Assembly: GCA_017475035.1 (NCBI GenBank)
Contig: JAFVGK010000120.1
Location: 1-34,069 of the forward strand
Length of the DNA stretch: 34,069 nucleotides
From: Blautia sp.
GTDB lineage: Bacteria > Bacillota > Clostridia > Lachnospirales > Lachnospiraceae
Direction: 5' to 3'
Part shown: in pieces, positions 1 to 34,069 of the stretch
Numbering within the stretch: the first letter of the stretch is position 1
Layout: every line of letters starts with the position of its first letter
The notes under the pieces: generated by a model
Told to the model about the DNA's origin: nothing
What the model saw: the letters and a program-made list of their open reading frames with translations, nothing else
The model's database searches: none
Position numbers and translations under genes: made by a program

Positions 1-202
1 GGAAGTAGCCATTTTGCACTATTTATACTTGACTTTGCAAATCTTTCTGTGCAAAATGAGCGGATTCCGAGTGGCTGTAGGATCGCGAGAGCAGCTCCGC
101 TGCGAAGCGATCCGTAGAATCAGGCTTTTGTCGATGCAATTCATTATTATGAATAAGCAGCTGGGATAACATAATGAATATAAAAACCAGTGAGGTATCT
201 TC
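1..202. repeat. Repeat-filled leader upstream of the lipid kinase
   Basis: No gene is supported here. Positions 10-19 and 49-58 form a perfect 10-bp inverted repeat (CATTTTGCAC/GTGCAAAATG). The block 1-62 is repeated, diverged, at about 12808-12868. Positions 81-140 are a minus-oriented copy of a dispersed repeat (core in minus orientation GCATCGACAAAAGCCTGATT) also found at 2371-2442, 10411-10470 and 11173-11240. The repeat contains a short GC-rich hairpin (AGCTCCGCTGCGAAGC region). Confidence 0.6.
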
Positions 203-1255
203 ATGGACCGCAATAAGAAAACGTTTATTTTAATCAATCCTGCCAGTCAGTCAGGGTATAGTTTAAAGATATGGAAGAAGGAGCTCGAACCTTTGTTTGT
301 GCAGGCAGGTGTCGTATTTGAGGTCAGGTTTTCAAGAGAGAAAAACGGGATGGAAGCTTTAGCCCGTGAAATTACTGCTGAGAAAAATCCGGTCAATCTG
401 ATTGTTCTCGGAGGGGATGGTACGGCAAGTGATGCCCTCAATGGGATTTCGGATCTTAATTTTGTTGATTTTGGGTATATTCCCACCGGATCCAGCAATG
501 ATTTTGCCCGGGCGATCTGCCAAAGGAATCCTGTCGATGCAGCTGCATCCATTCTGGAGTCAAAGGTACCTGAGTTTCTGGATCTGGGAGAATTGTCCTG
601 GATTGACGCAGATACAGGCCAAAGGCAATGCCGCCTGTTTCTTGAATCCGCGGGAATGGGTTTTGATGCAGCCGCCTGTGAAATGGCTGACCGTTCCCGC
701 TGGAAAAAAATACTGAACCGTATCCATCTTGGAAAGCTGATCTATCTTTTCTCTGCAATCCGTCTGATCCTTACCAGCAGGTTGAAACCTATGGATATCT
801 CCGTGACGGCTTGTGAAACGCACTCATCTGATCCTTCTGCCGACGGAGCTGCGGACGGGCATGGCTTCCAATCCGGGACAGGTGCAAAGGAACAAAACCT
901 GCATTTTGAGCATACACTTTTTGCCGCATGCATGAATCATCCTTATGAGGGCGGCGCTTTTATGTTTTGTCCGGAGGCAAAAGGAAATGACGGCATACTG
1001 GATCTTTGCGTTGCCGCCGATATCAGCCGGATCAAGTTCTTTCAGATGTTCCCCACTGCCTATACGGGCGGGCATGTGGGAAAAAAGGGCGTCACGATAG
1101 GGCGGGGCGAAGCAATGTCTTTTACTTCACCCGAACCGCAGTTCATTCATGCTGACGGTGAGGTTCTTGGAAAAGTCTCCCGGATCGACATCCGAACCCG
1201 CAGAAAAATTCTCAGGCTGTTAAATCGATACGATATCCCTACCCGCATCTCATAA
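203..1255 (+). CDS. Diacylglycerol/lipid kinase family protein (YegS/BmrU-like)
   Basis: 350 aa. This family phosphorylates lipid alcohols such as diacylglycerol with ATP at the membrane face. The N-terminal catalytic domain shows the nucleotide-binding GGDGT at residues 70-74 and the following GSSNDFAR at 96-103, both hallmarks of DAGK_cat. The C-terminal beta domain ends with an IHADGEV segment typical of the family. A low-complexity Ser/Asp/Gly-rich insert lies around residues 208-235, in the middle of the protein. The ATG at 203 follows a GAGGT element at a reasonable distance. The gene stands alone and converges on the SGNH hydrolase with 33 bp between the stops. The lipid substrate cannot be told from sequence; a role in lipid recycling would fit the nearby cardiolipin synthase, but that is inference. 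Confidence 0.88.
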   Translation: MDRNKKTFILINPASQSGYSLKIWKKELEPLFVQAGVVFEVRFSREKNGMEALAREITAEKNPVNLIVLGGDGTASDALNGISDLNFVDFGYIPTGSSNDFARAICQRNPVDAAASILESKVPEFLDLGELSWIDADTGQRQCRLFLESAGMGFDAAACEMADRSRWKKILNRIHLGKLIYLFSAIRLILTSRLKPMDISVTACETHSSDPSADGAADGHGFQSGTGAKEQNLHFEHTLFAACMNHPYEGGAFMFCPEAKGNDGILDLCVAADISRIKFFQMFPTAYTGGHVGKKGVTIGRGEAMSFTSPEPQFIHADGEVLGKVSRIDIRTRRKILRLLNRYDIPTRIS

Positions 1256-1288
1256 TACGACAGCCGGCGGCAACGATGCATACAGCGA

Positions 1289-1993
1289 TTACAGGGTTCT
1301 CAGAAAGCTTTCTATGAAAGTTGATTCATATTCATGCGCTTTCGGATTCGGATGATGGTTCTTTCCGTATTCTACCGCAAACATCCGGTTTCTCAGAAGC
1401 CGGATATCCTCGTCAACGTCCTTCCTGTTATTCCGGTTCATCATGGGAACCTGTTCCCCGCTGTCCATATCCAGATAGGGAAGGCCGTATTTACGGGCAA
1501 TTCTGCGGATCGCTTCCGGGTATTGCCGGTCCTCCGGCAGCCCGTCGAATCCGTTCGTGATAATAATGCCGATCTTTGTATACGGATGTGCATAAATCAG
1601 ATGCCTCAGGGTAACGTTCCAGGCTCCGTAAAATGTTGACGTTTCCTTATCGTCGATGGTACCGATCGGTGCATTCTGATGCGAGGTACAGTCGTTGATT
1701 CCGAAGGCTAATGTGATATAATCCGCGTCATCCAGAATGTCCGCCCGATATCGTGAAAAGGAGAAATTATGAGTCTCGCTGTTTTTCAGGTTTGTCATCG
1801 TGCTCCCGTTCACAGCTTCATTGATCACCTCCATCCCGGCCCTTTCTCCGATCAAGAAGGGATATACCTTAAACTTTCCCTCATATCTGCCGGATGAAAT
1901 CGTATACTCTGCCGGATCCTTCAGACCGCTGAAATCTCCATGAGTAAAGGAGTCACCGCAGGCAACCCATTTCTTACCGAACAACATATCCAT
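1289..1993 (-). CDS. SGNH/GDSL-family hydrolase
   Basis: 234 aa from the chosen start. SGNH hydrolases are serine esterases or acetylesterases acting on acylated sugars or lipids. Block I is the GDSFTHG near the N-terminus (nucleophile Ser), FGIND fits block III and NHHPNPKAH fits block V with the catalytic His. The usual Asp three residues before that His is not present, so the triad may be reduced or completed from elsewhere. The reading frame extends to 2053, but an AGGAGG at 2005-2010 (minus strand) lies 11 nt before the ATG at 1991-1993, so I start there. No signal peptide is evident, so it is probably cytoplasmic. Substrate unknown. Confidence 0.82.
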   Translation of the reverse strand: MDMLFGKKWVACGDSFTHGDFSGLKDPAEYTISSGRYEGKFKVYPFLIGERAGMEVINEAVNGSTMTNLKNSETHNFSFSRYRADILDDADYITLAFGINDCTSHQNAPIGTIDDKETSTFYGAWNVTLRHLIYAHPYTKIGIIITNGFDGLPEDRQYPEAIRRIARKYGLPYLDMDSGEQVPMMNRNNRKDVDEDIRLLRNRMFAVEYGKNHHPNPKAHEYESTFIESFLRTL

Positions 1994-2370
1994 GTTTTTT
2001 ACAGCCTCCTGTTTTTTGACAGAAATTTTACCTGACTTACCCATGCTCGTCAAGACTGTTTCTGCTCATAACATTGTCGTAAGTTTCTATGAAAAGGTAT
2101 GCGTTTGGCAACGACCGTTTCTGTTGCCCAGTGGGCATCATTTAAAAACTACCGAGTCGGAAGGCGAGACGCAGAAGCAGCTGCGATGCGTTCTGTAGAA
2201 ACCTTTTGTTGATTTTATCTTTAAATATTAATACAAGGTAGTAATAAGTAAATTCATATGGTATACTTTAAGAGGTTATTTTAAACGAACAAAACGCTGC
2301 ATTTTGATTCGTTTACAGCGCCGAATTTACGCCGCGTAAGCGATATCTTTCCGCTGTAAATTCGTGCGCA

Positions 2371-2442
2371 TACTATATTTAAGACGCATCGACAAAAGCC
2401 TGATTCTACAGATCGCTTCGCAGCGGAGCTGCTTTCGTGTCT
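2371..2442 (+). repeat. Dispersed repeat, GCATCGACAAAAG type (copy 2)
   Basis: Matches 81-140 (opposite strand) closely through GCATCGACAAAAGCCTGATT and the GC-rich hairpin GCTTCGCAGCGGAGC. Diverged copies are at 10411-10470 and 11173-11240. All lie between genes. The same frame stays open in several copies, but no start or RBS is associated with them. Confidence 0.65.
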
Positions 2443-2457
2443 GTGGGTGACCCAATC

Positions 2458-2491
2458 TCATGCAAAAATGAGCGGGCTCATTTTTGCATGA
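2458..2491. repeat. Perfect 15-bp hairpin with CGGG apex
   Basis: Arms 2458-2472 and 2477-2491 are exact complements (TCATGCAAAAATGAG) with the 4-nt loop CGGG. It is followed by CCTTTTGTCGCCTGAATCA, which recurs after a decayed version of the hairpin at about 24485-24545 and in part at 8081-8097. It could act as a terminator or as a mobile palindromic repeat. Confidence 0.7.
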
Positions 2492-2558
2492 CCTTTTGTC
2501 GCCTGAATCATATTTATGCACAGATCCTTATTTCCTCAAAGATAAAAAAAGGTGAAAA

Positions 2559-3134
2559 ATGTTAAAAATGAATCAGAAAAATATCGCTTTAGAAAATAAT
2601 ATCTGTTCTTCCATTGTTCAGTATGGAAGAGATATCCTGGATTCCGATGTGTTTCGGAAAGCAGCGTCCGAGACGCATCATCTTCATGGAAATGTTTTTC
2701 GTCACACAATCAATGTGTGCGTTTTAGCTCTACGGCTATGTTACCAGCTGGAGCAGCGTGGAATTCCCGTGAGTGAAAAAGACCTGATCCAGGCCGCATT
2801 ATGCCATGATCTGGGCATGATCAACAGAGATGCCAAATACAAGGACAGGATAGATTCCTGGAAATGTCATCCAAAGGAATCTGTCCGGATCGCAAAGGAA
2901 TTGGTGCCGGACCTGAGTGAAAACGCGCAGGAGATGATCCTTTCCCACATGTGGCCTGTAGCCGGCTCACCTCCAAGCTCCAATGAAGCTATGCTTCTCT
3001 GTATTGCGGACAAATACGCCAGCATGGAGGAATGGAAAACCTGGCTGAAAGACTGCAACTTTGCATCCCGCATCAAAGAGTATCTGGAAACAGATCATAA
3101 TAAATATAAACGCACAGAAAGGAAAGAGCCGTGA
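2559..3134 (+). CDS. HD-domain metal-dependent phosphohydrolase family protein
   Basis: 191 aa. HD proteins use a metal-bound His/Asp cluster to hydrolyse phosphate esters, often of nucleotides. The expected ligands are visible: H49 (FRHT), H83-D84 (ALCHDLGM) and D151 (IADKYAS). Only one HD domain is present, without sensor or output domains, and no GYP motif is seen, so it is not an HD-GYP c-di-GMP enzyme. The ATG at 2559 follows AAAGGTG at a good spacing. Its stop overlaps the GTG start of the cardiolipin synthase gene by 4 nt, which indicates translational coupling. Substrate unknown; the coupling points to a role tied to phospholipid metabolism, which is inference. Confidence 0.82.
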   Translation: MLKMNQKNIALENNICSSIVQYGRDILDSDVFRKAASETHHLHGNVFRHTINVCVLALRLCYQLEQRGIPVSEKDLIQAALCHDLGMINRDAKYKDRIDSWKCHPKESVRIAKELVPDLSENAQEMILSHMWPVAGSPPSSNEAMLLCIADKYASMEEWKTWLKDCNFASRIKEYLETDHNKYKRTERKEP

Positions 3135-4693
3135 ATGACATTTTCAGGCTGGCCAAGCCTAAAAAACAAGGTTTGCTTCATCTCGTATTCAGCCGTTTTT
3201 TTATTATCGTAGGACTTCTGGTTTTGCAGATTCTGCTTGTCATCAGTTTTTATGCATGGCTGGACGACCTGCTGCCTTATTTCTCGATCGTGCTTACCAT
3301 CTTCACACTCTGCGGGGTTATTTACCTGTTCAACAGCGGTATGGATTCCTCTGCGAAGGTGACGTGGATGTTCATTATCGCCATCATCCCGATTACCGGG
3401 GCAGCTTTGCTGTTTTTCACGAAAAGCAATTTCGGGCATCGTCAGACCCGCCGCAGGGTTGAGGAACTGATTGATATGACGTCTGACGCGATTCCCCAGC
3501 CGGAAGGAATCCTGGAGAATCTTTCCAATGACGGGAGCGGAACGGACGATCTGGTCCGCTTTCTGAACAGGAGCGGATGTTTCCCTCTCTTTGACAAAAC
3601 AGAGGTCACTTACTTTCCTCTCGGCGAGGACAAATTTGCGGCTTTAGTCGAGGAGCTCAAGAAGGCGAAGCACTTTATCTTTATGGAATATTTTATCATC
3701 AAAGAAGGATATATGTGGGGAACCATCCTGAAGCTTCTCATTGAGAAGGCAAAAGAAGGCGTGGATGTACGCGTACTTTATGACGGAATGCTTGAAGTCT
3801 CTTCGCTTCCAACGAATTACTGCAAATTGCTGGAGGAACAGGGCATCAAGGCTAAGGTTTTCGCCCCGATCAAGCCTTTTGTTTCTTCCCACTACAATTA
3901 CCGGGATCATCGCAAGATCCTGGTGATCGACGGGGAGGTCGCTTTCAACGGAGGCGTAAATCTTGCCGACGAATATATTAATCGGGAAGAACGTTTTGGC
4001 CATTGGAAGGATACCGCTGTAATGCTGAAGGGCGACGCAGTCAAAAGCTTTACCCTGATGTTCCTTCAGATGTGGAATCTTACCGAAAAAAACCCCGTTT
4101 TTGAACCGTGGCTGGCAGACAATAAAATTGTGCCGGAGCATCCGTCCGGCTATGTGGTGCCCTATGCAGACTGTCCTCTGGATGAGGATAAGGTCGGTGA
4201 GACCGTATATATGGACATTCTTAACCGGGCAGTCCATTATGTCCATATCATGACGCCTTATCTGATCCTGGACGGAGAGCTGGAATCTGCCCTTAAGTAC
4301 GCGGCGCAGCGAGGCATCGACGTGAAACTGATCCTTCCCGGCATTCCTGACAAAAAGCTGGCTTATTCTCTCGCAAAATCCCATTACAGACGGCTCGTGC
4401 AGGCAGGCGTGAAGATTTATGAGTATACACCCGGCTTCATTCATGCAAAGGTTTTCACCTGCGACGACCGTAAGGCAGTTGTGGGAACCATCAATCTGGA
4501 CTACCGCAGCCTGTACCATCACTTCGAGTGCGCGACCTATATGTATCAGACAGCCTGTATCCGGGATATCGAAAAGGACTTCCGGGATACTCTTTCAAAA
4601 TGCCGTGAGGTAACAATGGAAAGCATCAAAAACGAGAAACTGTACTATAAAGTAATGGGCAGCCTGATGCAGTTTATCGCTCCTATGATGTAA
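3131..4693 (+). CDS. cls: Cardiolipin synthase, two-PLD-domain membrane enzyme
   Basis: 520 aa, about the family length. It joins two phosphatidylglycerols to form cardiolipin and glycerol at the cytoplasmic membrane. Two to three N-terminal membrane helices (about residues 22-98) precede the two phospholipase D motifs: H260-x-K262 with D267, and H438-x-K440 with D445, each followed by the usual GGVN / GTIN element. The start is GTG at 3131, overlapping the HD gene stop (GTGA), with GAAAGGAAAG upstream. It forms an operon with the HD protein before it and the YjdF-like membrane protein 49 bp after it. Confidence 0.93.
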   Translation: MNDIFRLAKPKKQGLLHLVFSRFFIIVGLLVLQILLVISFYAWLDDLLPYFSIVLTIFTLCGVIYLFNSGMDSSAKVTWMFIIAIIPITGAALLFFTKSNFGHRQTRRRVEELIDMTSDAIPQPEGILENLSNDGSGTDDLVRFLNRSGCFPLFDKTEVTYFPLGEDKFAALVEELKKAKHFIFMEYFIIKEGYMWGTILKLLIEKAKEGVDVRVLYDGMLEVSSLPTNYCKLLEEQGIKAKVFAPIKPFVSSHYNYRDHRKILVIDGEVAFNGGVNLADEYINREERFGHWKDTAVMLKGDAVKSFTLMFLQMWNLTEKNPVFEPWLADNKIVPEHPSGYVVPYADCPLDEDKVGETVYMDILNRAVHYVHIMTPYLILDGELESALKYAAQRGIDVKLILPGIPDKKLAYSLAKSHYRRLVQAGVKIYEYTPGFIHAKVFTCDDRKAVVGTINLDYRSLYHHFECATYMYQTACIRDIEKDFRDTLSKCREVTMESIKNEKLYYKVMGSLMQFIAPMM

Positions 4694-4742
4694 GGATTGA
4701 GTCTGAAACAGATGTTTATGAAAAAGAAAAGGAGACCACAGC

Positions 4743-5519
4743 ATGAAAAAAGTGTATGAAAGCAAATCCTCTTTGATCGTTTACCTGGTTCTGCGCTTCC
4801 TGGTTATTCTTGTCGGTGTTCGATCTATTTTCCGACACGACTATGAATCTTTGTTTCTTTGCGTATTAACCCTCTCTTTGCTTATATTGCCCAGTTTTCT
4901 TGAGAGACGCCTGAAAGTCGAGATTCCCAGCACATTTGAGATCATCATATTATGTTTTATCTTTTCCGCGGAGATTCTGGGTGAAATTCATAATTTCTAC
5001 ATCATCGTTCCTCATTGGGATACGATCCTGCACACACTGAACGGATTTAACTGTGCGGCGATCGGTTTTGCCCTGGTTGATCTGCTGAACCGAAGCGAAC
5101 AGTTCTCCTTCAGGCTTTCCCCGCTTTTTCTGGCATTGGTCGCATTTTGCTTCTCCATGACCGTCGGCGTATGCTGGGAGTTTATTGAATACGGGGTGGA
5201 CACGTTCACAGAGGGTGACATGCAGAAGGACTTTGTGGTTGACCATTTCGCATCGGTAACACTGGACGAAACCCGCCAGAACATCCCCATCGTCGTTTCG
5301 GATATTTCCGACGTGATTGTCGTCCATGGAGATGGCAGCCAGGAGGCACTGGGCGTAGGAGGTTATCTGGATATCGGTATCAATGATACGATGAAAGATC
5401 TGTTCGTCAATCTGATCGGCGCTGTCGTATTTTCTATTATCGGATTTTTCTACGTCAAGAAAAAAGGAGAAGGAAAGTTCGCCTCGAAATTCATACCTAA
5501 AGTGAAGGCAGAAAGCTGA
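4743..5519 (+). CDS. YjdF/DUF2238-like integral membrane protein
   Basis: 258 aa. Several hydrophobic helices are visible (about residues 10-27, 35-51, 64-80, 97-112, 128-146 and 230-248). The pattern HWDTILHTLNGF, then CWEFIEYGVDTF, then DTMKDLFVNLIGA resembles the conserved Asp/His/Glu pattern of YjdF/DUF2238 proteins. The family has no established biochemical function. The ATG at 4743 follows AAAGGAGA. It is the last gene of the HD-cls operon and is followed by a strong terminator. The loop between the last two helices (about residues 155-228) is long and polar. Confidence 0.72.
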   Translation: MKKVYESKSSLIVYLVLRFLVILVGVRSIFRHDYESLFLCVLTLSLLILPSFLERRLKVEIPSTFEIIILCFIFSAEILGEIHNFYIIVPHWDTILHTLNGFNCAAIGFALVDLLNRSEQFSFRLSPLFLALVAFCFSMTVGVCWEFIEYGVDTFTEGDMQKDFVVDHFASVTLDETRQNIPIVVSDISDVIVVHGDGSQEALGVGGYLDIGINDTMKDLFVNLIGAVVFSIIGFFYVKKKGEGKFASKFIPKVKAES

Positions 5520-5582
5520 AGAGCGGCATTCCCTGACAGGCGGACTCTTACATTATTCATTTCGCTGCCCTGCCAAAACTAA

Positions 5583-5612
5583 AAAAGGACGGTCTTAACG
5601 CCGTCCTTTTTC
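5583..5612. terminator. Bidirectional intrinsic terminator
   Basis: GGACGG (5587-5592), 8-nt loop, CCGTCC (5601-5606), flanked by an A run on the left and a T run on the right. It can end the HD-cls-YjdF operon on the plus strand and the GH2 gene (stop at 5661) on the minus strand. Confidence 0.88.
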
Positions 5613-5660
5613 TGTACTGTTATGTGTACAGAAGATCATCTTCCGCTGATCATTCATCAT

Positions 5661-8042
5661 TCATCCTTTACAGATGACTTCTGCCTCCGCGGTTTGCGTT
5701 CCGTCGCTGACCGTCACGCGCAAAGTACCCTCGCTTACGGCCTGTACCACGGTCTGGGCTTCTCCAAAGTAGGTCGGAACAGTATTCTGGGCGTAATTGC
5801 CCCGGAAATACGTGCTCCCGTTGGCAGTTCCCATGACAGCACCATTTTCCGCATCGACAGATACCCGGTGCTTTTCCATCGGCTTCGTCTCACCTGATTG
5901 ATCCGTATAACGGATGCGGAAGTAAACCATTTCACCCGGACGGCAGGCCGGCTTTTCTGCTTCGAGGCGCAGTTCTGTTTCCTTACCCGCGGTTTTCAGC
6001 ACATCGCGTCCGATTTCCCTGCCGGAGGCATCGTATGCCGATGCCATAATCTCTCCGTCATGATACGTGACGCGGAAGTTCGCCCTGGCCTTTTTGGGTC
6101 TCTTCTTCCCTGCGCTTTTGCCATTTACAAAGAGCTCAACAGACGCGGCCCTGGCATAGACCTCGACATCCGTTTCCTGTCCATCGCAGCCCGGATACGT
6201 CCAGCTTCGCAAAGCCCGGGTCAGCTGCCAGCCGGTGATAGCCGGTTTTTCCTTTTCATAGACCGGGAACACGGCCAGATACGGTCCTTTTTCGAGTTCA
6301 AAGGCTACTCTTGTGTAATCCGCTTCCGGAGTTTTCTTTCCGGTCACATCAACCCGGCACGTGCCGCCGCGGATCCGATCCTCAAAAGCGTCGGTTTTAT
6401 AATCCTCGTATTCCGGTCCGCCATCCCCGCACTCCCCGATATAGTCCCATCCTGCCCAGACATAATCTCCCACGATCTGCGGTCTGGTTTTCTCCGCCTC
6501 CCAGAAATCATAGGCGTCGCCGATCAGTGTTTCGGAACCAAGTATCAATCGGTCAGGATATTTTTTTACATCTTTTTTATAACGCCAGTTCCCATAGTTG
6601 TACCCTGCGATATCCATGGCTGCGAAAGCATCCTTTGTCTTCCAGTCGCAGGGAGGCAGGGAAGCGCCGAATTTCATGAAATCACAGCCCAGCTTCGCTG
6701 CCAGGACATTGTAGAACTCTGACCCGACATGCTTTTTCTTCGGTTTCTTTGCCTGAGCTTCCTGTGCTGCCTTCTTCGCCGCCTCAGCCTGCTGCTGTGC
6801 TTTTTCATCGCTGTATACGCCCATGCCCATGGAGCTGAGGAAATTAAAGAAGATGTTGATGCCGCAGGTCACGGGACGGGTGGGATCCAGCTGATGAAGA
6901 TATTCCGTAAATTCCTTCTGAAGAGCAATGCCTTTCTGCTGAGCAGTCTCAGCCACCTCGTTGCCGGTAGAGTAAATGATGACGCAGGGATGGTTATAAT
7001 CTTTCTCTACCATGTCCTTCAGATCCTGCTTCCACCATTCTCCCACGAAGGAAGCATAATCATTCTTCGTCTTATGCATATACCAGCAGTCCACGTATTC
7101 ATCCATCATCAACATACCCAGCCGGTCACAGGCTTCCAGCTGATATCTGGAACAGGGATTATGGGCAGAACGAACGGAATTGTATCCGGATTCCTTGAGA
7201 ATCCGGATACGCCTCTCTTCCGCCTCCGGGTACATGCAGGCGCCCAGCAGGCCATTATCATGATGGATGCAGGCGCCTCTGATCACTACCCTCTCCCCGT
7301 TAATGGCAATACCTTTATCCGGCGTCCAGGTAAGGGTCCGGATGCCGAATGTTTCCTCTGCCAGATCATCCCCGAAAAATACACGGGCAGTATACAGGTT
7401 CGGCGTGTCCACATTCCAGAGTCTTGCATCCGGAATCTCCATGATCAGTTCACCTGAGCCGGAGGCTTTGGCTGCAATCGTCCGGCCATCCCGGATTTCC
7501 ACCGTTACGTCCCCCGGTTCGGAGGTTTCCACCCGGATACGGATTTTAGCAGGGTGAATGCTTAATGTTTCAATCTTTACTCCATTTACCGGAATATATT
7601 TTTCTCCCGCAGTCCAAAGCCAGACCGGTCGGAAAATGCCCGTGCCGGAATACCAGCGGGAATTCGGCTGATCAGAGTTCCGTGCGATAACCCTGATCTC
7701 GTTCTCACCTTCCACCAGATAATCATTCAATTCCACATAAAAATTCGTATAACCGTAAGGCCGATACATTGCTTTTTTGCCGTTCACCCAAACTTCTGCA
7801 TTATGATAAACACTCTCGAACTCCAATAACAGTTTTTTACCGGTCAGCCCAGAATCAAGGGAAAAAGTCTTTCTGTACTCATAGTCGCCGCCTTCAAACC
7901 AACCGATATTTCCCTCACCTAAACTGGAGTTGACCCGCAGCTCTGTACGCATGGCATCGTGAGGGAGCGTAACTGCTTCAGACGGCTCCTCCCGTGTCAG
8001 GCACCTGCATGTCCAATCCTGATTGAAATCGATTTTTCTCAT
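5661..8042 (-). CDS. Glycoside hydrolase family 2, beta-galactosidase type
   Basis: 793 aa. Retaining exo-hydrolase, most likely releasing beta-linked galactose. N-terminal sugar-binding jelly roll (about 1-145; DYEYRKTF, VWVNGK), Ig-like domain (about 150-235), then the TIM barrel with NSVRSAHNP and the acid/base Glu in GNEV (E362). The nucleophile is probably E504 in GSETL. C-terminal beta domains (about 600-790) resemble the DUF4982 and invasin-type modules common in Firmicutes GH2 enzymes. No signal peptide, so cytoplasmic. A Lys/Ala/Gln-rich insert lies at about 411-438 inside the barrel. Start ATG has AAGGAG upstream. A hairpin lies directly upstream and a terminator downstream. Confidence 0.92.
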   Translation of the reverse strand: MRKIDFNQDWTCRCLTREEPSEAVTLPHDAMRTELRVNSSLGEGNIGWFEGGDYEYRKTFSLDSGLTGKKLLLEFESVYHNAEVWVNGKKAMYRPYGYTNFYVELNDYLVEGENEIRVIARNSDQPNSRWYSGTGIFRPVWLWTAGEKYIPVNGVKIETLSIHPAKIRIRVETSEPGDVTVEIRDGRTIAAKASGSGELIMEIPDARLWNVDTPNLYTARVFFGDDLAEETFGIRTLTWTPDKGIAINGERVVIRGACIHHDNGLLGACMYPEAEERRIRILKESGYNSVRSAHNPCSRYQLEACDRLGMLMMDEYVDCWYMHKTKNDYASFVGEWWKQDLKDMVEKDYNHPCVIIYSTGNEVAETAQQKGIALQKEFTEYLHQLDPTRPVTCGINIFFNFLSSMGMGVYSDEKAQQQAEAAKKAAQEAQAKKPKKKHVGSEFYNVLAAKLGCDFMKFGASLPPCDWKTKDAFAAMDIAGYNYGNWRYKKDVKKYPDRLILGSETLIGDAYDFWEAEKTRPQIVGDYVWAGWDYIGECGDGGPEYEDYKTDAFEDRIRGGTCRVDVTGKKTPEADYTRVAFELEKGPYLAVFPVYEKEKPAITGWQLTRALRSWTYPGCDGQETDVEVYARAASVELFVNGKSAGKKRPKKARANFRVTYHDGEIMASAYDASGREIGRDVLKTAGKETELRLEAEKPACRPGEMVYFRIRYTDQSGETKPMEKHRVSVDAENGAVMGTANGSTYFRGNYAQNTVPTYFGEAQTVVQAVSEGTLRVTVSDGTQTAEAEVICKG

Positions 8043-8059
8043 GGAGTTCTCCTTCTTTT

Positions 8060-8126
8060 CTTATGATTATTTTCATAAGGCCTTTGCGCCTGAATCAATC
8101 TTATGATTCAAGCGGCCAAAGGCTCA
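8060..8126. repeat. Nested inverted repeats upstream of the GH2 gene
   Basis: GCCTTTG at 8080-8086 pairs with CAAAGGC at 8117-8123, and TGAATCA at 8091-8097 pairs with TGATTCA at 8104-8110. An extra repeat CTTATGA/TCATAAG lies at about 8060-8079, close to the ribosome binding site. The CGCCTGAATCA part is shared with 2500-2510 and 24532-24542. It may be an operator, a leader hairpin or a repeat element. Confidence 0.5.
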
Positions 8127-8166
8127 CGTTATGATAATTGAGCAGGTTCCGATTATCAGCAGATAC

Positions 8167-8209
8167 AAAACCGCCAGATGAAATGTCAGGCAGTCTTCTC
8201 ATCCGGCGG
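8167..8209 (-). terminator. Terminator of the PP2C phosphatase gene
   Basis: Minus-strand hairpin: arms 8199-8209 and 8171-8181 pair at 10 of 11 positions (CCGCCGGATGA against TCATCTGGCGG), followed by TTTTGT on the minus strand. It separates the phosphatase gene from GH2. Confidence 0.75.
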
Positions 8210-8284
8210 AATCGGTATGTTGATCATACGATCAAAAAGGTCAGCATCACAAATCCGGATAATCATCCGTGTGAGCACACCTTC

Positions 8285-10378
8285 TCATTTATTCATCTTC
8301 AGCACAACCATCGTCATGTCATCGAACTGTTCCTCACCGGATACAAAGGCATCAATGTCGGAGTGAATTGCCCGGATCAGCTCTTCAGGCGATAAAGAGA
8401 AGTTTGCCTCCAGACACTGCTTTAAGCGCTCTTCCCCGTATAATTCCTCTTCAGGATTTATGGCTTCCGTAATACCGTCCGTGTACAGGAAGAGCATATC
8501 ACCGGCAGTGAAGGGAATGCTCTGATTCCAGAATTTCGTTTCTTCAAGACCTCCTAACACGAAACCGCGTTTATAGGTTTTAAAATCCATATAAGCAAAA
8601 GGCTGCTCTGCCTTTTTCAGAACCGGCGGATTGTGTGCGGCATTCGCGAATTCCAGAATTCCGTTCGCATAATCCAAAATCCCGAGCCATACGGTTACAA
8701 ACATATCCTTTTCGTTATTTTCACACAGCTGTATATTTGCGGAACGCAAAGCTTCGGCGGGATTCATGCCTGACAGGACAAAGTTCTTGATGAGCGTTTT
8801 TGCCGTCATCATGAATAAAGCAGCCGGAACTCCTTTACCGGAGACATCAGCGATCACAACTCCGAGCTTATCTTTTCCGATCCGGAAATAGTCAAAAAAG
8901 TCTCCTCCTACTTCCCTGGCCGTTTTCATATCTCCCAGGATTTCATATTCTCCGTTTTCACTGGCAACAGACTCAGCCAGGGGAAGCGCAGAATACTGAA
9001 CATCTTTGGCGAATTCCATTTCCTGCCTGTTTTTCGCTTCAATCTCAGCCATCGTATGCTTTAAAGCCGCAACCGTCATATTGATGCCCAGAGAAAGCTC
9101 TTCAAACTCCTGGTTTCCCGAAACGGCAACCTTTTCATCCAGATCCCCGCCGCGGATCTTTGAAAGAGAAGCGTTTACGTCCTGTACTTTTGTAACGACG
9201 TGTCTCTGTACAAGCAGAGAAACATGCCTGTACAAAATAAGGAATAAAACCAACAGGCATATCAAAAGTAAAGCGGAGTTTCCGTTTCGGCCAGCATATA
9301 TTTCCGTATCAGGCAAAAAGGAAAAAACCTGAAACCCATCCTTTTCTGCCATAACGCAGCAGCCGGAAATACCATTCGGGCTGGCATCAAACAGTTGATC
9401 CGGAATGAAATCGTCCATATCACTAAAAATTTCATCCAGGGATTTCCCGGCCAGTTCCTGCAAACCGGAAATATAGATGAGCCCGTCTTTTGCCGCAAAT
9501 GCGTAACCTTCCTTTCCGATAGAAAAATCTGTTCCTTCCACATCTGCGTTTTCAGTACTGATCTGGAAAATAATATCCGTGGACTTTTCCAGCAGAAGAC
9601 GCTGTGCATTTTCCATATCCTGCTTTGTCAGAATCTGATACAGGAAGATCAATGTTGCGGAAAAAGTTACCACAATAAAAAGAAAAAGCCATTTTTGAAA
9701 CGTCTTTCGAATAGGGCTGGCAGTTCTTTCGTTTTCCTGCTTTTTCTGTCCGTCGATCTTTTCAAAGAGAAGAATCACGATACAGGCAGCAAGTATGGCT
9801 GCCAGAATCTCGACTAACATATTCAACGCAAATATCACAGACACAATTATCGTACTGGCGGAAAAACTGCTCATGCTTCCCAGAGCAAAAGGATAAAGAA
9901 CAATAATCCCGGTTACAACACAAATGGTATGGGAAATCACACCGCAGATCGCCGCAAAGCTGCCGGAGATCATCCGGCTGGATAAGGTGTTGTCATCAAT
10001 CGCCCGTCTGATGGTCTGCAGGCTGACCCAGACAAATATCGGGATTAGCAGCCGTGGCAGAACGGACAACAAAGGATTCCTGAATAACTGATCCAACGGT
10101 CCGACAGTCCTGAGATAAACCGTTATCATGGATGAAAAACCAAATAGAGCTGAAAGTAATAACCCTTCCGGTAAACCGATCATAATTGTGGCGATGATCA
10201 CCGGTATATGGAGTATGGTAAAGGATATCCTGCCGACCGTAAAGAATCCGAAGCCAAAAACCGTCAGAAAAATCTCGATGGCTATCATGATAAGCAACAG
10301 GACTTTTTGAGCACGTGTACGCGGTTTCGGATTCATATTGGTTTTTGGGGGAACGGGGACAGAATTGTTTGATATCAT
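8285..10378 (-). CDS. Membrane PP2C/SpoIIE-type phosphatase with ECF S-component-like N-terminus, Cache-like sensor and HAMP
   Basis: 697 aa. C-terminal phosphatase (about 455-697) has the metal-binding Asps: D493 (EVGGDFFDY), D511 (IADVSGKG), D634 (YTDGITEA) and D686/D687 (FDDMTM). Before it come HAMP plus coiled linker (about 387-455) and a membrane-flanked extracytoplasmic domain (253-365) with GKEGYAFAAKDG, which resembles a Cache fold. The first 210 residues form about six helices with HIPVIIATIMIGLPEG, NPLLSVLPRL and ALNMLVEILAAILA, patterns I recognise from ECF-transporter S components. So it probably senses a ligand and dephosphorylates a serine/threonine protein such as an anti-sigma-factor antagonist. 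No partner genes are adjacent. The ATG at 10378 has a GGATGGGG element upstream. The ECF resemblance is by eye. Confidence 0.85.
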   Translation of the reverse strand: MISNNSVPVPPKTNMNPKPRTRAQKVLLLIMIAIEIFLTVFGFGFFTVGRISFTILHIPVIIATIMIGLPEGLLLSALFGFSSMITVYLRTVGPLDQLFRNPLLSVLPRLLIPIFVWVSLQTIRRAIDDNTLSSRMISGSFAAICGVISHTICVVTGIIVLYPFALGSMSSFSASTIIVSVIFALNMLVEILAAILAACIVILLFEKIDGQKKQENERTASPIRKTFQKWLFLFIVVTFSATLIFLYQILTKQDMENAQRLLLEKSTDIIFQISTENADVEGTDFSIGKEGYAFAAKDGLIYISGLQELAGKSLDEIFSDMDDFIPDQLFDASPNGISGCCVMAEKDGFQVFSFLPDTEIYAGRNGNSALLLICLLVLFLILYRHVSLLVQRHVVTKVQDVNASLSKIRGGDLDEKVAVSGNQEFEELSLGINMTVAALKHTMAEIEAKNRQEMEFAKDVQYSALPLAESVASENGEYEILGDMKTAREVGGDFFDYFRIGKDKLGVVIADVSGKGVPAALFMMTAKTLIKNFVLSGMNPAEALRSANIQLCENNEKDMFVTVWLGILDYANGILEFANAAHNPPVLKKAEQPFAYMDFKTYKRGFVLGGLEETKFWNQSIPFTAGDMLFLYTDGITEAINPEEELYGEERLKQCLEANFSLSPEELIRAIHSDIDAFVSGEEQFDDMTMVVLKMNK

Positions 10379-10410
10379 GGAAACCCCATCCTTTCCTGGA
10401 TCAGTATTTA

Positions 10411-10470
10411 TACTATGATTGTATCGACAACAGCCTGATTCTGCGAATCAATTCACAGCGGAGCAGCCCT
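10411..10470 (+). repeat. Dispersed repeat, GCATCGACAAAAG type (copy 3)
   Basis: TACTATGATTGTATCGACAA followed by CAGCCTGATTCTGCG and CACAGCGGAGCAGC matches copies at 81-140 (minus) and 2371-2442. It fills the gap between the flavoprotein stop and the phosphatase start. Its first bases resemble a -10 box (TATGAT). Confidence 0.6.
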
Positions 10471-10473
10471 TGC

Positions 10474-11100
10474 TTATTTCCCGTCACTGAAGCTCGTAAA
10501 GACACCTCTCTCCTGCTGCGGCATTCCATATTGCTCTTTTGCATTGGCGATCGCCCGGATCAGGAATGTCATGTTCCTTGCCAGATTCCGCATGGTCTGA
10601 AGTCCCTCCAGATCCTTTTTTACATCGCTTGCAGAGAAGCCGTGAACCTGGTTCCAATAAGTGCTCGTTGCGATCGGCATACCGCTGATGGAGAAATACT
10701 TGTTCAGAACATCGAAGGACGCCGTGTTGCCGCCCCGCCTGCAGCTGACCACGGCAGCGCCAACCTTCATCTGTTTGGAAAACTGTGTGCTGTAGAACAG
10801 CCTGTCCATGAAGGAAAGAATCGTTCCGTTCGGAGAGCCGTAGTAGACGGGACTTCCCACAACCAGGCCGTCTGCGGCTTCGAACTTCGGCGCTGTCTCA
10901 TTTACCAGATCATCGAAGGTGCATTTTCCTGTTCTGCCGCAAGCGCCACAGGATATACAGCCACGGATCGGCTTATTTCCGATCTGTATGATTTCCGTTT
11001 CTATCCCTTCTTCTGTGAAAATTCTCACCATCTCCTGCAACGCAGTCGCTGTACAGCCGTTTGTTTTTGGGCTGCCATTCAATAAGATCACTTTTGCCAT
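10474..11100 (-). CDS. Iron-sulfur flavoprotein / NADPH-dependent FMN reductase family
   Basis: 208 aa. Flavodoxin-fold redox protein. LLNGSPKTNGCT near the N-terminus is the FMN phosphate-binding loop. C48, C51, C54 and C60 form the compact CxxCxxCx5C motif typical of iron-sulfur flavoproteins, expected to hold a [4Fe-4S] cluster. GSPVYYGSPNG at about 82-92 is the second FMN-binding segment. The start ATG follows GGAAGGAGG at a good distance. Electron donor and acceptor are unknown. It is transcribed toward the PP2C phosphatase gene, but a repeat separates them and I see no functional link. Confidence 0.88.
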   Translation of the reverse strand: MAKVILLNGSPKTNGCTATALQEMVRIFTEEGIETEIIQIGNKPIRGCISCGACGRTGKCTFDDLVNETAPKFEAADGLVVGSPVYYGSPNGTILSFMDRLFYSTQFSKQMKVGAAVVSCRRGGNTASFDVLNKYFSISGMPIATSTYWNQVHGFSASDVKKDLEGLQTMRNLARNMTFLIRAIANAKEQYGMPQQERGVFTSFSDGK

Positions 11101-11172
11101 TTTTTCTCCTCCTTCCGAAACGAAGTTTTGTAAGTTGATTCAATGGATCACACAGATGGTACCGATACACAA

Positions 11173-11240
11173 ATCATGATTGCATCGACAAAAGACGGAT
11201 TCTGTGGATCAACGGGGCTGACCTGCTCTCGCGATTCTAC
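11173..11240 (+). repeat. Dispersed repeat, GCATCGACAAAAG type (copy 4)
   Basis: CATGATTGCATCGACAAAAG followed by a diverged middle and GCTCTCGCGATTCTAC matches the copy at 81-140 read on the minus strand. It lies between the flavoprotein start and the alcohol dehydrogenase fragment. Confidence 0.55.
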
Positions 11241-11306
11241 TATAGTATATCCGAAATTGAAGCGAAACGGAATACATCAGATGTACAATTTTAGCCGAAA
11301 ATCATT

Positions 11307-11699
11307 TTGATTTCCTCTGTAGGTCTTGGCATTGACCACGCAAAGGCTCATACGTTAAGCGCTCATTATGACACTCCGCACGGCGTTGCCTGCGCAATGC
11401 TCCTTCCGATCGCCCTTGAATTCAACAGAGATTATTGCGGTGAAAGATATCGTGAGATCGCCAGAGCCATGGGCGTGGAAGGTGTTGATGAAATGAGCCA
11501 GGAGGAATACCGTCAGGCCGCCATCGATGCGGTAAAGAAGCTTTCCGCGGATGTCGGCATTCCGGCGAAAAACGAACGTATCCGTGAGGAGGATCTGGAT
11601 ATCCTTGCCGCGGATGCTTTGGCAGACGCCTGCTATCCGGGCAATCCTCGTGAAGCTACCAAGGAGCAGGTAATCGAAATGTTCCGGATGCTTATGTAA
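11307..11699 (+). pseudogene. 3' fragment of an iron-containing alcohol dehydrogenase (lactaldehyde reductase-like)
   Basis: 130 codons remain open. The sequence GLGIDHAKAHTLSAHYDTPHGVACAMLLP matches the C-terminal iron-binding region of Fe-ADH proteins in which two of the metal-ligand histidines sit, and the rest runs normally to the end of such proteins (ending MFRMLM). Full-length relatives are about 380 aa, so about two thirds is missing. Homology starts abruptly at SSVGLG; upstream in frame there is a stop (TAG) within about 20 nt, and only a TTG without an RBS is available as a start. A repeat sits about 65 bp upstream and another directly downstream, so a deletion or rearrangement at repeats is likely. 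Probably inactive. Confidence 0.82.
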
Positions 11700-11701
11700 G
11701 G

Positions 11702-11828
11702 AGCAGTGTAAAATAACATATACTGATGGCGCAGGATTAATTCGTCCAGACAAGGCGTTGGCTGGCACCAACGCAGCCCGGGCGGATTCAGACGCGCCAG
11801 ATGTAAATTTTTTTATGCACAGATCCTG
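11702..11828 (+). repeat. Palindromic repeat E1 with RNA-type stem
   Basis: Begins near GCAGTGTAAAATAAC and ends TTTTATGCACAGATCCT. Outer stem AATTCGTCC (11739-11747) with GGGCGGATT (11780-11788) pairs fully if G-U pairs are allowed. Inner stem GCGTTGG (11755-11761) with CCAACGC (11768-11774) is perfect. The conserved tract AGACGCGCCAGATG follows. Homologous to 32294-32420 (minus), 19292-19365 (partial) and 33909-34069. Confidence 0.75.
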
Positions 11829-12032
11829 AGTATCACACTGGCAAAAGCATGACTCCGCGAAACGTTTCACGGCGAAGCTGCTCTCTCGGATATCCTGAAT
11901 GAAAAGGCAGCTTGTCGGCCTTTGTCAAAGAAAAACGGTTTTCCGTTCCATGCAGAAGTGGAACGGAAAACCGTTTTTATTTCTACAAAGTCCGGATGAA
12001 CCTCACTTTGTCTTCTTTAACATTTGCAGGCT
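11829..12032. terminator. Non-coding gap with a 20-bp bidirectional terminator (11931-11978)
   Basis: Arms 11931-11950 and 11959-11978 are exact 20-nt complements (AAAAACGGTTTTCCGTTCCA) with an 8-nt loop, giving T runs on both strands. It can end gtrA-like transcription on the minus strand and read-through from the ADH remnant on the plus strand. 11833-11890 holds a decayed repeat (CGGCGAAGCTGCTCTC). Confidence 0.85.
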
Positions 12033-12587
12033 TTATTTGGCTTCTTTGCCGCTCTTATCAGCGAAAATGGTCTTATCAATCGCAAAGATAATAACCATGG
12101 AAACACCGCCGGTGACAACCGTTGTCACGATATTGCGGATGCCGTCCGGTACATTAAACGCCGCCGTAACCGGATTCCAGATGCAGGTAAACAGGTTCAT
12201 AATAAAGAATACACCCAACGCGCCGGCAAAATGGCAGATGATCTGGGGAATCACCTTGCCTTTGCTGCGGAAGGTAATATTCCTCTGCAGAGGGAAGTTG
12301 ATGCACTCACCGATGATGATGGAAGTAAAGTTGGCAAGCGTGAATGCAAGTCCTCCGTCTGCCAGACTGTTGCCGATGACAGCCAGGGTAAAAGGAACTC
12401 CCATAAACTTTGTTTCGATGCCGGGCCATGCCCAGGCGACATCACCGACTAAATTGTGAAACAGTCCCGGAAGGAATGTTAAAAGTCCCCATTTCAGGAA
12501 TGTTACGACATAACTGAAAATCAGGAAGAAACCGCCTTCACGGATCCACTGCGCAGCCTTCGGATGTTTTTCGAGCCAATTTTTCAT
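12033..12587 (-). CDS. GtrA-like membrane protein
   Basis: 184 aa. Four hydrophobic helices (about 18-37, 60-90, 112-132 and 150-172) with ECINFPLQRNITFRSKG between helices 2 and 3, which matches the conserved N-F-x(3)-R-x-W/F-T-F pattern of GtrA proteins. The family includes proteins proposed to flip polyprenyl-linked sugars, but many members have no known role. The ATG follows AAAGGGA. Upstream lies the palindromic element A, then the GH3 gene on the same strand; a shared transcript is possible. A strong terminator follows. Confidence 0.8.
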   Translation of the reverse strand: MKNWLEKHPKAAQWIREGGFFLIFSYVVTFLKWGLLTFLPGLFHNLVGDVAWAWPGIETKFMGVPFTLAVIGNSLADGGLAFTLANFTSIIIGECINFPLQRNITFRSKGKVIPQIICHFAGALGVFFIMNLFTCIWNPVTAAFNVPDGIRNIVTTVVTGGVSMVIIFAIDKTIFADKSGKEAK

Positions 12588-12934
12588 ATTTTCCCTTTCT
12601 GTGTGCCTATATTTTCCTTATTTATTTTTTATTTAGGATAGAATCAGAAATAAATGTCTCGAATAACGCAGGATTTTTGTTTGGGAGTGAACCTCAAACA
12701 TCAGGCGCACAGCGGGCTATGTAACTGATTTTTGAGGTAGGCTCCCGGACAAAAAGACAAGTAATCCAGTACAGTAATTTCTGACTCAATCCTAATATGA
12801 TTCGGGAGAGAGGCAGCTATTTTGCGCTATTAACACTTATGTATCCAAATCTTTCTGTGCAAAATATGTCTCTTCAGCACTGTAGTCATAGAAGCGTCTA
12901 TCATGGTGATGCCAAGCGTACGGGGCATGAAAGT
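12588..12934. other. Gap between GH3 and gtrA-like gene holding palindrome A and a 60-bp repeat
   Basis: 12633-12796 is palindromic element A (listed separately). 12808-12868 is a diverged copy of window positions 1-62, sharing AAATCTTTCTGTGCAAAAT and its inverted partner ATTTTGCGC. No gene and no clear promoter was seen. Confidence 0.6.
12633..12796. repeat. Palindromic element A (164 bp)
   Basis: Ends TTAGGATAGAATCAGAAAT and the complementary TTTCTGACTCAATCCTAA form terminal inverted repeats. Complementarity continues to the centre (GGGAG/CTCCC, CCTCAAA/TTGAGG, ATCAG/CTGAT) with GG at 12714-12715 at the apex. About 80 percent identical by eye to element B at 33447-33610, in the same orientation. 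Flanked by TAT on both sides, a possible short target duplication. No ORF inside, so any movement would need a transposase in trans. Confidence 0.85.
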
Positions 12935-15361
12935 TTACTTAATGCTCTTAGCCTTCTTCTGTACGCCGCTCTGCCTGATAAAGCCGACAAGTACACCGCA
13001 AAGTCCCTTCAGGAAGGCGATCCCGTGACCGTTTACGATGGTCAGGATGGACTTACACATCTGCTGCGAAACAGCGCCGCCGGCCATCTTTCCGATCGCC
13101 CGGAAAGGCATATTGTAGATAAAAATAATATTCAGATCCGGTTTGCCCTTCGCAATGCTCTTATTCAGCATGCCTGTCATGACCTTATACACAAGTCTGG
13201 CTTTCAGGCTCTTTGCATAGTAAAGCTGGCAGATTGCGTCATTCATCTGCAGTGTCCCGCTCCACTCACCGCTCGGGATCTCCGTACCAAGAAGAGTTTT
13301 GAATTCCTCGTCAGATACGGAAAGGACAGATCCGGAAGCATAGCTCGGAACATCGCTCATGGCATAAGGAAGGGCTGCTTCCGTACCTGCAACGGTGACG
13401 GAATCCTTAAGGCGGATATCCGCAACACTGGCTCCGATTAAAATCTCATATTCTCCGCCGTCAATTTCAAACTGATTTGTCCTGGCGTTGAAATACCGGA
13501 AAGCCTTATCATCCAGAGGAATCGTTACGGTCTTGCTTTCACCCGGCTCAAGAAAGACCTTTGCAAAACCTTTCAGTTCCTTGGCAGGACGATAGACGGA
13601 AGGCCTGCATGCGGAAACATACAGCTGTGCGACTTCCGCTCCCGCAATTTTACCTGTGTTCGTAATGGTAAAGGAGGCTTCCTTTTCGTTGACCGTCAGG
13701 TCAGAGTATGCAAAGGTCGTATAGGACAGACCGAAGCCAAAGGGGAAGAGTACATCTTTCTTTACGGTTTCGTAATATCTGTATCCGACATAAAGCCCTT
13801 CACGATATTCTACGTTTCTCTGCTCTGCAGGGAAATATGGTTTTGATGAAACATCTTCATAGCTGAAGGGATAGGACTCCGAAAGCTTCCCGGACGGATT
13901 GATCTGACCTGTCAGAACCTCCAGTACGGCGCCTGCGCCTGCCTGACCGCAGAGATAGCCATGTACCATGCCCTTACACATCTCGATCCATGGCATTTCA
14001 ACGGCAGAACCGGCACTCATGACAATGACGATATTCTTGTTTACCGAATGAACGGCGGTAAGAAGCGCGACCTGGCTCTGCGGCAATTTCATATGAGGAC
14101 GGTCAAGACCTTCGGATTCGGAAATCTCATCGAGCCCCAGATAGAGAAGAACAATGTCAGCCTTTTTCGCTAATGCGACTGCAGCGTCCTGCATCGACTT
14201 ATTGCCCGCTCCTACCCGGGGATATCCTTTTTCAAAGCCGACAACCTCAAGCGGAAAATCCTTGATCACGCCCATGGTGGAATCCAGCTTCGTCGGATTT
14301 ACCACGGACGATCCTGCTCCCTGATATCTCGGAGTCTCAGCAAAATCGCCGATCACAGCAACCCTGGTTCCCGGAGCCAGAGGAAGGATATTGTCTTCAT
14401 TTTTCAGCAGAACGATGCTCTGTTCGCTGGCTTTTTTCGCCATCGCATGGTGGGCTTCCACGTCAAATTTCTGCCCCTGGTATTTCGCGACAGCTTCATG
14501 AGTAGAGAAGACCACGTCAAGAAGCTCATCTACACGGCGGTCTACAATCTCCTCGGAGATCCGGCCTTTTTTGACTGCTTTGATCAGGTATTCCGCAGAA
14601 TCTCCTCCGGTAGTGGGCATCTCCAGATGAGAGCCCGCACGAACACCGTCAACATAATCATTTCCCGCTCCCCAGTCAGAGACGACAAAACCGTCAAATC
14701 CCCAATCGTCCCGGAGAATCTCCTGCAGGAGGTGCTCGTTCTCATTAGCATAAACGCCATTGATCATGTTATAGGAAGACATGATGCTCTTTGGCCGGGC
14801 CTCCTTCACGGCAATCTCAAAGCCGGTCAGGTAAATCTCGCGGAACGTCCGCTCATCCATGACAGAGTTGGAGGCCTGGCGGCGAAGCTCCGTGTTGTTA
14901 GCCGCAAAATGCTTCGGACATGCGGAAACGCCATTCGCCTGAATACCCCGGATATAACCCGCTGCCATTTTTCCGGCAAGATAAGGATCTTCGGAAAAAT
15001 ACTCAAAATTACGTCCGCAAAGAGGGCTTCTCTTGATATTAAGACCAGGGCCTAAAAGAACCGCAACATCCTGACAGGCGGCTTCTTCGCCGAGGAACGT
15101 GCCGATTTCCTCTCCAAGAGAAGGATCCCAGCTGTTTGCAATCGTTGCGGCCGTAGGGAAACAGGTAGCAGGTACGGAGCCGTTCAGTCCCAGCTGGTCG
15201 CCTGCGCCTTCCTGTTTTCGTACGCCGTGAGGGCCATCGGATAAATTGATACTGGGCACACCCTTTGCTTCAATGCTGTAGGTAGACCAGAAATCCCGGC
15301 CGGAGAGAAGATAACATTTCTCATCCAGGCTAAGCTTTTCAATAATGTCTTTGTGTTTCAA
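12935..15361 (-). CDS. Glycoside hydrolase family 3, beta-glucosidase type
   Basis: 808 aa from a TTG start. Cytoplasmic retaining enzyme removing terminal beta-linked sugars. The GH3 N-terminal barrel shows SDGPHGVR, CPKHFAANNTE and the nucleophile Asp in GFVVSDWGA (D229); the C-terminal sandwich has a SEGLDR segment with the likely acid/base Glu, followed by a fibronectin III-like domain (about 580-660). The last roughly 110 residues (MNDAICQLYYAKSLKARLVY onward) form an extra helical, hydrophobic-patch extension. The frame is open to 15397, but GGAGG at 15371-15375 is 9 nt before TTG at 15359-15361, which decides the start. A consensus promoter lies at 15643-15671. Confidence 0.92.
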   Translation of the reverse strand: MKHKDIIEKLSLDEKCYLLSGRDFWSTYSIEAKGVPSINLSDGPHGVRKQEGAGDQLGLNGSVPATCFPTAATIANSWDPSLGEEIGTFLGEEAACQDVAVLLGPGLNIKRSPLCGRNFEYFSEDPYLAGKMAAGYIRGIQANGVSACPKHFAANNTELRRQASNSVMDERTFREIYLTGFEIAVKEARPKSIMSSYNMINGVYANENEHLLQEILRDDWGFDGFVVSDWGAGNDYVDGVRAGSHLEMPTTGGDSAEYLIKAVKKGRISEEIVDRRVDELLDVVFSTHEAVAKYQGQKFDVEAHHAMAKKASEQSIVLLKNEDNILPLAPGTRVAVIGDFAETPRYQGAGSSVVNPTKLDSTMGVIKDFPLEVVGFEKGYPRVGAGNKSMQDAAVALAKKADIVLLYLGLDEISESEGLDRPHMKLPQSQVALLTAVHSVNKNIVIVMSAGSAVEMPWIEMCKGMVHGYLCGQAGAGAVLEVLTGQINPSGKLSESYPFSYEDVSSKPYFPAEQRNVEYREGLYVGYRYYETVKKDVLFPFGFGLSYTTFAYSDLTVNEKEASFTITNTGKIAGAEVAQLYVSACRPSVYRPAKELKGFAKVFLEPGESKTVTIPLDDKAFRYFNARTNQFEIDGGEYEILIGASVADIRLKDSVTVAGTEAALPYAMSDVPSYASGSVLSVSDEEFKTLLGTEIPSGEWSGTLQMNDAICQLYYAKSLKARLVYKVMTGMLNKSIAKGKPDLNIIFIYNMPFRAIGKMAGGAVSQQMCKSILTIVNGHGIAFLKGLCGVLVGFIRQSGVQKKAKSIK

Positions 15362-15642
15362 AACAGTTTTCCTCCCTAGATGGTGTAATGCTGACATCGA
15401 ACTGTTGACGAAATCCCCTTAGAAACGGATTCCACGAAAAAACAGATGTGCGTAACAATGTTTTGCTTCATAACCACAGCTGACGATTCCAGATCCCCTG
15501 TCCCGCCGGATCCGAAAGAATCCGCGGGGCAATTTGACGATGTATCCATAGTTCATCCATCATGTGAAAAGAAGTATCAAGGATCATAATTGTCAATATA
15601 TCCATGGTTTCATGAAGAAAAAACACATAACTTCGTAAAAAA

Positions 15643-15671
15643 AGTATAACATACAGCAGTATTCTTGTCAA
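15643..15671 (-). promoter_or_regulatory. Sigma-A promoter for the GH3 gene
   Basis: Minus strand TTGACA (15666-15671), 17-bp spacer, TATACT (15643-15648). Start of transcription expected near 15636. Confidence 0.82.
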
Positions 15672-15735
15672 TTTATATGCGGTAAATCCATGTGAAAAAC
15701 CTGTCTCACGATTCTTCTAAGCTCTTTTAACAAAG

Positions 15736-15764
15736 TTGACAGGGTTTCTCTGCGATGCTATGAT
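15736..15764 (+). promoter_or_regulatory. Sigma-A promoter for the kinase operon
   Basis: TTGACA (15736-15741), 17-bp spacer, TATGAT (15759-15764). The -10 sits in TATGATTGCATC, the same string that begins the dispersed GCATCGACAAAAG repeats, so a decayed repeat may have supplied it. Confidence 0.82.
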
Positions 15765-15944
15765 TGCATCTGCCATACCTGATTTTTCGAAACCACAGAT
15801 GGCATACGAATCATGATCACTCTGCAGATTTGACGGAATTTGCGGAAATAATAAATAAAATATAAAATTTCATGCGGTTTTATAAAGAATATAGATAATT
15901 GGAAAGGAGTGTGGTATAAATTTACGTATTAAGGGGGTGTGCAA

Positions 15945-17312
15945 ATGGAACGAAAAGGACTGATTCTGAAAAACAGATATTGTCTGATTGAAAAGCTGGG
16001 AAAAGGCGGAAACGGACAGATTTATCTTGCAAGGGATCTGCAGCTGGGCGTAACCTGGGCCGTAAAGGAATTCCCTTCCCGAAAGCGTTCCGAGGCAAAA
16101 ATGCTGAGCGGTTTGTCTCATCCCGGTATTCCCCGTATGATTGATTATATTGAAGAAGATGATGCAGGTTTTCTCGTTATGGAGTATATTAAGGGAATAA
16201 CCCTGGAAAAAAAGTGCAGAGAAGGAAAACCCATTCCGTTTCGGGAGCTCCTGGCCATGGCCCAATCGATACTGGAAATCCTTTCCTATCTTCATACGCA
16301 GGATCCCCCGATCCTGTTCGGGGATCTCAAGCCTTCTAATCTGATGATATCCGAGAACAGGCACATGTATCTCCTGGATTTCGGCAGCGCCGTTTCAGGA
16401 TACGGGAATCCGGAGAGAAGCTGCGAAGGAACTCCAGGATATGCCGCTCCGGAACAATATCAAGGCAGGATTCTTCCGTCCAGCGATATTTACGCCTTTG
16501 GCAAAACAATGGAATCCGTCAGCGGAAAAAGAATACGATTATTCCGGTTCCTTCATCCTGACTGGAGCCTGTTTATAAAAAAGTGTACAAAAGCTGACGC
16601 TGAAAAACGATGGAAAGATGCGCAAGAGGCATTAAAAGCCTTGCTTGCGGTCAGGCGGAGACAGGGCAGAATGAAACTGTTTGCCCAGGCAGGATTGGGG
16701 GCAATGGCATTGGCAGCCTGCCTTATCATTTCTTTTCTTCCGGGAGAAAATCAGCAGGATTTTTATCACAGGCTGACAGAGACCACAGACCGGTTTGAAG
16801 CATTATATGATACATCGAGAGCAGCCTCGGATACGGGAAGAGAATTATCCGAAAAGGAATCCACGAACGAAAGAAAAGATCCCACTGAAATAATAACGAC
16901 GAATAATAACAGAAAAGCTTTTATTACGAAAACGGTCGATACGGAGGAAGAAACCATCTTCCAAATAGCTGAGGATTTCGATTTTGCGGCCACAGACAAG
17001 GAATTGCGCGTCCTTCTTCAGGATGCTGCGCCGTCAGCAGAAAGAGGAAAAATCCTTTATCTGTTAGCCATTAACGCAGAACTGGCCGGCAATCAAGAGA
17101 GAGCCGCATTGTTTTATGAAGATCTGATACTCAGCGAAAAGGATAACCTGCCTGCCTATGCAGCCTATGGTCGATTTCTTTACAGAACCGGTCAGAATGA
17201 AAAAAGCCTGGCGCTTCTTCGGGATGTCCGGGATAAAATTGGCAGAGGAGAACTGACCCCGCAATCAGTGCGGGATTTCAGGCTATGGGAGAAGGAAATT
17301 CAATATGGATAA
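15945..17312 (+). CDS. Hanks-type Ser/Thr protein kinase with one membrane helix and extracytoplasmic TPR-like domain
   Basis: 455 aa. Kinase domain (about 10-235): glycine loop GKGGNG (19-24), ATP-binding K41, catalytic D127 in GDLKPSN, DFG at 145-147 and GTPGYAAPEQ at 162-171. The Arg before the catalytic Asp is Gly (non-RD), so activation-loop phosphorylation may not control it as in RD kinases. One membrane helix (about 247-267), then a Ser/Thr-rich linker and a helical domain (about 340-430) with TPR-like pairs. No PASTA repeats, so it is not a PrkC-type kinase. The ATG at 15945 is 7 nt after GGGGG; a GTG lies 6 nt upstream. The stop overlaps the lipoprotein start by 8 nt. Confidence 0.88.
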   Translation: MERKGLILKNRYCLIEKLGKGGNGQIYLARDLQLGVTWAVKEFPSRKRSEAKMLSGLSHPGIPRMIDYIEEDDAGFLVMEYIKGITLEKKCREGKPIPFRELLAMAQSILEILSYLHTQDPPILFGDLKPSNLMISENRHMYLLDFGSAVSGYGNPERSCEGTPGYAAPEQYQGRILPSSDIYAFGKTMESVSGKRIRLFRFLHPDWSLFIKKCTKADAEKRWKDAQEALKALLAVRRRQGRMKLFAQAGLGAMALAACLIISFLPGENQQDFYHRLTETTDRFEALYDTSRAASDTGRELSEKESTNERKDPTEIITTNNNRKAFITKTVDTEEETIFQIAEDFDFAATDKELRVLLQDAAPSAERGKILYLLAINAELAGNQERAALFYEDLILSEKDNLPAYAAYGRFLYRTGQNEKSLALLRDVRDKIGRGELTPQSVRDFRLWEKEIQYG

Positions 17313-18459
17313 AAAGGCACGGTTCTTTCTTTTTTTAATCTTTATGATTTTCCTGCGTTTTTGCCTGGCAGCCTGCGGCGATTTTGGGGGATTTGAGGTT
17401 CTGGTAGAACCAGGAAACGGAAATATCGATTTTTACGATTGGGAAAGCGACCCTTATGCCGGATCCCGGAATGAGCAGGAAGTTTATGATGGATGGTATG
17501 AAGAATCAGATTATGATTCTTTCCAGGATGTGTATCAGGAGCCGGATTATGATTCATATACTGATGTATACCAGGAGTCGGATTACGGTTCTTTCCGGAA
17601 TGTGTATCAAGATCCTGCTTATGGTTTTTATTATGACGATTATGGCATGGCTTCCGAGACCACCGTAAATAACGAAGAAGCAGCTTTGCCAGCCGCCGGG
17701 GGAACGGATCCGTCTGCTTATGAAACACCATTCCATGATCACGCGCCTTCTCAGACAGAAAACAGGGATTGGGCTTTTGAAGGCGGATTTACAAGTGAGG
17801 TACAGACATACACACATTCCCAGGTTGATTTTTCTCATGAAGAAGCTATGCCAGCCGCCGGAATGACGCCGATCCTGACAACGGTTCCCACATTATCACC
17901 GATGCCGTCTATTGCGAACCCGACCAGGATTCCGACGACGATCCCTGCGATGACCTCAAAGCCGACACAGATCCCTGCACGGATCCTGAATCCGACCGGG
18001 ATCCCCTCCGTGACGCCGATATCAACACAGGTCCCTGTACGGATGCCGGAGCCGACCAAAATCCCCTCCGTGACACCGACGCCGACGCAGATCCCTTCGT
18101 GGATGCCAAAGCCAACCAGGAGCCCTGCAGCGGCACCGGAACAAACAGGGATCCCTTCAGCACGAAACACCGGGCACGGAGCCCTTGCCGCTGACGCGTC
18201 AGCAGGCAATGACGCAGCCGACTTGCAGACGGCAGGCAGCATTGATATAGGATTTCAGTTTCAGGAAGACGGCATATTGGTTGAAGGTGAATCCTGGTCA
18301 GGCATCCTTTCCCTCCGGAAAAACGGAGAAGAAATCCCCTGGCATTGGGAAGATGATAAAGTAAAGCCGGAAACAAGCCTGGACAAGGGCGATCAAATCT
18401 CCCTGATTGCCGTCGCGGACGGGAAGGGGATTGTAAAAAGAGAGTGGGTGATAATTTGA
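17305..18459 (+). CDS. Repeat-rich lipoprotein of unknown function
   Basis: 384 aa, not recognised as a known family. The N-terminus is a signal peptide with lipobox LAAC (Cys24), so it should be membrane-anchored outside the cell. Residues 69-104 are three 12-residue repeats of the form DYDSFQDVYQEP, very rich in Asp and Tyr. Residues 211-290 are eight 10-residue Thr/Pro repeats of the form TQIPARILNP, likely an extended stalk. A small beta-rich domain (about 300-384) closes the protein. The start overlaps the kinase gene by 8 nt and its stop overlaps the protease gene, so all three are translationally coupled. It may be a wall-spanning partner of the kinase; that is inference. Confidence 0.75.
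   Translation: MDKKARFFLFLIFMIFLRFCLAACGDFGGFEVLVEPGNGNIDFYDWESDPYAGSRNEQEVYDGWYEESDYDSFQDVYQEPDYDSYTDVYQESDYGSFRNVYQDPAYGFYYDDYGMASETTVNNEEAALPAAGGTDPSAYETPFHDHAPSQTENRDWAFEGGFTSEVQTYTHSQVDFSHEEAMPAAGMTPILTTVPTLSPMPSIANPTRIPTTIPAMTSKPTQIPARILNPTGIPSVTPISTQVPVRMPEPTKIPSVTPTPTQIPSWMPKPTRSPAAAPEQTGIPSARNTGHGALAADASAGNDAADLQTAGSIDIGFQFQEDGILVEGESWSGILSLRKNGEEIPWHWEDDKVKPETSLDKGDQISLIAVADGKGIVKREWVII
17509..17616 (+). repeat. Three 36-bp tandem repeats coding Asp/Tyr-rich units
   Basis: Unit pattern GATTATGATTCTTTCCAGGA and variants, coding DYDS(F/Y)xDVYQE(P/S). Diverged at DNA level, so not a recent expansion. Confidence 0.75.
17935..18174 (+). repeat. Eight 30-bp tandem repeats coding a Thr/Pro stalk
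   Basis: Ten-residue units beginning T-x-I/V-P at residues 211, 221, 231, 241, 251, 261, 271 and 281. Similar 30-bp units (for example GATCCC-T and ACGCCGACGCAGATCCC) make slippage and length change between strains likely. Confidence 0.8.
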
Positions 18460-19286
18460 TAAAAAGAAATCATATTCTGTCTTTCCTTTGGAGAGCAGCA
18501 TATCCTGTAGCGATCCACTTTTTGGTCGGGCAGGTGGTCGCGCACATTTTTTTAACCGTGATTTTATGGATGGGAGGATCATCGAAAGATTATATCGCGG
18601 CTGCCATGACCGTAACGGGAATCGCAGATCTGTTGGTGATTTTTATTCTTTTACCTCTTTATTTCAATGACAGCTGTCAAAGAAAGGCAAAGGGAATCAT
18701 TCCTCTATTTACAAGATATTTTCCTTCCGTGAAAGACTGCGTTCTGCTGCTTGCTTTAGGAGCGGGACTGGCGGAATATCTCAATATGATCGTTTTAACC
18801 CTGACACAATGGCTTCCTGAAGACGGATACGCTGAGCAGATGAGCCAGATCCTGGATGGAAAAAGTTTTATTTATATGCTGCTGTGGATGGGAATCATCG
18901 CTCCTGCAGCGGAGGAAATTCTTTTCCGCTGGCTTGTTTTTTTGCGTCTGAGAGACCGGCTCGGATGCATTGTCAGTGCCTTGTTGAGTGGTCTTGCCTT
19001 TGGGATTTACCATGGGAACATCAGTCAGGCAATTTACGCGGGAGTCCTTGGTTTTCTGTTCGCGTATATTTTTGACGGAACCGGAGTCCTGACGAGCACG
19101 ATCTTCCTTCATATCGGGGCAAATGTCTGGGGAGTGGCTGTAGAATATCTGGCGGATTATTTTACCACCGATACAGGCTATACCATATTTGGAGTGATGT
19201 CGGGATTTTTGATGATTTGTGTTATCTTCGGCCTGAGATATTTCTTCCGTATCTGCAGCCGGCCAAAAAAAGGACGGCTGCTGTGA
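18456..19286 (+). CDS. CPBP-family intramembrane metalloprotease (CAAX protease / Abi-like)
   Basis: 276 aa. Multi-helix membrane protein with all three CPBP motifs: EEILFR (in APAAEEILFRW), FGIYHGN and HIGANVWG, which supply the metal and catalytic residues. The family cleaves membrane or prenylated peptides and in bacteria often serves regulated proteolysis or bacteriocin self-protection. The start is taken as TTG at 18456, overlapping the lipoprotein stop (TTGA) with GTGGGTGAT before it; a GTG at 18444 would add 4 residues. Third gene of the kinase-lipoprotein operon. Substrate unknown; the lipoprotein or kinase domain next door is a candidate by context only. Confidence 0.87.
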   Translation: MIKRNHILSFLWRAAYPVAIHFLVGQVVAHIFLTVILWMGGSSKDYIAAAMTVTGIADLLVIFILLPLYFNDSCQRKAKGIIPLFTRYFPSVKDCVLLLALGAGLAEYLNMIVLTLTQWLPEDGYAEQMSQILDGKSFIYMLLWMGIIAPAAEEILFRWLVFLRLRDRLGCIVSALLSGLAFGIYHGNISQAIYAGVLGFLFAYIFDGTGVLTSTIFLHIGANVWGVAVEYLADYFTTDTGYTIFGVMSGFLMICVIFGLRYFFRICSRPKKGRLL

Positions 19287-19291
19287 CATGT

Positions 19292-19365
19292 TTAGGATAG
19301 CCGCGAAAAAATAACCTGTACAGACGGTGCAGGTAAATTCGTCCAGGCAGATCGGCGTAAAGCCT
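19292..19365 (+). repeat. Partial palindromic repeat E3
   Basis: Begins TTAGGATAG 5 nt after the protease stop, continues with AAATAACCTGTACAGACGGTGCAGG and TAAATTCGTCCAGGC, matching E1 and the minus-strand 32294-32420 element, then breaks off before the rsuA RBS. CAGGC and GCCTG still form a short hairpin at about 19347-19370. Confidence 0.65.
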
Positions 19366-19386
19366 GAAAAACAGAAAGGACAGCTT

Positions 19387-20082
19387 ATGAGTTCCAAAAG
19401 ACTGGATCAGTTTCTTGCGGATGCGATGGACATTACACGAAAAGAAGCGAAAGCTATGCTCCGGCAGGGACGAGTTAAGATCGAACCTGCTCCCGGTACT
19501 GTCAAGCCGGAAACAAAAATAAATGACTCAAGCACCGTAACCGTAGACGGGCAGATTGTATCAGAGCCCGAGGAGCATGTCTATTATCTGCTGAACAAAC
19601 CGGCCGGTTATGTGAGCGCAACGGAAGACAGCAGGGATCATACGGTACTTGAATTGCTGCCTCCGCAAAAAAGACGAAAACTGTTTCCTGTCGGAAGATT
19701 GGATAAGGATACCACCGGACTGCTCCTGCTGACAGACGATGGTGCGCTTGCCCACGAACTCCTCAGTCCGGAAAAGCATGTGGACAAAACCTATGAAGCT
19801 GCAGTGCGCGGAATCATGACGGATGAAGACATCAAAGCCTTTGCGGAAGGAATCGATATCGGAGAGGAAAAGCCGACGCTTCCCGCAAAGCTTGAGATTT
19901 TGAGCAGCTGTGAAGAAGGCTGCAGGATCAGGCTCACCATACAGGAAGGAAAATTTCATCAGGTAAAGCGTATGGTTTCCGCTGTCGGGAAAGAAGTCAT
20001 CTCTTTGAAACGCATTTCCATGGGAAAACTGAAATTGCCCGAAGGGCTGGCGGAAGGCCAGTATATGAAAATTCAACTGTAA
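19387..20082 (+). CDS. rsuA: Pseudouridine synthase, RsuA family
   Basis: 231 aa. Converts a uridine in ribosomal RNA to pseudouridine; by family, U516 of 16S rRNA (E. coli numbering) is the likely target. N-terminal S4 RNA-binding domain (KRLDQFLADAMDITRKEAKA) and the catalytic motif GRLDKDTTG with Asp106, followed by LLLLTDDG and the KTYEA / GKFHQVKRM elements of the RsuA/RluB group. The frame is open to a GTG at 19327, but GAAAGGA just before the ATG at 19387 sets the start. RluB-like 23S specificity cannot be fully excluded, although the short length favours RsuA. Confidence 0.9.
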   Translation: MSSKRLDQFLADAMDITRKEAKAMLRQGRVKIEPAPGTVKPETKINDSSTVTVDGQIVSEPEEHVYYLLNKPAGYVSATEDSRDHTVLELLPPQKRRKLFPVGRLDKDTTGLLLLTDDGALAHELLSPEKHVDKTYEAAVRGIMTDEDIKAFAEGIDIGEEKPTLPAKLEILSSCEEGCRIRLTIQEGKFHQVKRMVSAVGKEVISLKRISMGKLKLPEGLAEGQYMKIQL

Positions 20083-20161
20083 AACGGCGGCCGTCAGCAG
20101 CCGAAAGTTTTGCCGTGTCTGCAGCAGGAATGAATTTATATCTGATGAATAGACAGTCAAA

Positions 20162-21859
20162 TCAGGCCTTCCGTATCAGACACTTTTCCCCTTCAAATGC
20201 AAATCCGTATCTCATGATTCTGTTTTCCGGTATTCCTCTCTGGATCAGGTCTGCGGCATATTGCTTTTCTTCGATCTGTAAAAGAGCGTTCTTCGCGGTA
20301 TCCTCCAGGCTGCTCTCCTCATCTTCTTTGTCGTAGACCTTAAATTCCATAATAACCGCCGGATCCTTTTCATCCTTTGGTTCCATTACAACATCATAGC
20401 GGCCAAACCCGGATTCCCGGTTGGATTTCACCATATACTGATCCGCTTTGTCCACCAATAATCCCAATACAAAACCATGGTAAAATCTTTCAGGTTCTTT
20501 CTTTTCCGATGGCTTTTTCCCTGCATCAAAACAACTGAACGTATTCAGTGCTACCCTGTTCATATAATAGTTCATGCCACGGACATCTCCACGGAACATT
20601 GAGCTGATAAACTCATTGAATTCGGATCCTTCTGCAAACCATTCTTCTACCATACGGAAAAACATCAGTTTCACTTCATGATTGGTGAGGGTCAGATGAT
20701 AATCCGGATAACTATCGGGTGTTTTCCGTGTTATCTCCGCCACCTTAAGATAACCGGAGGCCAAAAGCAGGCTCCAGACTGCCTGAGTGCTTTTGGAAAG
20801 CTGTTGAAAGACAATCTGCTCGTCGATTCTTGCAACGATGCATTCGCCATTTAACAGCTTTTCGAACTCTGTTTTGATTCCCTTATCCCCTTCCCGGATC
20901 AGCTTGCCAATTAATCCGTTTCCGCTGGTATTCGCCCAATGTGTATCAAATTTCCGTTTATCCAGGTAAAGTGTAATAGACCAGGGATTATAGATATCTG
21001 AGATTTCGCCAAAGGTATATCCGTCATACCAGTATTTTACTTTTTCTTTCTCTGTTTCCGGAATCCCCATCCGGTCCAAAGCCTCAATGACTTCTTTTTC
21101 CGTAAAGCCAAATGCAGTGGAATATTCATCAGAAGTAGTCGTAATCACGTTCAGGTTGTTCAGATCAGAAAAAACGCTTTCTTTGCTCACTCTGGTAATC
21201 CCGGTCATCATCCCGCGTTCCAGATAGGGGTTCGTCTTAAAGGTGTTGTTAAATAAGGCCCGGATATAGGAAGTCAATTCTTCCCAGTAACCATGAATGT
21301 ACGCCTCCTGCATAGGGGTATCGTATTCATCAAGCAGTACAATACTTTTTTTTCCATAGTAACGCTGCAATAATCCGCACAGTCTGTTTATGGACAATGC
21401 GGCTGTGGACTCATCCATGGTCTCTGTCACATTCCGGTAAAAATCTCTCTCCTTCACTGAAAATCGGCTGTCCTCCAAAATCCATGCAAATTCCTCATAC
21501 AGGCTGGCGATCAAGCTGTTTATTGTTTTTTTTGTATTCGAAAAATCGGCATGCTTTATTCCTGCAAAGGATAAAAACAGCACCGGATACGATCCCTGTA
21601 TTTTTCTGTATTTTTCATCCGTCCAGATTTCCAGTCCTTCAAACAAGTCTTTCCGGTCCTTATATTTATTGGAAAAGAAATAATCCAGCATACTCATATT
21701 CAGCGTTTTTCCGAAACGGCGAGGACGTGTAATCAAAGTCACATCGTCTTCCTTCTCCCACCATTCCCTGATAAAAGATGTTTTATCTATATAAAAGCAT
21801 TTCTTTTCCCGCAGCTTCCCGAAATCCTGTACGCCGATCGCTATTTTTTCACTCAGCAT
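20162..21859 (-). CDS. AAA-ATPase-like / PD-(D/E)xK nuclease family protein (PF09820 + PF08011 type)
   Basis: 565 aa. The N-terminal half is AAA-ATPase-like: IGVQDFGKLREKKCFYIDKT and the P-loop-like RPRRFGKT at 45-52, both hallmarks of this family, plus a Walker B-like IVLLDEYDTPM. The C-terminal part has a nuclease core GRYDVVM ... VIMEFKVYD followed by a helix, the PDDEXK_9 pattern. Such proteins occur in many copies in gut Clostridia and Bacteroidetes; their function is not established, though a role with mobile or foreign DNA is often suggested. The frame opens at 21883, but AGAGGAG lies 5 nt before the ATG at 21857-21859. No partner gene is adjacent. Confidence 0.88.
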   Translation of the reverse strand: MLSEKIAIGVQDFGKLREKKCFYIDKTSFIREWWEKEDDVTLITRPRRFGKTLNMSMLDYFFSNKYKDRKDLFEGLEIWTDEKYRKIQGSYPVLFLSFAGIKHADFSNTKKTINSLIASLYEEFAWILEDSRFSVKERDFYRNVTETMDESTAALSINRLCGLLQRYYGKKSIVLLDEYDTPMQEAYIHGYWEELTSYIRALFNNTFKTNPYLERGMMTGITRVSKESVFSDLNNLNVITTTSDEYSTAFGFTEKEVIEALDRMGIPETEKEKVKYWYDGYTFGEISDIYNPWSITLYLDKRKFDTHWANTSGNGLIGKLIREGDKGIKTEFEKLLNGECIVARIDEQIVFQQLSKSTQAVWSLLLASGYLKVAEITRKTPDSYPDYHLTLTNHEVKLMFFRMVEEWFAEGSEFNEFISSMFRGDVRGMNYYMNRVALNTFSCFDAGKKPSEKKEPERFYHGFVLGLLVDKADQYMVKSNRESGFGRYDVVMEPKDEKDPAVIMEFKVYDKEDEESSLEDTAKNALLQIEEKQYAADLIQRGIPENRIMRYGFAFEGEKCLIRKA

Positions 21860-21992
21860 CTTTCTCCTCTGCTTTTCTTTCATGCCTGCATCGACTGATA
21901 ATCAAAACCCGCCTCTTTTTCCAAAGCGTCCTGGCTTATATCTTCTTAAGAAGCAATAGCCTTCAGTGTCTGACAGACTTACAGTACTGACT

Positions 21993-22931
21993 TCATAACC
22001 ACTTCTTCCATTTGAACCAGATCACGCTCACGACCACGATCAGGATACTGATGATAATCACCGTCAGGTAGCCAAAAGGAGCGGTCAGTTCAGGCATATT
22101 GTAAAAATTCATGCCATACCATCCGGCTATCAATGTCAGAGGCATAAATATTGCAGTAATAACTGTCAGAATCGTCATGATCCGATTTTGTCTGACCTCC
22201 AGCTGGGCAGAGAACAGTTCCCGAAGCTGGACTGTATAGTCCCGCAGGGAAGCCGAGCGATCCTGAAGCCGTGTCACACGGTCGGTAAATAATCGGAAGA
22301 AACGCAGATTTTCACTGGCAAAAAAACCGTTCTCATTCTCCTCCAGCTCCTGCCCCAGATCAATCAGCTGCTCATAGTGAATTCTCAGCATCATCAGGAT
22401 ACTGCGGATTTCTGTCAAACGCTCCGGAAATACTTCCCGCTCACTGGTTAAAATACTGTCTTCCAAGGCACTCAGTTCCTGTTCCAGGCTTCCGAGCAGC
22501 TGAAGATCCTCTCCTATTATTTTCTCTAAAAAATCGTAAAGGAACCTCTCGAGCGTCGGCATTTTCCACTTCATGCATTGTTGGATGTTTTCCAGAACCT
22601 TTTTCACATACTCCCCGTTTTCGATAAAAACAATTCCTTTTTCATCCATGGCAAAAGCAAAACGGTGAGGACGTCCTTCCAGGTCAGAATGCCTTGGAAC
22701 ATAAAAAGTCCCGGTAAGAGAATCGTAATTCACAACAGCTTTTGTTTCCAGGATCTCAGACGGATGCATCTCCATGTCAATTCCCATGTCAAAGCGGTCC
22801 ATCATCTTTAGCCAGCTTTCAGGGTCAAGCACTGCTGCGTATGGAATGCCCCTATCCTTTAATGCTTCTTCTGCCGTACAGACTGTCAGGACATCTCTTA
22901 TCTGATAAAACACTACACTTCCATCATCCAT
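21993..22931 (-). CDS. CorA-type divalent cation transporter
   Basis: 312 aa. Forms a pentameric channel for Mg2+ or related ions. A large cytoplasmic N-terminal part with long helices (about 120-250) leads to two C-terminal membrane helices. The YGMN signature is at residues 272-275, followed by a short acidic loop (MPEL) and a positively charged tail (WFKWKKWL), all typical. AGGAG 8 nt before the ATG at 22929-22931 sets the start; the frame itself extends to 22949. Ion specificity (Mg, Co, Ni or Zn) cannot be read from sequence. Confidence 0.9.
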   Translation of the reverse strand: MDDGSVVFYQIRDVLTVCTAEEALKDRGIPYAAVLDPESWLKMMDRFDMGIDMEMHPSEILETKAVVNYDSLTGTFYVPRHSDLEGRPHRFAFAMDEKGIVFIENGEYVKKVLENIQQCMKWKMPTLERFLYDFLEKIIGEDLQLLGSLEQELSALEDSILTSEREVFPERLTEIRSILMMLRIHYEQLIDLGQELEENENGFFASENLRFFRLFTDRVTRLQDRSASLRDYTVQLRELFSAQLEVRQNRIMTILTVITAIFMPLTLIAGWYGMNFYNMPELTAPFGYLTVIIISILIVVVSVIWFKWKKWL

Positions 22932-23038
22932 AATTATTCTCCTACTCACCCCGCGAACCGTTCGTCACTGACAGGTGACAGCTTTCTCTGAATGGTTCAG
23001 CGATAAAAGTGCCGGCGGAACCTCAGTCCCCTCTGTTG

Positions 23039-24466
23039 TCAATGAAACCTCGGCAGCCAGTCCCCATGCGCCTCGATCAGTTCATCGCACATGGCCACAA
23101 TATCATCAATGGAAAGTTCCGAGCCTGCATGCGGATCAAGCATGACTGCCTGATAGATATAATCCTTCCGAAGTGTCCTGGCAGCTTCTATTGTCAAAAG
23201 CTGTACATTAATATTCGTCCGGTTGAGGGCGGCGCACTGTTCAGGCAGATCTCCGATCACCGTCGGCTGTACGCCATTCCGATCCACCAGGCAAGGCACC
23301 TCCACGCAGGCTTTTTGGGGGAGATTTGTTATATACCCATGATTGAGAACATTTCCTCCGATTTTTACCGGAATGTCGGTTTCCATGGCTTCCATGATAT
23401 AGCTGGCATACTCACGGGATCTTACATGCGTGAGGATCGGATTTCTTGTCAATTCATAACCGCGTTTTTTCCAGTCTTCAATCTGGTGTATGCACCGTCT
23501 GGGATACTCATCCAGTGGAATATTATACCGGCTGATCAGATCAGGATAATTCCGTTTAATAAAATAAGGGGTATATTCCGCATTATGCTCACTGGATTCT
23601 GTCAGATAATATCCGAAACGAAGCATAAGCTCCAGACGAACCATATCCCCATGACGTCCCGTAGCCTGATACAGATCATATTCCTCCCGCATCCGCTCCG
23701 TCCATTCTCCGGGTCTGGGTTCTCCAAGAGTCATCCTTTCCGCGAATTCCTCAAAGCTTCCGATATCCAATTTCCCCTGATTGAACAAACGGGCCCGTCT
23801 TTTTATTTCCGGATAGAGATCCTCTCCATTTCTCGAGCATTCGAGCAGCCAGGCCTGATGGTTGATGCCGGCAATCTTATATTTCACGGATTCGTCATAT
23901 CCGATCCCAAGTTCATTCAGCAGAGTCGGGGCACATACCTGAACGCTGTGGCATAGTCCTACCGTCCTGACATTGGTCAGACGCAGCATAGCGCCTGTAA
24001 GCATTGCCATAGGATTGGTATAATTCAGCAGCCAGGCATCAGGACAGACCTCCTCGATATCATGCGCAAAATCCAGCATGACAGGGATCGTACGCAAAGC
24101 ACGAAACACTCCGCCCACTCCCAACGTGTCGGCAATCGTCTGTTCCAGCCCATATTTCTTCGGAATTTCAAAATCCGTGATCGTACAGGGATCATATCCT
24201 CCCACCTGAATGGCATTGACCACATAATCCGCTCCTCTGAGAGCTTCTTTGCGGCTTTGAACTCCAAGATATTTCTCAATGTGTGCTTTGGAGCCATTGT
24301 TGCGATTAATCGCCTCAAGCATGGCTGCTGACTCATCCAGCCGCAGCTGGTCAATATCGTATAAAGCGATCGTGCTCTCTTCCAGCGCAGGCGTCATCAT
24401 ACAGTCTCCCAGAACATTTTTCGCAAAGACAGTCGATCCGGCTCCCATAAATGTAATCTTTGGCAT
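23039..24466 (-). CDS. Glycoside hydrolase family 4, alpha-galactosidase (MelA)-like
   Basis: 475 aa. GH4 enzymes need NAD+ and a divalent metal and cleave by oxidation-elimination. The N-terminal Rossmann motif FMGAGSTVF, NYTNPMAM and the metal-binding GLCHSVQ with Cys-His, then AGINHQAW, match the MelA branch rather than 6-phospho-glucosidases, so an unphosphorylated alpha-galactoside (for example melibiose) is the likely substrate. GAGGG is 7 nt before the second ATG (24464-24466), so I prefer this to the ATG two codons upstream. A promoter lies at 24686-24713. No transporter gene is adjacent. Confidence 0.88.
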   Translation of the reverse strand: MPKITFMGAGSTVFAKNVLGDCMMTPALEESTIALYDIDQLRLDESAAMLEAINRNNGSKAHIEKYLGVQSRKEALRGADYVVNAIQVGGYDPCTITDFEIPKKYGLEQTIADTLGVGGVFRALRTIPVMLDFAHDIEEVCPDAWLLNYTNPMAMLTGAMLRLTNVRTVGLCHSVQVCAPTLLNELGIGYDESVKYKIAGINHQAWLLECSRNGEDLYPEIKRRARLFNQGKLDIGSFEEFAERMTLGEPRPGEWTERMREEYDLYQATGRHGDMVRLELMLRFGYYLTESSEHNAEYTPYFIKRNYPDLISRYNIPLDEYPRRCIHQIEDWKKRGYELTRNPILTHVRSREYASYIMEAMETDIPVKIGGNVLNHGYITNLPQKACVEVPCLVDRNGVQPTVIGDLPEQCAALNRTNINVQLLTIEAARTLRKDYIYQAVMLDPHAGSELSIDDIVAMCDELIEAHGDWLPRFH

Positions 24467-24685
24467 ACTCATTCCCTCTTCTTATATGTTATATGCAAAA
24501 ATGAGTGAGTTCTTCCGGTATGACCTTTTGCCGCCTGAATCATTCTACAGCTTTTGACATAAGCTCCCTTAAATCCACATGGAAGCTTCATTTCTGCCGC
24601 TCATCAGATCTTGTGATCCGGGCAGGAAAGGATCTGCCAATCGGCCGGATACCGGCATAAAACCACCCCTTTTCTTTTTGATTAT

Positions 24686-24713
24686 ATCATATATTATTCC
24701 TGGTACAAGTCAA
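24686..24713 (-). promoter_or_regulatory. Sigma-A promoter for the GH4 gene
   Basis: Minus strand TTGACT (24708-24713), 16-bp spacer, TATGAT (24686-24691). An overlapping TATAAT lies 5 bp further on. Leader of about 210 nt. Confidence 0.7.
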
Positions 24714-24788
24714 ATAACTTCTTCCACTAAACCGTTTCGTCCGGACAGTCAGAATAAATCCCCCTTAACAAATCTCTTCATGTGAAAC

Positions 24789-24817
24789 TTTACTTATTCT
24801 TCGGGATATGATAGAAT
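24789..24817 (+). promoter_or_regulatory. Sigma-A promoter for the SDR gene
   Basis: TTTACT (24789-24794), 17-bp spacer, TAGAAT (24812-24817), about 37 nt before the likely RBS region of the gene at 24862. Confidence 0.7.
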
Positions 24818-24861
24818 ACAGATGGTAATTTTTAACTATCTTTTATAGGAGATGGAAAGCT

Positions 24862-25647
24862 ATGTTTGATTACAAGGGAAAAGTAGTTGCGATTACCGGA
24901 GCATCCTCCGGTCTTGGAAAGCAGATGGCAGAGGGATTCGCACAATGCGGAGCGAACCTGGTTCTGATGGCAAGAAGAGTGGAACGGCTTGAGGCCAGTG
25001 CCGCTGAGTGGTCAGAGAAATACGGGATCGAGGTTCTTCCGATTAAGTGTGATGTCACAAGTACAGAATCCATTCAAAGCGCCATTTCGGAAATTGAGGG
25101 CAAGTTCGGACACTGTGAAGTTATCATTAACTGTGCCGGCGGTGAAAAAGGAACCGGAACTCCGTTGCTGGATTACAAGAAGGAAGACTGGGAGTTCACT
25201 CTGAAGCTGGATCTGACTTCTATCTTTGAATGTACCCAGGCATTTGCTAATCTGATGAAGAGAGCGATCGCCACAGGGAAGCAGACCTATGGCCGTGTGA
25301 TCAATATCGCATCAATCTACGGCCTTGTTGGAAATACCGCAATTCCCACCATCGCGTATCATTCCACAAAAGGCGCGGTTGTCAACTTTTCAAGAGGAGC
25401 GGCTGCCGAGCTTGCCACACAGGGGATTACCGTAAATACCATCTGCCCGGGCTATTTCTATACAGAGCTTACCCAGCAGACGCTGGACAGCGAATTCTTC
25501 CAGGCATTTGCGCAGCAGTCAGTTCCGATGAAGCGCTACGGTCAACCCGGCGAATTGAATTCCGTCGCCATTTTCCTCGGCGCCGAAGAGTCAAGCTATG
25601 TGACCGGACAGGCCATTGCTGTTGACGGCGGATATACCTGTGTCTGA
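24862..25647 (+). CDS. Short-chain dehydrogenase/reductase
   Basis: 261 aa, classical SDR length. NAD(P)-dependent oxidation or reduction of an alcohol or ketone, often a sugar acid in this subgroup. TGASSGLG (12-19) binds the cofactor, NCAGG at 90-94 is the structural motif, and the catalytic residues are S151, Y166 and K170 (YHSTK). The C-terminus VTGQAIAVDGGYT is typical of gluconate 5-dehydrogenase / 3-oxoacyl-reductase-like SDRs. ATAGGAG precedes the ATG. Single-gene unit with its own promoter and terminator. Substrate cannot be named from sequence. Confidence 0.9.
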   Translation: MFDYKGKVVAITGASSGLGKQMAEGFAQCGANLVLMARRVERLEASAAEWSEKYGIEVLPIKCDVTSTESIQSAISEIEGKFGHCEVIINCAGGEKGTGTPLLDYKKEDWEFTLKLDLTSIFECTQAFANLMKRAIATGKQTYGRVINIASIYGLVGNTAIPTIAYHSTKGAVVNFSRGAAAELATQGITVNTICPGYFYTELTQQTLDSEFFQAFAQQSVPMKRYGQPGELNSVAIFLGAEESSYVTGQAIAVDGGYTCV

Positions 25648-25819
25648 GGATGTACTCTGTGATTCAGCTGCAGCATGTCATTTAAAAATGAGCGGGTTCC
25701 GAGCAGCTGCATATTGCTGCGTGCCAACGACACAGCGCAGGCATCCTTAAGGATGAGGCTGGCAGCGACCGGCATACTGAGCTCCAGCGGCACCCGGATC
25801 ATTCGGGTTATTGTGTAAA

Positions 25820-25880
25820 AAGACTCCGTCAGTATTGTTCTGTGCTTCAGGCCCTCACAATTCTGACGGAGTTTTTTTTT
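25820..25880 (+). terminator. Terminator of the SDR gene
   Basis: ACTCCGTCAG (25823-25832) pairs with CTGACGGAGT (25863-25872) across a 30-nt loop, followed by an unbroken run of nine T (25872-25880). 25648-25819 shows only a decayed AAAAATGAGCGGGTTCCGAG repeat module. Confidence 0.85.
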
Positions 25881-25953
25881 CATGAATAATCGGTAAACGT
25901 CACCCACTGGCGGCATTCTCCCTTAGGCGGCTCAGAGATAAAACGGTGATAAA

Positions 25954-26024
25954 AAGAGGACAGTTCCCAGCATTCTCATAAGGATGGATACACCAGATTT
26001 AAGAATGCAGGGAACTGTCCTCTT
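25954..26024 (-). terminator. 22-bp stem terminator at the end of the GH91 operon
   Basis: Arms 25954-25968 plus 25970-25976 pair with 26010-26024 plus 26002-26008 (AAGAGGACAGTTCCC and GCATTCT with one mismatch between). On the minus strand it is followed by TTTTTATC, 15 nt after the GH91 stop region. The long stem resembles REP-like palindromes as much as a simple terminator. Confidence 0.82.
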
Positions 26025-26039
26025 GGTTTTATGCTTTCT

Positions 26040-27383
26040 TTACGGCAGCACCCGAATCACATTCATACGTGAATCCGCTTCGAACTGCCCTTCGTGTACG
26101 GTATCCAGAACTGTATTTCCCTGAGCCGGAGAATCAATTACGACCTCGACAGTCTCCAGCTTCGTAAGGTGATTCGTGGTCAGCAACGCTCCTACCTGGG
26201 CTTCAAAGCAGTTCTCTGTCTCCTCCTTCAAATGATCCGCCTCTGTCGTCGTCGCCACAATATGATTCCCGTAAATATAATTTCCCGTCCCCGCAGTCAC
26301 CCGAATCACCACAGGCTTTACTCCCAGCGGTTTTAACAGGCTCCGGTCTATTGTTTCCGAAATATGGTTCGCGCTGATCGTGTTATTGTCTCCGTTGACG
26401 CAAAGCAAGCCAAAATCATCTTCCAGACCGTTGTCATACCGTTTCATAGGCGGCCAGGGCTCCGCATCTCTCAAAAAATGGTTGGACGCAACCAGGTTTT
26501 CGGTGCAATGGTTCTCCAGACGCAGCATTCCGGGATAGAAGGAATGAAAGCGATTAGAGGTAACGCAGGATCGTACCACGCCGGAAAAATGAATGCTGCT
26601 GCTCCCTCTGGGGAAAACATTGTTTGCTGTGATCAGCATTCCTGCCATTTCACTGATATAAATAGAATATCCCCTGTAGCCTGCGCCGATCAGATTGTCC
26701 GTCACCTTGCCCGCCTGTCCGGGACCACGCAGCTCGATACAGTTTCCGCATTCCGCGATGAAATTATCATGCACGGAAATGGCATCTCCCAGGCAGACCG
26801 TAAGCCCATGCTCCAGATAGATGAGTCCCATTCCGGCAACACGGAAAGAATCCTGCTTACTGGCAACATAGATTCCGGTCTTTCCGTTCAGATAGGTGTT
26901 CTCCGGATCCTTCGTGCCGGTGCTGCGGTCCTCAAAATGAAGGCCGTCAATGCAGAAATTCACGAATTCCACAGAGCTGATTCTGGGTTCTCCTTCACGC
27001 TTGACCAGGAAGGCCGCCCCCTCTTCTTCAGGAGCATTATCAGGAACTTCAAGCTCCACCATTACCCTGCTTCCCCCCGGCCAGAGTTCATGGAGGTTTT
27101 TCCATTCCGTCTCCGGTGTGTTAAACCGGATACTGGAAGAAACAAAGCCATGCCCGCTTCCCTCGATCCGCAGGTAGCTGATATCAATCAACACCTGTGT
27201 GCGGAGCCGATAATCACCGGAAGGAATATAAATGACCGCGCCGGGCTTGCCAAACCCATCCGCATCCGTCTGCGTCTGCCTGGCTTTCACATCCGCCAGA
27301 ATACTGTTGATAACCTCGCCGATATCCTCATAGGGATTACCCGTCTTCCATTCAGTAACATCATAATAATTGATTCCGGACAT
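26040..27383 (-). CDS. Glycoside hydrolase family 91: inulin fructotransferase / difructose-anhydride hydrolase
   Basis: 447 aa, close to the family length without a signal peptide. GH91 enzymes are right-handed beta-helix trimers that convert inulin ends to difructose dianhydrides (DFA I or III) or, in DFA-hydrolases, open the dianhydride to inulobiose. Family sequence is visible: DGFGKPGAVIYIPSGDY, LRTQVLIDISYL, GSGHGF, and DNFIAECGNCIEL with D206 and E217, spaced 11 apart as are the two catalytic acids known in GH91 structures (from memory). It starts MSGINYYDV with no signal peptide, so it is cytoplasmic, unlike the secreted inulin fructotransferases. AGAGGGA precedes the ATG. Last gene of the sugar operon, 15 bp after GH32. 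Fructotransferase versus hydrolase cannot be decided by eye. Confidence 0.87.
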   Translation of the reverse strand: MSGINYYDVTEWKTGNPYEDIGEVINSILADVKARQTQTDADGFGKPGAVIYIPSGDYRLRTQVLIDISYLRIEGSGHGFVSSSIRFNTPETEWKNLHELWPGGSRVMVELEVPDNAPEEEGAAFLVKREGEPRISSVEFVNFCIDGLHFEDRSTGTKDPENTYLNGKTGIYVASKQDSFRVAGMGLIYLEHGLTVCLGDAISVHDNFIAECGNCIELRGPGQAGKVTDNLIGAGYRGYSIYISEMAGMLITANNVFPRGSSSIHFSGVVRSCVTSNRFHSFYPGMLRLENHCTENLVASNHFLRDAEPWPPMKRYDNGLEDDFGLLCVNGDNNTISANHISETIDRSLLKPLGVKPVVIRVTAGTGNYIYGNHIVATTTEADHLKEETENCFEAQVGALLTTNHLTKLETVEVVIDSPAQGNTVLDTVHEGQFEADSRMNVIRVLP

Positions 27384-27398
27384 TTGATTTTCCCTCTG

Positions 27399-28877
27399 TC
27401 ATGCCTGCTTCATCCCATAGGTTTCCAGGTCTGTTATCACGGTCTCTCCGCTTCTCGAAATGAAGAAAACTCCGTTCTGGTCATTTCCCGCAAAGATATT
27501 GTTGGACTGATTATTTGTATACTGATCCGTAAAGATTTCCAGGGAGCTCTGATCTGAATAGATATGGACATCCAGCTCTTTTTTGCCTCCTAAAAACAGA
27601 CTGCTTCTGGATACTCCCACACTCCATCCATCTGCCTGTGTCCGATCCACGCGGAGTTCTCCCTTTTCCAGGTCAAACTCTATCATGGTTTTCTTCCCTT
27701 TTCCACTGCGAAGTTCGAGTTCCAGGCATCCGGCTGTCGTTTTTTCCAGATCAATCGCAAACTTCATTTCAAAGCTGACGCCATCTCCGGCCTGCACCGC
27801 TTCCCTTTGGTCTGACACCGTCAGTGTCTTTACATGCATCGGATTTTCACGAAGCTGTTCAAGCTCCCTGATCGGGCGGAAGCTGATCCTGCCGTCCTTC
27901 GTAAATGACACTTCCCTGGGCAGATTGAAAAATCCGCACCAGCCTTCCTTATAGGCAGGACCCCAGTCTTTAAAAAGTGGCATCCATTGCCACTGGTTTG
28001 CCCAGGCTGTCGTAATCCGCCTTCCGTCCGGCGCAAGGAAAGATTGCGGCGCATAATATTCAAAACCCCAGTCCATCTCCCGAACAGACTCACAGTCAAA
28101 AATCCCTGTTTTATAATCGAACTTCCCCACCTGGCAGATTGAGGTATGGTCTCCCACGCCAATGGGCGAACAGGTCAGCACATATTTCTCACCCAGAGGG
28201 AAGAAATCCGGACATTCCCACATTCTCCCCCATTCTCCTCTGTTTTCCGAGAGAATACTCTGGAAAGACCAATGGAACAGGTCGGCAGACCGATACAAAA
28301 ATGCCTGGCCCCGTCCATGGAAGCTTGCGGCACAGACCATATAAAACCGATTCTCATGTTTCCAGATCCTGGGATCCCGGAACTGATCCTTCAAAACGCC
28401 TTCCGGTGCCCGTAAGACTGGATTCCCCGCGTATTTTTCAAAATGAATTCCATCCTCACTGTATGCCAGACATTGGGTTTGCTCAATTCCCGCAGGCGTA
28501 TTCATGACTCCGGTATAGACCAGATACAGTTTCCCCTCATGCTCAATCGCACTGCCGGAAAAGCAGCCTCCCAGCTGATAATCATCATATTCTTCGCTGG
28601 GAGCCAGCGCCACAGGCAGGTCTTCCCAGTGAATCAAATCCTTACTGATCGCATGCCCCCAGTGCATGCAGTCCCAGAACCCGGAATATGGATTATGCTG
28701 ATAAAAGAAATGATAATTTCCCTTGAAGTAAATCAGTCCGTTTGGGTCATTCAGCCACCCGGCGGGCGCCATAAAGTGATAGCGCTGCCGCATTTCCCCT
28801 TTCCTGATTCTCTCTTTGTTCTTCTCAACAGCCTCTCCGGCTTTGCGGATATTCTGTTCCATAAGCTCTTTTGACAT
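27399..28877 (-). CDS. Glycoside hydrolase family 32, beta-fructofuranosidase
   Basis: 492 aa. Retaining enzyme releasing fructose from beta-fructosides. Five-blade propeller with the three GH32 signature acids: D44 (WLNDPNG, nucleophile), D168 (FRDP, transition-state stabiliser) and E221 (WECP, acid/base). A C-terminal beta-sandwich (about 345-490) follows. No signal peptide, so it acts on imported sugar. It could be sucrose(-phosphate) hydrolase by sequence, but its place in an ABC rather than PTS operon, next to GH91, suggests an unphosphorylated fructan disaccharide such as inulobiose. RBS AAGGGTG. It starts 10 bp after the second permease. Confidence 0.93.
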   Translation of the reverse strand: MSKELMEQNIRKAGEAVEKNKERIRKGEMRQRYHFMAPAGWLNDPNGLIYFKGNYHFFYQHNPYSGFWDCMHWGHAISKDLIHWEDLPVALAPSEEYDDYQLGGCFSGSAIEHEGKLYLVYTGVMNTPAGIEQTQCLAYSEDGIHFEKYAGNPVLRAPEGVLKDQFRDPRIWKHENRFYMVCAASFHGRGQAFLYRSADLFHWSFQSILSENRGEWGRMWECPDFFPLGEKYVLTCSPIGVGDHTSICQVGKFDYKTGIFDCESVREMDWGFEYYAPQSFLAPDGRRITTAWANQWQWMPLFKDWGPAYKEGWCGFFNLPREVSFTKDGRISFRPIRELEQLRENPMHVKTLTVSDQREAVQAGDGVSFEMKFAIDLEKTTAGCLELELRSGKGKKTMIEFDLEKGELRVDRTQADGWSVGVSRSSLFLGGKKELDVHIYSDQSSLEIFTDQYTNNQSNNIFAGNDQNGVFFISRSGETVITDLETYGMKQA

Positions 28878-28887
28878 TTTTTCACCC

Positions 28888-29718
28888 TTATCCCTTAACT
28901 GCTCCGGAAGTCATACCCTGAACAATATATTTCTGCGCAGCCATAGAAATCACCATTACCGGAAAGCTGAACAATAAGGCTCCCGCGCACATCGGTCCCA
29001 GGTCAAGATTATATGCAGACAGAAAGCCTGCCAGACCTACGGTAAAGGTCTTTGCTTTGGTGCTGGTAAGAAGCAGGGATACCAGGAAATCGTTCCATGC
29101 CAGAAAGAGTGTAAAAATAAAGGCGGTCGTTAATCCCGGCTTACAGATCGGAAGAATGACTCTGGAAAAGGTCTGCAGGCTGCTGGCTCCATCAATATAA
29201 GCAGCCTCATCCAGGGACGACGGAATCCCTTCAAAAAAGCTTAACATTGTCCACATGACAAAAGGCATATTGATGGCAGCATAGACAATAATCAGGGCGA
29301 TCCGAGTATCATACAGCCGAAGCCTGCAGATCAGTTCATAGACAGGTACGACAATACTGGAGGTCGGCAGCATCTTCAGGCAAAGAACCAGAACTACCAG
29401 AAAAACAGAAAGCTTCGCTTGGGAGCGCTGAATCGCATAGGCCGCCAGCGATCCCAGGATTACGGCTATGACGGTACTGCAAAGTGCCGTGATCAGACTG
29501 TTTAACATAAATCCCGTTACATTCATTCTGGAAAAAAGCCCAAAAAAGTTTTCCACGGTAACTATCGTGGGGAAAAATTTCGGCGGAACCGCAATTACCT
29601 CGGATCCTGGTTTGAAAGAACAGCAGATCACATAAATATACGGAAACAGCCAGAAAACAGTCAGAAGGACAGAAGCAATGATCCCGATCTTTTTTCCGAT
29701 TTGTCTGTTATTATTCAT
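28888..29718 (-). CDS. Sugar ABC transporter permease (CUT1, MalG-like)
   Basis: 276 aa with six membrane helices. EAAYIDGASSLQTFSRVILPICKPG (about residues 171-195) is the EAA loop that contacts the ATPase. The N-terminal WLFPYIYVICCSFKPGSEV matches MalG-type permeases. It pairs with the upstream permease to form the channel of the importer. Both are 17 bp apart in the same operon. No ATP-binding subunit gene is present in the operon; Firmicutes usually supply one shared MsmX-type ATPase. Confidence 0.92.
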   Translation of the reverse strand: MNNNRQIGKKIGIIASVLLTVFWLFPYIYVICCSFKPGSEVIAVPPKFFPTIVTVENFFGLFSRMNVTGFMLNSLITALCSTVIAVILGSLAAYAIQRSQAKLSVFLVVLVLCLKMLPTSSIVVPVYELICRLRLYDTRIALIIVYAAINMPFVMWTMLSFFEGIPSSLDEAAYIDGASSLQTFSRVILPICKPGLTTAFIFTLFLAWNDFLVSLLLTSTKAKTFTVGLAGFLSAYNLDLGPMCAGALLFSFPVMVISMAAQKYIVQGMTSGAVKG

Positions 29719-29735
29719 TTTGTTCTCCCTCCTGC

Positions 29736-30623
29736 TCAGATTTTCTTCTTCGGGTTCCAGAGACTCTGCATGAATACCAAAGTAAACGCCACCAGCACAA
29801 TAATAAAGATTACTGCCATGGCACTGGCATAGCCTGTATTATTAAATCTTGTCAGGGTTTTATAAATGATAATGCTGATCGTCTCCGAAGAGCTGTTAGG
29901 TCCTCCCTCTGTCATAGACCAGATAATATCAAAAGTCCGGGCGGCGTCAATAATACGGATGGAAAGAGCAGTAAGCAGAATGGGCTTAATCATTGGCATC
30001 TTGATATAAAAGATTTCCTGAAGCATGGAAGCCCCATCTATACGGGCCGCTTCAATCATGCTGGAATCCAGTCCCTGAAGACCGGCCAGAATCATCAGCA
30101 TCATAAAAGGCGTTGTCAGCCAGATATCCGCGATGCAGCATGCCAGAAGAGACCATCTGGAATCTGCCAGCCAAAGAATGTCACTGGGACTGGAAAGGAT
30201 ATGAAAACGGGTCAACAGCTCATTGACAATACCGAAACTGGAGCTCATCATAAGCTTCCATGTCAGTCCGGCAACCAGCGGGGCAATCATCAGCGGAGCC
30301 ATCATCAGGGTACGGACAATCTTGCTGCCTTTATAATTCAGTTCAAAAAGAAGAGCGAAAAGAATTCCTAAAATCGTCTCTGTACCGACAGCGATAAGGA
30401 TATATAACAGTGTATTCCTGAGCTGTTTCAGGAATCCGCCGGCTGTAAAGGCTTTTATGTAATTGGCAGCCCCGATAAAAATTCTGTTGCCCATGATATC
30501 TATCTTATAAAAGCTGTCGATAACCATCGTGATAATCGGGTAAATAAGAAATGCCCCCATGAAGATTGCACCGGGCAAAAAGAATAACAGCAGCGTTTTC
30601 CTGGAAATCAGTCTCATATTCAT
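29736..30623 (-). CDS. Sugar ABC transporter permease (CUT1, MalF/UgpA-like)
   Basis: 295 aa with six membrane helices and an EAA loop (EAARIDGASMLQEIFYIKMP). The N-terminus LLFFLPGAIFMGAFLIYPII is typical of the MalF/UgpA-type partner. The gene follows the solute-binding protein after an 86-bp gap that holds a 14-bp perfect hairpin. GAGGCGGT precedes ATG at 30623; the ATG two codons later is equally spaced for translation and cannot be excluded. Confidence 0.92.
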   Translation of the reverse strand: MNMRLISRKTLLLFFLPGAIFMGAFLIYPIITMVIDSFYKIDIMGNRIFIGAANYIKAFTAGGFLKQLRNTLLYILIAVGTETILGILFALLFELNYKGSKIVRTLMMAPLMIAPLVAGLTWKLMMSSSFGIVNELLTRFHILSSPSDILWLADSRWSLLACCIADIWLTTPFMMLMILAGLQGLDSSMIEAARIDGASMLQEIFYIKMPMIKPILLTALSIRIIDAARTFDIIWSMTEGGPNSSSETISIIIYKTLTRFNNTGYASAMAVIFIIVLVAFTLVFMQSLWNPKKKI

Positions 30624-30641
30624 ACCGCCTCTTTCTTAAAA

Positions 30642-30675
30642 AGAGGGCATTCCTCCGGTGAGAGGAATGCCCTCT
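30642..30675 (-). terminator. Attenuator-type hairpin between binding-protein and permease genes
   Basis: Perfect 14-bp stem: arms 30662-30675 and 30642-30655 with a 6-nt loop, followed on the minus strand by TTTT. Expected to stop part of transcription or protect the 3' end of the binding-protein mRNA, giving more binding protein than permease. Confidence 0.82.
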
Positions 30676-30709
30676 GAAACCTGTTTCAAGCCACTGAAAA
30701 GATATTACT

Positions 30710-31909
30710 TTATCCGATCGCTTCGATCTGGGCTTTAGCGTCTTCCAGGGTGGAAACAACATCAGCTCCGCCGAGGCAGGACTCTACAACACCTACCAGG
30801 ACTTCTTCGGTCATAGCCCAGGTCTGTGTCATAGGTCTCGGCTGAGACTGCTCTGCGGCAAGAGTATCAAGGACAGCTTTGGTATGCTCATTGCCTTCCT
30901 GTGCGCCAGCTTCTTCGTAAACAGAAGTTCTGCCCGCAATCTTCAATGTAAGATTCATGTAATCTGCATTGTGATCATACATGTAAGCCGCATACTTCAT
31001 TGCCATTTCCTTATTGACGGAATTTTTCATGACACATTCATACCACGGGCCTGTAGTTGCGCCGATGCCTGCACTGCCTGCGATCATCGGGGCACAGCCT
31101 ACCTTGTCAGCGCCAAGGGCGGCAACTGCTGCCGGATACTGATGGCTCCAGTTCAGCTGCATGGCAACCTTGCCATTATTGAACAGTTCCTGGGACTCGG
31201 TAGCTGCCGTAGCCAGAGAATCAGCCGGTGTATAGTCTGCGTTCGCATTTTCCACCATGAAATTCAGGGCGTCTACATAAGCCTGATCTGTAATGTTTAC
31301 ATTACCGTCTGCATCATAGACAAGTCCCTGGGCGCCAGCCTGGCAGGCGAAATCCAGGAAGGAGCAGACAGCGTCCGTTCCGCTTCCGAATACGGTGGTA
31401 CCATACATTTCATCATCAGCCATCTCTGCCGCCAGTGCCTGATACTCTTCCCAATTGGTCGGGACCTTATCTTCCGGAATGAGGTCCTTACGATAGATCA
31501 GAATCTTCGCATTCACCCACATCGGGTATCCAAGAAGGTTTCCGTTGATCGTTCCGCTCTCTTCCAGTGTAGGAAGGAAATCACTGGTATCGACATCTGT
31601 CAGAGGCTCGATAGCCGGATCAAAGGCTGCCAGCCATACGAAGTCCATGCATGCCACATCGTGAGCTGCCTGGCCTGCCTTGATTTCGGTGGCAAGCTTG
31701 TCATACATGCCGGTGTAAGCTACGGCATCTACGATAACCTTACAGCCGGTCTCAGCCTCGAAATCTGCCGCTGTTGCATTGGCAAGAGCTTCAGCCGGAG
31801 ATCCGCTCTCTACCAGAACAGTAATACTGTCATCCGCGAATGCCTGTGCGCAAAACAGGGTTCCCATGACTGCTGCAGCAAGAATCATCCCAAGTGTTCT
31901 TTTTTTCAT
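30710..31909 (-). CDS. Extracellular sugar-binding protein of the CUT1 importer
   Basis: 399 aa. Captures the sugar outside the cell and delivers it to the two permeases. The signal peptide MKKRTLGMILAAAVMG is followed by a cleavage site AFA-DD at about residue 25. There is no lipobox: the only nearby Cys (C20) is preceded by TLF. In a Gram-positive cell this would give a soluble or otherwise retained protein, which is unusual for an ABC binding protein. The mature part has the SBP_bac_1 layout (FEAETGCKVIVDAVAYTGMYDKL). RBS AAAGGA 9 nt before the ATG. First gene of the operon, with promoter and operators upstream. Confidence 0.9.
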   Translation of the reverse strand: MKKRTLGMILAAAVMGTLFCAQAFADDSITVLVESGSPAEALANATAADFEAETGCKVIVDAVAYTGMYDKLATEIKAGQAAHDVACMDFVWLAAFDPAIEPLTDVDTSDFLPTLEESGTINGNLLGYPMWVNAKILIYRKDLIPEDKVPTNWEEYQALAAEMADDEMYGTTVFGSGTDAVCSFLDFACQAGAQGLVYDADGNVNITDQAYVDALNFMVENANADYTPADSLATAATESQELFNNGKVAMQLNWSHQYPAAVAALGADKVGCAPMIAGSAGIGATTGPWYECVMKNSVNKEMAMKYAAYMYDHNADYMNLTLKIAGRTSVYEEAGAQEGNEHTKAVLDTLAAEQSQPRPMTQTWAMTEEVLVGVVESCLGGADVVSTLEDAKAQIEAIG

Positions 31910-31979
31910 GATTTGTTTCCTTTCTTAATCCGTGAATTGTGAAAAGTGACATGAGCTGTTTACAAAGTCGTTCGTTTGG

Positions 31980-31993
31980 TGGAACGCGTTCCA
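31980..31993. promoter_or_regulatory. LacI-type operator O2
   Basis: Perfect 14-bp palindrome TGGAACGCGTTCCA, about 106 to 119 bp downstream of the predicted transcription start, in the 5' leader. Shares GGAAC-n2-GTTCC with O1. Spacing between O1 and O2 centres is about 98 bp, which would allow DNA looping. Confidence 0.75.
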
Positions 31994-32073
31994 TATTCAG
32001 GAAAATGAAAGAGAAGCTTTGGAAACCTGCTTCTCTGCCTTTCTCAATATCAAGAACGAATATTTCGATCCCT

Positions 32074-32095
32074 GATGTGGAACCCGTTCCGCATC
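32074..32095. promoter_or_regulatory. LacI-type operator O1
   Basis: 22-bp imperfect palindrome: GATG, then TGGAACCCGTTCCG, then CATC; 9 of 11 pairs match. Lies at about +5 to +26 from the predicted start, where bound repressor would block transcription. Confidence 0.78.
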
Positions 32096-32105
32096 TGATA
32101 AAATT

Positions 32106-32133
32106 ATTATACATGTTTTTCATAGAATGTCAA
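32106..32133 (-). promoter_or_regulatory. Consensus sigma-A promoter of the sugar operon
   Basis: Minus strand TTGACA (32128-32133), 16-bp spacer, TATAAT (32106-32111). Both hexamers are perfect. Start expected near 32099, giving a leader of about 190 nt to the binding-protein ATG. Confidence 0.88.
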
Positions 32134-32293
32134 GCTGAAACTACACAAGCAGTCATATTTGTGAAATATTCACAAATTTATAAGGGGACTCTTGTGCATA
32201 ACTTTCAGATCAAAAAGCTGCCTGAAACCTGCTCTTATCCAGACACGCCCATACAAGGATGGATGTGCCCGGATCCACGACTTTCCTGATCAG
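32134..32293. other. Gap upstream of the operon promoter
   Basis: Contains a small palindrome TTTGTGAAATATTCACAAA (32159-32177), possibly a regulator site. No gene seen. Confidence 0.5.
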
Positions 32294-32420
32294 CTTAGGA
32301 TCTGTGCATAAATAACTTTTGCATCCGGCGCGTCTGAATCCTCCCAGGCTGCGTTGTTGTCCGCCGCCTTGCCTGGACGTATTTATCCTGCACCTTCTGT
32401 ATAGGTTATTTTTGCACAGC
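32294..32420 (-). repeat. Palindromic repeat E2 running into the end of lacI
   Basis: Minus-strand homologue of E1: ends CTGTGCAAAAATAACC and CTGTGCATAAATAAC are inverted copies, with the stem TACGTCCAGGC/GCCTGGGAGG and the conserved AGACGCGCCGGATG. The repeat end GCTGTGCAAAAATAA supplies the last codons (AVQK) and the stop of the LacI gene. Confidence 0.78.
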
Positions 32421-33404
32421 TCCTTGTTTTGTTGTTTCACCTTGCTTCAGGAAAACCTTCAGCAATACCTGTTTCTCACAAATCTCGTTTCCGTCAATCA
32501 TATCTTTAATCAGACGTACCGTTGCTTCCGCCAGATCCTTTACAGGCTGTACTACTGCGGTCACCTTTGGCTCCACCACGTCTGTAAGATACGTTCCGTC
32601 ATAAGCCACAATTCTGATATCCTCGGGAATCCGCAAGTGTCTGCGCAGAGCTTCGTTCATACATGCGATTGCCAATCCGTCCACGGCAAAAACACCATCA
32701 AACTCTATGCTGCCGGAAAATATCCTCTTTACCTCTCTTTGGTAATATCCGGGATCCATTCGATTCCACTCCAGCTCATAGGAGAATACCCGGATCCCGT
32801 TTTCTTCCATGATCCGGTTAAACTCAAAATGTCTCTGATGATACGGCGAACCCACAGCGGTGGTACCTGTAAAATGCAGCACATTTTTACAGCCGTTGTC
32901 AGCCAGTGTTTCGGCGGCCAGCTTTCCGCCTTCCTTATGGTCCACCGCAACAACAGGGATATGGTCTCCCAGATATCTGTCCAGAGCGACAATCGGTTTT
33001 CGGATTTTCTGGTATTCCTCTATATCCAATGTGTGAACACCTGTAATGACGCCATCCACTATATGGCGATTTAACATATCCAGATATTCCAGTTCCGCAT
33101 TCTGCTCTTTTTCCGTATTGCAGACCATCATCTTGTAACCCGCCGCATACAAGGCTTCTTCCGCATAATTTAAAAATGCCGCAAAGAAAGGATGTGAGAT
33201 ACTCGGAACAAGAATCGCTATAATGCCGGTGCGCTTCCTGTAAAGATTCCGCGCCAGTTCATTCGGCGTATAGTTCAGCTCCCGCATGGCAGCCCTGATC
33301 TTTTCTTTCGTCTCCTCGGCGACATACCCGCTGTTATTTAAAAACCGTGAGACTGTACCGACTCCCACATTTGCCTTTTTTGCGACATCCTTTATTCCTG
33401 CCAC
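32406..33404 (-). CDS. LacI-family transcriptional regulator of the fructan/DFA operon
   Basis: 332 aa. N-terminal helix-turn-helix IKDVAKKANVGVGTVSRFLN (residues 4-23) plus hinge NELARNLYRKRTG, followed by a periplasmic-binding-protein-like sugar domain with the FDGVFAVDGLAIACMNEALR segment. It most likely represses the binding-protein/permease/GH32/GH91 operon from the operators at 31980 and 32074. Start is GTG at 33402-33404 with GGGGAGA about 8 nt upstream. Gene lies upstream of and in the same direction as the operon but has its own promoter candidate. The C-terminal four residues come from repeat E2. Confidence 0.92.
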   Translation of the reverse strand: MAGIKDVAKKANVGVGTVSRFLNNSGYVAEETKEKIRAAMRELNYTPNELARNLYRKRTGIIAILVPSISHPFFAAFLNYAEEALYAAGYKMMVCNTEKEQNAELEYLDMLNRHIVDGVITGVHTLDIEEYQKIRKPIVALDRYLGDHIPVVAVDHKEGGKLAAETLADNGCKNVLHFTGTTAVGSPYHQRHFEFNRIMEENGIRVFSYELEWNRMDPGYYQREVKRIFSGSIEFDGVFAVDGLAIACMNEALRRHLRIPEDIRIVAYDGTYLTDVVEPKVTAVVQPVKDLAEATVRLIKDMIDGNEICEKQVLLKVFLKQGETTKQGAVQK

Positions 33405-33446
33405 GCTATGCTCTCCCCTGAAAGAAACTGCTTTTTGTGTGTCTGC

Positions 33447-33610
33447 TTGGGACAGATTCAGAAATAAATGTCACGGATAATGAAGAATTCTGGTTTGGGA
33501 GTAAACCTCAAAAATCAGGCGCATAGCGGGCTATGTAACTGATTTTTGATGTATGCTCCCGGACAGAAAGACAAGTAATCCGGGACAGTAATTTCTGACT
33601 CAATCCTTAG
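33447..33610. repeat. Palindromic element B (164 bp), copy of element A
   Basis: Ends TTGGGACAGATTCAGAAATA and TTTCTGACTCAATCCTTA are inverted. Palindrome centre is CATAGC-GG-GCTATG with GG at 33528-33529. Aligns along its whole length with 12633-12796 in the same orientation. Begins 42 bp before the lacI start, as A begins 45 bp before the gtrA-like start. Confidence 0.85.
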
Positions 33611-33625
33611 GATCTGACACAAAAC

Positions 33626-33747
33626 AAAGTTACCATATTGCGAAGAATGATTTTTCGAGATCAGGGAAGAAAACGCAGCCGTACCGGGGTACGGCGAGGC
33701 TTTCTGACGCAGATATCGGAAAATCAAGCAAGCAGGATGGTGACTTT
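33626..33747. repeat. Palindrome H (122 bp, 2-nt centre)
   Basis: Left arm 33626-33685 and right arm 33688-33747 are each 60 nt and are imperfect complements: outer AAAGTTACCAT/ATGGTGACTTT, middle TGATTTT/AAAATCA, inner GCCGTACC/GGTACGGC, with GG at the centre. No second copy seen in the window. Confidence 0.78.
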
Positions 33748-33813
33748 ATTTGGCGGCATCTCCTTAAAAACCCTCGGTAAAACCAATCATTGACAGCTTC
33801 TGTTTTTGCTTGC

Positions 33814-33842
33814 AGTATAGCATGTCTGCTTCCTAAAGGCAA
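33814..33842 (-). promoter_or_regulatory. Candidate promoter for lacI
   Basis: Minus strand TTGCCT (33837-33842), 17-bp spacer, TATACT (33814-33819) with an upstream TGC extended -10. Transcripts would carry palindromes H and B in a leader of about 400 nt. Confidence 0.5.
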
Positions 33843-33908
33843 CAATCAATCAGAAGGGGGCAGGGTTGTTTCAAGAATAAGATGGCGCAAAGCATCATCA
33901 TGAAATAT

Positions 33909-34069
33909 TTAGGATTGCAACGTAAATTAATGGAACAAGATTTCGCAGGATAAATCGTCGTATGCAAGGCGGAGGATGGAGTCGATGCGGGCATCGACGA
34001 CTGACGACAACGCAGTAGACGACGATTTAGACGCGAAAGATGTTCCATTTATTTACGGGGCGATCCTTA
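33909..34069. repeat. Palindromic element E4, running to the window end
   Basis: Ends TTAGGATTGCAACGTAAATT and the complementary AAATTTACG-type end with GATCCTTA; arms TAAATCGTCGT (33951-33961) and ACGACGATTTA (34019-34029) are perfect, apex GTCGATGC-GG-GCATCGAC (33981-33998) is perfect. Shares CAAGGCGG, ACAACGCAG and AGACGCGAAAGATG with E1 and E2. Confidence 0.78.

Follow-up and report, generated by a model that had tools for sequence, protein, structure and literature searches.

The stretch of DNA analyzed here (the window, 34,069 nucleotides in full) carries on its minus strand six open reading frames that encode, in order, a LacI regulator, a solute-binding protein, two permeases, a GH32 enzyme and a GH91 enzyme, followed by a terminator (Table 1). 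A preliminary description of this DNA had listed the same genes, and the family matches of the six frames bear it out. The source genome falls in the same GTDB genus as Blautia glucerasea; among the matches listed for a PLD-domain gene of the window, none came from a congener. The gaps among the five genes from the binding protein to GH91 are 86, 17, 10 and 15 bases. The terminator, which the description also placed right after GH91, is a hairpin with a U run behind it, 15 bases past the GH91 stop codon; region 25935-26040 folds at -44.3 kcal/mol (z -8.19), a value as low being reached by 0 of 200 shuffles, and the hairpin is missing from our consensus scan list because that scan permits loops of 3-8 bases only.

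The binding protein starts with an N-terminal leader (MKKRTLGMILAAAVMGTLFCAQAFA, judged by eye). Neither the start of GH32 (MSKELMEQNIRKAGEA) nor that of GH91 (MSGINYYDVTEW) has a hydrophobic leader as judged by eye rather than with a predictor, in agreement with the earlier statement that both enzymes are without a signal peptide. In NCBIfam, the first permease is UgpA/GlcT-like and the second GlcU/MalG-like, in both cases with scores under the cut-offs.

Table 1. Genes and sequence features of the locus, in minus-strand order
Feature	Position	Strand	Evidence
LacI-family regulator, 332 aa, GTG start	32406..33404	-	PF00356 4.8e-21, PF13377 1.5e-19
Promoter-like site for the five operon genes, TTGACA-16-TATAAT	32106..32133	-	consensus match, putative start
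Operator-like palindrome, GGAACGGGTTCC (minus-strand reading)	32079..32090		same kind before related binding-protein genes
Second operator-like palindrome, GGAACGCGTTCC	31981..31992		same kind before related binding-protein genes
Extracellular solute-binding protein, 399 aa	30710..31909	-	PF13416 4.8e-25, PF01547 8.6e-25
ABC importer permease, MalF/UgpA type, 295 aa	29736..30623	-	PF00528 5.8e-16
ABC importer permease, MalG/UgpE type, 276 aa	28888..29718	-	PF00528 8.6e-20
GH32 beta-fructofuranosidase, 492 aa	27399..28877	-	PF00251 2e-94, PF08244 2.7e-17
GH91, predicted DFA-III hydrolase (DFA-IIIase), 447 aa	26040..27383	-	closest solved chain 5zks; residues; tree
Intrinsic terminator, hairpin and U tail	25954..26024	-	fold of 25935-26040

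GH91 Groups with the DFA-III Hydrolases

By sequence, GH91 belongs to the branch of its family that hydrolyzes di-D-fructofuranose 1,2':2,3' dianhydride (DFA-III) and not to the inulin fructotransferase branch. Its best solved chain is the DFA-IIIase 5zks (E 8.1e-182, over residues 4-447), whereas chains of DFA-III-forming inulin fructotransferases match at a weaker 1.6e-105 and 3e-101, their best stretches stopping at GH91 residues 383 and 380, short of the lid cysteine; another chain labelled fructotransferase reaches 1.8e-72. The C-terminal lid is present, with Cys392 within CFEAQV (the reference being C387 in the labelling of 5zl5). In an alignment of 85 GH91 rows, made up of 82 of hydrolase type and three second-copy Arthrobacter rows taken as fructotransferases, the lid cysteine is found in all 82 of the former, including this GH91, and in 0 of the 3 latter. 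The preliminary description had called for a phylogenetic placement, and the tree puts GH91, on a long branch of its own, in the hydrolase clade, split from the fructotransferase-type rows with support of 100/99. The catalytic pair is D200/E211, an assignment made by spacing and place from the Arthrobacter aurescens enzyme, whose own sequence lies outside the alignment and whose catalytic Asp and Glu are D207 and E218, 11 residues apart (PMC4640833); the Asp/Glu pair is kept in 85/85 rows. GH91 is 62.6% identical to the characterized enzyme of Blautia parvula (L031, NZ_CP084061.1, the record named in PMC11538131), whose genome holds one GH91.

An identity as an inulin fructotransferase is rejected on the presence of the lid, the lack of a visible leader and the far weaker fructotransferase matches, although secretion is a weak yardstick for these enzymes, an obvious leader being seen in only one of the three fructotransferase-type rows. 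The source genome has only one GH91, while the same query detects second copies in three of five Arthrobacter genomes; the DFA-III would therefore most likely be made elsewhere and scavenged by this operon.

Within its branch, GH91 is unusual. It departs from strongly conserved columns 32 times, the most among the 82 hydrolase-type rows (next 26, median 8.5), and five of the departures fall within residues 243-249, where an Ala kept in 84/84 other rows is replaced by Ile. Its end branch (0.77) is the longest in the hydrolase set, and on average it shares 64.1% identity with the other clusters, the lowest such value (next 69.1%). A frameshift behind the odd 243-249 stretch was considered and rejected, as inspection by eye gave no family-like reading in the other DNA frames. 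No match to GH91 was found among 50,697 phage records; relatives occur in 85 of 72,556 plasmid records, none of them in the band of at least 80% identity, which gives no sign of a recent plasmid source.

A Promoter-like Site and Two Palindromes Follow the LacI Gene

The 496 bases after LacI hold a promoter-like site and then two palindromes (GGAACGSGTTCC). The former agrees with the consensus at 12 of 12 positions and is the only such match in 25800-34069, a region in which 16 promoter-like sites were found overall against 11.3 expected from shuffling. The first palindrome sits 15 bases beyond the -10 box, and the two are 98 bases apart, centre to centre. As the five operon genes have this promoter-like site and these palindromes before them, LacI probably forms a transcription unit apart. 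The single directional unit of the preliminary description thus stands as far as the common direction of the six genes goes, but probably does not extend to the transcription of LacI.

Relatives of LacI (56-70% identity) occur in 13 of the 22 loci that have a closely related importer. Of the loci examined for the palindrome, 12 of the 13 whose LacI is at least 50% identical carry it, as against one of the seven that lack such a LacI. We also searched the genome for a wider regulon, where the extended palindrome with one mismatch gave 3 forward and 6 reverse hits versus 7 and 3 for a reversed control; with counts so like the control, nothing stands out beyond the two operon sites. The literature searched yielded no description of how the DFA-III pathway is controlled. 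This arrangement of promoter-like site and palindromes, seen again in relatives that carry the same LacI, is an addition of this analysis, and the recurring palindrome provides a directly testable regulator for the pathway.

The Importer and GH91 Appear to Form the Core of the Locus

Of 80 loci sampled by their GH91, 22 encode a binding protein with 74-84% identity to this one; both permeases are present in all 22 and an orthologous GH32 in 18. Across these 22 loci GH32 is exchanged or missing in four and LacI in nine, and this exchangeability points to importer and GH91 as the core. No related binding protein lies within the examined stretch of 25 of the 80 loci, so GH91 also occurs alongside uptake systems of other kinds. 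The operon genes include no ATPase; three UgpC-type ATPases elsewhere in the genome score over the cut-off, their pairing with this importer being putative.

Both the N- and C-terminal domains of GH32 are present. As a point against the DFA-III reading, it passes the cut-off of TIGR01322, the scrB family named sucrose-6-phosphate hydrolase (371 bits, cut-off 356). Its closest solved chain, 7vco, carries the same label.

Proposed Pathway and Alternatives

We consider it very probable that the locus is a DFA-III scavenging operon comprising import, ring opening by GH91, splitting by GH32 and repression by LacI. From the genes and sites described we infer, for this copy, enzyme activity, transport and regulation, including the imported sugar, the repression and the inducer. 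DFA-III would enter through the importer formed by the binding protein and both permeases, for which a gene outside the operon probably supplies the ATPase. Inside the cell, GH91 would reversibly open the ring to give inulobiose, which the intracellular GH32 would cut to two fructoses; we propose that this removal of inulobiose pulls the GH91 reaction forward. LacI bound at the two palindromes a short way past the promoter would repress the operon and may release when some pathway sugar is present. The preliminary description had put forward uptake of DFA (or of short inulin) followed by intracellular GH91 opening and release of fructose by GH32, a route that gains support from the hydrolase placement of GH91 and from the same pathway having been proposed for Blautia (PMC11538131).

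The main import could instead be of short inulin-type oligosaccharides, which GH91 would shorten in the cell, yielding DFA-III and inulobiose, while most of the breakdown would fall to GH32. GH32 is a general beta-fructosidase family, and nystose, GF4 and inulin are further substrates of the B. parvula GH91 (PMC11538131). We nevertheless regard this as unlikely. In the same study, 1-kestose was still degraded by Blautia wexlerae JCM 31267, which lacks the cluster, but not by Blautia hydrogenotrophica, which has it, so kestose use does not track the cluster. The 80 loci, being sampled by their GH91, are unable to test this alternative, but in a sample of 392 genomes from the order, five hold GH91 (E up to 1e-30) and four a related binding protein (E up to 1e-60; 55-82% identity, own copy aside), these four all being among the five.

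The divergence of GH91, greater than that of any other of the 82 hydrolase-type sequences, leaves a small chance of altered specificity. It is very unlikely that this specificity has shifted while the standard importer and LacI control were kept, in which case the cluster layout would serve another fructose dianhydride or oligosaccharide. That GH91 has moved to a different fructose sugar, cyclic or linear, such as DFA-I, and taken the importer along is likewise very unlikely. The long end branch, low mean identity and deviant run at 243-249 would fit such a move, but the catalytic pair and lid are kept, and the importer is not set apart as GH91 is: its mean identities to 16 other clusters (binding protein 80.5, permeases 83.0 and 80.6) are at or near the low end, yet close to the next rows. 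Moreover, Bifidobacterium dentium opens DFA-I by GH172 (PMC8605356).

Comparison with Known Systems

A DFA-III scavenging operon of this make-up has precedents. The gene set was reported in Blautia by Ye et al. 2024 (PMC11538131), who purified an enzyme and tested growth on DFA-III; the clusters of B. parvula, Blautia hansenii, B. hydrogenotrophica and B. wexlerae, like the present one, combine a GH91 DFA-IIIase, GH32 and ABC importer genes, and their intracellular route runs through inulobiose, as we propose here. The novelty that the preliminary description implied for an intracellular GH91 tied to its own importer is therefore already in print for Blautia; for Arthrobacter, an intracellular DFA-III hydrolase had been put forward earlier. 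B. parvula L031 keeps the order of the five genes from the binding protein to GH91 (identities of 77, 82, 82, 63 and 63%) but, unlike this locus, has neither an orthologous LacI nor such a palindrome before the binding-protein gene. The paper places a GH39 or sugar kinase close to the cluster in some strains, and its text makes no mention of LacI.

In the Arthrobacter inulin-to-DFA-III pathway (five loci), DFA-IIIase relatives are 61-62% identical to this GH91, and close by lie relatives of the ABC importer (34-35% for the binding protein) and a GH32 (29-33%); the three genomes with a second GH91 have it, without a lid, within about 9 kb, whereas the genome studied here has none. The DFA-I operon of Bifidobacterium dentium (PMC8605356) shares the make-up of LacI, GH32, ABC importer and an intracellular dianhydride-opening enzyme, but its ring opener is a GH172 that acts on DFA-I and not DFA-III, in place of the GH91 found here. 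The gene set is thus of an already described kind, to which this locus, with a GH91 more diverged than those of the Blautia DFA-III clusters, adds a diverged member of the gut-bacterial DFA-III pathway; this bears on DFA-III as a prebiotic and on caramel sugars.

Operon architecture and predicted regulation

The six genes put forward in the preliminary description were all found on the minus strand, in the places and families claimed, with the LacI gene preceding the five operon genes, which are separated by gaps of 86, 17, 10 and 15 bases. The terminator claimed after GH91 was likewise recovered as a hairpin with a U tail that ends the unit; its fold (25935–26040) has a free energy of −44.3 kcal/mol (z −8.19), and none of 200 shuffles was equally stable.

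Features of the operon and of other genes in the window
Feature	Position	Strand	Match or remark
LacI regulator		minus	PF00356
Solute-binding protein		minus	PF13416, PF01547
Two inner-membrane permeases		minus	PF00528
GH32		minus	PF00251 + PF08244
GH91, beta-helix protein		minus	Pfam inulin fructotransferase repeat PF18835, 3.8e-08
Terminator hairpin	25954–26024		U tail
Promoter-like TTGACA-16-TATAAT	32133–32106	minus	12/12 consensus positions
Palindrome GGAACGGGTTCC	32079–32090	minus-strand reading	in 496-base gap
Palindrome GGAACGCGTTCC	31981–31992		in 496-base gap
AAA-ATPase_like protein	20162–21883	minus	PDDEXK_9 nuclease domain
Protein-kinase-domain protein, Pfam-unmatched frame, CAAX protease (Rce1-like)	15939–19286	plus	overlapping same-direction frames
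GH2, GH3 and GH4 (alpha-galactosidase subfamily) genes	5661–8042, 12935–15397, 23039–24472		other sugar enzymes

The LacI and binding-protein genes are 496 bases apart, and this gap holds the promoter-like site and two palindromes 98 bases from each other. Promoter-like sites are near chance overall (16 versus 11.3 in shuffles of the 8.3 kb scanned). Palindrome matches with up to two mismatches number 14 in the window, most of them a single site counted on both strands, whereas 100 shuffles averaged 4.4 and never reached 14. We surveyed 20 of the 22 loci from other genomes that carry a close binding protein, L021 and L032 lying too near a contig end. Where the LacI is at least 50% identical, a GGAACNNGTTCC-type site precedes the binding-protein gene in 12 of 13 loci, L038 being the exception; among the seven loci lacking such a LacI, L036 alone has one. 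This association has a Fisher p of 0.0012, not corrected for kinship. Ten of the 13 site-bearing loci have paired sites 50–89 bases apart, with one mismatch allowed. At this position the site was absent from all 31 loci listed with a 34–52% identical binding protein, among which L065 has fewer than 400 bases before the gene. The arrangement fits a predicted mechanism in which LacI would repress the operon via two operators. No wider regulon was seen, because the extended motif is no commoner genome-wide than a reversed control pattern, and the open-licence literature searched yielded nothing on how a LacI regulator or operators act in DFA-III clusters.

The GH91 protein groups with DFA-III hydrolases

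The best solved-structure matches of the window GH91, which also matches the general Pfam models NosD and Beta_helix, are DFA-III hydrolases (DFA-IIIases): 5zks (8.1e-182), which we take to be the Arthrobacter chlorophenolicus enzyme of Yu et al. 2018, the C387A mutant 5zl5 and the shortened 5zky. Next come the DFA-III-forming inulin fructotransferases 9j4i (1.6e-105) and 2inu (3e-101), while 8hsn, a chain labelled fructotransferase, scores 1.8e-72. The window protein has a piece that 5zky lacks, the alignment ending at 379 and restarting at 408; an Arthrobacter hydrolase without its C-terminal lid becomes a fructotransferase (Ye et al. 2024, PMC11538131).

We aligned 85 GH91 rows, comprising the window, 80 genome loci, L083 and the second-copy Arthrobacter rows L098–L100. 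An Asp/Glu pair is kept in all 85, and the window pair, judged by spacing and place, corresponds to D207/E218 of the A. aurescens enzyme, residues found through docking and mutation (PMC4640833). The lid cysteine (Cys392 in the window) is present in 82 rows and missing only in L098–L100, which we term fructotransferases because they lack the lid and are 49–53% identical to the window; only one of the three has an obvious leader in frame. The phylogenetic placement suggested in the preliminary description groups the window GH91 with the hydrolase-type rows: L098–L100 stand apart from the other 82 (support 100/99), and the window lies on a long branch (0.77) in a group of 12 rows supported at 98/95, ten of them from Bacillota and two, the window being one, unassigned to a group. 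In the GH91 of Clostridiales bacterium 1_7_47_FAA (L033, 10001–11503), an insertion of about 55 residues, composed of a repeated AEGPEVQ-like unit, sits just before the lid cysteine. GH91 relatives also occur in 85 plasmid records, 70 of them Rhizobium; among the matches listed (H1–H10), eight of ten carry no annotation beyond NosD domain-containing protein.

Of the 82 hydrolase-type rows, that of the window departs most from columns at least 85% conserved (32 departures; next 26, median 8.5). Five departures fall in residues 243–249 (window 26637–26657), where ISEMAGM replaces a strongly conserved AQNFGGL-like stretch. Every one of the 84 other rows retains the alanine of this stretch, and no simple frameshift is evident in the underlying DNA. 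Compared with 16 of the 22 other clusters with a closely related importer, the window ranks last in mean identity for GH91 (64.1; next 69.1), for GH32 (62.3; next 65.6) and, barely, for one permease (80.6; next 81.0), and second or third from last for the binding protein, the other permease and LacI. By this measure, a modest divergence extends over the entire cluster and is greatest in the enzymes. The DFA-III role of this copy is predicted from sequence; the divergence weighs against it, as does the activity of the characterised B. parvula relative, which also attacks nystose, GF4 and inulin (PMC11538131).

Association of the importer with GH91

Relatives were drawn from the best 80 of 215 confirmed stretches, every locus having been chosen for GH91. 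A binding protein of 74–84% identity occurs in 22 of these 80, all with both permeases (78–85%), 18 with an orthologous GH32 (58–65%) and four with a different one (31–39%), and 13 with an orthologous LacI (56–70%). A further 33, from Paenibacillus, Bacillus, Arthrobacter, Bifidobacterium and others, have a binding protein of 30–70% identity, and the remaining 25, some of them short stretches, yielded no relative reaching 30%. When the count is limited to the 71 loci with 6 kb or more ahead of GH91, 20 have a close binding protein, 32 an intermediate one and 19 none, the last group including all 11 Pseudomonadota loci. The one Pseudomonadota locus examined, from Enterobacter asburiae (L012, 8533–11368), has an MFS_2 sugar transporter directly before GH91 instead of the ABC importer, which may be an alternative way of taking up that sugar. 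These counts are not independent events: over 9.4 kb the clusters of L009 (4039–13408) and L011 (3774–13142) share 99% identity, and Hespellia is the source of both L030 and L036. The former pair, an uncultured Clostridiales record (RUG154) and Blautia glucerasea MSK.21.93, could be closely related genomes; alternatively, the cluster could have been transferred.

Bifidobacterium cebidarum and B. felsineum (L034 and L037) carry a hydrolase-type GH91 with the lid cysteine (10001–11344) and, on the opposite strand, an ABC importer (binding protein 42–43%, permeases 50–57%) and LacI (39–40%); the gene is reported not to be conserved in Bifidobacterium (PMC11538131).

Importer and GH91 also go together, in small numbers, among 392 genomes of the order picked without regard to GH91: GH91 (E up to 1e-30) occurs in five, and four, all among these five, have the binding protein (E up to 1e-60, no more than four candidates being scored per genome). 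With the window's own genome left out, the small counts are 4 and 3 of 391. The binding protein is 55% identical in one of the three other genomes and 82% in two; one genome has a second copy elsewhere (40%). The remaining GH91 genome corresponds to Muricomes intestini (L004), which has another binding protein near GH91 and, nearby, a short GH32 frame of 264 aa covering only the end of the N-terminal domain and the C-terminal domain.

Source genome and likely substrate supply

The assembly (5.08 Mb, 200 contigs) is 93.6% complete with 5.0% contamination. The window could conceivably be a contaminating contig; its G+C of 0.473 is near the 0.476–0.504 measured for five further regions of this genome. 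The genome has one GH91. One of 36 other genomes of the genus has GH91, at a locus (L082) lying in L009, the uncultured Clostridiales record. A further GH91-bearing congener in the 392-genome sample is B. glucerasea MSK.21.93 by exact sequence match, so the window's genome and this strain belong to one GTDB genus. As the genome encodes no fructotransferase, the DFA-III consumed by the organism most likely comes from food (caramel) or is made by other microbes. One ATPase can serve several importers, and a UgpC-type ATPase encoded elsewhere in the genome (three over the cut-off) could power this one.

Comparison with known systems

The overall rate of 32.4% in the species surveyed by Ye et al. 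2024 (PMC11538131) exceeds that in our genus sample, the samples being different. Those authors purified the B. parvula DFA-IIIase, showed conversion of DFA-III to inulobiose and, together with a bifidobacterial GH32, to fructose, showed that three strains carrying the cluster grow on DFA-III, and put forward the ABC importer as the uptake route (PMC11538131). Kashima et al. 2021 (PMC8605356) describe a parallel DFA-I operon with LacI, GH32, GH172 and ABC genes and summarise the Arthrobacter pathway. Given these descriptions, the window operon adds one more member to an already known system.
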